Assembly: GCA_945883495.1 (NCBI GenBank)
Contig: CAMCXS010000007.1
Coordinates: 1 to 64,000 of the forward strand
Origin: Akkermansia muciniphila
GTDB taxonomy: Bacteria; Verrucomicrobiota; Verrucomicrobiia; Verrucomicrobiales; DEV007
DNA length: 64,000 nucleotides
Direction: 5' to 3'
The position numbers and the translations under genes are program-made. Below, in pieces: positions 1-64,000 of this stretch. The notes under the pieces were generated by a model. That model searched no databases. It saw nothing but the letters and a program-made list of their open reading frames with translations, and was not told where the DNA came from. The number at the start of each line of letters is the position of its first letter. The first letter of the stretch is position 1.

Positions 1-3
1 AAA

Positions 4-149
<146 letters not shown>

Positions 150-249
150 CACCGTTGAACCTCCAGGCTAACTTGCGGGCCCCGGAGCCGAAAAGTGACT
201 CTCCGTTCCACTTCGGCGCGCCGTGGATTGTCTGCTAGATTCGGATAAG

Positions 250-605
250 GGATTGGCGTTCTCCTTCGGGGGATTGGCGTTCTCCTTTGGAGAATTGGCG
301 TTCTCCTTTGGGGGATTGGCGTTCTCCTTTGGGGGATTGGCCTTCTCCTTTGGGGGATTGGCCTTCTCCTTTGAGTGTTCGCGTTCTCCTTTGAAGGATT
401 GGCGTTCTCCTTAGAAGGATCGGCGTTCTCCTTTGAAGAATTGGCATTCTCCTTTGAAGGATCGGCGTTCTCCTTTGAAGGATTGGCGTTCTCCTTTGAA
501 GGATTGGCGTTCTCCTTTGAAGGATCGGCGTTCTCCTTTGAAGAATTGGCGTTCTCCTTTGAAGGATTGGCCTTCTCCTTTGAAGGATTGGCGTTCTTCT
601 TTCGA
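250..605. repeat. 21-bp tandem repeat array (about 17 units)
   Basis: The unit is close to GATTGGCGTTCTCCTTTGAAG, repeated about 17 times without spacers. Early copies end in GGGG and later ones in GAAG, so the array has two sub-families. One copy near 375 is a base short, which shifts the frame. Because 21 is a multiple of three, several frames stay open on both strands, but no frame has a credible protein or conserved start. I treat it as a non-coding minisatellite just downstream of oxyR. Confidence 0.9.
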
Positions 606-672
606 GCCGCTCCCAGGGGAATGCGAGAGTTTTGCGTCCGTTGGCCGCATCTCCCTTCCGGTCAAGCCAAAC

Positions 673-4035
<3,363 letters not shown>

Positions 4036-4046
4036 TCGACTCGCCG

Positions 4047-4077
4047 CCGCCCCAAGGTCCGGCCGGCCTTGGGGCGG
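4047..4077 (+). terminator. Hairpin after katG
   Basis: A perfect 11-bp inverted repeat, CCGCCCCAAGG and CCTTGGGGCGG, with a 9-base loop starts 12 bases past the katG stop codon. There is no T run, so it is either a weak intrinsic terminator or an RNA-stabilising 3' hairpin. Confidence 0.6.
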
Positions 4078-4202
4078 GGGGCGCAACCTTTCGGTTCCCG
4101 ATTCTCAACGAAATTCGGGCCTCGGGGAGCAAAGCGCCCGGCGGTCGTGATTTTTTGGATTGACGTTGCGGACGATCTTTAGATGACCTAAATCTTTTTG
4201 CG

Positions 4203-5153
4203 ATGCTGCATCTGACCGTCCATCACTCCGCGTCGGAAGGAACTGAGTATTGGCTCACCCGGCCCATGATTACGATCGGGCGGACGGGTGTGAATGATGT
4301 AGTCATCGATTCTCTCGGCGTTGCTCCGAATCATGCGCGGCTGTCCTTGACCGAAGCGGGGGATGCCTACCGAATCGAGGCGTTGGAATCGTTACTCGGG
4401 ACCTTCGTAAACGGACAACGCATCCGGTCCGCGATTTTGGAACCGGGCGACCGGATTCGCTTTGGCTCGGTCGATGCCATCCTCACCGACGATCCGGCTC
4501 CGGCGCCATCGGCATATGCAGCGGAGGACGATGCCGCGCAGCGAGCGATTTTGCGGATCGCCGAGTTGGAGGCGCAGTTGAAATCCCGGGAAAATCAGCT
4601 GGGAGACGTATCCCGTGAGCTCGCGTTGAAGACGAGCGAACTGAACCGCGTCCAGGCGGAGCTTCACCAAACCCGCACCGCGCTGGCGCAGTCCCAGCAA
4701 GATCACGCCAACTCCGAAGAAAATTGGCACTATCGCTACAACACCCTCACGGCGGAGCTTCTCGACGCCCGGCAGCAGCGGGATGCCGCCCTGGCCGAAG
4801 CTGCAAATTACAAGGCGCGGCTGGAAGACACGGAACGCCGTCTCGCCGAGCTTGATGAAAGTGCGAGGAAGCGCATCCAACGCGGCCACGACACGATTTC
4901 CGCCCTCCGCCGCCGGTCCGCGCAGCAGGATAGCGAGATGCGGGAGGCCCGATACGAAATCATGAAGTTGCGCCGCGGCAAGGAAGCGGCGGACACGCTT
5001 TTGGAATCCGTAAAACGTTGCTACGCCCGGGACAAAAAGCAGCACACGCGCCTCGTCGAGCAGTTCCGGGAGCGTGCCCGCCAGGAGAATCTCCGGGCCG
5101 AGCATGCGTTGTCGCAGTTGGCGAAGCTGACGGACGCCGTGAGAGCTTCCTGA
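4203..5153 (+). CDS. FHA-domain protein with long coiled coil
   Basis: Residues about 1-100 form a forkhead-associated domain: the stretch TIGRTGVNDVVIDSLGVAPN, the NHARL region and GTFVNGQRI follow the usual FHA strand pattern, and such domains bind phosphothreonine. Residues about 110-310 are Glu/Lys/Arg/Ala/Gln-rich with heptad character, indicating a long coiled coil. No signal peptide or membrane segment is seen, so it is probably a cytoplasmic scaffold reading a Ser/Thr kinase signal. A kinase gene lies 11 kb away at 15451, but no direct link is shown. The AT-rich stretch just upstream contains TTGACG and probably the promoter. Confidence 0.82.
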   Translation: MLHLTVHHSASEGTEYWLTRPMITIGRTGVNDVVIDSLGVAPNHARLSLTEAGDAYRIEALESLLGTFVNGQRIRSAILEPGDRIRFGSVDAILTDDPAPAPSAYAAEDDAAQRAILRIAELEAQLKSRENQLGDVSRELALKTSELNRVQAELHQTRTALAQSQQDHANSEENWHYRYNTLTAELLDARQQRDAALAEAANYKARLEDTERRLAELDESARKRIQRGHDTISALRRRSAQQDSEMREARYEIMKLRRGKEAADTLLESVKRCYARDKKQHTRLVEQFRERARQENLRAEHALSQLAKLTDAVRAS

Positions 5154-5175
5154 GAGATTCCGAGCGCGGGAAGGT

Positions 5176-5412
5176 ATGGACCGACGTTGCTTTCTAAGCT
5201 TGGTCGGCACTGGAGCCTTGTCCGCGCCTTTGTGGGCGGGGACGACGGAGGAGCGGGCAGCGGTCGAAGCCGCGCACCGGGAAATTTGGCGCCGGTTTAT
5301 TACCCCGCATGGGACGTTTTTCGATTACACCGGCCTCGACGGCACCGTGCTCCTGCCAACGGCGGAAGAGTGCCGGGACGGGAAGCCAAATGCGCTGGGC
5401 TGGTGGGCGCCA
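5176..5412 (+). pseudogene. 5' remnant of a secreted protein gene, truncated
   Basis: The first about 79 residues look real. There is a signal peptide (MDRRCFLSLVGTGALSAPLWA), then a conserved-looking segment with REIWRRFITPHGTFFDYTGL, EECRDGKPNALGWWAP. After that the frame runs into low-quality sequence antisense to the terC-like gene, with no sign of the rest of a domain, and neighbouring frames do not pick it up. I read this as the 5' end of a larger exported protein whose 3' part was lost in a rearrangement. The alternative is a very short diverged protein. The family name is not assigned; similar motifs occur in secreted proteins of this phylum as far as I recall. Confidence 0.5.
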
Positions 5413-5455
5413 CCTGCCTCTTTTTCATGGCGGAGTGCGTGCCTTGGCAGATCGC

Positions 5456-6307
5456 TCAGTTGCCCGGTTGAGGCTGGCCGTCCTCGGTCTCCTTGGCCGT
5501 CCGCTTCATCATCTTGGTCATGGCTTCGTGGAGCTTGCGCAGGGGCCAGAAGACGCCGTCGAGGATTCCGGCGAAGGCGCGCATCACGGGCTGGGAAATG
5601 GTTACGACCGGCAGCAGCACGGCACGGACAGGGCCTCCCTTTTCGTAAAGCAGCGACAAGGCGGCGATGGCCACGACGCCGATGAACTTTTCCCACGAAT
5701 GCACGTGGAAATGGAAGATGAGCTCGGCGAGCAGAATAAAGCCGACGTAACCGACCAGCAGAAAGGCGGTTTTCGCGAGAATCGGGAATTTTTGGAGCAG
5801 GGTCAGGCAATAGCCGGCAAGGAAACGGAGCGCGAGAATCCCGATGAAGACGCCGGCGTAAACGACCCACATTTCGCGATCGCCCGTGGTTGGATCCTTG
5901 GGCGCGAGGGCCACGGCGGCCACGACGTTGTCCAGGGACAGGCTCAAATCCATGATCTCGATCTGGACGATCGTCATGAGCAAGCCGGGTTTCTTCCGGC
6001 GGGAAGCCCCCTCCTCATCGTCCTCGGGTTGAGTGAGGTGGGAACACATCAAGTAAATGAGGTAAGCCGCCCCGATGATATTCAACCAGGGGTTTTCCGC
6101 GATCCAGGTCACCACGGCCAAGGCGATGCCCCGGAACACGTAAGCCCCGATGATCCCCAGCCGCAGCGCCAGCGTCTTCTGGCGTCCCGGAAGGTGATTC
6201 GCCATCGCCGCGATGGCTAGGGCGTTGTCTACGGAGAGGAGGCCCTCGATAATCACCAACGAGATGATGACGGGGATGGCCGTGAGGATGTCGGAAGCCG
6301 TGAACAT
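5456..6307 (-). CDS. TerC/YkoY-family integral membrane protein
   Basis: This 283-residue polytopic membrane protein belongs to the TerC family, which is linked to metal-ion export (manganese in studied members) and tellurite resistance. Diagnostic motifs are SVDNALAIAAMA near residue 25 and MDLSLSLDNVVAAVALA in the middle. The acidic DN pairs within membrane helices are the proposed metal-coordinating sites. About seven hydrophobic segments can be seen, with a charged cytoplasmic loop (EDDEEGASRRKK) between the halves. I looked upstream for a yybP-ykoY manganese riboswitch, often found with this family, and saw none. The gene converges on the truncated remnant at 5176. Confidence 0.88.
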   Translation of the reverse strand: MFTASDILTAIPVIISLVIIEGLLSVDNALAIAAMANHLPGRQKTLALRLGIIGAYVFRGIALAVVTWIAENPWLNIIGAAYLIYLMCSHLTQPEDDEEGASRRKKPGLLMTIVQIEIMDLSLSLDNVVAAVALAPKDPTTGDREMWVVYAGVFIGILALRFLAGYCLTLLQKFPILAKTAFLLVGYVGFILLAELIFHFHVHSWEKFIGVVAIAALSLLYEKGGPVRAVLLPVVTISQPVMRAFAGILDGVFWPLRKLHEAMTKMMKRTAKETEDGQPQPGN

Positions 6308-6420
6308 GAAACCGGGCGGCGCGCACCCTGGATGCGTTCGCCAATCTTGGGAAGCGGAAAGTTCTTCGAGTGAGGGCCGATTGCTTGCGATTTCCCCCGT
6401 TCTGCCTCTAGGCTGCCACG

Positions 6421-8706
6421 ATGACCCGGGCCACCCTCACCCTGCTTTGTGCTTCGCTTGCCTCCCTGAGCTTCGCCGACGGACCTCGTTTCGAGGCGCA
6501 AATCATCGACTCCGCCATCGAAATCGGTTACGGCCTAGCCATCGCTGACGTGGATGGCGATGCCAAGGAAGACATCTTGCTCGCGGACAAACGCGAGATC
6601 GTTTGGTATCGCAACCCGGGGTGGGAGAAACACGTGATCGCCCGGAATCTGACGCTCCGCGACAACGTTTGTCTCGCGGCGCGTGACCTGGACGGCGACG
6701 GGAAGTGCGAGATCGCGGTAGGCGCGAATTGGAACCCGGGCGAGACCAAGGATGAAGCGGCGTCCGGTTCGGTTCATTATCTGGTGGCTCCGGCGGACCG
6801 GACGCACCCGTGGACGGCGGTGACGTTGCCGCATGAGCCGACGGTGCATCGCATGCATTGGCGCCGCAACGAGAAGGGGAGATGGGAGCTGGTGATGCTG
6901 CCTCTCCACGGACGGGGCAACGTGAAGGGGCAGGGCGCGCCGGTTCGCGTCATCGCCTATGAACTTCCGGCGGACCCGGGGCAGGCCAAAAACTGGAGCA
7001 CCCGGGTGGTCGATGAAAGCCTGCACTTGACCCATAACTTCGACATCGCCCGCACGCCTTCTGGACCGGAAGCGATGATCATCGGCGGCGCGGAGGGGCT
7101 GCTCACGGTGCTGCCGGCTGGCAAAACGGAGATGACCATCCCCACCTTTGCCGGAAAGGCAGGGATCGGTGAGTTGCGCTATGGGCCGAATCGTCTGACC
7201 CGCGGCCGTTCCCTGGTGCATTATGCCGCCATCGAACCGATGCATGGCAACGAGCTCGTCGTCTATTCCGTGGCCGCGGAGACCTCTGGGGTGCACCAGC
7301 CCGTTTGGAAGCGGGACGTGATCGATAGCACCCTGGCCGACGGGCATGCCCTGGCTTGTGGCGATCTGTTGGGCAATGGCCGGGAACAAATCGTGGCTGG
7401 ATGGCGCAAACCGGATGCCACCGGCAAGGTTGGGGTTCGGATTTACGATTGGGACGAGGCCACCGCCCAGTGGACGGCCCACCTGATCGACGACAACGGC
7501 ATGGCGACGGAGGATCTAAAAATCGCGGACCTCAACGGGGACGGAAAGCCGGACATCATCGCCGCCGGACGGAACACGAAGAACGTGAAGGTTTATTGGA
7601 ACCGCTCCGCCCGGCCCGCCACCGCCGCGCTCGACGAGGGATGGAAGAAGCACGTCATTTGGAAAGGTGAATCCTGCGCGACCGCGGTGACCGCTGATGC
7701 GAACGGGGATCGGCGGCTCGACGTTTTCTTCAGCGCGGGCGGCAAGGATTGGCTGGCTTTGGCGCCCGGTTGGAAACTGGTGGAGCTTTACAGCGGCAAA
7801 GACCGGACCCGGGGTTGCATTCACAGCGAGGCGATGGACGTGGACGGGGACGGCGATCCCGACTTCATCGGAGGGGCGCGGATGGTCTACTGGCTGGAAA
7901 ACCCCGGTGGCGCCAAAGCAGCGGACGGGAAGTGGACCTTCCACGTGGCGGAAGATCAGATCACCGGCGTCCACTGCGTGCTGCGGGGCGACGTCGATGG
8001 AAACGGCACCGCGGATCTGATTACGAACGAGTTCAATCCCTCTGGCCCCCTGGCGAATTCGTTGCTCTGGCTGGAAACGCCCAAGGCAGCGGGCCAGCCC
8101 TGGACGCACCACGTGATTGCCGCCGGAGACGCGGGCGGGGGGAATCACTACATGGGCTTGGGCGACCTCGATGGCGATGGCGACCAAGACTTGGCCTGCG
8201 GAGCCAAGGGCAAACCGTTCCAGGGCGGCAATTGGTTCGGCTGGTGGGAAAACACCGGCTCGCATCCGTGGAAAAAGCATCTCTTGGCCGAGGGACGGAT
8301 CGGCGCCACGTGCATGGTGCCCGGGGACTTGGACGGCGACGGGGATCTCGACCTGATGGCTTCGTGCGGTCACGGCACCGGCGTTCTCTGGTTTGAAAAC
8401 AAAGGCAGCGGCCTGTTCCCGCCTCGTGAGATCGATCCGATGCTCTCCGGCCCACACTGCCTGACGGTGGCTGACTTTGACCGCGACGGCGACCTCGATG
8501 CCGCCACGGTGGGCAAGGACGATTTCCGCGCTGTTTGGTATGAGAACGACGGCAAGGGCACGTTTAGAGTCCACGACATTGACGACAACCAAGCAGCCTA
8601 CGACATCCGTTCCGTGGACCTGGACGGGGACCGGGACTTGGATCTGCTGGTGGCTGGGCAATTGAGCCGGAATGTCGTTTGGTACGAGAATCTCAGGCTG
8701 CGGTAG
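6421..8706 (+). CDS. Secreted FG-GAP/VCBS repeat protein
   Basis: A 761-residue exported protein with an N-terminal signal peptide (MTRATLTLLCASLASLSFADG). The rest is a series of FG-GAP/VCBS-type repeats with calcium-loop-like motifs such as DVDGDAKEDI, DLDGDGKCEI, DLNGDGKPDI, DVDGDGDPDF, DLDGDGDQDL, DFDRDGDLDA and DLDGDRDLDL. Each Asp-rich loop is followed by Trp/Tyr-Glu-Asn motifs (WYRNPG, WLENPG, WYEN). Such repeats fold as beta-propeller blades, here probably one or two seven-bladed propellers. The location is periplasmic or extracellular. No enzymatic domain is visible, so a binding or scaffold role is likely. It stands alone, followed by a short 9-bp repeat. Confidence 0.85.
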   Translation: MTRATLTLLCASLASLSFADGPRFEAQIIDSAIEIGYGLAIADVDGDAKEDILLADKREIVWYRNPGWEKHVIARNLTLRDNVCLAARDLDGDGKCEIAVGANWNPGETKDEAASGSVHYLVAPADRTHPWTAVTLPHEPTVHRMHWRRNEKGRWELVMLPLHGRGNVKGQGAPVRVIAYELPADPGQAKNWSTRVVDESLHLTHNFDIARTPSGPEAMIIGGAEGLLTVLPAGKTEMTIPTFAGKAGIGELRYGPNRLTRGRSLVHYAAIEPMHGNELVVYSVAAETSGVHQPVWKRDVIDSTLADGHALACGDLLGNGREQIVAGWRKPDATGKVGVRIYDWDEATAQWTAHLIDDNGMATEDLKIADLNGDGKPDIIAAGRNTKNVKVYWNRSARPATAALDEGWKKHVIWKGESCATAVTADANGDRRLDVFFSAGGKDWLALAPGWKLVELYSGKDRTRGCIHSEAMDVDGDGDPDFIGGARMVYWLENPGGAKAADGKWTFHVAEDQITGVHCVLRGDVDGNGTADLITNEFNPSGPLANSLLWLETPKAAGQPWTHHVIAAGDAGGGNHYMGLGDLDGDGDQDLACGAKGKPFQGGNWFGWWENTGSHPWKKHLLAEGRIGATCMVPGDLDGDGDLDLMASCGHGTGVLWFENKGSGLFPPREIDPMLSGPHCLTVADFDRDGDLDAATVGKDDFRAVWYENDGKGTFRVHDIDDNQAAYDIRSVDLDGDRDLDLLVAGQLSRNVVWYENLRLR

Positions 8707-8735
8707 ATCGGACGGATCGGACGGATTCGACGATT
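8707..8735. repeat. Short 9-bp repeat (TCGGACGGA-like, 3 copies)
   Basis: Directly after the FG-GAP gene are two good copies and one imperfect copy of a 9-base unit TCGGACGGA. The same unit recurs as a longer array at 11604-11690, so the two loci probably share an origin. Confidence 0.6.
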
Positions 8736-8804
8736 CCGCCGCATTGAGAAAACCCCTTCGCGAAAACCGGTTGCAACGGCGGGTATCCTGGCGTTGCTGG
8801 GCGG

Positions 8805-10439
8805 ATGTCAGGTAGGGACATTCTGGAGGTCGCGGGGGAGTTGGGCGTTCCGGCGTCGCAGGTGGAGACTTACGGCCGGGACCGGGCCAAGATTAGTCTC
8901 GATCACATCCTCTCCGCGCCATCACGGGGCAAGCTGATCCTGGTGAGCGCGATCACGCCGACGCCGGCTGGGGAAGGAAAAACGACGACCTCGATCGCCT
9001 TGGCGCAAGGGCTCCGGCATCTGGGCAAGAGCGCGGCGCTGGCCTTGCGGGAGCCATCCATGGGGCCGGTGTTTGGCCGCAAAGGCGGAGCCACGGGGGG
9101 CGGCAAGGCCTCGGTGATTCCGGTGGAGAAGATCAATCTCCACTTCAATGGCGATTTCCACGCCATCACTGCGGCGCACAATCTCATCGCGGCGGTGCTC
9201 GACAATCAATTGCACTTTAAGGACACGGCGCTCGATCCCGATCAAGTGTTGTGGAAGCGGGTGCTCGATTCCAACGACCGCGCGCTCCGGTCCATCCGGC
9301 TGGGCAATGACGATGGTCGAGGAGTGACCCGCCGGTCAGGGTTTGACATCACGGCCGCCAGCGAGGTGATGGCGATCCTTTGCCTGGCGGAGGGAATTGA
9401 GGATCTGCGGGCGCGGCTCGACCGGATTTTGCTCGGCTTCAGCGACAAAGGGGAGCCAGTTTGGGCCAAGGAATTGAATATCACCGGCGCCTTGCTGGCG
9501 ATTCTGCGGGACGCCTTGATGCCGAATCTGGTGCAATCGCTCGAAGGCGTGCCAGCCGTCGTGCACGGTGGCCCCTTCGCGAACATCGCTCATGGGTGCA
9601 ACTCCGTGTTGGCGACGCGCACTGCGCTGGCTGGGGCCGATTACGTCGTCACGGAAGCCGGTTTCGCGTTCGACTTGGGTGGAGAGAAGTTTCACCACAT
9701 CAAGTGCCGCTCCTCGGGCTTGGCTCCGGCCGCGATTGTGTTGGTGGCGACCTTGCGTGCCTTGAAAATGCATGGAGGCGTGGCGTTAGAGAACCTCTCC
9801 ATCCCAGCGCCCGGAGCTGTCGAGGCCGGTCTGGAGAACCTGGCGGCGCACTTGGATGCGGCGGCGCTGTTTGAGCGGCCGGTCGTCGTGGCCCTCAATC
9901 ATTTCCCTACGGACACCGATGAGGAAATCGCCATCGTGCGGCGCTACTGCGAATCGCGAGGGGTTCCCTGCCTGGTTTCCCGCGGGTTTGCCGACGGCGG
10001 GCCGGGCGGCGCGGAGCTGGCGGAGGCGGTATTGGAGAAGGCTGCGATTCCGAGTCCGGCGTTGCCGATGCTCTACCCGATTGAGGCTTCTCTCCCGGAG
10101 AAAATCGAGACCATCGCCAAGCGTGTCTACGGTGCGGACGGGGTCGATTTCACCGCCAACGCCCGCCGCAAGCTGGAGATGGCGGCGGCGATGGGTTGGT
10201 CCAACCTGCCGGTGTGCATGGCCAAAACGCAGAATTCGCTTTCGGACGATCCAAACCGGCTGGGGCGGCCCACGGGATTCCGGATCACGGTAAGGGACTT
10301 GGAATTTGCGATCGGGGCCGGTTTCGTGGTGGCCTTGACCGGGAACATTCTCCGGATGCCGGCGTTGCCTCGCCGGCCTTCCGCGGAGCACATTCAGGTG
10401 GCGCCGGATGGAACCATCGCGGGTCTAATGGCCGGCTGA
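8805..10439 (+). CDS. fhs: Formate-tetrahydrofolate ligase
   Basis: This enzyme joins formate to tetrahydrofolate using ATP, giving 10-formyl-THF for purine synthesis and one-carbon metabolism. At 544 residues it is close to the usual 555. The nucleotide-binding loop TPTPAGEGKTTT lies at residues 51-62. Further family signatures are REPSMGPVFGRKGGATGGG, the LHFNGDFHAI segment, FDITAASEVMAI and TEAGFAFDLGGEKF. It is cytoplasmic. The C-terminal hydrophobic segment GNILRMPALPRRPSA is also typical. The 10-formyl-THF product is what the PurN half of the fusion at 32544 would consume, although the genes are not linked. It stands in the same direction as the following DUF6807 gene, with 68 bases between them. 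Confidence 0.96.
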   Translation: MSGRDILEVAGELGVPASQVETYGRDRAKISLDHILSAPSRGKLILVSAITPTPAGEGKTTTSIALAQGLRHLGKSAALALREPSMGPVFGRKGGATGGGKASVIPVEKINLHFNGDFHAITAAHNLIAAVLDNQLHFKDTALDPDQVLWKRVLDSNDRALRSIRLGNDDGRGVTRRSGFDITAASEVMAILCLAEGIEDLRARLDRILLGFSDKGEPVWAKELNITGALLAILRDALMPNLVQSLEGVPAVVHGGPFANIAHGCNSVLATRTALAGADYVVTEAGFAFDLGGEKFHHIKCRSSGLAPAAIVLVATLRALKMHGGVALENLSIPAPGAVEAGLENLAAHLDAAALFERPVVVALNHFPTDTDEEIAIVRRYCESRGVPCLVSRGFADGGPGGAELAEAVLEKAAIPSPALPMLYPIEASLPEKIETIAKRVYGADGVDFTANARRKLEMAAAMGWSNLPVCMAKTQNSLSDDPNRLGRPTGFRITVRDLEFAIGAGFVVALTGNILRMPALPRRPSAEHIQVAPDGTIAGLMAG

Positions 10440-10507
10440 AGTCATCAAAACCGAATTCTGGATCGAACATTGCGCGGCGGGCCGAAGCCTGCTGGAATCA
10501 GCCCACG

Positions 10508-11488
10508 ATGAAGCTTCTTGCATACCCCCTGTTTGCTCTGGTGTTCGCCTGCTCCCCGGCGTTCGCGGAAACCACCGTGGAGAAAAGCGAGGCCGGTGCG
10601 GTCGTGAAAATCGATGGCCAGCTCTTCACGGAATACGTGACGCTTTCTGGAACCAAGCCGGTTTTGTGGCCGATCATGGGTCCGACGGGCAAGAAGATGA
10701 CCCGGGATTACCCGATGCTGAAGACGGAAGGGGAAACGGCGGACCACCCGCATCACCGTTCCCTCTGGTTCTCCTTCGACAAGGTCAACGACGTGAACTT
10801 CTGGGCGGAACCGGGAAGTCTCACCGGAGGCGATCCGGCCAAGGACAAACCGGAGATTGGGATGCAGAAGCACCGCGAGTTTCGCGCCTTGGAGGGCGGT
10901 GACAGCGGCCGCATCGTCAGCGTCACAGATTGGGTGACCGCGGATGGCAAGAAGGTGCTGGAGGACGAACGCACCGTCACGTTCCACGTCACGGCAGACA
11001 CCCGGATCATCGACTTCGACATCGAACTAAAGGCGACCGAGGGGGACGTTCACTTTGGTGATAGTAAGGAAGGCGTCTTTGGCATCCGCGTGCCGACGAG
11101 CATGGACGTCGAGCAGAAGGTCGACAAATCGGCGGAGCCCGGCCACATCGTGAGCAGCGAAGGCTTGGCGGATGCGGAAGCTTGGGGAAAACCGGCGGCT
11201 TGGGTGGATTACCACGGGAAAGTGGCCGGGGAGCACCTAGGCATCGCCATCTTGAATCATCCCTCCAGCTTCCGGTATCCGACTCCGTGGCACGTACGCA
11301 CCTACGGGCTGTTCGCGGCGAACTGCTTCGGGTTGCAGGCCTTCAATAAGGAAGCCGAGCCGGGCGACTACCACCTGGAAAAGGGCAAAACGCTGGCCTT
11401 CCGGTATCGGGTCGTTCTTCACCGAGGCGACGAAAAAGCCGGGAAGATCGCGGAAGCGTTCGCGGACTACGAGCGCGAAGGAAAGTAA
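10508..11488 (+). CDS. Secreted DUF6807 (PmoA-like) family protein
   Basis: A 326-residue protein with a signal peptide (MKLLAYPLFALVFACSPAFAE). The body matches what is known as DUF6807, sometimes annotated 'PmoA', which is not the methane monooxygenase subunit. Typical features are PVLWPIMGPTGKKMTRDYPM, the histidine cluster DHPHHRSLWFSF, and the aromatic tail HVRTYGLFAANCFG. The fold is thought to be a beta-sandwich like sugar-binding or epimerase folds, and the genes often sit near carbohydrate catabolism genes; no such neighbours are seen here. I chose the start giving a proper signal peptide; a longer frame upstream overlaps fhs. Confidence 0.85.
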   Translation: MKLLAYPLFALVFACSPAFAETTVEKSEAGAVVKIDGQLFTEYVTLSGTKPVLWPIMGPTGKKMTRDYPMLKTEGETADHPHHRSLWFSFDKVNDVNFWAEPGSLTGGDPAKDKPEIGMQKHREFRALEGGDSGRIVSVTDWVTADGKKVLEDERTVTFHVTADTRIIDFDIELKATEGDVHFGDSKEGVFGIRVPTSMDVEQKVDKSAEPGHIVSSEGLADAEAWGKPAAWVDYHGKVAGEHLGIAILNHPSSFRYPTPWHVRTYGLFAANCFGLQAFNKEAEPGDYHLEKGKTLAFRYRVVLHRGDEKAGKIAEAFADYEREGK

Positions 11489-11522
11489 TCGCTTCGGGGG
11501 AATTCTGCCGCAGGGCCGGAGG

Positions 11523-11600
11523 GATTCACCGAGCGGTGGCGGAACGCAATCCCAGGGCAGGATGATTTCACCGTGCGGTTGAATGATTCTACCGTGCGGT
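11523..11600. repeat. Three degenerate copies of a GATTYACCGTGCGGT element
   Basis: Before the 9-bp array are three copies of a short element: GATTCACCGAGCGGTGG near 11523, GATTTCACCGTGCGGTTG near 11563 and GATTCTACCGTGCGGTGG near 11584. Spacing is irregular (about 40 and 21 bases). They may be remnants of a tandem array or binding sites upstream of the DUF445 pair. Confidence 0.5.
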
Positions 11601-11603
11601 GGG

Positions 11604-11690
11604 GTCGGACGGGTCAGACGGGTCGGACGGGTCGGACGGGTCGGACGGGTCGGACGGGTCGGACGGGTCGGACGGGTCGGACGGATCGAT
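11604..11690. repeat. 9-bp tandem repeat array (GTCGGACGG, about 10 copies)
   Basis: A nearly perfect array of the 9-base unit GTCGGACGG runs without spacers up to the region upstream of the first DUF445 gene. It reads in frame as Gly-Ser-Asp triplets if the distant GTG at 11599 is used as start. I judge it intergenic, because the same unit also occurs after an unrelated gene at 8707. Confidence 0.85.
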
Positions 11691-11724
11691 TGCGCAGCTC
11701 TCCGCTGCGGCTAAACTGCCCGGG

Positions 11725-12996
11725 GTGGCGAATTCCCGGTTGATTGCGCTGGCGGCGCTTGGATTTTCCGTGTCCCTCCTGGGGATGTGCCGGTTGTTCT
11801 GGCCGACGGACGCTTGGTGGGTGGTCATCCTGCAGTCCGGCGCGATGGCGGGGATCGCCGGTGGATTGGCGGATTGGTTTGCGGTCACCGCTATCTTCCG
11901 AGGGTGGCCGGGGCGGCGGCGGTGGGTATTGCCGAGCACGAACATTCTCATCCGGCGGAGGCGGCAAATTGAGGAGGCGCTGTTGAATCTCCTCACCGGA
12001 CGAGTGCTCGGGAAGGAAGCGCTCCGGGAGTATTTCCATCAAGAACCGCCGTTGGCGCTTCTGATGCAGGGATTGCGCAAGCCGGGAACGGGCGCGGAAC
12101 GGATTTTGGGGCATTTGTTGCTCAATTTGGCGCGGCATGTGCCGGTGACGGAGATCGCGGGGAATTTGGCCGGGCTCATCCAGCCGGGCCGTTTGCCTTC
12201 GGGCATGGTGGAACAAGTCGCGGGGCTGCTCCGTTACTTGGCCCGGGAGGATCGGCTTGACCGGTTGGTGCAATGGTTTCTTCTCCATCTGCGCACGCTT
12301 TGCTTGCAACCGGCGATGCGGGCTCTGGTGGCTTCCGCGTTGCATGAGACGTTGACTGCGTACCGGCAGCGCGGGCTGGTCAAGGGATTGGTGGTGTGGT
12401 TCGCGGAAAACCAGTTGAACAACGATTTGGAGCAGACCGCCGGGGAGATCTTGGAAACACTGGCCCGGGAGATCAGCCATGCCCGGCATGACATCTCTGG
12501 CAGCGCGGGCGTCCAGGTGCGGCGTCGCGCGGTGCGTTGGCTGGTGACCGAGTTGGAAGCCCTGGCAGACGACCGGGCGCGGTTGGAAGCTTACGTCAGC
12601 CGGCTTACGGATCACTTCGCGAATCCAGGCACCCTCGCCCCCCAACTCGAAGAACTCTTGCGCGGGCTCCTTGCCCAGGTGGCGGATGAATCGACTGGGT
12701 TGGCGGAGCGGGCGGCGGTGGGGATCCTGGCTTGGTTGGAAGAGAGTCCGCGCGGAGGTGCGTTGGAACGCGAGATCGGAAATGCGCTTCCGGAATGGAT
12801 TCATCGGGCGGATCTGCGGGCCCAATTCCGCCGGACGTTGGAGCGATACGGGAACGACGAATTGGCCGCGATGACTCGGGACTACGTGGCCACGGACCTC
12901 CATTGGATCCGCGTCTCGGGCACGTTGATCGGTTTTCTCGTCGGGGTGAGCCTGGCGAGTTTGGTGACGCTGGTGGAATGGCTGCAGCCGGGATGA
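11725..12996 (+). CDS. DUF445-family membrane protein, first of a pair
   Basis: A 423-residue DUF445 protein (YjiN-like). It has an N-terminal hydrophobic segment, the family core GLADWFAVTAIFRGWPG near residue 55, a long alpha-helical middle rich in Leu/Arg/Glu, and a C-terminal hydrophobic anchor (GFLVGVSLASLVTLVEWL). The fold implies an inner-membrane protein with a large soluble helical domain; the function is unknown. The start is uncertain. GTG at 11725 gives the first membrane helix directly; GTG at 11599 would add about 42 residues, mostly a Gly-Ser-Asp repeat encoded by the 9-bp array. Its last bases overlap the next start (ATGA), so the two are translationally coupled. Confidence 0.8.
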   Translation: MANSRLIALAALGFSVSLLGMCRLFWPTDAWWVVILQSGAMAGIAGGLADWFAVTAIFRGWPGRRRWVLPSTNILIRRRRQIEEALLNLLTGRVLGKEALREYFHQEPPLALLMQGLRKPGTGAERILGHLLLNLARHVPVTEIAGNLAGLIQPGRLPSGMVEQVAGLLRYLAREDRLDRLVQWFLLHLRTLCLQPAMRALVASALHETLTAYRQRGLVKGLVVWFAENQLNNDLEQTAGEILETLAREISHARHDISGSAGVQVRRRAVRWLVTELEALADDRARLEAYVSRLTDHFANPGTLAPQLEELLRGLLAQVADESTGLAERAAVGILAWLEESPRGGALEREIGNALPEWIHRADLRAQFRRTLERYGNDELAAMTRDYVATDLHWIRVSGTLIGFLVGVSLASLVTLVEWLQPG

Positions 12997-14243
12997 ATCG
13001 ATTTGAGCGACAGCGGCGCCATGCCAATCTCCTCCTCATCGGGCTCGCGATCGCCTTTGTGGGATGCATTCCGTTCCGGGACCATGGCGGCGCTTGGCCG
13101 TGGATTTTCATCATGCTGGAAGCCTCTCTGGCGGCTGCCTGTGCCGATTGGTTCGCGATCACCGCGCTGTTCCGCCGTCCCTTCGGCCTGCCGATCCCGC
13201 ACACGGCGATCGTCCCGCGCAAGCACGACGATATCGGCACCGGATTGGTCAAGCTGATCCGGGAACGCCTGTTGCCGGTGGAGACGCTCCGGGAGGCGAT
13301 CCGGCAAAGCCAGCCGGCGGAGTTCATTTTGGCTCAGGCGCGGCGGTCGGGCCCGGGCGAGATCGCGGCGGCGGCGATTCATTGGTTGCAACGTTTGGAC
13401 GACACCGGTTCCCTGGCGGCTCAGCTGCATGCCGTGATCACGGGAGCCTTGCGGAGAACGGCGATCGCCACCCGGCTGGGCGGGATTCTGGACCGGGAGC
13501 TGCAGGAGACCAGCCTGGAACCGATGATCGATCCGCTGCTGGACTCGCTCGACGATCTGTTGGGATCGGAGGCTTGCGCGTTGGCCTTGGAAAACCGATT
13601 CCGCGCTTGGAAGCGGGAGCAATCGGAGCGGTTGGACTGGTGGAAGCGTCCGCTTGTTGAGCTCGCGGACGCGACTGGCGCATTGAACGAAGCCGAGGCG
13701 GCGCAGGACGGCGTGGAGGCGATCCGCAAGGAATTGGCCCAGGCGCGGGCTTGTCCCGAGCACGAACTACGGGTGGCGCTGCGGTCTTGGGCGGGCAAGC
13801 TGGCTGACGATTTGCAGGGAGAGACGCTGCTGGCGGGGGCGATCGATGAGTGGTGGGCGGAGGTGGTGGAGACCATGGATTTCCGGGAGCCGGCGGAGGA
13901 TCTGTTGCGGCACCTCTTGTCCGCGGAAAACTTGAGCGCGTTGCAGCCCGCCCTGGCGGATGCGATCGAGCGGAGCTTGGCCGCAGTGAGCGGAGATGCG
14001 GAGTTAGCGGCCCGTCTCGATGAACGGACGCGGAAGGTGCTGTCGGAGAGTTTGCCGCTCGTGTATGAATTGCTGGAGCCGTTCGTGAAATACGTGTTCG
14101 CGCAGCGGCTGACAGAGGCGGACCTGGTGCGCTTCATCGAGGAAGAGGTGGGGGACGTGCTGCAGCAGTTGCGGATTACGGGGACCATTGTGGGAGGGAT
14201 CGTCGGGCTCGGGCTCGCGTTGCTGTTGAGTTTGCCAGGCTGA
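12993..14243 (+). CDS. DUF445-family membrane protein, second of a pair
   Basis: A 416-residue paralogue of the preceding gene. Residues about 14-60 contain two hydrophobic helices and the core ADWFAITALFRRPFGLPIPH followed by TAIVPRKHDDIG, which is closer to the family consensus than the first copy, where the Pro-His-Thr segment has diverged. The middle is helical and charged, and the C terminus is again hydrophobic (TIVGGIVGLGLALLLSL). The ATG overlaps the upstream stop by four bases. The pair probably makes a hetero-oligomer at the inner membrane. The role is unknown. Confidence 0.85.
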   Translation: MNRFERQRRHANLLLIGLAIAFVGCIPFRDHGGAWPWIFIMLEASLAAACADWFAITALFRRPFGLPIPHTAIVPRKHDDIGTGLVKLIRERLLPVETLREAIRQSQPAEFILAQARRSGPGEIAAAAIHWLQRLDDTGSLAAQLHAVITGALRRTAIATRLGGILDRELQETSLEPMIDPLLDSLDDLLGSEACALALENRFRAWKREQSERLDWWKRPLVELADATGALNEAEAAQDGVEAIRKELAQARACPEHELRVALRSWAGKLADDLQGETLLAGAIDEWWAEVVETMDFREPAEDLLRHLLSAENLSALQPALADAIERSLAAVSGDAELAARLDERTRKVLSESLPLVYELLEPFVKYVFAQRLTEADLVRFIEEEVGDVLQQLRITGTIVGGIVGLGLALLLSLPG

Positions 14244-14285
14244 AAATCGTTCGCGCGCTGGGGGCGCTTGTTCTACGTTGCCGCT

Positions 14286-14783
14286 ATGCCGGAATCGTTT
14301 GAGGAGAAGGTCCGCGATGCCATCGCCAATCCCAAGAACATGGGGGAAATGAGCGATGCCGACGCCGTGGGAACGGTGGGAAGCCCAGATTGCGGAGACA
14401 TGGTGCGGATGTGGCTGAAGTTCACCGAGAAGGACGGCAAAAAGGTCATCGACCGCGCAAGCTTTCAAAGCTTCGGCTGCCAAACGGCCATCGCGGTCGC
14501 CTCGCTGGCCACGGAGATGCTGGCCGGCAAGACGGTGGACGAAGCCCGGCAACTCGGAGCGAGTGATTTGAGCGAGCCACTCGGGCCGTTGCCTCCCATG
14601 AAGATTCACTGCGGCCAAATGGTGGAGGGTGCTCTGCGTGAGGCCTTGCTGGCGGATACTGGAGAGCCTCCGGCGCCGGTGTCGGCCAGTCCCGTCGAGG
14701 CCCCGGCAGCGACGCTGCTTGACAGCCTCTCATCTTCCGGCGTTCCTGCGGGCAAGAAGCTACGCGTCATCAAGCTCGACTGA
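14286..14783 (+). CDS. IscU/NifU-like iron-sulphur cluster scaffold
   Basis: A 165-residue protein with the NifU N-terminal (IscU) fold. The three cluster-ligand cysteines are at residues 36 (SPDCGD), 65 (FGCQTA) and 109 (IHCGQM), with the conserved Asp38 that normally makes cluster release efficient. It builds Fe-S clusters for transfer to apoproteins. The C-terminal about 45 residues are Pro/Ala/Ser-rich and end in a basic patch (GKKLRVIKLD), unlike standalone IscU. No cysteine desulfurase is adjacent; the next gene is SufT, 7 bases on. I chose ATG 14286, which puts the family's first helix at the N terminus. Confidence 0.88.
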   Translation: MPESFEEKVRDAIANPKNMGEMSDADAVGTVGSPDCGDMVRMWLKFTEKDGKKVIDRASFQSFGCQTAIAVASLATEMLAGKTVDEARQLGASDLSEPLGPLPPMKIHCGQMVEGALREALLADTGEPPAPVSASPVEAPAATLLDSLSSSGVPAGKKLRVIKLD

Positions 14784-14790
14784 ATCCCTC

Positions 14791-15336
14791 ATGCACCACG
14801 AAATCTTTTTGAGCCGCGAAGTTGAAGCGATCCAAATCCCGCGCGGGGATGAGATCATTTTGCCGATGGGCACCCGCGTCATGATCACGCAGTCGCTCGG
14901 TGGTTCCTACACGGTGGCCACGGATTTTGGGCTGGCGCGGATCCGGGAGAAGGACGCGGACGCGTTGGGCATCGAGCCGAAGGAAAACGAAGCGGCGCGG
15001 GTTTTGGCGGAGAAAGTCGCGTCCGGTGACCTGGAAGGCGCGGTTTGGGAATCGCTGAAGACTGTGTTCGACCCGGAAATTCCGGTGGACATCGTGAACT
15101 TGGGCTTGGTCTACGACTGCCAAGTGCAGGAATTGGAAGGCAAGCAGTTCGTGAACGTGAAGATGACGCTAACGGCTCCCGGATGTGGGATGGGACCGGC
15201 GATCGCGGCGGACGCGCAAGCCAAGATTATGGCCATCGGCCACGTGGATGACGCCAAGGTGGAATTGGTTTGGGACCCGCCTTGGAGCCAGGACATGATC
15301 ACCGAGGAAGGCCGGATGAAGCTCGGCATGATCTGA
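14791..15336 (+). CDS. sufT: SufT / MIP18-like Fe-S assembly factor
   Basis: A 181-residue protein with a C-terminal DUF59 (MIP18) domain: the segment FDPEIPVDIVNLGLVYD and the cysteine motif LTAPGCGMG are diagnostic, and PWSQDMITEEGRMKLGM is the usual tail. The N-terminal about 75 residues (ILPMGTRVMITQSLGGSYTV) match the extra domain that marks SufT proteins. SufT acts as an accessory maturation or carrier protein for Fe-S clusters. It lies 7 bases after the IscU-like scaffold, so the two form a minimal Fe-S module without sufBCDS in this window. Confidence 0.9.
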   Translation: MHHEIFLSREVEAIQIPRGDEIILPMGTRVMITQSLGGSYTVATDFGLARIREKDADALGIEPKENEAARVLAEKVASGDLEGAVWESLKTVFDPEIPVDIVNLGLVYDCQVQELEGKQFVNVKMTLTAPGCGMGPAIAADAQAKIMAIGHVDDAKVELVWDPPWSQDMITEEGRMKLGMI

Positions 15337-15450
15337 GCGCGACGGTTGAGAGACTCCGTGGTTTGGGCTGACGCAGGCATTCGGGCCGTGGAGTAGACGC
15401 GGCGAAGTTTGAGCGTTTGTCCCGCTGGAGGCACTCAAAGCCCTTACATC

Positions 15451-17946
15451 ATGGCGAAGCGAGGATGCGATACCCCCACCATCCCGGACCACGAGGTACT
15501 GCGGATGATTGGCCGCGGCGCCTTCGGCGAGGTCTGGCTGGCGCGCACCGTGACGGGGGTATATCGCGCCGTGAAGGTCATCCGGCGGGAGGACTTTGAT
15601 AACGAGCGCGATTTCGAGCGCGAGTTTGAGGCAATCCGGCGCTACGAACCGATCTCGCGGCAGCATCCAGGCCTCGTGAATGTTCTCCAGGTGGGGCGCG
15701 ATCAGAAAGCCGCGTTCTACTACTACGTCATGGAGGTCGCTGACGACCTGACTCACGGAGAGACCATCGAACCGGCGACGTATGTGGCGCACACGTTCCG
15801 CTCCGCGTTGCAGGAAGGATGCAAAGTCCGGCTCGATACCGTGGCGGAGCAGGGCGCGCAACTGGCCGAGGCGTTGCATTACCTGCATGAGCGGAATTTG
15901 ATTCACCGCGACGTAAAGCTCTCGAACGCCATCGTCGTCCACGGCCGGGCCAAACTGGCGGACATTGGCCTGGTGGCAGCGCTCGGAGACCGCAGCTTCG
16001 TCGGCACTGAGGGCTATGTGCCGCCGGAAGGGGCCGGGTCGCCGGCAGCGGACATTTTCAGTTTGGGGATGGTGCTCTATGAGTTGGCCACGGGCAAAGA
16101 CCGGCTCGATTTCCCGGACGTCCCTTCTAGCCTGCGGGAAAACAGCCAGCGGGAGATTTGGCGCCGGATCAACCGGGTGGTTTGCAAAGCCTGCGCCCGC
16201 CGCGCGGAGAGCCGCTACCCGAACGCGCGTGAGATGGCCGATGCTTTGCGGGGGCAGGAAGTCCCGGAGAAGACGAAGTGGCCGCTTTGGGCCGGATTGG
16301 CGGCGGTGTTTGGCTTGATTCTGGCGGCGTCGCTTGGGGCGCAGAGGCAAGCGGTTCCCGAGAATCTCTCCATCACCACGGAGCCCTCGGGGGCGGAAGT
16401 CTTCGCGGGGGAGCAGCGTTTGGGCGTGACGCCCTTGGTTTTCGAGGAGCGGCCCACGGAAGGCGTGACCTATGAGGTGATGTTGAGCGGATACCGGCAT
16501 GAAGTGATCGACTACGCCGGAAAGTCGGATCCGCGCCGGACGATTCACTTGGTCCTGGAGGATACGCGCTTCCCCCAGCCGGGTGCGACTTGGGTGAACA
16601 GCTTGGGGCTCGAATTCAAGCCGACGAGCACCGGGCACCGGCTCGATTTACCGGTTCACGCGGACGTTTTTATGGCGTTTTCCATCGCGGCGCGACGCCA
16701 GTTTGAAGGGGAAATCGTCATGCAGACGATCCGGGGTAAACCGTATCCGATCCCGATCGTTTCGGCGCGCGAGGCCAAGGCGTTCGCGGAGTGGCTCCAG
16801 GCCAAGGACCAGGCGGCGGGGTTCATTGGCCCCGAATCGACGTATCGAGCGGAAACTCTCCAGGACGAAACGCTGCATTGGCCGAACCGTAGGCTGGACT
16901 TTGATCGCTCCAAAGTCGCGATTAGTCCCTTCCTGATTTACGTGGATCGTCCGAGTTACGGCAGTTTGGTGATCCGCTCGGAGCCGCAGGGCGCGGTGGT
17001 CTTTGACGGAAAAGGGGAATACCTCGGGACCACGCCATATGAAGTTTCGCGGATTCGCAGTGGGCCGGTCAACTTCGAGGTTCGCATGCCGGAACACAGG
17101 CCCGTCTATTTGACTGATACGGTGGAGCCGAACGCGCTTTTGGAGCTGTTTGCCCGTTTGGAAGTCGGGATCGCGGTAGAGATGGGCAAGCCTTGGCAGA
17201 ATTCACTCGGACGCGAGCTCGCTCCGGTTGCCGATTTTCTCATGGCGACGACGGAGACTCCGCGAATTGACTATGCCAAATTCTGCAAGGAAACCGGGCA
17301 TGATGAGCCGATGGACGCGCTTTACCCGACTCCGGACATGCACCCCGTCCATCGCATTTCCCGGGAAGACGCGGAAGCCTTTTGCCAGTGGTTGACCTCG
17401 GCAGAGCGGAGCACGGGTGATTTGACCACCCGCTACGAATACCGGTTGCCCAGCGATGTCGAGTGGAGCTTGGCGGCGGGCTTGCCAGGCGAAAAGGGGA
17501 CCACGCCGGCGGCTCGCAACGCATCGATCGGAGGCGTTTATCCCTGGGGCTATGAGTGGCCTCCTCCGGAGGGTGTCGCGAATTTGGCCGATCTCAGTTT
17601 GCGCCGGGAGTATGAAGCGACGCATGGGTTCAGTGACCCAGTGATCCCTGGACCGACGGTGATTCCGGGTTACGACGATACCTTTCCCGGTTTGGCCTGG
17701 GTGAACGAGTTGCAACCCAACGGGTATGGGCTGTATCACATCCCGGGAAATGTTTGGGAATGGGTCAGCGACAACTTCCTGGGCGGCGTCGGCACGGGCA
17801 CGTCGGGGACGATTCGGGGCGGTGGCTACACCACGTCTTCGGAGAGGGAGCTCTTGTCGAGCTATCGACGCTCCCTGGCCAGCAATGCCCGGGAAGACGG
17901 AGTCGGGTTCCGCTACGTTTTGGCCCGCGCGGCGATGCAAAACTGA
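15451..17946 (+). CDS. Ser/Thr kinase - PEGA - sulfatase-modifying-factor fusion
   Basis: An 831-residue membrane protein. Residues about 10-265 form a Hanks-type kinase: glycine loop IGRGAFGEVW, lysine in YRAVKVI, and the catalytic HRDVKLSN at 152-159. The magnesium motif is DIG at 171-173 in place of DFG. A transmembrane helix spans about 277-297. The extracytoplasmic part holds two PEGA domains (ITTEPSGAEVFAGEQRLGVT and IRSEPQGAVVFDG...YLGTTPYE) and a C-terminal formylglycine-generating-enzyme-like domain (GYGLYHIPGNVWEWVSD, IRGGGYTTSS, GVGFRYV); a degenerate related segment lies between the PEGA domains. I see no cysteine pair that would make the FGE domain an active oxidase, so binding is more likely. 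SNF2 starts 3 bases after the stop. Confidence 0.88.
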   Translation: MAKRGCDTPTIPDHEVLRMIGRGAFGEVWLARTVTGVYRAVKVIRREDFDNERDFEREFEAIRRYEPISRQHPGLVNVLQVGRDQKAAFYYYVMEVADDLTHGETIEPATYVAHTFRSALQEGCKVRLDTVAEQGAQLAEALHYLHERNLIHRDVKLSNAIVVHGRAKLADIGLVAALGDRSFVGTEGYVPPEGAGSPAADIFSLGMVLYELATGKDRLDFPDVPSSLRENSQREIWRRINRVVCKACARRAESRYPNAREMADALRGQEVPEKTKWPLWAGLAAVFGLILAASLGAQRQAVPENLSITTEPSGAEVFAGEQRLGVTPLVFEERPTEGVTYEVMLSGYRHEVIDYAGKSDPRRTIHLVLEDTRFPQPGATWVNSLGLEFKPTSTGHRLDLPVHADVFMAFSIAARRQFEGEIVMQTIRGKPYPIPIVSAREAKAFAEWLQAKDQAAGFIGPESTYRAETLQDETLHWPNRRLDFDRSKVAISPFLIYVDRPSYGSLVIRSEPQGAVVFDGKGEYLGTTPYEVSRIRSGPVNFEVRMPEHRPVYLTDTVEPNALLELFARLEVGIAVEMGKPWQNSLGRELAPVADFLMATTETPRIDYAKFCKETGHDEPMDALYPTPDMHPVHRISREDAEAFCQWLTSAERSTGDLTTRYEYRLPSDVEWSLAAGLPGEKGTTPAARNASIGGVYPWGYEWPPPEGVANLADLSLRREYEATHGFSDPVIPGPTVIPGYDDTFPGLAWVNELQPNGYGLYHIPGNVWEWVSDNFLGGVGTGTSGTIRGGGYTTSSERELLSSYRRSLASNAREDGVGFRYVLARAAMQN

Positions 17947-17949
17947 CCG

Positions 17950-20586
17950 ATGGGGAATGACGGGGTCAGGTTGCTTCCGGATGGCGTGACCCTGGACGCG
18001 AGTGCCGCAGGCTTGCCGGGAACGATCGCCTCCGCGTTTGCCGTCAGTGGTGGGGAGGGGCTCCTTGCGTTGGCGAATCTTCCTTCGGACCATGCGACCT
18101 CGCCGGGAACGGCGTTTTGGCGGCGTTTGGGGCGTGAGTACCTGACGCGCTTTTGCCGGGTTGGCGGGGCGTTACCAGATGAGGCTGAGCGATCTATCCT
18201 CGTGGCCAGCGCGCCGCCGGGGCCAGGCATGGAGTATTGGGGCGATGGGGCGTTCATGGCGCTGTGGGAGCAAATGGAGCGCGCCGCGCGGCGGGGGATT
18301 AAGGAAGCGGGCGGAGATACGGAGGCTTGGCTGCAACGGTTTGGCCCCTCGTGGCGGTTGGTGGGCCGGGTCACCTTTCACCTGGCGGAGAATCCGCGTT
18401 CGGAGACTCATCCGTTCGCGTTTCTGGCGACCTACACGACCCGCCTGTCCGACGATCAGCAGCTTCAGCACGCGCCGCTCGGCCGGGCGTTGAAGCAGAG
18501 TTCCGCCCGTGGCGATCAAGAGGCCCTGCGAGCTTTGTTGGAACCAGTTCGACTTGCCGCCGATGCGGATCCGTTCATCCGGGACTTGGTGGACAGCGGG
18601 CGAGTCTACCAACCCATCCCGTGGACCCCACGGGAGGCCCACGCTTTCCTGCAAGCCATTCCGGCCGTGCAGCACGTGGGAGTGATCGTCAAGGTCCCGG
18701 ATTGGTGGGATCAAGGTCGGCCATCCCGACCGCAAGTGGTCGTCGAAGTGCAGTCGGGCAAGAAGTCGTCCCTCGGAGCCTCGGCGATGCTGGCGTTCCG
18801 CGTCAAGGTGGCCCTGGGCGGCGAGGAGCTGAGCGAGGAGGAGTGGCGCCGCTTGGTCGAGGCTGGGGCAGGGCTGGTCTCATTGCGGGGAAAATGGATC
18901 GAGGTTGACGCAAGGAAGCTCGAGCAGGCGCTCCAGCATTGGCGCAAAGTGGAGGCTGCGGCGGAAGAAGGGCGGATTGGGTTTGTCGAAGGCATGCGCT
19001 GGATCGCCGGCTTCCGGGAGCGATCGGGCGGAGGCGGCGAAGGCACGGAGAAGAATCCCGGATGGACCGAGGTGCGGGCCGAGGGGAACTTCCGTGAGTG
19101 GCTGACGGAACTGCACGATGTCCGTTCCGCGCCGAGAATCGATCCGGGGCCGGGTTTGCGGGCCACCTTGCGAGCGTATCAGCAGACGGGCTTAAATTGG
19201 TTGCACCGGCTTCAGGACGCGGGCTTGGGCGCTTGTCTCGCGGACGATATGGGGCTCGGGAAGACGTTGCAAATCATCGCTTTGCTCGTGGTGCGGAGGA
19301 AAGCGGGGCACCGCAGTTTGGTCGTGGCGCCGGCTTCGCTGCTGGGGAATTGGCGGGCGGAACTGGCACGGTTCGCTCCAGAACTGCGGGTCGTCTGTGC
19401 GCATCGTTCCGCCCTGAGCGCGGCGGCAATGGATCATCTGGAAGGGGCCTTGGGTGAAGTTGATGTCGTGTTGACGACCTACACGATGCTGACGCGGCTG
19501 GCGGTGTTTGCGGCCCAAACCTGGGACTTACTCATCCTCGACGAAGCTCAGGCCATCAAAAACCCCAACGCCCGCCAGACCTTGGCCGCCAAGGCCGTGC
19601 CGGCGCGGAGCCGCATCGCGATGACGGGGACGCCGGTGGAGAATGGGCTGGGAGATTTGTGGTCGATTTTTGACTTTCTCAACCCGGGCCTGCTCGGCAC
19701 GTGGGAGCGTTTCCGCGGGACCATGGATGGGCTGGGGCCGGAGGGCTTTCGGGCGTTGAAGACCTTGATCGGACCGTTCTTGCTGCGCCGCCTTAAGACG
19801 GATCCGGCGGTGGCGGGAGATCTGCCGCCCAAGATCGAGATGAGAACCGGTTGTGCGCTGACCAAAGGCCAAGCGGTGCTCTACGAGACGGAAGTGCGCC
19901 ATCTGGCCGCGAGGTTGGCCCAACCGATCGAGGCGGAGCAGGAACGCAAAGCGTTGGTCCTGCAAACCTTGACCCGGCTGAAACGGATTTGCGATCACCC
20001 GGCCTTGCTCACTGGCAGTGGTAACTTCGATCCTGCGGCGAGCGGCAAGATGATGCGACTGCGCGGTCTTGCTGGTGAAATCGCCGCTCGGGGGGAGAAG
20101 CTCATCGTCTTCACCCAATTCCGCGAAATGACGGGAGCGATCGCCGAGGCTTTGCAGCCGGTCTTCCGGCGTCCCGGGCTCGTCCTGCACGGAGGGACGC
20201 CCGTGGCCCGCCGGGCGGAATTAGTGGCGGACTTTCAGGACCCGCTCGGGCCTCCCTTCTTCGTGATTTCCCTGCGGGCTGGGGGAACGGGCCTCAACCT
20301 GACCGCCGCGACGCATGTGATCCATTTTGACCGCTGGTGGAATCCGGCCGTCGAGAACCAAGCCACGGATCGCGCCTACCGGATCGGGCAGCATCGGAGT
20401 GTCTTGGTGCACAAATTCGTTTGTCCCGGGACGGTGGAGGACCGGATTGACGCAATGCTGGCGGAGAAGCAGCGATTGGCGGACCAGATCGGGGCTTCCG
20501 AAGGCATCGCGGCGGATTGGCTGAGCCTGGACGACGATCGATTGCTTGCGTTTTTGGCGATCAGTGAGACGGAACGGATTTCCTGA
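17950..20586 (+). CDS. SNF2-family DEAD/H helicase-like ATPase
   Basis: An 878-residue SWI2/SNF2 ATPase of the bacterial RapA/HepA-related type. The C-terminal half carries the motor: Walker A DDMGLGKTLQ at residues 432-441, Walker B DEAQ at 531-534, the TGTPVENGLGDLWSIFDFL motif, and motifs V-VI (LRAGGTGLNLTAATHVIHFD, DRAYRIGQ). The N-terminal about 380 residues include the SNF2-associated helicase domain typical of prokaryotic homologues. It is expected to translocate on double-stranded DNA and remodel protein-DNA complexes. It is coupled to the kinase/FGE gene by a 3-base gap, an arrangement whose meaning is unclear. No phage-defence genes are adjacent. Confidence 0.93.
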   Translation: MGNDGVRLLPDGVTLDASAAGLPGTIASAFAVSGGEGLLALANLPSDHATSPGTAFWRRLGREYLTRFCRVGGALPDEAERSILVASAPPGPGMEYWGDGAFMALWEQMERAARRGIKEAGGDTEAWLQRFGPSWRLVGRVTFHLAENPRSETHPFAFLATYTTRLSDDQQLQHAPLGRALKQSSARGDQEALRALLEPVRLAADADPFIRDLVDSGRVYQPIPWTPREAHAFLQAIPAVQHVGVIVKVPDWWDQGRPSRPQVVVEVQSGKKSSLGASAMLAFRVKVALGGEELSEEEWRRLVEAGAGLVSLRGKWIEVDARKLEQALQHWRKVEAAAEEGRIGFVEGMRWIAGFRERSGGGGEGTEKNPGWTEVRAEGNFREWLTELHDVRSAPRIDPGPGLRATLRAYQQTGLNWLHRLQDAGLGACLADDMGLGKTLQIIALLVVRRKAGHRSLVVAPASLLGNWRAELARFAPELRVVCAHRSALSAAAMDHLEGALGEVDVVLTTYTMLTRLAVFAAQTWDLLILDEAQAIKNPNARQTLAAKAVPARSRIAMTGTPVENGLGDLWSIFDFLNPGLLGTWERFRGTMDGLGPEGFRALKTLIGPFLLRRLKTDPAVAGDLPPKIEMRTGCALTKGQAVLYETEVRHLAARLAQPIEAEQERKALVLQTLTRLKRICDHPALLTGSGNFDPAASGKMMRLRGLAGEIAARGEKLIVFTQFREMTGAIAEALQPVFRRPGLVLHGGTPVARRAELVADFQDPLGPPFFVISLRAGGTGLNLTAATHVIHFDRWWNPAVENQATDRAYRIGQHRSVLVHKFVCPGTVEDRIDAMLAEKQRLADQIGASEGIAADWLSLDDDRLLAFLAISETERIS

Positions 20587-20683
20587 TGGGCGGAAAGTTG
20601 GGGCTTGCAAAGAATTCGCGCGAGAGGCGCGGAGAAAGAAGTGGACGGACGCGGTCCGCTGGCGCTATAAGAAAAATTCGACG

Positions 20684-21391
20684 ATGGGAACCTGGAAACA
20701 TGCGCAAATTTTTGGGCTGAGCGGTATGCTTAGCGCGCTCTTGCTGGCGCCAGTGGCCGCACAGGACGGCAACGGGCTGAAAGGCCTCTTTTCGAAAGGC
20801 GGGCGTTCGTCGGCGTCGGCCGAGGGCCGGGCACAGGAGCTTCCTCAAGGAGAAGTGGTGCCCGCACCGCAGATGGCGGCACAAACGGCTCGCCCTGGGG
20901 AAGGAAACCGTTTCAGCAACAGTGGGGATGCCGAGGTTCGCATTCCGTCCAACGCGAATCGCGCCGTGAAGACCGCGCCGCCGACGCTTGATGCGAGATC
21001 GCCGTATAACCCGAAATTCGGGATGCCGGAGTTTGTGCCGGAGGATCAGTACAGCCGGGCGGCGATGTCCAAGGGGAGCCTAGCGACCGCGCGGGGTTCG
21101 GAACTGACGCAATTCACCCCGGTGGAGATCCGGGAAGACCGGCGCAAACCGCAAGAACCGGCGGTAGTGGAGCCATCACCAGAAGAGCTGAAGAGCGCGG
21201 CGGAGCGCAAGAAGGAACTATTCGACGAGATCTACATGTCGAAGACGAACCAAGCGCCATTGACCTTTGAATCGACTAGGGAGCGGGTGCCTTTAGGGCC
21301 CGATGGCACGCCCGTGGCCACCCGGAACGTGGGGGAACGAACGCTGAAGCAATACGTGCCCCTGAGCAAAGGCAAGGCGGCGAACCGTTAA
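20684..21391 (+). CDS. Secreted protein of unknown function
   Basis: I do not recognise this 235-residue protein. It begins with a signal peptide (hydrophobic GLSGMLSALLLAPVAAQ, likely cleavage after VAAQ) and continues as Ser/Arg/Pro/Lys-rich, probably poorly ordered sequence, including a Glu/Lys helix around EELKSAAERKKELFDEIY. No domain is evident. It precedes the TpsB-like gene by about 115 AT-rich bases and may be co-expressed with it. The start was chosen for the signal peptide; a longer frame overlaps the SNF2 gene. Confidence 0.65.
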   Translation: MGTWKHAQIFGLSGMLSALLLAPVAAQDGNGLKGLFSKGGRSSASAEGRAQELPQGEVVPAPQMAAQTARPGEGNRFSNSGDAEVRIPSNANRAVKTAPPTLDARSPYNPKFGMPEFVPEDQYSRAAMSKGSLATARGSELTQFTPVEIREDRRKPQEPAVVEPSPEELKSAAERKKELFDEIYMSKTNQAPLTFESTRERVPLGPDGTPVATRNVGERTLKQYVPLSKGKAANR

Positions 21392-21507
21392 GGCCTCGGG
21401 AATAACGGCATAAATTAAAGAAATTTAAAAAACCTGGGAATTGTCTGGACGGATCTTGGGCCGCTAGCTAGGTGTTTAATCTTCGATCGGTGACTTTTGG
21501 AAAAGCG

Positions 21508-23340
21508 ATGATGAACCAATCTTTTTCCCTCCTTGTGAACGTTGGAGCGGCTTTCGTCCTTGGGGCGGCAACGCTGACGGCTCAGGACGTGGTGGTTGAC
21601 CAGTATGGCACCGAGTATGCACCGGACCTCGTGAAGTCGGTAGGTTCCAGTGCGAAGAAGGCTTCTGCGAAAAGTGTTTCGCAGCCATCGGCTGCTGCCA
21701 CCGCATCGGCCCCTCGGAATTCTGGAAAATCTTACTTAGCACCTCAGCAGAGTGGCCTGAGCCAGGAATCTCTAGTCGGCCGCTTGCGGGGGGTGGTTCT
21801 CGTGCCCACTCCAGGGGACGTCGTGGTTGGCGGAGTTCCGGGAGTGGAAGGCGTGTGGCACGACCTTGAGGATTTCCCGCCGCGCGCTGGGAATGCGATC
21901 AGCTCCTACATCGGTCAGCCGGTGTCGCTAGCTTCGCTTGATGCGATGGTCAAAGACACGATCCGTGCTTACCGTGCTAGCGACCGACCAGTGGTGGACG
22001 TGCTCGTGCCGGAGCAGGACATTACCTCTGGTGTGGTGCAACTGGTCGTGGTCGAGGGTCGTCTCGGGGCCGTGCGCGTTCAAGGGGCCAAGCGCGAGGA
22101 TGAGGAGTATTTGCGCAGCCAGATCCGCACGGACAAGGGGCAGGTTCTGTATTCCAGCGAGATTATGGGCGATTTGTCCTGGATGAACCGGAGTCCAAAC
22201 CGCCGGGTCGATATGGTGTATGCTCCGGGCTATAAGTTCGGCGAGACCGACATCATTCTGAAGACCAATAAGGTTGATCCGCTCAGCTTCTACATCGGCG
22301 CGGAAAACTCTGGGAACGAGCTGCTGGGCGAAGAGCGGTTCCTAATGGGGCTGACATGGTCGGAGGCATTCGGGCCTGACCGCAACTTGAGTTATCAGCT
22401 CACCAGTGATTTCCGGTTTGATCACCTGATCAGCCACTCTTTGGTCTATGGCGTACCGTTGAAGTGGCGGCACTACATGACTTTGCTGGCGGCCTACGTG
22501 GATACCAACGCGACCATCGACGCTGGTGGAGTGCCGTTAGAGACGGGCGGCGCCTCTTGGCAGTTGAGCCCGCGTTACACAATCCCGCTGCGCCGGGCAC
22601 CAGAGAAGATGAACCACGAGATTGAGTTCGGCTTCGACTTCAAGTCCAGCAACAACAACCTGGAGTTTGGCGGCGCGGAATTTTTTGACGTCACCACCCA
22701 CATTTATCAATGGAGCATGGGATACAATGCGTTGCGCCAATGGAAGTCGGGGGCGACTCGCCTTGATTTGACGGGTTACCTTAGCCCAGGTGGCGTTGAT
22801 TCCCACAATCAGAACCGGACGTTTGAAGACACCCGGCCATTCTCTGATCCAAAATATGCGTTCATGACGGCTGGGATCGAGCACACCCAGCGCCTTCCTC
22901 GGGAGTTCAGCTTCCGGGTCCGGACCCAGGGGCAGATGGCAAATGAAAACTTGCTCGCGAGTGAGCAGCTTGGGATTGGTGGCCCCTCGACCGTTCGTGG
23001 TTACGCCACCAGTATCACTCGGGGTGACCATGGGTTCCTCCTCAGCGGCGAGCTCTACAGTCCAACCTACTCGCTTGCCGACTGGTTCAATTGGCGCTCT
23101 ACGAACGATGAACTGCAATTCCTCGTTTTTGCTGACTATGGAACGGTGGGCGATACCAACCTCCTCGCCGGTCAAATGGACAGCACGAGCCTCTTTAGCT
23201 TGGGCGTTGGTCTGCGCTGGACCTACAACGAGTGGCTGCGCTTGCGTCTCGATCTTGGTTTCCCGATCGACGAAGATCTTCCAGCGGGCAGCCCTGTTGA
23301 GGATTTCCGACTCAATGCCGGGGTGACCGCAACGTTCTAA
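21508..23340 (+). CDS. TpsB (ShlB/FhaC/HecB)-type outer-membrane transporter
   Basis: A 610-residue outer-membrane protein of the two-partner secretion type. After a signal peptide comes a Ser/Ala-rich linker, then a POTRA-like domain pair (GNAISSYIGQPVSLASLDAM... and LVVVEGRLGAVRVQGAKR...), then a C-terminal 16-strand-type beta-barrel with alternating aromatic strands and the motif GIGGPSTVRGY (the VRGY/F-type motif in the secretion loop). The protein ends in Phe, as barrel proteins do. Such proteins export large beta-helical TpsA substrates. No TpsA is adjacent. ATG 21508 is preferred over the GTG at 21472 because a GGA-containing ribosome site precedes it. Confidence 0.85.
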   Translation: MMNQSFSLLVNVGAAFVLGAATLTAQDVVVDQYGTEYAPDLVKSVGSSAKKASAKSVSQPSAAATASAPRNSGKSYLAPQQSGLSQESLVGRLRGVVLVPTPGDVVVGGVPGVEGVWHDLEDFPPRAGNAISSYIGQPVSLASLDAMVKDTIRAYRASDRPVVDVLVPEQDITSGVVQLVVVEGRLGAVRVQGAKREDEEYLRSQIRTDKGQVLYSSEIMGDLSWMNRSPNRRVDMVYAPGYKFGETDIILKTNKVDPLSFYIGAENSGNELLGEERFLMGLTWSEAFGPDRNLSYQLTSDFRFDHLISHSLVYGVPLKWRHYMTLLAAYVDTNATIDAGGVPLETGGASWQLSPRYTIPLRRAPEKMNHEIEFGFDFKSSNNNLEFGGAEFFDVTTHIYQWSMGYNALRQWKSGATRLDLTGYLSPGGVDSHNQNRTFEDTRPFSDPKYAFMTAGIEHTQRLPREFSFRVRTQGQMANENLLASEQLGIGGPSTVRGYATSITRGDHGFLLSGELYSPTYSLADWFNWRSTNDELQFLVFADYGTVGDTNLLAGQMDSTSLFSLGVGLRWTYNEWLRLRLDLGFPIDEDLPAGSPVEDFRLNAGVTATF

Positions 23341-23371
23341 TCGCCCCCGTCACTGGAAGGTCTGCCGGACG

Positions 23372-23395
23372 AAGGCAAGCTAGGTCTTGCCTTTT
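23372..23395 (+). terminator. Intrinsic terminator after the TpsB gene
   Basis: A perfect 8-bp stem, AAGGCAAG and CTTGCCTT, with a 6-base loop is followed by two more T residues, 31 bases after the stop codon. Short T run, but good position. Confidence 0.65.
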
Positions 23396-23691
23396 GTAAG
23401 CTGGAGACCCGGAACGGATGTTGCCAAACGCCAACGTCCTAGTTTGTCAGATGTTGATGATTCTCCTCTGGCTATTCCGGTCCTCCCGAAAGAAGAGGTG
23501 TGCGTTCATAGCGCTCGGGAAGGGTTTGGGCTCACGCGGAGACGCGGAGGACTGGGGGGGGGGACGGCTCCAAGGGCTGACCGCGACCGGCCATTTCGTG
23601 GGTGAGCGCCTCGAGTTCACTAAAGACAATATCCGCTCTGATTCTCCGCTACTCCGCTACTCCACGTGGGAGTGATCCCAATTCTGGTCAT
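23396..23691. other. Intergenic stretch without a recognisable gene
   Basis: About 300 bases between convergent genes. It contains a run of ten G at about 23551-23560 and a CTCCGCTACTCCGCTACTCCACG direct repeat near 23645 (shown here only as a CCGCTACT pair). No frame shows a convincing product. I see no RNA gene. Confidence 0.5.
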
Positions 23692-25293
23692 TTAGTAGGG
23701 GCGGCCTGAGGCTGCAATACCTTCTAGTTGGTCCTCGCTGAGTCGGATTGAGAAGACCATGAGTTCGTCAATCACCCCTTCGAAGTGGTGGTCTTTCGAG
23801 CTCGGAGAGTTCCAGTTTCCGATGTCTGCGACGCCGATCCGGACGGATGGGGCGAGATGGATGAGCGCGTGCCCGATGAGCCGGCCGTTCAGGTAGTGTT
23901 CGGCGGTTCCTCGCTCCGCGTCATAGCAAGTGGCCAGGAACGCCCACTGTCCAAGCAATTCGGAGCGATTGATTGACCCAGAGCGAAATGCGAGCGGCGT
24001 GGCGCTGGCCTCAGGTTGCGAGGCAGTGTTCGTTTCGAAGCTTAGGCGGCCGGTCGCTCCATCGAGACACCAATGCACGGCGCCCTCGCGGTCGCCGTCC
24101 GACATAAGAAGGCCATAGCGCCGGGATGCCAGGTTTCCCACCCGGACCCATGCGGCAAGAGTGAGCGCCCGGTGGGTGCCTGGGACATTTATGCGGACCC
24201 GGTCGCTGGTGCGAGTGAAGGACAGTCCGGCTTTTCCTGGCCAGCGCCCTTGGCCCACTTCTGCGCCGACGAGTAGCCCGCTGATGGGATCCCTGTAGGG
24301 GCTTGCGGTCTCTCCACGGAAGGTGCTGCTCAGGTAGTCCTTCTCTTCAAAGTCAAAGTAGGCGATGCCGGCGGGATGGGTTCGCCAGAAAAGGCTGCTC
24401 TGGTACCATTCCGCGAGGCGCTTCTCCGTCGACATGGCCTGCATCTGATTCACCTCCCGGTAGGAGGCAAAGAGGTTTGCATTGGCTTCCTTAGGTTTCG
24501 CGGAGCCATCCGACGCGATGATGGCGGCCCGTCCCACCCCTAGACGAGTGGGGACTTGGTCGGCACCAGCTTGGAAGGCCACCTCGCCATCGAACACATG
24601 GATCTCGGCGCTCTCCGGTTTCACGTCTAAGCCGAATTCGGTTCCGAAATCGATGAGTTCGCCCTGGTTTGTTCGCACCCGGAAGGAATCCGCTTGGGGA
24701 GGAACGATGGCGTGAAAGCGGCCCTGATGGCAGAAGCTCTCTTCCGCTGAAAGGATCTCGAAGTCCGCCGGTCCCTCGATGACGGCTTGAACGCCGTTAA
24801 AGAATTGAAGCTGCACCAAGCCCGCTTCAAAGCGGATCCTTGACGGGCCAATGAGATCCCCGGGGCGGAGTGGCGTTTCCCCGTGGGACCAAGTGGCGTC
24901 TAAGATGTGATTCACGACCGCCAAGGTCCGTGGCGGAACGGTGAGTGCCTCGGGTGGCTCTCCCGCCCGGGGAAGCAACAAGACGCCAGCGGGAATCCCA
25001 AGGAGCAGGATGGCGGCGGCGGCGGCGAGAAGATGCTGGGCCAATGGCCACGGGATGAGTCGAGAGCCTGGACGAGCGGAGGTCGAGAGGGACGCCGACT
25101 GGGAAAGGGACGGTCCGAGGTTCTCCAACGCCGCATTGACATGGGTGAGCTCAGCGAAAACCTGCGCTAGGGCGGGATCTTGCCGTAAGAGTGACTCTAG
25201 CTCGACCATTTCCTCATCGGTAAGCCGGTCATCGCACCAACGCAGGATCAACTCCTGAGGGCGTCCGTTTGGGAATGGGGAGGTTGCGTTCAT
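23692..25293 (-). CDS. FecR-domain / LamG-domain membrane protein
   Basis: A 533-residue protein. The N-terminal about 80 residues are a cytoplasmic anti-sigma-like part (LILRWCDDRLTDEEMVELES, with helices rich in Leu/Glu). A transmembrane helix follows (HLLAAAAAILLLGIPAGVLLL). Next is a periplasmic FecR-like domain (EESFCHQGRFHAIVP, VRTNQGELIDFGTEFGLDV), then a C-terminal LamG/concanavalin-like domain (TLAAWVRVGNLASRRYGLLM, FLATCYDAERGTAEHYLNGR, IGNWNSPSSKDHHFEGVIDEL). Its ATG overlaps the stop of the upstream ECF sigma gene by four bases. This pair is a common cell-surface signalling unit in Planctomycetes and Verrucomicrobiota: the FecR part holds the sigma factor and the LamG part may sense a glycan. 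Confidence 0.88.
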   Translation of the reverse strand: MNATSPFPNGRPQELILRWCDDRLTDEEMVELESLLRQDPALAQVFAELTHVNAALENLGPSLSQSASLSTSARPGSRLIPWPLAQHLLAAAAAILLLGIPAGVLLLPRAGEPPEALTVPPRTLAVVNHILDATWSHGETPLRPGDLIGPSRIRFEAGLVQLQFFNGVQAVIEGPADFEILSAEESFCHQGRFHAIVPPQADSFRVRTNQGELIDFGTEFGLDVKPESAEIHVFDGEVAFQAGADQVPTRLGVGRAAIIASDGSAKPKEANANLFASYREVNQMQAMSTEKRLAEWYQSSLFWRTHPAGIAYFDFEEKDYLSSTFRGETASPYRDPISGLLVGAEVGQGRWPGKAGLSFTRTSDRVRINVPGTHRALTLAAWVRVGNLASRRYGLLMSDGDREGAVHWCLDGATGRLSFETNTASQPEASATPLAFRSGSINRSELLGQWAFLATCYDAERGTAEHYLNGRLIGHALIHLAPSVRIGVADIGNWNSPSSKDHHFEGVIDELMVFSIRLSEDQLEGIAASGRPY

Positions 25294-25832
25294 GGGGTAG
25301 GATTGCGGGCTAGGCGGTGCTGAATGCATCCCTGAAGCCAAACACGAACGTGTTGGAGGATCCGGTAGACGGTCTTTACGGGACGGTCCACAAGCTTGGA
25401 AACATCTTCGACGTCGAGCCCTTCGAGGTAGCGCATCCGAATCAGTTCGCGATTCTGCTCACTGAGACCGGCGAGGCAGGCTTCCAACGCTTCCCGGCGA
25501 GTGTCGTCCTCTTCTTCCGTGAGTTTGGCGACTTTCTCCGCCAGGGCATCGAAAACCTCTTGGCTGAAAGTGACCCTCGCGCGGGCTAGTCGCTTACGAT
25601 AGTCACAGATTTCAAAATAGGCCACACGCATCGCCCAAGAGGCGAAGCTGGTCCCCGGCTCGTACTGATCGAACTTCTTCCAAAGGACCACGCTGGTGCG
25701 CTGAAAAAGGTCTTCGGCATCGTGCCGGTTGGAGACCAAGGAACGGATGAAGTTGCGGATCCGGAGTTGATTGGCCAACACCAATGCCACGAATTCATCC
25801 GGTGCGCCGGAATCTGGTCGTTCTATCCCCAC
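25290..25832 (-). CDS. ECF sigma factor (Rhodopirellula/Verrucomicrobium type)
   Basis: A sigma-70 family ECF factor with region 2 (IRNFIRSLVSNRHDAEDLFQ, SFASWAMRVAYFEICDYRKR) and region 4 (SEQNRELIRMRYLEGLDVED, VKTVYRILQHVRVWLQ). It should direct RNA polymerase to a regulon controlled by the FecR/LamG partner, whose ATG overlaps its stop. The start is uncertain. I chose GTG 25832; an ATG at 25958 would add about 42 residues but overlap rodA by 59 bases. Translational coupling to the partner supports a one-to-one sigma/anti-sigma stoichiometry. Confidence 0.85.
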   Translation of the reverse strand: MGIERPDSGAPDEFVALVLANQLRIRNFIRSLVSNRHDAEDLFQRTSVVLWKKFDQYEPGTSFASWAMRVAYFEICDYRKRLARARVTFSQEVFDALAEKVAKLTEEEDDTRREALEACLAGLSEQNRELIRMRYLEGLDVEDVSKLVDRPVKTVYRILQHVRVWLQGCIQHRLARNPTP

Positions 25833-25899
25833 TGTTTCCGTAACGGGAGGAGAGGACCTGATCTTCTTACCTTTCTGCGGAATTCGCGAAAAGGGTTCA

Positions 25900-27081
25900 C
25901 TAGCGGAAGTCGCCCAAGGACGGACCGGCGTTTGCGATGCGTTGATTCGCACCGCCACGGTGGACCCAAACGCTTTGCACCATTCCGCAGAGGAACATGC
26001 AGATCAGGAGGAAGGTGCCGCCGTAGCTGATGAACGGAAGCGGAATCCCTGTGATCGGCATGATAAGGAGATTCATCCCGACGTGTTGAAATATGTGGGC
26101 GAAGAAGAGGCCGGCCACCCCGGCGCAGATGAGTCGCCCAACGGTGTCGCGGCTGTAGAGCGCGACGAAAAGGCATTGGATCAAAAGCAGGGCGAAGGCG
26201 GCCAGGAGCGCGGCGGTCACGTAAAAGCCCCATTCTTCAGCGAGCACGGCAAAGATGAAGTCGTTGATGGCGGTTCGCTTGGGGATGAAGCCGAGATTGT
26301 TGATGGTTTTGGGCGCGAGAAAGCCTTTGCCCGCCAAGCCACCGGAGCCGACCGCTTGAATGATGTAGTGCGCGGCGTAAGCATCTCCTTGGGTGTCGAC
26401 AGGTTTGCCGGCCAACATGTCAATGAAAACCGTGATCCGCGCTTTCTGGTGGGGTTCCAGCCCGAAGAAAAAGGCCCAGGGGACCACCGACAAGCCCAAG
26501 AGCGCGACCACAATGATGTAGCGGAACGGAATGTTGCCCACAAGAATCATGGCGGCGGCCACGGGAAGAAACACCATGGCGGAGCCGAAATCCCCTTGAG
26601 CCAATACGATGCCGAAGGGGACGACGCAGGCGGCGCCCGCTAAACCCAGCTTGATGAAAGGGTTGCGAAAAATCGGATGAAGGCTGCCCATGGTGCCGAG
26701 CATCAAGGCGACCAAGAGGATGGTACCGGCCACGGCGAGCTGCGAGGGTTGGAACCGGATGGGGCCGAATTGGAGCCAACTCTCGTGACCATGCACGGAT
26801 TCCCCTGCCGCCAGCGCGAGCAGGGAGAGAACGATCCCGGTGAGAAACACCGGCACGGCGCCCCAGCTGACCCAGGAGTAGTCGATGAGACTTGCCGCGA
26901 AGAAGATCACCGTCCCAGCGACTACCCAGATGATTTGCCGGTTCCAGGCGTTCACCAGGGAGGTCTCCTCCTTCATCCAACCGGCGGAATAGATGGCGAA
27001 GATTCCGAAAGCAATGAGGGCAAACATGTTCACCACCATGAACCAGTTCATGCTGAGAAACTTGCGGAAGAGCGGGGTCAT
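25900..27081 (-). CDS. rodA: Rod-shape/division SEDS protein RodA
   Basis: A 393-residue SEDS-family peptidoglycan glycosyltransferase with about ten transmembrane helices. Family motifs are visible: GVHGHESWLQFGPIRFQPSQ-like (GESVHGHESWLQFG, FQPSQLA), AQGDFGSAMVFLPVAAAM, GSGGLAGKGF, FIPKRTAINDFIFAVLAEEWG, and the C-terminal ITGIPLPFISYGGTFLL. It polymerises lipid II glycan chains with a class B transpeptidase to elongate the wall. The typical partner genes (mreBCD, mrdA) are absent here. It lies 22 bases after the ABC-like gene, in a run beginning with thiG. It resembles RodA more than FtsW by length and motifs. Confidence 0.92.
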   Translation of the reverse strand: MTPLFRKFLSMNWFMVVNMFALIAFGIFAIYSAGWMKEETSLVNAWNRQIIWVVAGTVIFFAASLIDYSWVSWGAVPVFLTGIVLSLLALAAGESVHGHESWLQFGPIRFQPSQLAVAGTILLVALMLGTMGSLHPIFRNPFIKLGLAGAACVVPFGIVLAQGDFGSAMVFLPVAAAMILVGNIPFRYIIVVALLGLSVVPWAFFFGLEPHQKARITVFIDMLAGKPVDTQGDAYAAHYIIQAVGSGGLAGKGFLAPKTINNLGFIPKRTAINDFIFAVLAEEWGFYVTAALLAAFALLLIQCLFVALYSRDTVGRLICAGVAGLFFAHIFQHVGMNLLIMPITGIPLPFISYGGTFLLICMFLCGMVQSVWVHRGGANQRIANAGPSLGDFR

Positions 27082-27103
27082 GGTGAATCGGAAAGCTAGG
27101 GTA

Positions 27104-27892
27104 TCACGGGGCTCCGCCCAACGCCAGCAACTGGCGGGTGTACTCGTGGCGGGCGGAGTGGAAGAGTTCGTCTGGCGTTCCGGACTCCACGAAGCGGCCG
27201 CGATTCATCACGTGGATTTGGTCGCTCATGTGTTCCACCGCCGCATAGTCCCGGGCCAGGTAGAGCAGCGTGATCCGCCAATGGACCTGAATGTCTTTCA
27301 GGATGTCCAAAATGCGGGCTTGGCTCACCGTATCCAAATAGCGCGTCGGATCGTCGCATATGAGGAGCCGAGGCTGCGCCGCCAAAATCCGGGCGATGCA
27401 GACGCGTTGACGGTCGAACAGGTTGAGTTCCCCAGGGTAGAGCCGGAGGCAATCGCTGGAGAGTCCGACGGCTTTTAGGAGGTAGTCGATGCGGTCGCGG
27501 CTCTCCTGGCGGCCGAGTTCACGCTGATGGAGGCGCAGGACTTCATGAAACAGGCGGCGCACGGTCCAGCCGGGGCGGAACGAGGCGTTTGGGTGGGAGA
27601 AAATCATCTGCAAGTCCCCGCGCAAAGCCCGGAACCGGCCGTGACTCATCTTGAAAATGGGGCGCTCGGTGAAGTAAATGGCTCCGCTGGCGGGCGGGAT
27701 GATCCGCAAGATTGTGAGGGCCAGCGACGTTTTTCCGCAGCCGGTCTCCCCGGTGATGCCGACTGTTTTGCCTTCGTCGAGCGAGAAGGAGACGTCATCG
27801 ACGGCTTTGACCTCAATCTTCGGGGCGCCGGAAAGCCAGCCTCCTCCGCTGCTGTGGACGGTGGTGAGGTTTTCTACCCGGAGGAGAGCCAT
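27104..27892 (-). CDS. ABC ATPase-like protein with degenerate catalytic motifs
   Basis: A 262-residue protein of the oligopeptide/dipeptide (Opp/Dpp) ATP-binding type. The Walker A is normal (GETGCGKTS at about residue 49). Almost everything else is altered. The Q-loop reads QMIFSHPNASF, with Ser where FQ is expected. The signature is LNLFDRQRV in place of LSGGQRQRV. Walker B is LLICDDPTRYLD, with Asp for the catalytic Glu. The switch histidine is Arg in YLARDYAAVEHMSD. It may bind ATP but probably hydrolyses poorly, if at all. No permease or solute-binding gene is adjacent. It starts 3 bases after thiG and precedes rodA by 22 bases. Confidence 0.8.
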   Translation of the reverse strand: MALLRVENLTTVHSSGGGWLSGAPKIEVKAVDDVSFSLDEGKTVGITGETGCGKTSLALTILRIIPPASGAIYFTERPIFKMSHGRFRALRGDLQMIFSHPNASFRPGWTVRRLFHEVLRLHQRELGRQESRDRIDYLLKAVGLSSDCLRLYPGELNLFDRQRVCIARILAAQPRLLICDDPTRYLDTVSQARILDILKDIQVHWRITLLYLARDYAAVEHMSDQIHVMNRGRFVESGTPDELFHSARHEYTRQLLALGGAP

Positions 27893-27895
27893 TCG

Positions 27896-28687
27896 TCAGC
27901 GGGCCCCCGCGTTGAGGAACGCGGTTAACGGGCTGGTAGGGGAGGCGAGTTCCGCGGTGGGGGCGAGTCCGATTTCGTAGGCGGAGCGCCCCGCTTCCAC
28001 GGCCATGCGGAAGGCTTGGGCCATCGCGGTGGGATTGGAATTGACCGCAAGAGCGGTGTTGATCAACACGGCGTCCGCTCCCATTTCCATGGCGGCGGCG
28101 GCGTGGCTCGGAGCGCCCAGCCCGGCGTCGATCACGACCGGCACGGAGGCTTGGCGGAGAATGATTTCGATTTGGGCCTTGGTCTCGATCCCCCGATTGG
28201 AGCCAATGGGGGCGCCGAGCGGCATGACGGTGGCCGCTCCGGCATCTTGGAGACGTTTGGCTAAGACTGGGTCCGCGTTGATGTAGGGGAGCACGGTAAA
28301 GCCCTCTTTTACCAACTGTTCGGTGGCGCGGAAGGTTTCAATCGGGTCCGGAAGGAGGTAGGCTGGATCAGGGTGAATCTCCAGTTTGACCCACATGGGC
28401 AAACCGGCAGTGGCGGCCAAGCGGGCGAGCCGGACGGCTTCCCCGGCGTTCATGGCTCCGCTGGTGTTCGGGAGGATCAGGTAGCGCTGCGGATCGATGA
28501 AACTGAGGATGTCCGCGAAAGCGTCTGGCTCGTTGGAAAGGTTCGCGCGGCGCAAGGCCACGGTGACAATTTCCGTGCCACTGGCGTCCAGCGCATCACG
28601 CATTGCTTCATTAGAAGAAAACTTGCCGGTGCCCACAAGAAGGCGGGAGGAAAAGCTGCGGCCGGCGATGACGAGAGGTGCGGACAT
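27896..28687 (-). CDS. thiG: Thiazole synthase ThiG
   Basis: A 263-residue TIM-barrel enzyme that builds the thiazole phosphate of thiamine from 1-deoxyxylulose 5-phosphate, dehydroglycine and ThiS thiocarboxylate. Recognisable segments are [49 protein letters not shown] (with the Schiff-base Lys), [34 protein letters not shown] and VLINTALA. No thiS, thiF, thiH or thiO is nearby. I found no TPP riboswitch upstream; the leader does contain a small TACGG/CCGTA hairpin (28710-28727). It is the first gene of the run thiG-ABC-rodA-sigma-FecR. Confidence 0.95.
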
Positions 28688-28709
28688 GAGGGGCTCGATA
28701 AAGGAGACT

Positions 28710-28727
28710 TACGGCCAAACGACCGTA
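28710..28727. promoter_or_regulatory. Small hairpin in the thiG leader
   Basis: TACGG and CCGTA form a 5-bp stem with an 8-base loop in the divergent region between thiG and the ferredoxin gene. It is too short to classify and does not match the TPP riboswitch core. Confidence 0.3.
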
Positions 28728-28824
28728 TTTCAACACAAGTCAGGGGGGATGGGCAGTGAAATCGGTTGCGATGGGTGATCCTCCGATTACAATCCGCCGT
28801 AATCTAAGGGAAAACCACCGTCGC

Positions 28825-29058
28825 ATGGCTGATATCGAGAACAAGTGGCCGGAGAATGTCACCGGAAAGTTTTACGTGGATGACCAGTGCATCGACTGCG
28901 ATCTTTGTCGCGAGACGGCACCGTCGAATTTTACCCGCAGTGACGATGGGGGATACTCATTCGTGTACAAGCAGCCCACGACCGATGAAGAGTTGGCGCT
29001 CTGCGAGGAGGCGATGGAAGGTTGTCCGGTAGAGGCGATCGGCAACGACGGGAAGTAA
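28825..29058 (+). CDS. Ferredoxin with single [4Fe-4S] cluster
   Basis: A 77-residue ferredoxin. The cluster ligands are seen in CIDCDLC (CxxCxxC) and the distal Cys-Pro of EGCPVEAIG, giving one [4Fe-4S] site; the second-cluster cysteines of dicluster ferredoxins are missing. It is a cytoplasmic electron carrier. ATG 28825 was preferred over upstream starts because it matches the compact family length. It begins the long plus-strand run ending at the helicase gene, 14 bases before the next start. Confidence 0.9.
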   Translation: MADIENKWPENVTGKFYVDDQCIDCDLCRETAPSNFTRSDDGGYSFVYKQPTTDEELALCEEAMEGCPVEAIGNDGK

Positions 29059-29072
29059 CGGCGGAGGGGACC

Positions 29073-29432
29073 GTGACGGAAGCGCAGCGCCGGCAAATCC
29101 TATTGGAGTGGAGGCTGCTTCCGGAGCCGGAACTGCAGCGTGAGCCCAAGTCGGTGCAAGCGCTGCTGCAAGCTCAGCTCGGCAAAATGGGGCTGAGCGA
29201 ACGGGTGATTGAGGATCAGCTTACGGCCGCGTGGGAAAGCATTGTCGGTCCCTCCAACGCGGCGTTGTCCCGTCCAGTCAGTTTGCGGAAGGGCGACTTG
29301 GTCGTGGCCGTCGCCCAACCGGCCCTCAAATACACTTTTGAGCGGTTTCACGCCGGGGAAATCCTCGGCCGCCTTCAGGAGCGTTTTGGAGCGGAAACGG
29401 TGCGCAGTTTGCGTTTTCGCACCGGCAACTGA
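29073..29432 (+). CDS. dciA: DUF721 protein, DciA-like helicase-loading factor
   Basis: A 119-residue DUF721 protein. The signature region is WESIVGPSNAALSRPVSLRKGDLVVAV... with QPALKYTFERFHAGEIL..., in line with the DciA KH-like domain. DciA proteins are thought to load the replicative helicase DnaB in bacteria that lack DnaC/DnaI, and this phylum uses DciA. The GTG start at 29073 is supported by a strong GGAGGGG site just upstream. It sits between the ferredoxin (14 bases) and HAD genes (8 bases). Confidence 0.8.
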   Translation: MTEAQRRQILLEWRLLPEPELQREPKSVQALLQAQLGKMGLSERVIEDQLTAAWESIVGPSNAALSRPVSLRKGDLVVAVAQPALKYTFERFHAGEILGRLQERFGAETVRSLRFRTGN

Positions 29433-29440
29433 AACGAGCC

Positions 29441-30085
29441 GTGTTCCGGAACCTTGTCTTCGACTGGTCCGGCACCTTGTGCAACGACTTGGGGCCCGTC
29501 CTGGAAACCGTCAATCGGGTTCTTGTGCATTACGGCGCCACGGCCGTGGACCTGGAAACGTTCAGGTTGCATTTTCGTTTGCCCTTTGGAGATTTTTATC
29601 GCGACCGGTTGCCCGGGTTGACTCACGAGGAGCTGGAGGCCACCTACCAGTTTTATTATCCAGATTCCCGTGCCTCCGTCGCCGCGATTCCGCATGCTTG
29701 CGAGTTTGTGCGCACGATGAAGGCGGCGGAGTATCGCTGCTTCCTGCTGAGCGCGGTCACACCCAGCCATTATCACGCACAATCCCGGAAAATCGGTTTG
29801 GCGGGAGCGTTTGAGTCGTTGCAACTCGGGGTCAGGGACAAGCGTCGGCAGCTGCCCCGCTTTCTGGCCGAGCATGGCCTCGATCCCGTGGACACCTGTT
29901 ACATCGGCGACATGGTCCACGATGTCGAGGCTGCCCGGGAAGCGGGGGTTGCCTCGATCGCGGTTCTGACGGGCTACGATTCCGCCGCCAAGCTCGCGGC
30001 GGCCGGGGCGGATTTTTTGGTGGCGGACCTGTCGCGACTGGGCTGGTGGTTTGATCGCGCAGCATCCAGTGCGTTGCGGCCTTGA
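29441..30085 (+). CDS. HAD-family phosphatase (phosphoglycolate phosphatase-like)
   Basis: A 214-residue haloacid-dehalogenase hydrolase. The nucleophile motif is FDWSGTL near residue 7 (Asp8; the usual second Asp is Ser10). A helical cap region follows, then LLSAVTPSHYHAQSRKIGL (motif II), a lysine/arginine stretch VRDKRRQLPRF, and the acidic motif CYIGDMVHDVEAAREAG. It is most like Gph-type phosphatases acting on small phosphate esters; the substrate cannot be read from sequence. Ser at the +2 position suggests altered protonation of the leaving group. It starts at GTG and precedes folB by 65 bases. Confidence 0.82.
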   Translation: MFRNLVFDWSGTLCNDLGPVLETVNRVLVHYGATAVDLETFRLHFRLPFGDFYRDRLPGLTHEELEATYQFYYPDSRASVAAIPHACEFVRTMKAAEYRCFLLSAVTPSHYHAQSRKIGLAGAFESLQLGVRDKRRQLPRFLAEHGLDPVDTCYIGDMVHDVEAAREAGVASIAVLTGYDSAAKLAAAGADFLVADLSRLGWWFDRAASSALRP

Positions 30086-30150
30086 CCTTCAGCGCGGCAG
30101 CGAGTTAAAGCTAAGGGCGCGTGGGGTGGACCCGCCATCAACCTCCCAGG

Positions 30151-30510
30151 ATGGACCGGATTCGAGTAAAGCAGTTGCGGGTGACCGCGTATATTGGCGT
30201 CGGCGAGGACGAGAGACGCCGCGCGCAGTCGTTGGAGATCGATCTGGAACTGTTGCCGCTGCACGCCTGGAACAGTGACCTGGGGGATGAGGTGGGAAAC
30301 ACCATCGATTATTTCGTTGTCTCCGAGTGGGTTCGGGATTTGGCGGCGGTCCGGCCACGGCGGCTGATTGAGACTTTGGCGTTGGACATCGCGGACGGGC
30401 TGCTCAGCGGGTTCGCGGTGCGCGAGGTGGAAGTGACGGTGCGGAAGTTTATACTAAGCGATACCGGCTCCGTGGAAGTGGTGTTGCGGCGCAAGCAGGG
30501 GGCGGCATGA
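30151..30510 (+). CDS. folB: Dihydroneopterin aldolase FolB
   Basis: A 119-residue enzyme of the tetrahydropterin-fold family converting 7,8-dihydroneopterin to 6-hydroxymethyl-dihydropterin in folate synthesis. Recognisable positions are the N-terminal RIRVKQLRVTAYIGVGEDE, the central NTIDYFVVSEWV and RLIETLALDIADGLL, and the C-terminal REVEVTVRKFILSDTGSVEVVL. Its family usually has 115-125 residues. ATG 30151 was chosen over an upstream start. Its TGA overlaps the next ATG by four bases, coupling it to the sigma gene. Confidence 0.88.
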   Translation: MDRIRVKQLRVTAYIGVGEDERRRAQSLEIDLELLPLHAWNSDLGDEVGNTIDYFVVSEWVRDLAAVRPRRLIETLALDIADGLLSGFAVREVEVTVRKFILSDTGSVEVVLRRKQGAA

Positions 30511-31145
30511 CGGGGAAGAGCGCCACGGGGGGAATGGAGATCGCGGCGGACGAGGTGTTGGCGGCGCCGCGCAAGCCGGACGAGGACCGTGAACTGGTGG
30601 CGCTCGCTCAGGACGGAGATACCAAGGCGTTCGATGAGCTGGTGCGCAAACACAGCACAAAGCTCTACAGTTTGGTCTACAACATGACCTCGAATCACGA
30701 GGACACGAACGACCTGCTGCAGGACATCTTCGCGAAGGCGTACCGGAGTCTGAAGCGGTTTCAGGGGAAGTCGGCGTTTTACACCTGGATCTATTCGATC
30801 GCGGTGAACATGACGTTAAACTTCCTGAAGAAGCGGAACCGTCAGCGGAAGTTGAGCCTGGATGACGTGGATCAGAATATCCAGAACGATGCGGACTTTA
30901 TCGAGCAGACCTCGAAAACGGACCCTGTCAAAGAGGTCAATATTCTGGAACTGCAACAGAGATTGAACGCCGCCATGCAGACCTTGTCCGAAGATCATCG
31001 GGCGGTAGTGACAATGTTCGACATCATGGGGTTACCCCACAATCAGATCAGCGAGATTCTGGGCGTGTCGCCCGGGACTGTGCGTTCAAGGCTCTTTTAC
31101 GCCCATCGGCAGTTGCAGAATTATCTTGAAGAATTCCGGACGTGA
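30507..31145 (+). CDS. ECF sigma factor (RpoE-like)
   Basis: A 212-residue ECF sigma factor with region 2 (AFDELVRKHSTKLYSLVYNM, DTNDLLQDIFAKAYRSLKRF, YTWIYSIAVNMTLNFLKKR) and region 4 (LSEDHRAVVTMFDIMGLPHN, LGVSPGTVRSRLFYAHRQLQ). The overall layout resembles the SigE/RpoE type of cell-envelope stress factors. Its start overlaps folB and its stop overlaps the next start. Downstream are a small membrane protein and an HtrA-like protein, the classic arrangement of a sigma-E module, though the protease here looks inactive. Confidence 0.9.
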   Translation: MTGKSATGGMEIAADEVLAAPRKPDEDRELVALAQDGDTKAFDELVRKHSTKLYSLVYNMTSNHEDTNDLLQDIFAKAYRSLKRFQGKSAFYTWIYSIAVNMTLNFLKKRNRQRKLSLDDVDQNIQNDADFIEQTSKTDPVKEVNILELQQRLNAAMQTLSEDHRAVVTMFDIMGLPHNQISEILGVSPGTVRSRLFYAHRQLQNYLEEFRT

Positions 31146-31498
31146 AGAGGACCGAGCACGAACAAGCTGACGATTGGTCGGCCAAGTTGATCCGCCTGAA
31201 GCGGTATGAGACGCCCGGCGCTGATTACTTCGAGCGTTTTCTCGATGACTTCCGCGAGAGACAGCGGGCGGAGGCCCTAAGGCTTTCCGTGGGCACCTTA
31301 GCCATGGAGCGCTTGTTGACTTGGTGGGAAGGGGTTTCTGTCGCTGGGCGGCTGGCGTCAGCTTCCGCGTTGTGCGCACTGCCCGTCGCGGCTGTGCTTT
31401 TCTGGTTCCAATCAGCACATCTGAATGCCCCGGAGAGTGTTGCCATCCCCAAGAACATCCCCGCGTTGGCCGAGGTGAGTTTGGTTCGAGAGTTTTGA
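31142..31498 (+). CDS. Small single-pass membrane protein, possible anti-sigma factor
   Basis: A 118-residue protein without a domain I can name. The N-terminal about 62 residues are charged and soluble (WSAKLIRLKRYETPGADYFE). One hydrophobic helix follows (about 68-92, GRLASASALCALPVAAVLFW), then a short tail. The GTG start overlaps the sigma stop by four bases. Position and topology (cytoplasmic N terminus, one helix) match anti-sigma factors, but no zinc-binding motif (HxxxCxxC) is present, so this is inference. Confidence 0.65.
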   Translation: MKRTEHEQADDWSAKLIRLKRYETPGADYFERFLDDFRERQRAEALRLSVGTLAMERLLTWWEGVSVAGRLASASALCALPVAAVLFWFQSAHLNAPESVAIPKNIPALAEVSLVREF

Positions 31499-31509
31499 AT
31501 GTTCCCATC

Positions 31510-32499
31510 GTGAAGCTTTGGCTGGCCATCGTTGCGCTTTTGAGCTGGGCGGCCAATCCGGTGCTCGGAGAGGAGACGCTCTCTGATACTGGTGGGTCCC
31601 AAGCGGTGGCGGACACGGTTTTGCAGCGCGTTGCAGGCTCCGTTGCAAGAGCTTTCTGGGCCGGAGGTCCGGAGAGTGCTGATTTCACCCAGGCATTTTA
31701 CGTGGGCGAAGGGATCTTTCTTTCCGTGCGGCCGGGTGCCATGCTTTCCGAGGAAGTCCGCCTGCGGACCTCCCAGGGGGACCGCGAAGCGCGGGTGGTG
31801 TTGGTCGATCCGTCTTCAAACTTGGTCGTGCTGACCAGCGACTCTCGCCTAGATGAACCTTTGCAGCCGTTGGGCTTTGGTTCGAGCCGGGGTTTGTTTA
31901 TTGGGGATTCGATTTTTGCGCTGCGAGTCGTTCCTGTTTCTGGCGCGCCAGAGAGGACGGAAGTGGGAATTCTAATCGGTCGGGACCGCAAAGTGGAAGG
32001 CCGTATGCTGGAGGTGGCTTATCTGCGAGTCCGAGTCGAGGAGGGAGCTTCCGTCCAAGGGATGCCGATTTTCGACGATTCGGGCCGGGTGATTGGGCTC
32101 GATTTGGGGCGGGAGTTGGATCAGGGCGGCGCGGAGTTCCATGCGCTTCCGATCGAGGTGGCAGCCAAGCTCGTCTCTGATCTCAAAGTGTATGGGCGCC
32201 GCACGGACGCGTGGATCGGCTTGCGGTTCAATACCGGCACGACCACCGCGAAGGTCGTCGGGGTCCGGCCAGGTTCGCCAGGCGCCGCTTGTGGCGTTCA
32301 GCCCGGAGACGTGGTCATTCATTTGGCTGGTGCCCGGATCGACACCATCGAGGATCTCTCGGATAGCTGCTACACGCTGACACCGGGCCGGGCGGCGGAG
32401 ATTCATTTGCTCCGCGGCGTCGATCGGATTGAGTGCTCGTTGACGCCGCAAGTCATCTCGGCCAAGCCAGCCGATGTAGTGCCGGTGACCGCTCCCTGA
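31510..32499 (+). CDS. Secreted HtrA-like pseudoprotease with PDZ domain
   Basis: A 329-residue exported protein with a signal peptide (VKLWLAIVALLSWAANPVLG from a GTG start). Residues about 40-215 resemble a trypsin-like S1C fold, but the catalytic His region (normally TNAHVV) reads GEGIFLSVRPG, the Asp motif is VDPSSNLVVL with Asn in place of Asp, and the Ser motif GNSGGP is replaced by EEGASVQGMPIFDDSGRVIG. The triad is therefore incomplete. Residues about 225-315 are a PDZ domain (AKVVGVRPGSPGAACGVQPG). It lies 11 bases after the putative anti-sigma gene. A chaperone or sensor role replacing proteolysis is the likeliest reading. Confidence 0.75.
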   Translation: MKLWLAIVALLSWAANPVLGEETLSDTGGSQAVADTVLQRVAGSVARAFWAGGPESADFTQAFYVGEGIFLSVRPGAMLSEEVRLRTSQGDREARVVLVDPSSNLVVLTSDSRLDEPLQPLGFGSSRGLFIGDSIFALRVVPVSGAPERTEVGILIGRDRKVEGRMLEVAYLRVRVEEGASVQGMPIFDDSGRVIGLDLGRELDQGGAEFHALPIEVAAKLVSDLKVYGRRTDAWIGLRFNTGTTTAKVVGVRPGSPGAACGVQPGDVVIHLAGARIDTIEDLSDSCYTLTPGRAAEIHLLRGVDRIECSLTPQVISAKPADVVPVTAP

Positions 32500-32543
32500 A
32501 ACCGCCACTTGGCAAGTGGGGGAATCCTCCCTTAGCGTCCGGG

Positions 32544-33641
32544 ATGGGGAACCCCGAAATTCACTCGTCCAACTTGGAGGTGGTCGCCGCTTGGCGCGAT
32601 GAACTGGATCGCGTTGGCCGCAGGCTGGTCTTCACGAACGGCTGCTTCGATATCCTGCACGTCGGCCATGTCCGGTATTTGCGGGAAGCGCGTGCACTCG
32701 GGGACGCCTTGGTAGTGGGGTTGAATAGCGATGCCTCGGTGCGGGAGCTAAAGGGAAAGGGTCGGCCTATCAACAGCGAGGAAGACCGGGCCGAAGTTCT
32801 GGAAGCGTTGGAATGCGTCGATCGCGTTGTGATCTTCAACGAGCGTCGGGTCGATGGGTTGATCACGAAGATCCGTCCGCACCTGTACGCCAAAGGCGGC
32901 GATCACCGTCCCGATACCTTGCCGCCGGAAGAGCGCGAGGCGTTGCAGCGGGTTGGGGCGGAGGTGCGGATTCTCTCCTTGGTGCCGGGGAAGTCGACGA
33001 GTGCTACCTTGGTGAAGTTGAGTTCGGATGGCAACCCGGGGACTCGGCGTCCGCGCCTCGCGGTGTTGGGCTCTGGTAAAGGCTCAAACTTCCGGGCGAT
33101 GCTCAAGGCGATCCGGGAGGGGCGGCTCCACGCGGAGATCGCGGTGGTGATCAGCGACGTTCCTGGAGCGGGGATCCTCGATTTGGCCCGGGAAGCGGGA
33201 ATCCCGCATTTGGTGGTCGACTGCGGAAAGAGGCGGGCGTGGATCGACGCGGCAGGGTCAAAGGACTTGATCGACCGGATTCGGGCGTCTGGTGCTGACT
33301 TGGTGGTTTTGGCGGGTTTTATGAGGATTTTGGAGGAACCGGTCTTGGGCGCGTTTCCGGAACGGATTTTGAATCTGCATCCATCCCTGCTGCCGAAGTA
33401 TCCGGGCAAAGACGCGTGGATTCAGGCATTGGAGGCCGGGGAAAAAGAAGCGGGCTGCACGGTGCATTTGGTGACCGCCGAGGTGGATGCGGGGCCGATT
33501 CTCAAGCAGGCGCGCGTGGCGGTGGAGCCCGGAGACACGGCGGAAGCGCTGTATGCGCGCATCCAGGAGCAGGAGCACCGCTTGCTGCCCGAGGTCATCG
33601 AAGAATACAGCGCGAAGCTGCTCCAGGGCTTGCAACCCTGA
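32544..33641 (+). CDS. Fusion: heptose-1-phosphate adenylyltransferase (RfaE2) + PurN
   Basis: A 365-residue two-domain protein. Residues about 1-160 are RfaE2 (HldE C-terminal half): the nucleotidyltransferase motif FTNGCFDILHVGHVRYLREA, VVGLNSDASVRELKG, GRPINSEEDRAEVL and AKGGDH. It makes ADP-heptose for lipopolysaccharide. Residues about 170-365 are PurN: LGSGKGSNFRAML, LNLHPSLLPKYPG, HLVTAEVDAGPIL, the formyltransfer step of purine synthesis, with the catalytic Asn/His/Asp pattern in place. The linker (SSDGNPGTRRPR) is short and hydrophilic. ATG 32544 gives a full RfaE2 N terminus. I know RfaE2 and PurN only as separate proteins or other fusions, so this combination is unusual. Confidence 0.92.
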   Translation: MGNPEIHSSNLEVVAAWRDELDRVGRRLVFTNGCFDILHVGHVRYLREARALGDALVVGLNSDASVRELKGKGRPINSEEDRAEVLEALECVDRVVIFNERRVDGLITKIRPHLYAKGGDHRPDTLPPEEREALQRVGAEVRILSLVPGKSTSATLVKLSSDGNPGTRRPRLAVLGSGKGSNFRAMLKAIREGRLHAEIAVVISDVPGAGILDLAREAGIPHLVVDCGKRRAWIDAAGSKDLIDRIRASGADLVVLAGFMRILEEPVLGAFPERILNLHPSLLPKYPGKDAWIQALEAGEKEAGCTVHLVTAEVDAGPILKQARVAVEPGDTAEALYARIQEQEHRLLPEVIEEYSAKLLQGLQP

Positions 33642-33675
33642 CAAACGTACGCTTCCCTGCTGTTCGAAACGGGCC

Positions 33676-35685
33676 ATGCAGGGACTCAACGGACTCAACG
33701 AACCCCAGCGGGCGGCAGCCCGCCAGACGGAAGGCCCAGTCTTGATCCTGGCGGGGGCGGGCACCGGCAAGACGCGGGTCATCACGACCCGGATCGCCTA
33801 CATGATCGCCAACGGGATCCGCGCGGAGAACATTCTCGCGGTCACGTTCACGAATAAGGCGGCCTCGGAAATGCGCGAACGCGTGGGGCACATGATCAGC
33901 GCGGAGAACGCAAAGAAGGTCACCGTTTCCACCTTCCACTCCCTCTGCGTCAAGATTTTGCGGCAGAACATTGACCGGTTGGGCTACAAGAAGACCTTCG
34001 GGATCTACTCCGGAGCGGATCAGCTCGGTTTGGTCCGCAAACTGGTGGTGAAGCGCGGCGGCAAAAACGCGGAAATCGATCCCAAAGTGGCGCTTTCGAT
34101 GATCGGGAACGCCAAGAGCCGCGGGTTGCCGCTGGAGTCGATCAACCACGCGTTCGGGGCCGAAATCGCCCAAGCGTATCAGCAGGAACTCAAGCTGATG
34201 AACTCGGTGGATTTCGATGACTTGCTGATCCTCGCGGTCAAGCTGCTCCGAGAACACGAGGACGTGGCCGAAGCTTGGCAGCGTCGCTTCCCATACATCA
34301 TGGTGGACGAGTTCCAGGACACCAACGGCCTGCAAATGTCGTTGCTCCGCTCCCTGGCCGGGACCAATCAGAACGTGTGCGTGGTGGGGGACGACGATCA
34401 GTCGATCTACGGTTGGCGCGGCGCGGAGATTTCCAATATTCTGGACTTCGAGAGCTTCTTCGCGGATCCGCTGGTGGTGAAGCTGGAGGAGAATTACCGG
34501 TGTCCCATGCCAGTCCTCCACTTGGCGAACAGCATCATCAAACTGAACAAAGGCCGCCGGGAAAAGACGTTGTGGAGCGCCAAGGAGAGCAGTGAACTCG
34601 TGCGCCTCATGGGCATGCCCAGCGCCGAGGAGGAGGCGGAGATGATCGTCAGCGAAATGCTCTCCACGAAGCGCACCGAGCAGCGTGAGTGGGAAGACTT
34701 CGCGATTCTCTTCCGGATGAACGCCCAATCGCGTCCGCTGGAGCAGACGATGCGGGAACACCAAGTGCCATATCGCGTGGTCGGTGGGATGAGCTTCTTC
34801 GACCGGCGTGAGATCAAGGACATCATCTCCTACCTTCAGGTGCTGGTGAATCCATCTGACGATGTCAACCTGCTGCGGATCATCAACAATCCTCCGCGCG
34901 GGATTGGTGACGGGCTGATCGAGTCCGCCACGGACTTCAGTTCGGATCACGGCATCAGCGTTTGGGAAGCGATCCGGCGGGAGGATTTCTTGGCGTCACG
35001 TTCCACCAAAGCGCAGAATGCCTTGGCGGAATTCGTCGAGATCATGGAACGTTTCGGCGAGGTGGCGCGCACCGCGTCCGCGGACTACGCGAGCATGACG
35101 GGCAATCTCCTTACCGAGATCGAGTATTTCGATTACCTGAGGCGAACCTGCAAAACCCCGGCGGAAGCGGACATGCGGGAGCAAAACGCCCGAGAGTTCA
35201 TCGATAGCTTGTTTGCGCATCGAGCCCGCTCATCGAAAAAGGCGAAAGGGCTCCAGCATTTCCTCGACGAGATCGCGTTGGTGTCTGACCGGGACGACGA
35301 TGACATCAGCAAGAAGAAGGGCGTCTGCTTGATTACGCTGCACGCAGCCAAGGGGCTGGAGTTTCCGATCGTGTATCTCGTGGGGCTAGAAGAGGGCATT
35401 TTGCCGCACAGCCGCTCGGTGCAGGAAGGGACTCGGGATGAGGAGCGCCGGCTGCTCTATGTAGGCATTACGCGGGCCATGAAGTCGTTGACCATGACGT
35501 ATTGTCATAGCCGCAAGAAGTATGGGGAAAAGCAGCCTTGCCAGCCGAGTACGTTTATTAAGGAATTAGATCGCGAGTGGCTTCAGGAAATACTCTACGA
35601 CGATCACATGAATAAGCCTCCGACTGAGGAATCGGCCGCGAGTTTTTTTGAGCAAATGAGGGCGATGCTTGCCGCGAAATCGTGA
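33676..35685 (+). CDS. UvrD/Rep-family superfamily 1 DNA helicase
   Basis: A 669-residue 3'-5' DNA helicase. Motif I is LAGAGTGKTR (residues 25-34), Ia is TFTNKAASEMRER, motif II is VDEFQDTN (Asp211-Glu212), motif III GDDDQSIYGWRGA, IV NYRCPMPVLHLANSII, V LHAAKGLEFPIVYLVGLEEG and VI EERRLLYVGITRA. It unwinds DNA during repair or replication restart; UvrD, PcrA and Rep cannot be separated reliably from sequence alone, but length is close to Rep/PcrA. It is the last gene of the plus-strand run, 34 bases after the fusion gene. Confidence 0.93.
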   Translation: MQGLNGLNEPQRAAARQTEGPVLILAGAGTGKTRVITTRIAYMIANGIRAENILAVTFTNKAASEMRERVGHMISAENAKKVTVSTFHSLCVKILRQNIDRLGYKKTFGIYSGADQLGLVRKLVVKRGGKNAEIDPKVALSMIGNAKSRGLPLESINHAFGAEIAQAYQQELKLMNSVDFDDLLILAVKLLREHEDVAEAWQRRFPYIMVDEFQDTNGLQMSLLRSLAGTNQNVCVVGDDDQSIYGWRGAEISNILDFESFFADPLVVKLEENYRCPMPVLHLANSIIKLNKGRREKTLWSAKESSELVRLMGMPSAEEEAEMIVSEMLSTKRTEQREWEDFAILFRMNAQSRPLEQTMREHQVPYRVVGGMSFFDRREIKDIISYLQVLVNPSDDVNLLRIINNPPRGIGDGLIESATDFSSDHGISVWEAIRREDFLASRSTKAQNALAEFVEIMERFGEVARTASADYASMTGNLLTEIEYFDYLRRTCKTPAEADMREQNAREFIDSLFAHRARSSKKAKGLQHFLDEIALVSDRDDDDISKKKGVCLITLHAAKGLEFPIVYLVGLEEGILPHSRSVQEGTRDEERRLLYVGITRAMKSLTMTYCHSRKKYGEKQPCQPSTFIKELDREWLQEILYDDHMNKPPTEESAASFFEQMRAMLAAKS

Positions 35686-35696
35686 GCCCACGGGCT

Positions 35697-35725
35697 GGTG
35701 ACAAGTTCGTCACCCGAGATTTTTG
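35697..35725 (+). terminator. Terminator-like hairpin after the helicase gene
   Basis: GGTGAC and GTCACC form a 6-bp stem with a 6-base loop, followed by CCGAGATTTTT. It lies 12 bases past the stop of the helicase gene and is a plausible intrinsic terminator. Confidence 0.55.
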
Positions 35726-35758
35726 AATAAATCTTGCTACCAGTTGAAGGCTACGTGT

Positions 35759-35800
35759 AGAGATCAGGCGGGAGGGTTGGATTCCCGTAATCTCTGGAGG
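35759..35800 (+). promoter_or_regulatory. Structured leader hairpin ending at the ribosome site
   Basis: Two nested stems, AGAGAT/ATCTCT (35759-35764 with 35790-35795) and CGGGA/TCCCG (35769-35773 with 35783-35787), enclose the loop GGGTTGGAT. The outer stem ends immediately before the ribosome-binding site GGAGG (35796-35800), four bases from the ATG. The layout suggests post-transcriptional control. It does not match a riboswitch class I can name. Confidence 0.55.
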
Positions 35801-35804
35801 TCGC

Positions 35805-36245
35805 ATGAGCAGCCGGATGCTTGCCTTATCGAACTGGGTTTGGGTCTTGGTCCTTGGGCCGCTGGGAATTGTTTTGGTGCCGCCGGCTTGGGCCGAGGAC
35901 GCTGCGCTGAAAGCAACGGTCGTCGCGGGCGGGGGAGAGGCCGTTCGCACCGTGCCGGAGAACCTGGAGCTAGCGCTCACTGGCTCTTGGCCCACCGCGC
36001 GAGTGATCGATCTGCGGCTGATGGGCACAGGGGCTGGTTTTGTGATTTCGCTTCCTGATCCGCCTATCGCATTGGAGGCGGTGATGACTCGGGCCGACAA
36101 GGATATTTTGCTCGATTACATCCTCACCATCGGAAAGTCCGAGATTTGCGGCTGTCTACGCGTTCCGCCGGGTGATCTGGGGAAGCCGCTGACCGTGGCG
36201 CGTCTCTACACGTATCAAATTGACATGACGCTGACGAAGCGTTGA
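35805..36245 (+). CDS. Small secreted protein of unknown function
   Basis: A 146-residue protein with a signal peptide (WVWVLVLGPLGIVLVPPAWA, likely cut after AWA). The mature part, about 115 residues, is rich in beta-like segments (DLRLMGTGAGFVISLP, ARLYTYQIDMTLTKR) and contains a CGC motif (EICGCLRV) around residue 118 that could bind metal or form a disulphide. No family is recognised. A strong ribosome site follows a leader hairpin. It converges on the ExbB/ExbD operon's last gene, 12 bases away. Confidence 0.75.
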   Translation: MSSRMLALSNWVWVLVLGPLGIVLVPPAWAEDAALKATVVAGGGEAVRTVPENLELALTGSWPTARVIDLRLMGTGAGFVISLPDPPIALEAVMTRADKDILLDYILTIGKSEICGCLRVPPGDLGKPLTVARLYTYQIDMTLTKR

Positions 36246-36257
36246 TGGAAGTCGAGT

Positions 36258-36806
36258 TCAGGGCTTCGCTGGCGGGAAGAACTTCTTCCAATCGAGAGCG
36301 GGGATTCCATCGACGACTTCGACTTCTGGCACGGCGGGCGTTGGTAGCGCGGCGGGCTTGGGAGTTTCCGGTGCGGGTGACACTCGCGCGGCGAGAGACG
36401 GCGTCACGACGGCCTTGGTTGGAGGTGGCGCGTTATTCAAAATCTCAACCTGGTCGGGGGAAAGCAGTTTCATCTGGGGCGCTCCCCGGAACAGATCGAT
36501 TTTGCCGCGAACCCGCACGCGCTTGCCTTTGTAGGCTTCCGAGGGCGGAGTATCGCCGAAAGCCGCGACCTGCTGGGCGAAGGTCACGCAAATGAAATTC
36601 GTGTCCATGAACTCAAGAAAGTGGATGCCGCTGGCGTTGATCCTGGTGGAGTGGACGGTCCCTTCAACGAAGACCTCCTTGCCTTCGCTGGTCAAAAGTT
36701 GGTCTGTGGCGGTCACTGGAACCGGCGTTTCTGCCTGGGCGTGGCTGCCTGAGCCGATGATGAACGCAAAGAGCGCGAAAAAGAGTGGAGGGAGCCTGGT
36801 CTTCAT
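36258..36806 (-). CDS. Secreted OB-fold protein
   Basis: A 182-residue protein with a signal peptide (PPLFFALFAFIIGSGSHAQA). Residues about 35-110 have the strand pattern of an OB fold (GKEVFVEGTVHSTRINASGI, GKRVRVRGKIDLFRGAPQM, LLSPDQVEIL), followed by a Pro/Ala-rich linker and a conserved-looking tail (IPALDWKKFFPPAKP). OB folds bind nucleic acids, oligosaccharides or proteins; here the periplasmic location makes the last two likelier. Last gene of the ExbB/ExbD operon; its ATG overlaps the vWA gene stop by four bases, which fixed the start choice. Confidence 0.78.
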   Translation of the reverse strand: MKTRLPPLFFALFAFIIGSGSHAQAETPVPVTATDQLLTSEGKEVFVEGTVHSTRINASGIHFLEFMDTNFICVTFAQQVAAFGDTPPSEAYKGKRVRVRGKIDLFRGAPQMKLLSPDQVEILNNAPPPTKAVVTPSLAARVSPAPETPKPAALPTPAVPEVEVVDGIPALDWKKFFPPAKP

Positions 36807-37867
36807 CGCTTGATTGACTTGAATTCGCCACGGAAGCGGTTGGCGATGCGTTTCCATTCACCCTCGTCCTCCGGCTTGCTCTCAAAGGCGATGAAGTGGA
36901 GCACGGCCGGGCGGGGCAAGGTCGATTGCATCTGATCGATTGATCTGCGGATTTCGTCGTAAGGGATGTTGGAGATCGTGCCACCGGGCGACCACTGGAA
37001 GCTGCCGTCGGAGATGATCCAAATGACATCTGGCGCCATCTTGAACCCGGCTTCGAGCACTCCGACTAAGCCACGCTCGTTGCGCACTACCCCGCGGGAG
37101 GCGGAAGACATGGAGCCGCTGGTGACCCACTCGGTTTGGACCCAGGACTCGGCTGTTTCCTTGTTCTTGGTGGTGGCGACGGTGAGATCCGCGGACAGTG
37201 ATTTGTAGTTCTGAGTGAATTGGATGATGGAAAAGCGGGTATCGACCGGCAGTCCTTTGATCAGTTTGATGGTTTCTTGCTGAATCGTTTCGAGTGGGAC
37301 GCCTGCGCTGGAAGCCTTGTTGACCACGGAACTGGATACGTCGAAGAGCAGGAGGATGCGGCTGCCTTCGGAGCGAATTCCCATAAAGTTCATTCCGTTG
37401 CCGCTCCCGCCGCCGCCGAGGAGGCCGTTGCCCAGGCCGCGGCCGATCCCGGCTGAGCCGACCAAGCTGGAGATCTGATCGCTGACGAGGGCGCTGGGGT
37501 CCAGAGGTAGCATCTGATCGAGATTCACCTGAGGCAGATCCGGCAACGCGAACTCGGTGGGGATGGTGCTGACGAGCTTCTGCGTGAAGGTGGGCTTGGG
37601 CCGGCTGGCTTCATGCTTGGCCACGTTCATCTGATGCTGCGGAGTTTTCGGCGGGATGCGGATCTCCTTGGGCGGCACTTCAAAGACCGCCTCGGGCACC
37701 CGATAGTATTTGACCAGCGCGATGGTGCCTAGCACTACGCCCGAGCAGGCAACGACGATGACTGCTCCCACCAGAGTAGAGGCGAGCAATCCGAGGGCTT
37801 GACGCCGCTCCTTCGCCTCAACGGCGCGGCGACTGCGGTGATCTGCGGCTTGAATGCGGAGGGACAT
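36803..37867 (-). CDS. Membrane-anchored von Willebrand A protein in TonB position
   Basis: A 354-residue protein. A short charged cytoplasmic N terminus is followed by one transmembrane helix (about 25-52). Residues about 60-110 are a Pro/Lys-rich stretch like the periplasmic spacer of TonB (VPPKEIRIPPKTPQ), then a Gly-rich hinge (RGLGNGLLGGGGSGNG). Residues about 168-354 form a von Willebrand A domain: MIDAS start DVSSS at 176-180 (Asp-x-Ser-x-Ser) and WIISDGS downstream. This is a TonB-like build with a vWA domain in place of the TonB C-terminal domain. It follows two exbD genes (5-base gap to the nearer) and its stop overlaps the OB-fold gene's ATG. It should bind a ligand through metal. 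Confidence 0.85.
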   Translation of the reverse strand: MSLRIQAADHRSRRAVEAKERRQALGLLASTLVGAVIVVACSGVVLGTIALVKYYRVPEAVFEVPPKEIRIPPKTPQHQMNVAKHEASRPKPTFTQKLVSTIPTEFALPDLPQVNLDQMLPLDPSALVSDQISSLVGSAGIGRGLGNGLLGGGGSGNGMNFMGIRSEGSRILLLFDVSSSVVNKASSAGVPLETIQQETIKLIKGLPVDTRFSIIQFTQNYKSLSADLTVATTKNKETAESWVQTEWVTSGSMSSASRGVVRNERGLVGVLEAGFKMAPDVIWIISDGSFQWSPGGTISNIPYDEIRRSIDQMQSTLPRPAVLHFIAFESKPEDEGEWKRIANRFRGEFKSIKR

Positions 37868-37872
37868 CGGAT

Positions 37873-38334
37873 TCAGAAATCGTCGGATGAGCCAGTCGCG
37901 GCGGCGGTATCAAATGTGACGCCCCGGATTTTGGCCACGGCACAGGTGTTGAGGACGTCTACGACTCGTTGGTGTCCGACCGCTGCGTCGGGCACCAGAG
38001 TGACCAACGCCTTGGTCCGGTTTGCCTCTGAGGATTCGCGGAATCGGGTTAAGGTTTTCTCCAATTCGCGCAGTTTACGGTCTCCCGGTGCGCCGAGCGG
38101 AAGTTCGTTCAGGATGACCGATCCGTCGGCGGCAATGATGATGCGCTGCTCGTCCGGCATTTCAATCGTTTCGCTCTGTTCAACTTTACCCGGTAATCCA
38201 ATCTGAATATCGCTCTCCTCCTTCACTGGTTTCGCGGAGACCATGAAGAACACGAGCAGGAGGAACACCATGTCGATCATGGGGCCCATCTGCATTTCGA
38301 CTTCCTCGTGTTCTCGCTTGCGGCGGCGGGGCAT
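37873..38334 (-). CDS. exbD: ExbD/TolR-family protein, second copy
   Basis: A 153-residue biopolymer transport protein. The basic N terminus (MPRRRKREHEEVEM) precedes one membrane helix (PMIDMVFLLLVFFMVSA) with Asp21, the residue thought to carry protons in ExbD and TolR. The periplasmic part has the usual strands (IIIAADGSVILNELPLG, ALVTLVPDAAVGHQRVVDVL, GVTFDTAAATGSS). It lies between the first exbD copy and the vWA gene, with small gaps of 17 and 5 bases. Two unequal ExbD copies suggest hetero-oligomer pairing with one ExbB. Confidence 0.92.
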   Translation of the reverse strand: MPRRRKREHEEVEMQMGPMIDMVFLLLVFFMVSAKPVKEESDIQIGLPGKVEQSETIEMPDEQRIIIAADGSVILNELPLGAPGDRKLRELEKTLTRFRESSEANRTKALVTLVPDAAVGHQRVVDVLNTCAVAKIRGVTFDTAAATGSSDDF

Positions 38335-38351
38335 GGATGAAGTGGATTGAA

Positions 38352-38759
38352 TTAATCGTTAAGGACACCAAAGACGACGCGATCGACGCCTGCATCGGTG
38401 GCCATCTGCATGAACTCGCTGGTTTGCTTAGCTGGTGTATACTTGTCGGCGCGGAGGTAAATCATATAGGGAGTGTTCTTTCCGTAGCGCTTCTTCAAAT
38501 AGGCCATCACGTCCTCTTTGTCCGCTCTGCTCTCGCCGATGTAGTATTCACCCTTGGCATCGATGTTGATCACGTCGCGTTTGGAGTCGTCCTCGGGCAG
38601 CACGGCCGCGGACGCTTCTGGAAGGTCGATGTCTCGCTTCACCTTTTGCTCGGTGAGCGTCGAGGTGATCATGAAGAAGACGAGCAACAAAAAGGTCATG
38701 TCGATCATCGGAGTGATCTGAAAGCTGACCGGCGTGCCGTGGCTTCTCTTGCGGGACAT
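38352..38759 (-). CDS. exbD: ExbD/TolR-family protein, first copy
   Basis: A 135-residue ExbD/TolR-type protein. Its membrane helix (PMIDMTFLLLVFFMITST) carries Asp20. The periplasmic part includes VINIDAKGEYYIGESRADK, AYLKKRYGKNTPYMIYLRAD and VDRVVFGVLND. It differs from the neighbouring copy in the periplasmic part more than in the helix. It follows exbB with a 23-base gap and is a likely partner of the proton channel. Confidence 0.93.
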   Translation of the reverse strand: MSRKRSHGTPVSFQITPMIDMTFLLLVFFMITSTLTEQKVKRDIDLPEASAAVLPEDDSKRDVINIDAKGEYYIGESRADKEDVMAYLKKRYGKNTPYMIYLRADKYTPAKQTSEFMQMATDAGVDRVVFGVLND

Positions 38760-38782
38760 GGGGATGAAGCGAAGGAATGGAA

Positions 38783-39544
38783 TTACTCGCCGGAGGACAG
38801 TTGGATCTCGCCGGAAAGGACGTCGATCGCATAGCTGAATTGCTTTTGGATCTCCGTGGTGATCGAAGTGAGCTGGTTACGGAAGAAAAAATAGAAAAAC
38901 ATCGCGGGAATGCCAACGATGAGTCCGCCGGCCGTGGTAATCATGGCGGTGCCGATGCCTGCGGCGAGATCCGATGGCTCCGCTTTCCCGGCGGCCAGGG
39001 CATCGAAGGCGACGATCATTCCTTGCACGGTGCCGAACAGACCGATCATCGGGGCCAGCGTGGAGACGGTGTTGAGATAATTAACCCAGCCCATCACCTT
39101 GGTCTCCTCCTGATCCAAGGTGTCCTCGGCGCCGACCACCATCGAAGCTTTGTTGGCGAGATCGCGCTCGAAGTTCACCTTGAGGAGAGCTTGCGCGATA
39201 CACTTGGAATACGCACAAGGGTTCTCCTTCACTAGGGCATAGGCTCCCTGAACATCGCGGGATGCCATGGTGCGATTCACTCCGTCCACAAGCCGCTTGG
39301 GCACCATGCGAGCTGGATTTATGACGATGAAAAGATAGATGGTTAAGGCGATGAACGCGATCAGCGCGAGGAGCAATGGATGCATCATCACGCCACCTGC
39401 ATTGTAGTAGTCGATCAGGTTTTTGGTGGCCACGAGGTCGGCTGCCGCTGGCGCAGGAGGCTTCTCCTCTGCGTAGAGCAGTGGCGCAAATGTGGTCAAC
39501 GAGATTGCGGTGGCTAGGTGGACGAGCTTGGCGGCCTGGTTCAT
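38783..39544 (-). CDS. exbB: ExbB/TolQ/MotA-family proton channel protein
   Basis: A 253-residue polytopic protein. An extra N-terminal hydrophobic stretch resembling a signal peptide (KLVHLATAISLTTFAPLLYA) precedes the usual three helices (LLLALIAFIALTIYLFIVIN, STLAPMIGLFGTVQGMIVAF, GTAMITTAGGLIVGIPAMFFYFFF). The conserved GLFGTVQGMI motif and the cytoplasmic loop are intact. With the two ExbDs it forms the proton-driven stator. Its ATG overlaps the stop of the preceding TPR-like gene by four bases. Confidence 0.93.
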   Translation of the reverse strand: MNQAAKLVHLATAISLTTFAPLLYAEEKPPAPAAADLVATKNLIDYYNAGGVMMHPLLLALIAFIALTIYLFIVINPARMVPKRLVDGVNRTMASRDVQGAYALVKENPCAYSKCIAQALLKVNFERDLANKASMVVGAEDTLDQEETKVMGWVNYLNTVSTLAPMIGLFGTVQGMIVAFDALAAGKAEPSDLAAGIGTAMITTAGGLIVGIPAMFFYFFFRNQLTSITTEIQKQFSYAIDVLSGEIQLSSGE

Positions 39545-40479
39545 CGTGGCGCGTTGGTCTGATTCGTGGATACGGATTCGGTGCTGGAAAGACTGTTCAG
39601 GAGGCGTTCCGCTTCTGGCCGTGCGGCGGTTTGTGGATAGAGCCGGAGAATGTCTTGAGCACAGGCGCGGGCGTTGCTGACATCTCCGGCGAACTGATGA
39701 ACCTGGGCGGCCCCGAGAAGTCCTTGCGCTGATGCGTTTTCCTCGGAACCAAAGAAGAGATAAGCATGTAGAAAAAGATCCAGCGCATCATGGAGTAGCG
39801 CCGCGCGCTTGGGCAGCACGTCATCGTCTTCCATCCAACGCGGATGCTCTTTCTGCAGGTCCCGAAGGCGGGTGAAAGCAGCCGTGGCTAGGACGTATTT
39901 GGCCTCAAGGAGAATTTCGGGCTCTTCGGATTGCGAGGCCATCACCTGCGCTTCGCGAGTCGCCTCCTCCACTTGCCCCGACGCGATCAGGGCACGGAGA
40001 CGGCCTCGTTTGGCGCGGGGCAGATGCGCTTTGTTCCAGTCTGACCTTTCAACGGTGAGAAAGACATCCATGGCTCTCCGCAGAGCGACTTCGGAGGGCT
40101 CCGCGAGCAGGCGCTCGGCGTAGAGAAGCCCAATCTCTCCGGCGTTTGATTTTGACCGGGACAAGTGAGGGAGCTTCTCCATCCAGAGTTCCCGCAAAGT
40201 CTCCAGAGACACTTTGCCCGGATCTGCGAGGGCCTCTGGTTCTTGATCAAGAATTGGAAAGTCGATGTGGGCGATGGCGGACCACGAAATGGTTTCAGTG
40301 GAAGCCCCTTGAAGGCTTTCGCTGAGTGTGATGGCCACGCGAAGGGTGATTCCGCTGTCTCCAAATGACGTGACCTCGCCCTGCAGCGGAGGACGGGCTG
40401 AATCTAGGAAATATACCGTTTCTCCGCGGAGCCAGCCGGGGAGTCCGCAAAGGAACAGGAGCGCGGTCAACTTGGTCAT
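39541..40479 (-). CDS. Secreted TPR-like protein
   Basis: A 312-residue protein with a signal peptide (LTALLFLCGLPGWLRGE). The N-terminal part (residues 20-75, TVYFLDSARPPLQGEVTSFG) is beta-rich. The rest is alpha-helical with alternating short and long helices typical of tetratricopeptide repeats (EEATREAQVMASQSEEPEILLEAKY..., VSNARACAQDILRLYPQTA). The partner of such repeats is unknown. ATG 40479 overlaps the upstream stop by four bases and its own stop overlaps exbB, supporting coordinated synthesis. Confidence 0.8.
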   Translation of the reverse strand: MTKLTALLFLCGLPGWLRGETVYFLDSARPPLQGEVTSFGDSGITLRVAITLSESLQGASTETISWSAIAHIDFPILDQEPEALADPGKVSLETLRELWMEKLPHLSRSKSNAGEIGLLYAERLLAEPSEVALRRAMDVFLTVERSDWNKAHLPRAKRGRLRALIASGQVEEATREAQVMASQSEEPEILLEAKYVLATAAFTRLRDLQKEHPRWMEDDDVLPKRAALLHDALDLFLHAYLFFGSEENASAQGLLGAAQVHQFAGDVSNARACAQDILRLYPQTAARPEAERLLNSLSSTESVSTNQTNAPR

Positions 40480-43409
40480 GGCGCAACGGGCGTGGCCGCC
40501 TGCGGTGGATGGGCGAATTCTGACAATGCCTCGGCACGATGGCGGGCCTGATTCGCTTCGGCGAATTCGGAGAGATCTGGACGGGTGGCGAGTTCTTGGT
40601 AAACCTGCCAAGCGGCCGGCTTGCGGTCCAAGGATTCGAGCGTTTGCGCGCGGCGCAGGTAGGCTGGCGCGACGAGATCCAGAAAGCGGCCGTAAGCGAC
40701 GTAGACGCGCTCGTAGTAGGCGGCTGCCTTCTCGCCTTCTTGGTTACGGGCAAAGTGATCGCCGAGGCCGAGAAGCGCTCGGGCTTTCTGATGGCCGGAG
40801 GCGTTCGGGAGCGAGAGGACTTGCTCATAGGTGGCTTCCGCCAAGCGCGCTTGCTTCTCCCGTTCTTGCAAATCCGCTTTCACCAGAAGAATCTCCGGTA
40901 AATCGAGTGAGGTGGCGGCTTTGCGCTCGTATTCGGTAAAGTAGCGGATCGCCTCGGAATGCTTGCCTGCCGCGGCCGCGAGATAGCCAAGACCGGCATC
41001 GGCTCTCGATCCTTCAAGAGAGCGTGGGTTCCATCTCTTGAGTTCTTTATAGAGCTTCTCCGCGATCACCGGATGTCCCTTGCGACGGGCGGCGTCGGCT
41101 GCATCCGCGAGGAGGAGCGGATTGTGGACTTCTGGGTTAAGCTGAGAGGCCATGCTGGCCAAGAGACCGTCGGACAACGTGGCGTTTTCGCTACGGAGTT
41201 GAATGGCTTCAAGCCAAAGCAGGCGCACCTGGAGAGTGTTCTTTTTAGCGGCTTTGGCCTCGCCTTGCCGTCGCTGGAGGTCCTGGCGGAGCCGCTGGGA
41301 ACCGTCGCTTCCCTCCTTCCGATAAACCTTGGGCACTCCGGTGAGCAGATCTTCCACGGAAAAGAGCGCGGGGTTATCGCCATGGGTATCCAGGGTATCC
41401 CAGTAGACTCTCTTCGCGTCCTCAAGGCGCCCTTCTTTCGCTAAGGTGTAGCCGATCCAGTAAACAGCTTCCGGCATCCGCTGACTGGAGGGATATTTCT
41501 GAAGAAATTCTTCAAAGTGAGCCCGCATCGCCGGGATGTCCTCCAGGAGCTTGAGGGCATTTCCTGTTTTGAACCACCCATCCTCGAAGAACCGGGTTGA
41601 GGCCGGATGGATGGATCGATAAGCCGCCAATCCTTTCTCAGCTTGGCCGAGCGCCAAATAGGCATCCCCGAGCAAGAGGCGCGCTTCATCGGCATCGGGA
41701 GCGTGATCTCCATATTCTTTCAGAAATTGGCTGAACTCGCGGATCGCTGTTTCATAATCAGCGGAGCAGAAGGTACAGTAAGCCATCCGGAAGTGCGCCT
41801 CGGATTCGTAGCGGATGCCGGTCTTGGCGTATGCCTTTAGATAGGACTCCATCAACTGGCGGCAGGCTGGATAATCCTGTTTGAACGAAAGCGCCATGGC
41901 CTTCCAATACGAGGCATCCTGGGCCACTGCGTCTTCCGGATACTCACGCACCAGTTGCTCAAAGTTGGTTGCGGCCGAGTCGTTAGTTTCGAGCAGGAGA
42001 TTCGTGAAGCCCTGCATAAAGATTGCTTTTGGGCGCAGTGGATGTTTCGGGAACAGGCTCGCGATATTGGCGAAGACGCTGTTGGATTCCGCGGTGCGCT
42101 CCAGCTTCTGCAAGGCATCAGCCTGGAGGAACATGGCTTGCGCCAGGTCGGGAGAGGATTTCTGATCCCCGAAGGCGACCAGGTAGTTTTCCGCCGCTTC
42201 CAGTGCTTTGGGCCAGCGTTCGAGTTGCATCCAACTCTGGATCACGGCGAGAGACGCCGATTGCACGACGGGGGAAGGCTCCAGGTGCCGGAGCATATCT
42301 TCCATAATGAGGGCGGCTTCCCGGTAGCGGGCCAAGCCTTGGAACGACAGGGCGAGCCGGAAGCGGAGGGCGGCATCGAACTCCTCGATTTGGCGGAAGT
42401 TCTCCACTTCCCGCTCCACGCGCTGGATCATGCCGTTGAGCTGAAACAGGGCGCTGGCCCGGAGCGGATCTTGAGCCAAGTTTGCCTGGCGTTTCTTCAA
42501 GGCGACGAGCCGTTCTTCCTGGTGTTTCAACAATCGACTCTGGGTCCAGATCCGTTGCAGGCAGGCGATGGCGTCGTGATAGCGTTTCTCCTCAAGAAAC
42601 TTGGAGCCGAGTTGCAGGGCGAGTGTCTGGAAAGCGATCACCTGAGAGATCTCGGCCATTCGCGGATACTCTTCGCGAAGAAGAATGAGGGCGGCGTCGT
42701 GCTGGCCAGAATTGAGCAGAGCCATCAAGCGCAGGACCACAGCCCGACCTGCATATTCTTGACCACCGGGGATGCGCCGAAGGTTTGGGATCTGGTGAAA
42801 GAAGAACTCCGCCGCCGTGCGGTGGTAGCCGAGAGTGACATAACAAGTGCCAAACAAAACCAAAGCCTCCATGCGCTTGGCAGGCTGGAATTCGGGGACG
42901 GCGAAGAATTTTCCGAAGGCCTCTTGGGCCGCGCGGTAGTCACCCTCCTGCATGCGCACGATGGCGAGCCAGAATGAGAGCTCCTGCCGGACATCGACTC
43001 CTACGATTCCCGGCGGCAGGAGAAGAGCCGCCTCCGCATACGGCTTGGCTTGGGCGGCCCGGCCATTGCCAATCATGCAGAGAGCGATGAGAGCCTTCTG
43101 GCGATCTACGGCATCCTTGACCTGAGGTTCGGCACCGAAATCACGTTCAAAAGCGAGAAAAAAGGCTTCGGCCTGCTCCAATTGATTGGCTCGGAACGCG
43201 GTGGTGGCGAGCGTCTGAAGTTCGGACACGGTGTGAGCTCCCGGCTCTGGAAGTGGAACTTCCGCGGAGGCGGTAAGGCAGGTGAGGAGCGCGTGCGTCA
43301 GATGGACGGCTACTTTGTTGGTGATGAGGCGGGACAAGGCGGCCGAAACCTCTGCTGATGATTGGTGAGAAGTAAACGATTTTCTCGCAAAGTGACGAAA
43401 TCGTCGCAC
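40476..43409 (-). CDS. Large tetratricopeptide-repeat protein
   Basis: A 977-residue protein of mostly TPR-type helical pairs. Repeated signatures include AFRANQLEQAEAFFLAFERD, EAALLLPPG, YPEDAVAQDASYWKAMAL, YGDHAPDADEARLLLGDAYL, GQAEKGLAAYRSIHP, EEFLQKYPSSQRMPEAVYWI and YERVYVAYGRFLD. An N-terminal hydrophobic stretch (about 30-48, VAVHLTHALLTCLTASA) looks like an inefficient signal peptide, giving a periplasmic protein. I see no catalytic domain. It begins the seven-gene operon and probably scaffolds the ExbB/ExbD complex or its envelope partner. The N-terminal start is uncertain: an internal GTG would shorten it by about 32 residues. Confidence 0.85.
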   Translation of the reverse strand: MRRFRHFARKSFTSHQSSAEVSAALSRLITNKVAVHLTHALLTCLTASAEVPLPEPGAHTVSELQTLATTAFRANQLEQAEAFFLAFERDFGAEPQVKDAVDRQKALIALCMIGNGRAAQAKPYAEAALLLPPGIVGVDVRQELSFWLAIVRMQEGDYRAAQEAFGKFFAVPEFQPAKRMEALVLFGTCYVTLGYHRTAAEFFFHQIPNLRRIPGGQEYAGRAVVLRLMALLNSGQHDAALILLREEYPRMAEISQVIAFQTLALQLGSKFLEEKRYHDAIACLQRIWTQSRLLKHQEERLVALKKRQANLAQDPLRASALFQLNGMIQRVEREVENFRQIEEFDAALRFRLALSFQGLARYREAALIMEDMLRHLEPSPVVQSASLAVIQSWMQLERWPKALEAAENYLVAFGDQKSSPDLAQAMFLQADALQKLERTAESNSVFANIASLFPKHPLRPKAIFMQGFTNLLLETNDSAATNFEQLVREYPEDAVAQDASYWKAMALSFKQDYPACRQLMESYLKAYAKTGIRYESEAHFRMAYCTFCSADYETAIREFSQFLKEYGDHAPDADEARLLLGDAYLALGQAEKGLAAYRSIHPASTRFFEDGWFKTGNALKLLEDIPAMRAHFEEFLQKYPSSQRMPEAVYWIGYTLAKEGRLEDAKRVYWDTLDTHGDNPALFSVEDLLTGVPKVYRKEGSDGSQRLRQDLQRRQGEAKAAKKNTLQVRLLWLEAIQLRSENATLSDGLLASMASQLNPEVHNPLLLADAADAARRKGHPVIAEKLYKELKRWNPRSLEGSRADAGLGYLAAAAGKHSEAIRYFTEYERKAATSLDLPEILLVKADLQEREKQARLAEATYEQVLSLPNASGHQKARALLGLGDHFARNQEGEKAAAYYERVYVAYGRFLDLVAPAYLRRAQTLESLDRKPAAWQVYQELATRPDLSEFAEANQARHRAEALSEFAHPPQAATPVAP

Positions 43410-43462
43410 AAAGTCAGAGGGGGAGGGCGCTCTGCTAATTTTTTTTGAAGTTTCTCCGACAT

Positions 43463-43478
43463 TGGCACGAGGGGTGCT
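43463..43478 (+). promoter_or_regulatory. Sigma-54 (-24/-12) promoter of amt
   Basis: TGGCAC, five bases, then GTGCT gives the GG-N10-GC spacing of sigma-54 promoters (consensus TGGCAC-N5-TTGCW, one mismatch). It is about 80 bases before the amt start, a suitable place for nitrogen-dependent control. Confidence 0.8.
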
Positions 43479-43559
43479 TTGTCCGATCGCGGCAACCAGG
43501 GCGAGCCCTCTTGCCGAACTGGTGATTGCGAATCCTTATCTTAAACAACACTCGAAAAC

Positions 43560-45050
43560 ATGATGCTAAAAAACAAGAATTGGACTCGGACTGCGGTTGC
43601 CGCGGCACTGACAAGTGCTGTGTTGTACCCGGGTGCCGTCCTGCACGCGCAGACTGAAGCTGCTCCAGCAATTGATCCCGCCGCGCTGAGCGCCTTGAGG
43701 ACCGGCTTGGACACAGTGTGGGTTCTGGTGGCAGGTATGCTGGTCTTCTGGATGAACGCCGGCTTTGCGCTGGTAGAGAGCGGTCTCTGTCAGGCGAAGA
43801 ACTGTGTAAATATTCTCTTCAAGAACTTCATCGTCTTCGCCATCTCATCGATTTCCTTCTGGGTGATCGGCTGGGATCTGATGTTCGCTGACGGGGCCAC
43901 TCCTTGGCTTGCGAACATTGGTTCATTCTTTGTGTCCGGTAAGGACAATTCGCCAGCCTTGGGTGAGGCTTATGCGGCGATGAACCCGTTTGGCGATCCC
44001 AAGGGTGGGTACGACGGTATCTACAGCTCCATCAACTGGACTCCGGTTCCGCTTTGGGCCAAGTTCTTCTTCCAGTTGGTGTTTGCTGGAACCGCCGCCA
44101 CGATCGTCTCCGGTGCGGTGGCCGAGCGGGTCAAGTTCCACAGCTTCATGCTCTTCAGCTTCATTCTCGTGGCCATTATTTACCCGATCTCTGGTCACTG
44201 GATCTGGGGTGGCGGCATCTTGGGCATGACCCCCGGCGATGGCGACCTCTTCGGTAACTTCCGCGACTTCGCTGGTTCCACCGTGGTTCACTCCGTTGGC
44301 GGCTGGGCTGCTTTGGCGGGCGTGATCGTTCTCGGTGCGCGCAAGGGCAAATACAAGGATGGCAAGGTTCATGCGATTCCGGGCCACAACATGACTTCCG
44401 CCGCTCTCGGGGTTCTGATCCTGTGGCTCGGCTGGTTCGGGTTCAACCCTGGCTCGACCATGGCTGCCATGGACGGTGCGGCGATCTCTCACATTCTCGT
44501 CATCACCAACCTCGCTGCCGCGACTGGCGCGATCGGTGCCCTTGTGACCGCTTGGTTGATTCTGAAGAAGCCCGACCTCTCCATGGTGCTCAACGGATGT
44601 TTGGCTGGTCTCGTGGCCATCACCGCTCCTTGTGCCTTCACCGACTTCTTCTCCGGTGCAATCATCGGTCTCATCGGCGGCATCATCTCCGTCCTTGCGG
44701 TGCTCCTGTTTGACAAACTGAAGCTGGATGACCCGGTCGGTGCTCTCTCCGTCCACTTGGTGAACGGTGTGTGGGGAACGCTCGCGCTTGGTCTCTTCTA
44801 CAAGACGGAGATCGCCAAGACTGTCGCCGCTCTGGACACCGGCCTCGATCCGGTTGCCCAAACCATTCAACAGCTCAAGGGGATCATCCTGGTCGGCGTG
44901 GTTGTCTTTGGCCTCTCGCTCGCTCTTTGGTTCGTCATCAAGATGATCTTCGGAGTGCGTGTTTCGGAGGAAGAAGAAACCGAAGGCTTGGATATCGGCG
45001 AACACGGCAACGTGGCTTATCCGAACTTCCAACCCAGCAGCCACATCTGA
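43560..45050 (+). CDS. amt: Ammonium transporter (Amt family)
   Basis: A 496-residue ammonium channel with a signal peptide (VAAALTSAVLYPGAVLHAQ) and eleven membrane helices. The pore histidines are His244 (VVHSVGGWAALAG) and His399 (VHLVNGVWGTLALG), matching the twin-His of AmtB; other signatures are NFIVFAISSISFWVIGWDL, GSTMAAMDGAAISHI and DDPVGALSVHLVNGVWG. The C-terminal tail (ETEGLDIGEHGNVAYPNF) is the PII-binding region. No glnK follows. Codon use is richer in C/T-ending codons than in the neighbours, as in highly expressed genes. A sigma-54 promoter precedes it and a strong terminator follows. Confidence 0.96.
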   Translation: MMLKNKNWTRTAVAAALTSAVLYPGAVLHAQTEAAPAIDPAALSALRTGLDTVWVLVAGMLVFWMNAGFALVESGLCQAKNCVNILFKNFIVFAISSISFWVIGWDLMFADGATPWLANIGSFFVSGKDNSPALGEAYAAMNPFGDPKGGYDGIYSSINWTPVPLWAKFFFQLVFAGTAATIVSGAVAERVKFHSFMLFSFILVAIIYPISGHWIWGGGILGMTPGDGDLFGNFRDFAGSTVVHSVGGWAALAGVIVLGARKGKYKDGKVHAIPGHNMTSAALGVLILWLGWFGFNPGSTMAAMDGAAISHILVITNLAAATGAIGALVTAWLILKKPDLSMVLNGCLAGLVAITAPCAFTDFFSGAIIGLIGGIISVLAVLLFDKLKLDDPVGALSVHLVNGVWGTLALGLFYKTEIAKTVAALDTGLDPVAQTIQQLKGIILVGVVVFGLSLALWFVIKMIFGVRVSEEEETEGLDIGEHGNVAYPNFQPSSHI

Positions 45051-45083
45051 TTGATCCGAGTCATTAGCAATTGTGCTTAGCAG

Positions 45084-45119
45084 ACTCCCCGGTCGAGGTT
45101 CGGCCGGGGAGTTTTTTTT
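45084..45119 (+). terminator. Strong intrinsic terminator after amt
   Basis: ACTCCCCGG and CCGGGGAGT form a perfect 9-bp stem with an 11-base loop, followed by seven to eight T residues. It lies 33 bases after the amt stop. Confidence 0.9.
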
Positions 45120-45182
45120 CATGCGACAAAGAGAGGCGAAGCATCTGCCACTGGTCAAAAAAAGACAGCTTCAGTCTAAGGT

Positions 45183-45582
45183 CCAGAACGCTCAGAGGAG
45201 CGTTCGCAACGCTCAGAGGAGGGTTCGGAACGCTTAGGCGAGAGTTCGGAACGCTTAGGCGAGAGTTCGGAAGGCTCAAGCGGGAGTTCGGAAGGCTCGG
45301 GACGAAGGTTCAGGAGGCTCAAGCGAGCCTTCGGAAGGCTCAAGCGAGAGTTCGGAAGGCTCGGGACGAAGGTTCAGAAGGCTCAAGCGAGCCTTCGGAA
45401 GGCTCAAGCGAGAGTTCGGAACGCTCAGGGCGAAGGTTCCGAAGGCTCAAGCGAGCCTTCGGAACGCTCAAGCGAGAGTTCGGAAGGCTCAGGGCGAAGG
45501 TTCAGAAGGCTCAGGGCGAAGGTTCAGAAGGCTCAAGCGAGCCTTCGGAAGGCTCAAGCGAACCTTCAGAAGGCTCAAGCGG
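45183..45582. repeat. 21/22-bp tandem repeat array (about 19 units)
   Basis: A tandem array with unit near CGGAAGGCTCAAGCGAGAGTT, without spacers. Some units have one extra base (GGCGAAGGTT forms) and two sub-types alternate. It ends two bases before the stop codon of the TolC-type gene on the minus strand and starts about 60 bases after the amt terminator. It resembles the array at 250-605 in period and position (downstream of a minus-strand gene), but not in sequence. It is non-coding in my view. Confidence 0.88.
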
Positions 45583-45583
45583 A

Positions 45584-46945
45584 TCAACGTCCCAACGCCA
45601 CCCGCAGCTCGTGTTGCGCCGTGTTGTATTCCGTCACCGAGCGGGCGCGGTCCTGTTTGGCTCGGGTCAATTCCTCGCGCGCAAGGAGATATTCGAGCAC
45701 TACGCCGACTTGGCTGGCTTGGCGCTCTTTGGCCAGGGTCACCATTTCCGTGGCGGCGTCCACGGCCTCCTCGTTGATCAAAATCCGGTCGTGCGCCGAG
45801 CGGGCCCGGGCGGAAGCTTCGACGACTTCCCGTCCGATGGCCGCCTGGACCTGACTGGTTTGCAGCGCGGCTGCTTGTTTGCGGGTTTCCGCGAGGTTTT
45901 GGCTCTGTTTGTCGAAGAGGCCTCCAGGGCCGATCTTCCAGCCGACGCCGACAAAGTAGTCATTGGTGTCTCCGATGTTGCCAGGATTGCCCGTGATCCC
46001 GCCGGCCAAGCCGCCGAAGGTATAGCCCGTGCGCAAATTCGGGATGACCGGTGCCAATCGGGCTCGTTCCCGCTCCAGCGCCGCAGCTTCTTGGACTGCG
46101 GTGGCGGCCTGGATTTCTGGACGGTTTTTCGTGGCTTCCGCGACTTGGGCCGTTTCGTCCTGGGGAGCGATCAAGCGCACGGGGAGAAGATCCGCCTTCG
46201 CGGCACGAAGTTCGGTTTCTGGCGGAACGCGCAGCGTCTCGGCCAGCGCGGCGGCGGCCAGGTCCCGGGCTTCGGCGGACTCGCGGAGCCTACGTTTCTG
46301 GCGGCTAATCTCCGTTTGCACGCGCAGTGCGTCCGTCCGGAACGCCGTGCCCGCACTGACCGCGCCTTCGAGCTGGCGGCCATAGTCCTGGGTCAGTCGA
46401 AAATCTTCGTCGAGGATCGCGAGGTCGGCTTCCGTGGCCAGCAAAGCGTAGTACCGTTGGACTGCTTCCAAGACGATTTCCCGCCGCTCCGATTCCGCCA
46501 GGTGCTCCGCCGCCAACGCGCTTTGCCGCGCTGCCAGGGCGGAGAAGTAGAGATTCCCCGGGGACCAATCGAGGAGGATTTCCGTGCCGACGCTGTATTG
46601 CCGTTTGCTGGCATCGAAGACCAAACCGGCGATGTCTTGGACGCGTCCGTCGTGTCCCCGAAATCCGGCGCCGAGACTGATGCTGGGCCAGAAGCGTTGC
46701 CAAGCGAGCCGCTCTTCCGTGAGGCTCTCGGTGTGCTTCAACTCGGCGAGTTTGATCTCGTCGTTGTTCGCTCCGGCGAGCTTCATCACGGTCGCCAAAT
46801 CGACGAAGGCTGGCTCCGCCCATGCGGCGAGAGGCCAAACCAGGAGAAGCAAAACGACGCCTGCGCGCGAGACAAACACAGGCCACGATAGTCCGATCCT
46901 TAACAGATCCAAACTATTTCGAAGTGGCTGTCGGCCGTGGCGCAT
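45584..46945 (-). CDS. Outer-membrane efflux protein (TolC family)
   Basis: A 453-residue outer-membrane channel protein with a signal peptide (AGVVLLLLVWPLAAWAEP). The rest has the TolC pattern of long coiled helices and short strands in two structural repeats (residues about 55-260 and 265-453), with conserved-looking segments such as YSVGTEILLDWSPGNLYFSA, AVSAGTAFRTDALRVQTEIS, ATKNRPEIQAATAVQEAAAL and NTAQHELRVALGR. It follows the adaptor gene by 4 bases and is the exit duct of a tripartite RND pump. The stop lies against the 21-bp array. Confidence 0.88.
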   Translation of the reverse strand: MRHGRQPLRNSLDLLRIGLSWPVFVSRAGVVLLLLVWPLAAWAEPAFVDLATVMKLAGANNDEIKLAELKHTESLTEERLAWQRFWPSISLGAGFRGHDGRVQDIAGLVFDASKRQYSVGTEILLDWSPGNLYFSALAARQSALAAEHLAESERREIVLEAVQRYYALLATEADLAILDEDFRLTQDYGRQLEGAVSAGTAFRTDALRVQTEISRQKRRLRESAEARDLAAAALAETLRVPPETELRAAKADLLPVRLIAPQDETAQVAEATKNRPEIQAATAVQEAAALERERARLAPVIPNLRTGYTFGGLAGGITGNPGNIGDTNDYFVGVGWKIGPGGLFDKQSQNLAETRKQAAALQTSQVQAAIGREVVEASARARSAHDRILINEEAVDAATEMVTLAKERQASQVGVVLEYLLAREELTRAKQDRARSVTEYNTAQHELRVALGR

Positions 46946-46949
46946 CGAT

Positions 46950-47939
46950 CTATTTGATAGTGACGGTTTGGCCGTCCGTCAGCAGGGTGGTTCCGGGGAG
47001 GAGGATGAGATCATCCGGCTTGAGTTCGGGCACTTCGACTTTGGTGCCATCGGCGAAGCCGAGCTTGACGGGCGTCTTGACCGCTTTTCCGTCTGCGTGC
47101 TTGAAGACAAAAGTGGCGGTTTTTTCCTTCACGAGTCCGGCCGTAGGAATGAGCGTGGCGCCATCGTGCCGTTCCACGCCGACCCGGGCGGTGGCAAACA
47201 TTCCGGGGCGGAGGCGGCCATCGGCGTTGGGGAAATCCGCCTCGATCATCATGGTGCGGGTTTGCAGATCGAGAATCCCGCTGACCCGGGAGACCGTTCC
47301 AGCGAGGACGGCGCCACCGAGCGCTTCCACCTTGGCCTCCACGGGTTGGCCCTTGCGGACCAAGCCGGATTCGAGTTCCACGATGGGGACTTGGAGCCGG
47401 AGGGTGGCAGTGTCCGCGAGCCGAAGGAGCGGGGCGGCCCCAGCGGAAGCGTACGCGCCGGGGTCAACCAGTCGATCTGTCACGGTGGCGGCAAAGGGAG
47501 CCTTGATCTGTGCAAAATCGAGCAGCGTCTTCGCACGTTTCTGGTTCGCTTTGGCCACGGCTAGACGGGCCTCGGAGTCATCGACATCTTGGGGCAGCAC
47601 GAGATCGGGGGATTTGGCGAACGCTTCCTTGAGGCGTTTGGCGGCAGCGTCGGCGGCGGTGACCTCGGCTTCGTGGCGGATCAGGTCGGCTTGCAGCTCG
47701 GGGACTTCGATTTCGATGAGGATCTGGCCCGGCTTGACGATGTCGCCGCTATCGACGGCCACGGACTTCACATAGCCATCGACCCGGGCGCGCAGTTCGA
47801 CTTGCTGCCAAGGAGCAAACGTGGCGGGGAGGGTGACCCAACGATGGATCGTCCCGCGCTCCGTTTTGGCGGCGGGGATCTCGACGGCGAGGGCCGAGGC
47901 TAGGGTGGCCCAAAGGAGAAGCAGGAGGAAGCGGATCAT
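46950..47939 (-). CDS. RND efflux periplasmic adaptor (MFP family)
   Basis: A 329-residue membrane-fusion protein. A signal peptide (MIRFLLLLLWATLASALAVE) is followed by a lipoyl/barrel-sandwich half (LRARVDGYVKSVAVDSGDIV, ILIEIEVPELQADLIRHEAE), a helical hairpin (EVTAADAAAKRLKEAF), the second half-motif (IKAPFAATVTDRLVDPGAYA), and C-terminal beta domains (GSGLVRKGQPVEAKVEAL-like strands). It bridges the permease at 47936-51085 and the TolC-type channel. No Cys lipobox is seen. Its ATG overlaps the permease stop by four bases. Confidence 0.9.
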   Translation of the reverse strand: MIRFLLLLLWATLASALAVEIPAAKTERGTIHRWVTLPATFAPWQQVELRARVDGYVKSVAVDSGDIVKPGQILIEIEVPELQADLIRHEAEVTAADAAAKRLKEAFAKSPDLVLPQDVDDSEARLAVAKANQKRAKTLLDFAQIKAPFAATVTDRLVDPGAYASAGAAPLLRLADTATLRLQVPIVELESGLVRKGQPVEAKVEALGGAVLAGTVSRVSGILDLQTRTMMIEADFPNADGRLRPGMFATARVGVERHDGATLIPTAGLVKEKTATFVFKHADGKAVKTPVKLGFADGTKVEVPELKPDDLILLPGTTLLTDGQTVTIK

Positions 47940-50900
47940 GACGGTTCGAAGTTGGAGCCGGTGGGATCGTCGGGATCGAGCGAGGCGGAAACGACCTTGG
48001 GCGAGGCGAGCAAGGCGTAAACGGCGGGCAGGACCAGGAGGGTGGCGACCGTGGCCAAGGCGAGTCCACCGGCGACGGCGCGTCCCAGCGGGGCGGTTTG
48101 TTCGCCGCCTTCCCCTAGGCCGAGGGCGAGCGGCAGCATTCCGGCGATCATGGCGCAGCTGGTCATGAGGATGGGGCGCAACCGGCTGATCCCGCCTTCA
48201 ATCGCGGCTTCGGCGCGGTTCCCGCCGTTGGCGATGCGGGCCCGGTCGGCGAAGGTCACGAGGAGAATCGCGTTGGCCACGGCAACCCCGATGGCCATGA
48301 TCGCGCCCATGCCGGACTGGATGTTCACGGTGGTCCCGGTGAAGAAGAGCGCTAGGACCACGCCGGTGAGCACCGCCGGGATAGTGGAAAGGACCGTCAA
48401 GGTGAGCCGGAGGGATTGGAAGTTCGCGCAGAGCAGGAGGGCGATGACGACGATGGCGATGGCGATACCCGAGGTGAAGCCGTCGCGGAGCTGTTGGAAC
48501 GGAACCACCTGGCCGCGGAGATCGACCTTGGTCTTGCCGTCCGGGGTGGGGCCGGCCGCTTTGATGGCCTCGCGCACGCCGTCCATGGCGCGGTTGAAGG
48601 CGACGCCTTGGTAATTCGCCGTGAGGCTGACGACGCGGACCATGTTGTAGCGCTCGTAGGTGCCGACGGCGGTGCCGGGTTCCAGCTTGGCCAAGTTCCG
48701 CAAGAGGACGGTGCTGCCTTCGGATGAGGTCACGGGGATGTTGCCGAGGTCTTCGAGGGATTGGGTGCGCTCTTCCGGAATTTGTACCTGGACGTTGAAA
48801 CTGATGCCGGTGCCCGGATCCGCCCAATAGACTGGCACGGTGAAGCGGCTCGACGTTGTGGCCGCCACCAAGGAGCGGGTCACATCCTCGACGGTCACGC
48901 CGAGCAAGCCGGCGCGTTCCCGATCGATCTTCACGTTTACCGTGGGGGCGTCGAGGGTTTGAGCGATCTGGACGTCGCGGAGGTAGGGGAGTTCCTTAAG
49001 TTTGGCGAGGAGCTTTTCGGCGTGTTCCTTGCTCGCGGGCAGACTCGGGCCGCTCACGGCGACTTCGATGGGAGTGGGAGAACCGAAGCTCATCACCCGG
49101 CTGACGATATCTTGCGGTTCAAAGGAAAGGCGCAGGCCGGGGAGTTCTTCGCCCAGGACCTTGCGGAGGTGTTCCTGGAACTTTTCCACGCGGACGTGGG
49201 ACTCCGGCTTGAGTTGGATCGCGAGCCAACCTTCCTCGGGACCGCCGTTCCAGAGGTGGACCAAGTTCACCGGGAAACTGGCATTGTGGACGCCAACCAT
49301 GCCGATCGACATCGCGATTTTGTCCTCGCCCCCAGCTTCGCGAGCGATGGTGGCCAGGACTTTTTGGGCGATGCCCTCGGTGATGCCGACTTGCGTGCCG
49401 CTCGGGGCCCGGAAGCGGAGGGCGAATTGGCCGGAATCGGCTTTCGGGAAAATCTCCGAGCCGAGGAAGGGGGCGAAGGCGCTCACGGCCAAGGCGCAGC
49501 CGCCCAGGTAGGCGGGGACGAGGACCCAGCGCATCGCGACGGCCGCGCGGGCCAGGTGGGAGTAGAGTTGACCCAATTGACCTTGTTGACTGGTGTGGGA
49601 GTGGCTTTTGCCGAGGAGCCAGACGGAAAGGACGGGGACCAGGGTGCTGGAGAGGACGAAGGAGGTCGCCATCGAGAACCCGACCGCGAGGGCCAGCGGC
49701 ACGAAGAGCGCCTTGGCCGCGCCGGTCATGAAGAAGGCGGGGATGAAGACCGCCAGGACGCAGAGCATCGCGAGCAAACGGGGCAAGGTGGTTTCCTCGG
49801 TGCCGTCGAGGGCGGCCCGGGCGATCGATTTTCCGCGCGCCAGGTGGGTGTGGATGTTTTCCACGGTGACGGTGGCTTCATCGACCAAAATGCCGACAGC
49901 CAGGGCCATGCCGCCCAAAGTCATGAGGTGAATGTTCTGTCCGGTGATCCACAGGCCCAGCGCCGCGCCGAGGAGCGAAAGCGGGATGTTGATGACGACC
50001 ACCAAGGCGCTCCGGGGATCCCGCAAAAAGAGGAGGACCATCAGTCCGGTGAGCAAAGCGCCCAGGCCGCCTTCTTTAACAAGGTCCTTAATGGAACGGA
50101 GGACGACCGGGCTTTGGTCGAACTCGAAGCTGACTTTGATCCCGGCGGGCAGGAGCTTTTGGAATTCCGGGATGGCGTTCCGCACCGTCTTGACCACCGC
50201 CAAGGTGGAGGCTTCGGCGCGCTTGGTGACCGGCAGATAGACGCTCCGTTTGCCGTTGGCCAAGGCGTACGAAGTGGTCACGTCCGCGCCATCGCTGACC
50301 GACGCCACGTCGCGAACAAACACGGCGCTCGGTCCGGATCGCTTCAGCGGGATCGATTCGAGTTCCTTGACGTCGGTGACGATCGCGTTGGTCGGGACGA
50401 TGGGGTAGCGGCCGTCGAGATTCACATTGCCGGACGGGCTGATCGGATTGCCTTTGGCGATCGCGCCCACGATATCGTCGGGGGAGAGTCCGTAAGCCCG
50501 CATCCGGTCCGGGTTGACGTTGACGACGACGGAACGGGAGCTGCCCCCAAACGGCGGCGGCGCGGAAACGCCGGGGAGGGTGGCGAAGGCCGGGCGCACT
50601 TTGTTGAGCGCCTGATCCTGCATTTGGTTCAGGGTGATGTTCGGGTCGTCCGTCGAGAAGACGAGGTGTCCCACGGGTACGCTCCCGGCATCGAAGCGCA
50701 TGATGAACGGCGCCACCGTGCCGGGCGGCATGAAGGCGCGGGAGCGGTTCACCTGGGCCACCGTTTCCGACATCGCCTGGCTCATGTCGGTGCCCGGGTG
50801 AAACTGGAGCTTCATGATCGAGGCGCCCTGGATCGACTTCGATTCCACGTGCTCGATGTTCGCGATGTAGAGGAAGTGGTACTCGTACCGGTAGGTCAGG

Positions 50901-51085
50901 TAACCCTCCATTTGGAGCGGGTCCATCCCGCCGTAGGGCTGGGCCACGTAGATGGCGGGAATCCCGAGCGGCGGGAAGATGTCCTGCGTCATCCGCTGCA
51001 AGCCGAGCCAAGCGCCCAAACCGACGGCCACGACGGCGACGAGAACCGTCCAGGGATGACGCAGGGCTTGGCGGGCGATGGACAT
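47936..51085 (-). CDS. RND-family efflux permease
   Basis: A 1,049-residue RND pump subunit with twelve transmembrane helices and two large periplasmic loops. Helix 1 is PWTVLVAVVAVGLGAWLGLQ. The TM4 proton-relay motif reads ALAVGILVDEATVTVENIHT, where the AcrB pair Asp-Asp is Asp-Glu. Later motifs include FPKADSGQFALRFRAPSG, the FVLSSTLVPVLSVWLLGKSH strand end, and LTVLSTIPAVLTGVVLALFF, MTSCAMIAGMLPLALGLGEG near the C terminus. It exports drugs, dyes, or other small molecules with proton antiport; the substrate cannot be read. It begins the efflux operon; the plus-strand frames opposite it are shadows. Confidence 0.94.
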   Translation of the reverse strand: MSIARQALRHPWTVLVAVVAVGLGAWLGLQRMTQDIFPPLGIPAIYVAQPYGGMDPLQMEGYLTYRYEYHFLYIANIEHVESKSIQGASIMKLQFHPGTDMSQAMSETVAQVNRSRAFMPPGTVAPFIMRFDAGSVPVGHLVFSTDDPNITLNQMQDQALNKVRPAFATLPGVSAPPPFGGSSRSVVVNVNPDRMRAYGLSPDDIVGAIAKGNPISPSGNVNLDGRYPIVPTNAIVTDVKELESIPLKRSGPSAVFVRDVASVSDGADVTTSYALANGKRSVYLPVTKRAEASTLAVVKTVRNAIPEFQKLLPAGIKVSFEFDQSPVVLRSIKDLVKEGGLGALLTGLMVLLFLRDPRSALVVVINIPLSLLGAALGLWITGQNIHLMTLGGMALAVGILVDEATVTVENIHTHLARGKSIARAALDGTEETTLPRLLAMLCVLAVFIPAFFMTGAAKALFVPLALAVGFSMATSFVLSSTLVPVLSVWLLGKSHSHTSQQGQLGQLYSHLARAAVAMRWVLVPAYLGGCALAVSAFAPFLGSEIFPKADSGQFALRFRAPSGTQVGITEGIAQKVLATIAREAGGEDKIAMSIGMVGVHNASFPVNLVHLWNGGPEEGWLAIQLKPESHVRVEKFQEHLRKVLGEELPGLRLSFEPQDIVSRVMSFGSPTPIEVAVSGPSLPASKEHAEKLLAKLKELPYLRDVQIAQTLDAPTVNVKIDRERAGLLGVTVEDVTRSLVAATTSSRFTVPVYWADPGTGISFNVQVQIPEERTQSLEDLGNIPVTSSEGSTVLLRNLAKLEPGTAVGTYERYNMVRVVSLTANYQGVAFNRAMDGVREAIKAAGPTPDGKTKVDLRGQVVPFQQLRDGFTSGIAIAIVVIALLLCANFQSLRLTLTVLSTIPAVLTGVVLALFFTGTTVNIQSGMGAIMAIGVAVANAILLVTFADRARIANGGNRAEAAIEGGISRLRPILMTSCAMIAGMLPLALGLGEGGEQTAPLGRAVAGGLALATVATLLVLPAVYALLASPKVVSASLDPDDPTGSNFEPS

Positions 51086-51186
51086 GAAGGAGCGTGCGGC
51101 GCGGCGGGCGCCGATGGACGAACATCAGAACGCCGGGCGTGGCAATAAGTTTTCGGGAAAAGCGCCGAAATGCCCCAAAACGGATG

Positions 51187-51233
51187 CCGGCCCCCCAGCG
51201 CGCTGAGTTTGCGCACGTGGCTACTGGGGCCGG
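51187..51233 (-). terminator. Hairpin downstream of the giant surface-protein gene
   Basis: CTGGGGCCGG (51224-51233) pairs with CCGGCCCCCCAG (51187-51198) with two unpaired C, and the loop is about 25 bases. On the minus strand it lies about 25 bases after the stop of the giant gene. No T run follows, so it is a weak terminator or processing hairpin. Confidence 0.4.
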
Positions 51234-51258
51234 AACGGATCTCGATTTCCGGCGCGCC

Positions 51259-54200
51259 TCAAGCTTCAGATGTCGCAACGCGCAGGCGGCGGCGTCCGAA
51301 CCAGAGGCCGAGCGCCAGGAGAAGGACGATGGCGATCACCTGAGATGGCTCGGGCACGGCGGTAATCGTGGCTGCGCCACCAGCGTAGTCGATTTGGTAT
51401 TCGCCGAGAGTGGTGGAGAAGGTGGCGCCATTGCCCAGGGCCCCACCGTTCCAGAAGAACAGTCCATTCAGACTGCCGTAAGAGGCGATGGTGAATTGGT
51501 TCCCGTAGGTCCAGTTCGAATCGTTGATGCTCAGGAGGGCATTGTCGAGAGTGAGGACCCCGGAGACGTTGATGCGGTCGCTGCTTGGGGAAGCGCCTCC
51601 GGCCAGATCGACAAGCCAAGTGCTGCCTTCCGACGCGAACAAGTCACCGCCGAACGAAAGGGTTCCCCGGGTGCCGGCGGTGGCGCCGGTGAGGGTGGCG
51701 CCAGCCGCGATGGTGGCGGTGCCGCCCGCCGAGGTGAGGGAGCCGGTGCCGCCGAGGGTGCCGGCATTGACGTTGACGTTTCCGGTGCCGGTGCTGGTGC
51801 TGTTCACCAAGAGGGTGCCGGCTCCTTCTTTGTTCAGAGTCGCATCGAGCTTGATGACGTTGGTGCTCGCGACCGTGAGGGTGGTGCCCGCGTCCGTGTT
51901 CAATGAGCCGCCGGAGCCAGCCACGTTGATTCCGCGGTTGGTATGATCCAACGTAACATTCGCCGTGGTCCTCAGGGTGCCTCCACTGAGGGTGAGCTGG
52001 CCAGCGTTGAAGGCGCCTGGGTTGTTGCCGAGGTTGTTCTGGGCGGAGATGGCGAGCGTGCCGCCGGAGACGGTGGTGGTGCCGGTGTAGGTGTTGGTTC
52101 CGGTCAAGGTGGCGGTGCCGGTGCCAGTCTTGGTGAGGTTACCCGTGCCGCCGACCGCGCCGCTCAGGATGAGGTAATCGGTCGCGGTGCCGGTGGCGAT
52201 GGTGTTGTTCGTGGCTGCGTTCAGCGTCACGGCGCCGGAGGCGGTCGAGGTGCCGGTGCTGGTGACTGAACCTCCGTTGAGCGTGAGGGGTTCGGCCGTG
52301 GTGACGCCGTCGAGGTTCAGGTTGCCGCCGGAGTTGACCGTCGTGCCCTGGCCGGTAGAGCTGCCGCCGAGACCGCTGTTGTGGGAGACTCGCAGCGTGC
52401 CGCCGCTGACGGTGGTGACGCCGGTGTAGGTGTTCGCTCCCGCCAGGGTGAAGGTTCCGCTGTCGTTCTTGGTCACCGTGCCGGTGCTGGTGGCGACGAC
52501 TCCGTTGAAGTTGGTGTTGCCTGCACCTTCCACGGTGAGGTTGAAGGCCCCGGAGATGCCGCCATTCACGTTGAGCGTGCCCGCATCCGATTGGATCGTC
52601 GATGCGGAGCCAAGGATGACCGGACCGGCGAAGGTGTTGGTGCCGCTGAGGTTGCGCAGGGCGCCGCCGCTGGTGTCGCTACCGACCGTGGCGCCATCGC
52701 CGTTGAGGGTAAGGGTTTCACCAGCGATGTTCACGTTGCCTTGCAGCTCCAGGGAGCCGTCCGCCGTTACGGAGGTGGCACCGGCGGTGCTGCCGAGGGC
52801 GTTGTTGCTGGCAGCGCTGACAATGCCTGCGCTGATGGTGGTCAGGCCGGTGTAGGTGTTGTTTCCACCCAGGACAAGCTTGCCGTTGCCGGTCTTGGTG
52901 AGGGCTGAACCGCTGGTGTCGCCATTGATCGTGAGATCGTTCGTGGAGTTGACCGCGATGGTGGCGGTGGTGGCTCCGAGGGCGACCTTGCTGCTGATCG
53001 TGGTGGCGCTGGAGCCGGAGTTGGTGGTGATGGCGGAAGCACCGCCGATGGAGAGGATGTAGCCGCCGTCCGCCTGGACATTCACGGGGGTGGTGGTGTC
53101 CGAGTTGTTCACGGTCAACGAGTTGATGCTCATGTTGGAGCCCAGGACCATGCTGTTCTGGTTCGCTTGGCCGGAGGCGGAGACGAAGACGTTGGTTCCG
53201 GAGCTGGGGACTTGACCGGTGTTCGTGGTTCCGGCCAGATCGGTGGTCCAGTTGCTCAGCGTCGAGCCGTTGGAGACGGACCACACGTTGTTCAGCCCGG
53301 AGTAGGCGCCTTTCCAGTAGGCGCTGGTGAGCGCACTGGCCGGGGCGACATCGAACTGGACCAATGTGTCCGTCGAGGTGATGCCGTTGACGGTAAAGTT
53401 GGTGACGTTGTAGAGGTTGCCGACGGAGTAGGTGCCGGAGCTGCCGTTGGTGCTCACCAAACCGCCGCCTTGAGCGACGAGAATGTCCGACTTGCCGCCG
53501 TGGGTGCTGATGCCGGGCAGGAAGTAGGCATCCACCGCCACATTGCCGGTGACAAGGGCCTTGGCGCCGGGTTGGAGGCGGATGCTGCTGCCGGTGTTTT
53601 GACCAGAGTTGCTGCCCACGTTGGTGCCGGTGTTCGGGCCCACTTCCACGCCGAGGCGGCTGCCGTCCGCGAGTTCGAGCGCGGTGCCATCGGTGCGGGA
53701 GAGGGTCAGCGTGCCTCCGATTGAGCCGGTAAGGAGGTTGAAGGTGGAGCCGTTGGCGACGGTGAGTTTGGAGGTGCCGGAGAGACCGCTCATGACGCCG
53801 CTGCCGACGGTGCCGGTGACGTGGGTGACTTCAAGGATCCCCGCGTTGACCGTGGTTTCCCCGTTGAAGGTGTTGGCGTTGCTGAGGACCTGACGTCCTG
53901 AGCCATTCTTGATCAGGTTGATGTTATTCTGAATCACGCCGCCGTAGGTGAATGATTCACCCGCCGTGGTTCCGGTGCCGATGGTGAGGTTCGACATGGT
54001 GGTGGCGGAGTTCGTGATGAAGCCGGAGCTGCTGGCGAAGACGCTGGTGCTCGGCAGGGCGGCCAACGGGGTGGCGGCGCTGATTTGGCGGAAGTTTGCG
54101 TTGTAGCTGGCCAGATCGAGCACGCCGCGGCCGGAGGTGGAGAGGTTGGAGCCGCTCGGCAGGGCATTGGCGGAAGCGAGGCGCAGGGTGCCATTGGCGA

Positions 54201-57200
54201 TGTTGGTGCCGCCGGAGTGAGTATTGGTTCCGGAGAGGATGACCGTGTCCGCGCTCTGCTTGGTGAGGCTGCCCGGGCCGCTGATGTTGCCTTTGATCTC
54301 CAAAATGACGCCGCGGGCGGTGTCCGTCAGGGAGCTGTTGTTGTTGTTGTCGGGCTGACCGGAGCCGGGGTTATTGTCCTGCGGACGGCCGTTGTCGATG
54401 CCGTTAGCGCCATCGGTGAGCGCGTTCTGGCCGACGAAGGAGTTGCCTGCGAGCACGAAGCTGACGTTGCTGCCCAGGGTGCGGAAGACGGTGCCGTTGT
54501 TGACGCTGGCGGTGTCGTCGGTGCGGAGGAAGCCCTCAATGCCTCCGCCGTTGAGGGTGACGGTGGCGTTGGTGTTGAACTGATCCGCGTTGATCTGCAG
54601 GGTGCCGGAACCGAGGTTCAGGGCCCCGCTGCGAGCGCCATCGATGCTCCAACGCTCGGCGGAACCGGCGGCGTAGGTGGCGGTCTTGTTGAATCCAGCC
54701 ACCTGGATGTCGAGCACGCCGTAGCGGTTCACCGAGATGGTGCCGTTGCCGAGGGCGTTGTTGTGGAGCACGGAGATGGGCCCTTGGTCGATGATGGTGT
54801 TTCCGGTGAAGGAAGCGCTGTTGTCCCCCCGGACGTAGAGGGCGGCGTTGCCCCACTTGATGAGGTTGTTGCTGCCGTTGATCCCGGCGACGGTGACACC
54901 GGTGGAATTGCCCGAGGTGATCTGGCCGTTCGATGCATTCACCAGAGCAAGATCCAGGATCGAGTTGCCGGTGCCGGTCAGGTGGAGCGTGCCCGCGTTG
55001 AGCATGGTGCGGTCGCGACCCACGTTGATGCGGAGGCGTGCCGGGGACAGGCCGGTCGTGTCCGTGGAGAAGATTTCCAGGTCGCTGATGCCGATAGTGC
55101 GGTCGCTGGTCTGGGTATCCATGTTGATGATGGCGTTATCGACCGCGATGATGCGGCCCATGGTGTATTGAGCCAGGAGTGGGGTGCCGGGGTTGATATT
55201 GAGGGTCAGCGAGGAACCGGCGTTCGTGGCGGTGCTGCTGCTGTTCAGGGTGATGGTGCCGCCGTTGCCCGCGCCGCCGAGGGTGTTGAACTGCAAGGTG
55301 CCGCCATTGACGACCCAGTTGCCGCTAAAGCCATTGCCCGGGCCGCGCGCGGCGTCGGTTTGATCCTTGCCGATGGTGAGGTTCCCCGCGCCGAACTTGG
55401 TGATGGAACCGGCAGTGAGATCGCCGTTCATCGTCATGGTGACGGAGTTGTAAATCACCCCTTCGTTGGTGCCGGAGGCGCCGAACTTCAGGTTGGCGTT
55501 GACGGCCAAGTTGTTTCCTTGGGCGATGAGACCGCCGATGTTCGCGCCGGAGCCGCCGATGGTGATGGTGTTGTATTGGCCGGTGGCGCTGTTGAGGTCC
55601 CGGTTGATGCGGAGGGCGTAGACGGCCGGATCATCTTGCAAGGTGACGGCGGCGCTGGCGTTCACATCGACCACTGCGGTGCCACCGGTGAGACCGGCGG
55701 TGAACGGCGTGGCGGAGATGATGTTGCTGTACGCGACCTGGTTCGTAGCCGGGGTGGCGGTGCTTTGCAGGGACTGGAAGCCGGTCGTGGTGTTGTAGCT
55801 CAGGAAGGTGTGGTTCGACACATCCACGAAGTGACCGGGGAGGATTCCGTTGGGGGCGAAGCCGGGAGTCGCGTTGCGGTTCACTGAACCGGCCAGCGTG
55901 GGCGGGGTGGAGTTCCAAGCGGTGACGAGGATCCGTTCGACTTCGTCGTTGCCCGTGTTGACGCCGAGGAAGTTCGCGTTGGGCTGGATGCCAAGGGTGG
56001 TGCCGACTCCGGCGCGGGTCAGATCGGCGACGGTGAGTTGGGCAGCGCCGTTGGTGATGCGGCGATCGATCCGGATGGAGGAACCGCGGCTGTAGGAGAT
56101 GGCGCCCATCGTCTCCGTGCTGGTGACGGCGGCGTCGTTGCGGGCGCGGAAGAAGAGCTGACCGCCGTTGAGGGCGAGGCCGGTGGCGTCATCCCAACGG
56201 TTGGTGACGTTGATGGCGTCGTTGTCGAGCCAGAGGACGGATCCGGGATGGAGGTTGGCGGTGTAGGCATTGGCCGTGCCCGCCGCATTGCGGAAGGTGG
56301 CATTGTCATACACTTGCAGGGTGCCAAAGATATTCACCGCTCCGCCGATGCCGAGAGGTCCGGCCGTGGCGGTGGAGTTCTGACGGATGATCATGGAGCT
56401 GCTGCGGCTGATGACCGTTCCGCCGGTATAGGTGAAGATGTCCTGGCTATCCACGGCTCCCGTGTTCCCGTTCGCGGCTTGGTTTCCGATCAAGACGCGG
56501 GTACCCGGGGTGGAGCCTTCCACGAGGGCGCCTAGGGTGCCAGCCGCCGAGGAGTTCAGGGTCAAGTTGGTCCCGCCGCCACCGAGGCGGTAGATGTTCC
56601 CGGCGCCGATGCCGAGGGATTCGTGGGTGTAGGTCGTGTTCGTGGCGGCCCCAAGGAAGGAGTTGCCGTTGCCGATCGTGCCGAGATTGAGCGGGCTGGC
56701 TGGGGCTTGGTCGAGGGCGATCACGCCGTTCGAGTTCGACGAGATCCAGGTCTGCAAGTTGGCCTGGGTAAGGGCGGTGCTGCGGACGCGGAACATGGAC
56801 ATGGAGGAGCCGGAACTGAGGAGTTCGACTTGACCGGTGCCGAAGCTGAGGTTGCTGCTGCCGGCGAGGATCTGCGCGCCCGGATTGACCCGGATGGTGC
56901 TGCCTCCGAGCATCGTGTCGAGGTTGAAGGTCGTGGCGAGGTTCTGGTCATTGGTGTTGATATCGCCGAAGCGAAGCAGACCGCCGTTGACGACGATGCC
57001 GAGACCTGGGCTGGTGGAGGAGCGGTAGAGACCGCCGAAGCGGCTGGAGTTGGAGTTAATCCAGAGGTCGCTGCCTCCATTTTTGATGATGGCTTGACCG
57101 GCACCGCCGTCGGTAATCGCTCCGTTGAGGAAGAGCGGGGCGCTGCTGACGTTGAAGACTGGAGTGCCGACTAGGGTCGTTCCGCCATTGATCTCCAGGA

Positions 57201-60200
57201 CGTAGCCGTTGCCTCCAGTTACATTTAGGGCGGTGGAGCCGATGGTCAGATCCCTGAACGCCAAGTGCTTGTTGGAGTAGGCACCAGTGTTGCGGTTAAG
57301 GTCCAGGGTCGAGGCGCCGTTGACGATGAGGCTGTTGCCCGTGGTGGAGTTGCCGAGCCAGAAGCGCTGGCGGGTTCCGTCGTTGGTGCCGACATCGTAG
57401 CGAAGGTTGGTGGTGCCGCCGTAGAGCGTGAGGGCGCCGGTGCCGATACCGCCGTTGGACATGCCCGAGGCGTTCGCCAAGTTATTGGGCGTGCCGCTGC
57501 CAAAACTATTGACGGGGGCGCCAGTGCTGGTGGCCCGGACGTTCAAGGTTCCTTGCTGGACTTGGACTCCACCGGAATTGGTGTTCAGCAGGCCGGTGTT
57601 GACATTGTTCAGGTCCAAGACCTGCAAACCGGTCTTCACGAGGGTGGCTCCTCCGGTGACTTGGCCGTCGATGCGGAGGGTGGCTCCGATGTTGTTAGCT
57701 CCCACGTTGACGAATGCGTAAGCGGGGCTGCCTTCGATCGTCCCGGGGCCGAGATCCAATCCGCCGCGAGCGAAGATGTTGAAGGTCGTGGAACCCGTCG
57801 GGTTGTTCATGTAGAGCGTCTGGCCTTGCTCACCCGGCGATCCTCCGAAGCGGATGCCACCGTTCATGACGAGGTTTCCTGAAGTGAGGCTATTCACCAC
57901 GTTGATCCGGTTCGCGGTGAGGATGCCATAGGGATTGCCATCGCCGAGGGCTAGGCCGACGTTGAACGCCGTGGTGCCAACGACGGCGGAGAACTGGAGA
58001 CCGGTCCCAACGACGGTGGTGGGCGCCGCACTGAGGGTGAAGGTGGTGGGACTGGTGATCTGAGCGACGGTCAGGCCGTTGACGCCGGGGCCGTAAAGTG
58101 CCATCCCTGGCACGAGTCCGGCGGTGCTGGGCACGGTGACCGTGGTGCTGCCCGCCGTGGTCGTTGCGCCGGTCAGTGAGACGGTGCCGCCCACGTTGGC
58201 TACGAAGTTATTGTTCGCCGCGGTTCCCTGAGTCGCGGTGGCGTTGACGGCAGAACCGTTGACATCGACCAAGCCGACCGTGGTGCCTGAGATGGAGCCG
58301 ATGCGGGCTCCGGCCGGGATGCCATTGCCGCTGATCGGCTGACCGAGGACTAGTCCGGTGGCGCTGGTGACGGTGATGTTCGAGTTGCCCGACGTGCTGG
58401 TGAAAGTGTTGGCGACGAGGGCTCCCACGTCCGAAGCCAGGTTCAACGAACCACCGAAGTTATTGATCACGACCAAGCCGTTGGTGCCGGCGTTCATTTG
58501 CGCCAGGGACGCGGTCCCGCCGAGGTTGGCGGCCGGCACGGTGGCGGAGGAGCTGGCTGGGTTACGGAGAGTCAGGGCACCTTGGTTGATGATGTAGTTT
58601 CCGTTAAACGCTGGCTGCCCGGCATCGATGAAGAGGGTGCCGCCGCCTTGTTTGACGATGTGCGTGGCGTTGGTGATCCGGCCAGTGGTGGGGACAGTCC
58701 CGACGACACCGAGGGAGCCGATCACCAAGCTGCTGGCGTTGAAGATGTTGGCTTCTTGGGGCGATACGCCGAAGGAGATACCCGGGTTCACGGTGCGGGT
58801 CGACGCGTGAGAAATCAGGCCGCCGCTGCGGATTTGGATCCGGTCGGTAGCGGCTGCGGTGCCTGAGGCAAAGTTGATGTCGTTATCGAGACGCAGGGCG
58901 TAGGTGTCGAGTGCGAGACCGCCACCTCCAACCATGGTGGCGGCGGCACCAGTGATGAGGGTGCGCTCAGTGGGAACTGATGTATTGCCCAGAGCGCCGT
59001 TGCGGCTGCCATCGAAGCCAGCGTTTACGAAGCCGTTGTCCGCCGTGTAGGTGAGGAACTGAATGTTGTTCGCATCGCTCGTGGCGGAGTTGATCATCCA
59101 GGGGGCCACCATGCCGTTGGTGATCCCACCGGGGACCGAGGCCGCGCCGCCCGCGAGCTTGATGCGCTCATCGCTGCCGAGCTGGCCGATGGCGATGGCG
59201 TTGAATTGCAGGGAGGCGTTGTTGCCGGCGATGGCCAAGCCGTTCACGGTTTGGTTGGTGCTCCGGACCAAGTCGGCGCCTGCGCCGCCGCCGATGATCA
59301 ACGTAGCCGTGCGGTTGGCAAGGTCGCGCTGGACGGCGAATTGACCGAGCTTGTTGACGGTGACATCGCCAATGGTTTCGGTGATTTCGATGCTGCGGTT
59401 GCCGAGCAAGCGGACGCTGGAGTTGTCCAGAGTGATGGCGGTGTCATCATCCCAACGGCCCTGACCGCCGTAGCCTTCGAGGCGGTTGGTGGCCAGGAGG
59501 CCGGTGGCGTAGTCGAAGCGGATCTCCGAGGTGTTGCGCAGGGTCACGGGAGCGAGGTTGGCGGTGCCATCTGCATTCAGGAAGGTGCCGCCGAGTCCGC
59601 CCGCAGTGAGGGTGCCCCAGGTCTCGAAGGAGCTGGTGGTCAGGCTGCCGCGGAACTCGAGCGTGCTGCCGCGGTTGACCAAGGTGGCGCCGGTGTAGTT
59701 GTTCGCGGTCATGAGGACCACGGTGCCGCGGCCATTGCCTCCGGTGATGCTATCCGTGTTGAGTCCACTGAAGGGCAGACCCACGGTCATGGCCGTGCCG
59801 GAACCGGTGAGGACATTGCTGTTCGCCAAGTCACTGCTGACATAGAGCGTGCTGCCGCCGGCGCCGAGCCGGTAGGTGTTGCCTGCGCCCACGCCGAGGG
59901 TGGCGGCGTTGTAGCTGCCGTTGAGGCCAACCCCGTTGGTCGTGGAACCGAGGAAGGCGGTGCCGTCGCCGATTCGAGCGAGGTTCAACGCCTGAGTGTA
60001 AACGGTGTTGAGGGCGACGATGCCGGCACCGCCGGTTTTTCCGTTGCCGTTGAGGCCATTGCCACCGGCAAAGCCGAACCAAGAGGTGTCTTGGGGCCCG
60101 CCGAGGTTCCCGAAGAGGACATTGAACGCGGAAAGCGGTTCATTGGTGGCCATGCGGAGTATGCCGTAGTTCGCCAGGGTGTTGCTCCGGATGTCCGTGG

Positions 60201-63200
60201 TTCCGCTCCAGCCGCTGACGATGTTGTTGAGGCTGTTGTATTGGATGGCGGCGCCCGGATTGACGAGGACGTTTCCGCTGCCGAGGTTGGAATTCGCGGT
60301 CAGGCCGGGAACGCCCGGGGTGTCGCTGAGGGCGAGCACGTTGCCCTCGAACGTGCCAAAGAAGACCGTGCCGCCGGCGATGACCGTGCCGCCCTTGTAG
60401 TTGGCGGTGTTATCCGCGTTCATGAACAAGTTGCCCGAGTTGGTCTTGTAGAGAGTGCCGTTACCGGTCACGCCGCCGAGGACGGTGAGGTTTGCTGCGG
60501 AGCCCGGGCTGATGTAGGCGTCCCGGAGCATATCGACCGAGCTAAACTGGTAACTGTAGCCGTTGCCGACGTTGGCTGTAAGGACACCGGCGCCAAGGGC
60601 GCCGCCGAAGCTCAGGTGGCCGAAACGGATGGTCTTGTTCGTGGCGGCGGCACCGATGCGATCGAGGCTCAGGGTGCTGGACGCGGTGGTGATGAAGTTT
60701 CCGCTGGCCAGGGAGGCGGTTGAGCCAACGGTGACGTTGTTGTTTTGGAAGGTGTCGAGCCGCTGCATCACGGTGGTGCCATCGCCATCGTGGCGGATGT
60801 TCACGGTGGCGCCGAGGAGGTTGAGGGCGGCATTGTCGCCCACGGCGTTGGTGCCGCCGAGCGGGTTGAGACCGCCGCCGGCTGTGCGCAGTTCGAAGGT
60901 GCCGGCAGCGACGTTCCAGGCTGCCACTTGGTTGGGACCTTGACCGGCGGGATCGACGGTGCCGTCGTTGCGCAGGCTGGTGCGGCCATTGGTGAGGAAG
61001 AGGGTTTGGCCGCCAATCTTATTGATGGTCTTCGCGCCGCCGCCAAGGATTTGGCCGGAAATGACCCCTGCGTTGGCGGTGTTCAGCGTGATCGTGCTGT
61101 TGGCATTGCCGGTGAGGTCGAGGGTTCCGGCGACGAGGACGTTGGTGTTCTGACCGCCCGCCCAGGTCAAGGCTGGGGCGTTCAGGGTCACGTTGTTGAT
61201 CTTGGCCCAAGCGGTGGGGCTGCCCAGGCTGGTGGCGAAGGCGCTCGTGGTGTTGGCGCTGCCGAAGTTGTTTAGCGCGGGGACGGTCACGTTGAGGCCA
61301 TTTCCACTGCCGAACTGCACCACGGAGAGGGCATCGACCAATTCGTTCGCCACGTAGCCGAGGCTTCCGGAGCCGGTGGGGGAGAGATCAAGGATACCGC
61401 CTTGGAGGGTGACGCCGCCGCTGCCGAGGGCCAGGGTGTTGCGGACGGCCAGGGTGCCGGTGCCGGAAGGAGCGACCGTGTTGGCGGTGGTGACGCGGCC
61501 GGCGGCGACGGTGGTGCCGCCGGAGAAGGTGTTGGCCAATGGAGCGCCGTCGCGGTTGATCGGCGGTGACAAGGTAAGGGTGCCATTGCCCGTCTTGGTC
61601 AGAGAGATGTTGCCGTTCACCGTGCCAGTAAAGGTGGTACTTTGGGAGTTGCCGGTGAAGACCGTCAGGGAAGAAGCAGAGCCGCTGTTGTTCACGGTGC
61701 CGCTGCCTGAGAGACCTCCGATAGAGATGTTTTGGCCATTGGCATCGAAGGTGGCGGCGTTGTTGACCACGAGGTTGATCAATCCGCCCGACGGAACGCT
61801 GGCGCTGCTGCCGAAACGCAGGGTGCCTTCCTGAACCGTCAGGTTGCGCAGCCCGGTCGCGGTTGGCGTCATCACGTTGTTGGTTCCGGAGAGCAGGAGC
61901 ACGCCGTTGCCGGCCTTGGTGAAGTCGGTCGCGGAGAAGTTCCCGGAAAGGGTGGATGCACCGGTTTGCCCGCCGCGGACGAAGACGAGCGCTTCACCGA
62001 GCGTTCCCGCCGTGCCATTGTTGAAGGCGAGATTCGAGCTGATCACTGGCGCGGTGGTGCCGTTCAGGATGAGGCCACCACTGACGACTTGCAGGAGCGA
62101 GTTGCTGCCCGCTGCTGTTATGTTGCTGTCGGTGCGGAGGGCGCGGACGCTGATGGTGCTGTCGGCGACGGACGTGGCGGAGAGGATGTCCGCCAGCGAG
62201 GTGGCGGAGCTCGCGGCGAGTGTGCCAGTCGTGGTGGCGTTGTGGAGGACGAGTCCGGCGGTGGCGTCTTGGTAACGCAAGAAATTGAGATTGCCGTCAT
62301 TGAGGCCAAGGCCAACCACGGTGGGGGAAGTGAGCAGGCCGCTGGTGTTGCCCAAGGCTGCGGGGATGAAGCGCTCTGTGGTGCCGAGATCCGAGCTCAG
62401 ATTCGAGCTGATGACGGTCAACATGCCGTTGGTGCCCCGGGTGAGGGCGGTGGCGGTGAGCGAGGAAGAGACTCCGGTGCCCTTGAGCAGTTGAACCGAG
62501 CCTCCGTTGTAGGTCAAAGTCGGGATCGTCAGTGCCTGATTGGCGATTCCGAAGGTCAAGGCGGTGGAGGCGGTCGCGGCGGCGGAGGTGGGGAGGCTGA
62601 GGGTGATGTTGTTTCCGTTGACGGCCGTCACGATGGAATTCGCGGCGATGTTCGTGCCGGTGACGGTCATGCCGGGGACGATGCCCACGGAGTTGCTGAC
62701 GTTGAGCACGTAGCTGGCGGCCGTTTGCGTGGTGCCGACGGTGACGCCCACTGGAGCGGTGCCGGTGACGGCGGTCAGTTGGAGGGTGCTGCCGCTGAGC
62801 GTGACGGCCCCGGTGCCGAAGGGTTGTTGCGTGCCCGCCGCCGTGCCCATGGCAGTGCTGACGATGCCGCCACCTCCGGGAATGCCGCCGATGAGGAGGC
62901 TATTGTTGGCGTTCGTCGTGGCGTTGAGGACGAGCGTGCCCGTTCCGGTCTTGGTGAGACCGAAAGCGCCGGGGATCGGCAAGCCTTGGGTCAGGGTGTT
63001 GCTGCCGGAGACTTCAATCGTGCTGGCGGCCGTTTGAATGAACTGACGCGGCGTGAGGAAGGTGCCGCCCACGGAAAGCGTGCCGCCGCGGAGACGGACA
63101 TGGCTCGGAAGACCAGCCAACTGGGAGCCGGCCGCGGCCAACACATTGGTGGAGCCGAGCGCTGCATCGCTGGTGACCCGAAGCGTTCCGGCGTCGATGA

Positions 63201-64000
63201 ACCACGAGGTGCCGTAGTTGCCGTCAGTGGTGCTGGCGTTCACCACGGAGCTGCTGCCGGTGATCGTGAGGATACCCGGGCCGGTCTTGAGGAGGTTGGC
63301 TCCCACCGCCCCGCTGGCGGTTAGATTGGAGTCGAACTGGATGGCGCCGTGGGTTGTGTTGACGGCGAATGTGCGGTTGCGCAGCGAGGAGTCGGTATTG
63401 ATATCGAAGGCGCCTCCCGCTCCTGGGTTGACCGTGTTGATGAAGGTGAGGTTGCCGCGGCCCTCGAAGGTAGTGGCGAGGTTCGAGGCGGTGCCCATGC
63501 TGGCCAACTGGTTTGGAATCAGGCGGTTGGCGCCGTCGGAGCCGAGGGTCGTGCCGCCGTTGTTCGAACCGGAGCCAAAGAGAACGGTGCCGGTCCCGAA
63601 CGGACTGGTGATGATGTTGAGGGCGTTGGCGGGCCCGGTGTAGAGAGAATCCGCGCCGATGACGATGCGCGCGGCATCCAGGAAGGTGGAGCCGGAGTAG
63701 GTGTTCGGGGAATAGCCGTTGGCATCGCCGCCTAGATACACGACACCGCTTCTCACGGCCGGGTTGGCAGTATCGCCGACACGAACGGTAACCGCACCGT
63801 TGCTGGTAATGGGGCCGAGGACCTCAAACCGACCGCTGTTGGCAGCCTGAATCTGGGTGATCCGGTTGGTTCCACCCGTGACGATGCTGATGCCACCGGT
63901 GAGTTTGGAGGTGTAGAGGCTGTTGCCGAAGACGGAAACGTTGGTGGTATCGGCCGTGTTTTGGATGATTATGTCGCGGCCGAAGGTGACCTGGCCGCTG
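51259..64000 (-). CDS. Giant beta-strand-repeat surface protein with PEP-CTERM tail (5' end outside window)
   Basis: The frame is open from 51261 to the window edge, at least 4,246 residues, and its start lies beyond 64000. The GTG at 63756 is an internal codon: the frame continues upstream without a stop. The product is Gly/Thr/Asn/Ser-rich, very poor in Cys and Lys, and consists of autotransporter-associated beta-strand repeats (typical units: SGTNTYTGTTTVSGGTLAIS, LTKTGTGTATLTG) predicted to stack as a beta-helix. The C-terminal end (VPEPSQVIAIVLLLALGLWF, GRRRLR) is a PEP-CTERM sorting signal: Val-Pro-Glu-Pro, hydrophobic helix, basic tail. The upstream two-thirds contain three recognisable copies of a module of about 1,085 residues. 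It is likely a cell-surface or matrix protein. Confidence 0.9.
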   Translation of the reverse strand, partial: SGQVTFGRDIIIQNTADTTNVSVFGNSLYTSKLTGGISIVTGGTNRITQIQAANSGRFEVLGPITSNGAVTVRVGDTANPAVRSGVVYLGGDANGYSPNTYSGSTFLDAARIVIGADSLYTGPANALNIITSPFGTGTVLFGSGSNNGGTTLGSDGANRLIPNQLASMGTASNLATTFEGRGNLTFINTVNPGAGGAFDINTDSSLRNRTFAVNTTHGAIQFDSNLTASGAVGANLLKTGPGILTITGSSSVVNASTTDGNYGTSWFIDAGTLRVTSDAALGSTNVLAAAGSQLAGLPSHVRLRGGTLSVGGTFLTPRQFIQTAASTIEVSGSNTLTQGLPIPGAFGLTKTGTGTLVLNATTNANNSLLIGGIPGGGGIVSTAMGTAAGTQQPFGTGAVTLSGSTLQLTAVTGTAPVGVTVGTTQTAASYVLNVSNSVGIVPGMTVTGTNIAANSIVTAVNGNNITLSLPTSAAATASTALTFGIANQALTIPTLTYNGGSVQLLKGTGVSSSLTATALTRGTNGMLTVISSNLSSDLGTTERFIPAALGNTSGLLTSPTVVGLGLNDGNLNFLRYQDATAGLVLHNATTTGTLAASSATSLADILSATSVADSTISVRALRTDSNITAAGSNSLLQVVSGGLILNGTTAPVISSNLAFNNGTAGTLGEALVFVRGGQTGASTLSGNFSATDFTKAGNGVLLLSGTNNVMTPTATGLRNLTVQEGTLRFGSSASVPSGGLINLVVNNAATFDANGQNISIGGLSGSGTVNNSGSASSLTVFTGNSQSTTFTGTVNGNISLTKTGNGTLTLSPPINRDGAPLANTFSGGTTVAAGRVTTANTVAPSGTGTLAVRNTLALGSGGVTLQGGILDLSPTGSGSLGYVANELVDALSVVQFGSGNGLNVTVPALNNFGSANTTSAFATSLGSPTAWAKINNVTLNAPALTWAGGQNTNVLVAGTLDLTGNANSTITLNTANAGVISGQILGGGAKTINKIGGQTLFLTNGRTSLRNDGTVDPAGQGPNQVAAWNVAAGTFELRTAGGGLNPLGGTNAVGDNAALNLLGATVNIRHDGDGTTVMQRLDTFQNNNVTVGSTASLASGNFITTASSTLSLDRIGAAATNKTIRFGHLSFGGALGAGVLTANVGNGYSYQFSSVDMLRDAYISPGSAANLTVLGGVTGNGTLYKTNSGNLFMNADNTANYKGGTVIAGGTVFFGTFEGNVLALSDTPGVPGLTANSNLGSGNVLVNPGAAIQYNSLNNIVSGWSGTTDIRSNTLANYGILRMATNEPLSAFNVLFGNLGGPQDTSWFGFAGGNGLNGNGKTGGAGIVALNTVYTQALNLARIGDGTAFLGSTTNGVGLNGSYNAATLGVGAGNTYRLGAGGSTLYVSSDLANSNVLTGSGTAMTVGLPFSGLNTDSITGGNGRGTVVLMTANNYTGATLVNRGSTLEFRGSLTTSSFETWGTLTAGGLGGTFLNADGTANLAPVTLRNTSEIRFDYATGLLATNRLEGYGGQGRWDDDTAITLDNSSVRLLGNRSIEITETIGDVTVNKLGQFAVQRDLANRTATLIIGGGAGADLVRSTNQTVNGLAIAGNNASLQFNAIAIGQLGSDERIKLAGGAASVPGGITNGMVAPWMINSATSDANNIQFLTYTADNGFVNAGFDGSRNGALGNTSVPTERTLITGAAATMVGGGGLALDTYALRLDNDINFASGTAAATDRIQIRSGGLISHASTRTVNPGISFGVSPQEANIFNASSLVIGSLGVVGTVPTTGRITNATHIVKQGGGTLFIDAGQPAFNGNYIINQGALTLRNPASSSATVPAANLGGTASLAQMNAGTNGLVVINNFGGSLNLASDVGALVANTFTSTSGNSNITVTSATGLVLGQPISGNGIPAGARIGSISGTTVGLVDVNGSAVNATATQGTAANNNFVANVGGTVSLTGATTTAGSTTVTVPSTAGLVPGMALYGPGVNGLTVAQITSPTTFTLSAAPTTVVGTGLQFSAVVGTTAFNVGLALGDGNPYGILTANRINVVNSLTSGNLVMNGGIRFGGSPGEQGQTLYMNNPTGSTTFNIFARGGLDLGPGTIEGSPAYAFVNVGANNIGATLRIDGQVTGGATLVKTGLQVLDLNNVNTGLLNTNSGGVQVQQGTLNVRATSTGAPVNSFGSGTPNNLANASGMSNGGIGTGALTLYGGTTNLRYDVGTNDGTRQRFWLGNSTTGNSLIVNGASTLDLNRNTGAYSNKHLAFRDLTIGSTALNVTGGNGYVLEINGGTTLVGTPVFNVSSAPLFLNGAITDGGAGQAIIKNGGSDLWINSNSSRFGGLYRSSTSPGLGIVVNGGLLRFGDINTNDQNLATTFNLDTMLGGSTIRVNPGAQILAGSSNLSFGTGQVELLSSGSSMSMFRVRSTALTQANLQTWISSNSNGVIALDQAPASPLNLGTIGNGNSFLGAATNTTYTHESLGIGAGNIYRLGGGGTNLTLNSSAAGTLGALVEGSTPGTRVLIGNQAANGNTGAVDSQDIFTYTGGTVISRSSSMIIRQNSTATAGPLGIGGAVNIFGTLQVYDNATFRNAAGTANAYTANLHPGSVLWLDNDAINVTNRWDDATGLALNGGQLFFRARNDAAVTSTETMGAISYSRGSSIRIDRRITNGAAQLTVADLTRAGVGTTLGIQPNANFLGVNTGNDEVERILVTAWNSTPPTLAGSVNRNATPGFAPNGILPGHFVDVSNHTFLSYNTTTGFQSLQSTATPATNQVAYSNIISATPFTAGLTGGTAVVDVNASAAVTLQDDPAVYALRINRDLNSATGQYNTITIGGSGANIGGLIAQGNNLAVNANLKFGASGTNEGVIYNSVTMTMNGDLTAGSITKFGAGNLTIGKDQTDAARGPGNGFSGNWVVNGGTLQFNTLGGAGNGGTITLNSSSTATNAGSSLTLNINPGTPLLAQYTMGRIIAVDNAIINMDTQTSDRTIGISDLEIFSTDTTGLSPARLRINVGRDRTMLNAGTLHLTGTGNSILDLALVNASNGQITSGNSTGVTVAGINGSNNLIKWGNAALYVRGDNSASFTGNTIIDQGPISVLHNNALGNGTISVNRYGVLDIQVAGFNKTATYAAGSAERWSIDGARSGALNLGSGTLQINADQFNTNATVTLNGGGIEGFLRTDDTASVNNGTVFRTLGSNVSFVLAGNSFVGQNALTDGANGIDNGRPQDNNPGSGQPDNNNNSSLTDTARGVILEIKGNISGPGSLTKQSADTVILSGTNTHSGGTNIANGTLRLASANALPSGSNLSTSGRGVLDLASYNANFRQISAATPLAALPSTSVFASSSGFITNSATTMSNLTIGTGTTAGESFTYGGVIQNNINLIKNGSGRQVLSNANTFNGETTVNAGILEVTHVTGTVGSGVMSGLSGTSKLTVANGSTFNLLTGSIGGTLTLSRTDGTALELADGSRLGVEVGPNTGTNVGSNSGQNTGSSIRLQPGAKALVTGNVAVDAYFLPGISTHGGKSDILVAQGGGLVSTNGSSGTYSVGNLYNVTNFTVNGITSTDTLVQFDVAPASALTSAYWKGAYSGLNNVWSVSNGSTLSNWTTDLAGTTNTGQVPSSGTNVFVSASGQANQNSMVLGSNMSINSLTVNNSDTTTPVNVQADGGYILSIGGASAITTNSGSSATTISSKVALGATTATIAVNSTNDLTINGDTSGSALTKTGNGKLVLGGNNTYTGLTTISAGIVSAASNNALGSTAGATSVTADGSLELQGNVNIAGETLTLNGDGATVGSDTSGGALRNLSGTNTFAGPVILGSASTIQSDAGTLNVNGGISGAFNLTVEGAGNTNFNGVVATSTGTVTKNDSGTFTLAGANTYTGVTTVSGGTLRVSHNSGLGGSSTGQGTTVNSGGNLNLDGVTTAEPLTLNGGSVTSTGTSTASGAVTLNAATNNTIATGTATDYLILSGAVGGTGNLTKTGTGTATLTGTNTYTGTTTVSGGTLAISAQNNLGNNPGAFNAGQLTLSGGTLRTTANVTLDHTNRGINVAGSGGSLNTDAGTTLTVASTNVIKLDATLNKEGAGTLLVNSTSTGTGNVNVNAGTLGGTGSLTSAGGTATIAAGATLTGATAGTRGTLSFGGDLFASEGSTWLVDLAGGASPSSDRINVSGVLTLDNALLSINDSNWTYGNQFTIASYGSLNGLFFWNGGALGNGATFSTTLGEYQIDYAGGAATITAVPEPSQVIAIVLLLALGLWFGRRRLRVATSEA
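56182..56617. repeat. Copy of the ~3.25 kb internal duplication (NRWDD to IYRLG anchors)
   Basis: This stretch of the giant gene holds the anchors NRWDD (Trp codon at 56194) and GAGNIYRLG (about 56589-56613). Their counterparts lie at 59452 (GRWDD) and about 59871-59895 (GAGNTYRLG), offsets of 3258 and 3282 bases. The surrounding protein is also similar between copies. The full module is longer than this entry. Confidence 0.7.

Follow-up and report, generated by a model that had tools for sequence, protein, structure and literature searches.

The window, by which we mean the whole 64,000-nucleotide stretch of DNA analysed, carries a seven-gene operon in which a candidate von Willebrand factor A (vWA) force transducer and its ExbB-type motor subunit have jointly lost the His/Ser pair responsible for coupling TonB and TolA to their motors. 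This joint loss of the docking His and its ExbB Ser partner, found in a subclade of three operons, is what is new here, and from the aligned sequences the docking contact of that subclade is either rebuilt or lost. The vWA transducer family itself has been described before: in the PVC group, Williams-Jones et al. (2025) predicted vWA force transducers, of unknown function, encoded downstream of one TPR, one tolQ, and two tolR genes, and modelled them independently as motor-docked transducers (PMC12204202). Thus, the main idea of the original prediction, an ExbB/ExbD operon with a vWA protein in the place of TonB, is sound, but it had already appeared in print as a prediction. No phenotype is reported there for such operons (PMC12204202), and our literature search found no experimental study of them beyond that prediction.

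The operon (Table 1) runs in the order TPR, TPR-like, ExbB, ExbD, ExbD, membrane-anchored vWA, and OB-fold, with all seven ORFs present on the minus strand. Both this order and the four-base overlaps between genes had been predicted, and both hold, the latter as ATGA at three of the six junctions (TPR1/TPR2, TPR2/ExbB, and vWA/OB); only a few bases separate the second ExbD gene from the vWA gene. A scan for promoters and terminators performed no better than chance. In the AlphaFold2 model of TPR2 (pLDDT 91), TPR-like helices follow a small beta domain; a fold search with this model gave no match at E <= 0.001. Elsewhere in the window, a single plus-strand ORF (32433–33641) fuses a cytidylyltransferase-like domain to a PurN-like formyltransferase domain, an unusual fusion; a minus-strand ORF of 4165 aa (51259–63756) with passenger-associated-transport repeats (PATR) encodes a giant autotransporter-like protein; and tandem arrays of 21-base units lie at 45178–45581 and 250–602, the first also readable as a 64-base period.

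Table 1. Genes and key residues of the window operon
Feature	Coordinates	Strand	Description
TPR1	40476..43409	-	977 aa; large protein with TPR matches in Pfam and a ybgF-like TPR match in NCBIfam; probable signal peptide; gene 1 of conserved order
TPR2	39541..40479	-	312 aa; small beta domain then TPR-like helices, probable signal peptide; conserved position
ExbB/TolQ-type motor subunit	38783..39544	-	253 aa; Pfam MotA_ExbB 2.7e-25
ExbD/TolR type 1	38352..38759	-	135 aa; Pfam ExbD 9e-22; proton-carrier Asp20
ExbD/TolR type 2	37873..38334	-	153 aa; Pfam ExbD 4.1e-20; proton-carrier Asp21
Membrane-anchored vWA protein, candidate force transducer	36803..37867	-	354 aa; AlphaFold2 model and fold search; conserved with ExbBD
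OB-fold-like secreted protein	36258..36806	-	182 aa; ATG at 36806; in-operon position limited to the window's subclade
ExbB codon 61 (Leu; aligned with E. coli ExbB Ser34)	39362..39364	-	Ser in 46/46 relatives
vWA helix residues 35-47	37727..37765	-	Ala35 and Val39 in place of Ser/His; Gly43-x3-Gly47
vWA DxSxS of MIDAS (Asp176, Ser178, Ser180)	37328..37342	-	Second Asp is Asp287 (37007-37009); no Thr

Across Verrucomicrobiales, genes one to six are conserved as a module. Of 58 loci from named genomes, all bearing Verrucomicrobiota names, 49 have ExbB-ExbD-ExbD-vWA in this order; a contig end truncates seven of the remaining nine, leaving as exceptions without that explanation L116 (a weak ExbD1 and no detected ExbB) and L129 (ExbD2 and vWA only, despite 9 kb of upstream sequence). 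Loci with wide coverage show TPR1-TPR2-ExbB-ExbD-ExbD-vWA, and since this six-gene order recurs across the family, it lies far beyond chance. A vWA relative was found at E <= 0.001 in 70 of the 75 genomes of the window's family, with 53 strong matches (E < 1e-20, counted from the results table). The operon is also present in other families and in distant groups of the same phylum, where the readable sequences have the docking His and the ExbB Ser. The vWA gene is therefore conserved with exbBD, as the original prediction had anticipated, the four genes staying together in relatives. The proton carriers Asp20 and Asp21 of the two ExbD proteins are invariant, as are ExbB Thr172, Thr204, and Pro213 (E. 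coli Thr148, Thr181, and Pro190); with these residues intact, the motor looks functional. The window vWA protein stands nearer to members from other genera (up to 60%) than to its two relatives in its own genus (44–45%), a pattern that points to horizontal transfer or an old paralogy.

By sequence, the vWA protein gives only a weak match (VWA_3, 0.012). Its AlphaFold2 model (mean pLDDT 83; about 92–98 over residues 161–354) consists of one long N-terminal helix (residues 2–55), a spacer of low confidence that contains short helices, and a confidently predicted vWA domain, the closest folds to which are the vWA domains of inter-alpha-inhibitor heavy chains (Z 17.8, 156 residues, 2.1 A). The model and fold search thus provide the helix, disordered Pro-rich spacer, and C-terminal vWA domain of the vWA transducer family. 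Asp176, Ser178, and Ser180 are present as predicted, and with Asp287 they supply much of the predicted MIDAS; 55 of 58 aligned vWA sequences retain DxSxS, and all 58 retain Asp287. The canonical Thr of a metal-binding MIDAS (DxSxS, Thr, Asp), seen as GGT in another vWA subgroup, has no counterpart by alignment in the window protein or most relatives, and because of this incomplete ligand set metal-dependent adhesion is an open guess.

Turning to the docking site, Ser16 and His20 of E. coli TonB contact Ser34 and Trp38 of ExbB (PMC12215075). The docking His column of the vWA helix holds His in all 55 other relatives that have the segment and Val in the window, L104, and L111; similarly, the ExbB column aligned with Ser34 holds Ser in 46 of 46 other relatives and Leu in the window, L104, and G020. 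The G020 ExbB lies on a different contig from the vWA gene of that genome (L111), and we infer a shared operon for them. ExbB TM1 positions 60 and 71, close to Leu61, are also changed in the subclade, and vWA position 43 is Gly in all three members, placing a G43-x3-G47 motif on the docking face. The three operons form one clade in the tree (support 1.0), so the docking change is a single evolutionary event. Among near-invariant positions, 3 of 40 are changed in vWA and 7 of 63 in ExbB; if such changes are treated as random, the chance that both contact residues were struck is about 1%. Many vWA transducers carry an SHLS motif with the docking His, which is a hallmark rather than strictly defining (PMC12204202). 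The window protein has Ala35 and Val39 instead, and thus lacks the His that gives the other members their resemblance to TonB; we file its operon as a divergent homologous subclade of vWA force transducers. The "TonB plan" ascribed to this protein thus survives as an architecture of helix, spacer, and domain, but the TonB Ser-x3-His docking motif is absent from its membrane helix. The two residues are paired a second time within the same genome, where the TolQRA-like system on contig 20 has both the docking His and Ser. A further system on contig 12 (L069 8762–11984) comprises double ExbB, ExbD, and TonB, with a TonB helix lacking the docking His and Ala at the Ser34 position of the ExbBs. Other Verrucomicrobiota (L157–L167, L170, L171, and L180) encode vWA relatives that have Gln for the docking His in nearly all cases showing the helix, with ExbB/ExbD undetected nearby.

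The OB gene lies inside the operon in three loci only, those of the window's subclade. The original prediction is thus right about its presence in the window, but the general module lacks this gene, and we rejected the OB protein as a general component of the machine; co-occurrence of OB and operon across genomes looks largely lineage-driven. The protein has a weak tRNA_anti_2 match (5.8e-05, below the cut-off). Other family members encode an OB homolog elsewhere in the genome, and at four inspected non-operon loci it adjoins a gene that by sequence reading resembles tryptophanyl-tRNA synthetase, and has a different C-terminus. As each of the three subclade genomes has a single OB match, in the operon, the simplest reading is that the gene moved there from elsewhere.

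Two TonB_C proteins are encoded in this genome, on contigs 12 and 20 only, each at a locus with its own ExbB/ExbD; no TonB match was found in the vWA protein by Pfam search, so we discarded a TonB hidden in the operon. These separate loci also speak against a normal TonB using the same channel, which the original prediction had named as a refuting condition. A TolQRAB-Pal-like locus, with TolB_N and Pal-type matches, also lies on contig 20; the window operon encodes no TolA, TolB, or Pal with its motor and, given the separate locus, is unlikely to be a Tol-Pal substitute. The existence of these separate TonB and Tol-Pal-like loci makes the window operon an additional machine. Zorya anti-phage defence, for which ZorA/ZorB with ZorC/ZorD or ZorE was sought, was also dismissed, the only Zorya match in the seven proteins being a weak one of ExbB to ZorA (5.7e-05). 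A further ExbB-ExbD-ExbD trio is encoded at the edge of contig 16 (L065 1–4755), followed by an ORF resembling a TolB-type beta-propeller.

We propose, as the probable reading, that the operon encodes a proton-driven force machine with rewired motor–transducer docking. Such a PMF-driven envelope machine of the ExbBD/TolQR type would have ExbB and two different ExbD proteins as its ion-driven motor and the vWA protein as its putative transducer, with the single membrane helix docking on the motor and the spacer crossing the periplasm. The vWA domain may pull on or remodel a partner, which the secreted TPR proteins would hold or which would be located at the outer membrane. Within the subclade, the dock would have been rebuilt, with the His/Ser pair lost on both proteins and probably replaced by a hydrophobic G-x3-G/Leu contact, and the OB-fold protein would have joined the operon. 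The evidence is of a sequence-based kind: gene order, conservation, intact proton-path residues, the predicted vWA fold, and the joint loss of docking residues. A motor with vWA in the position of TonB, as originally predicted, fits both the linkage of the four genes in relatives and the separate loci of TonB_C. More tentatively, and with the balance slightly against it, a Ton/Tol-type motor may here run without the His-Ser docking pair, transducer and motor having been rewired together to the G-x3-G/Leu helix contact. If so, a supposedly essential transmembrane His would not be a universal part of force coupling. Cryo-EM work places the Ser-His/Ser-Trp-Pro network at the centre of the question of how the TonB/TolA helix signals to the motor (PMC12215075, PMC12905483), and a natural lineage that lacks both contact sides while keeping motor and operon is a ready-made test of the need for this network in coupling. 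As the two proteins changed together, the case for vWA transducers as real motor partners is also sharpened.

Loss of both the docking His and the ExbB Ser could alternatively mean that the subclade vWA is undocked, the motor serving another transducer or only conducting ions while the vWA, TPR, and OB proteins form a static envelope scaffold. The same genome has a TPR1'-TPR2'-vWA' cluster without adjacent ExbB/ExbD on contig 4 (L064 5399–10301), showing that the scaffold components can occur on their own; this motorless vWA, however, keeps Ser-x3-His (SLLVH). The window operon, moreover, retains all six genes together with intact motor residues, and the paired changes in vWA and ExbB suggest continued contact; we consider an undocked vWA unlikely. 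Motorless TPR-TPR-vWA clusters also occur in two relatives of the same genus (L072 and L075). Less probable again is a vWA that acts as a regulator or sensor, gating the ExbB/ExbD channel on envelope ligands: vWA domains are commonly binding modules, and the TonB–ExbB contact has itself been proposed to signal channel opening (PMC12215075), but the length of the spacer and the TonB-like topology fit a reach across the periplasm.

Like the published vWA family (PMC12204202), a rewired force machine of this kind combines a TPR gene, one tolQ-like gene, and a pair of distinct tolR-like genes with a vWA protein built of a membrane helix, a disordered spacer, and a vWA domain. The window's subclade differs in lacking the docking His, in having Leu in place of the Ser at the ExbB contact, and in carrying an OB gene; to the description of the family we add TPR2, a second conserved TPR-like gene. 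Gliding has been speculated for this family (PMC12204202), and the Agl-Glt machine is the remaining comparison, set out below. Motor subunits and transducer topology are those of TonB-ExbB-ExbD, with a vWA domain for TonB_C, two ExbD types, and no Ser-x3-His. Tol-Pal (TolQRA-TolB-Pal) has a homologous motor and a TPR partner, and the window operon differs from it in having no TolB, Pal, or TolA domain. The Myxococcus Agl-Glt system combines one ExbB-like and two ExbD-like proteins (AglR/AglQ/AglS) with TPR proteins and a vWA protein, the same make-up as in the window. A gliding-type machine is nevertheless the least probable of these readings, as none of the seven genes was recognised as a gliding gene by the models applied, a set that had no Glt models, and as CglB, the vWA adhesin of Myxococcus, is located in the outer membrane, whereas the window vWA is predicted to carry a membrane helix at its N-terminus.
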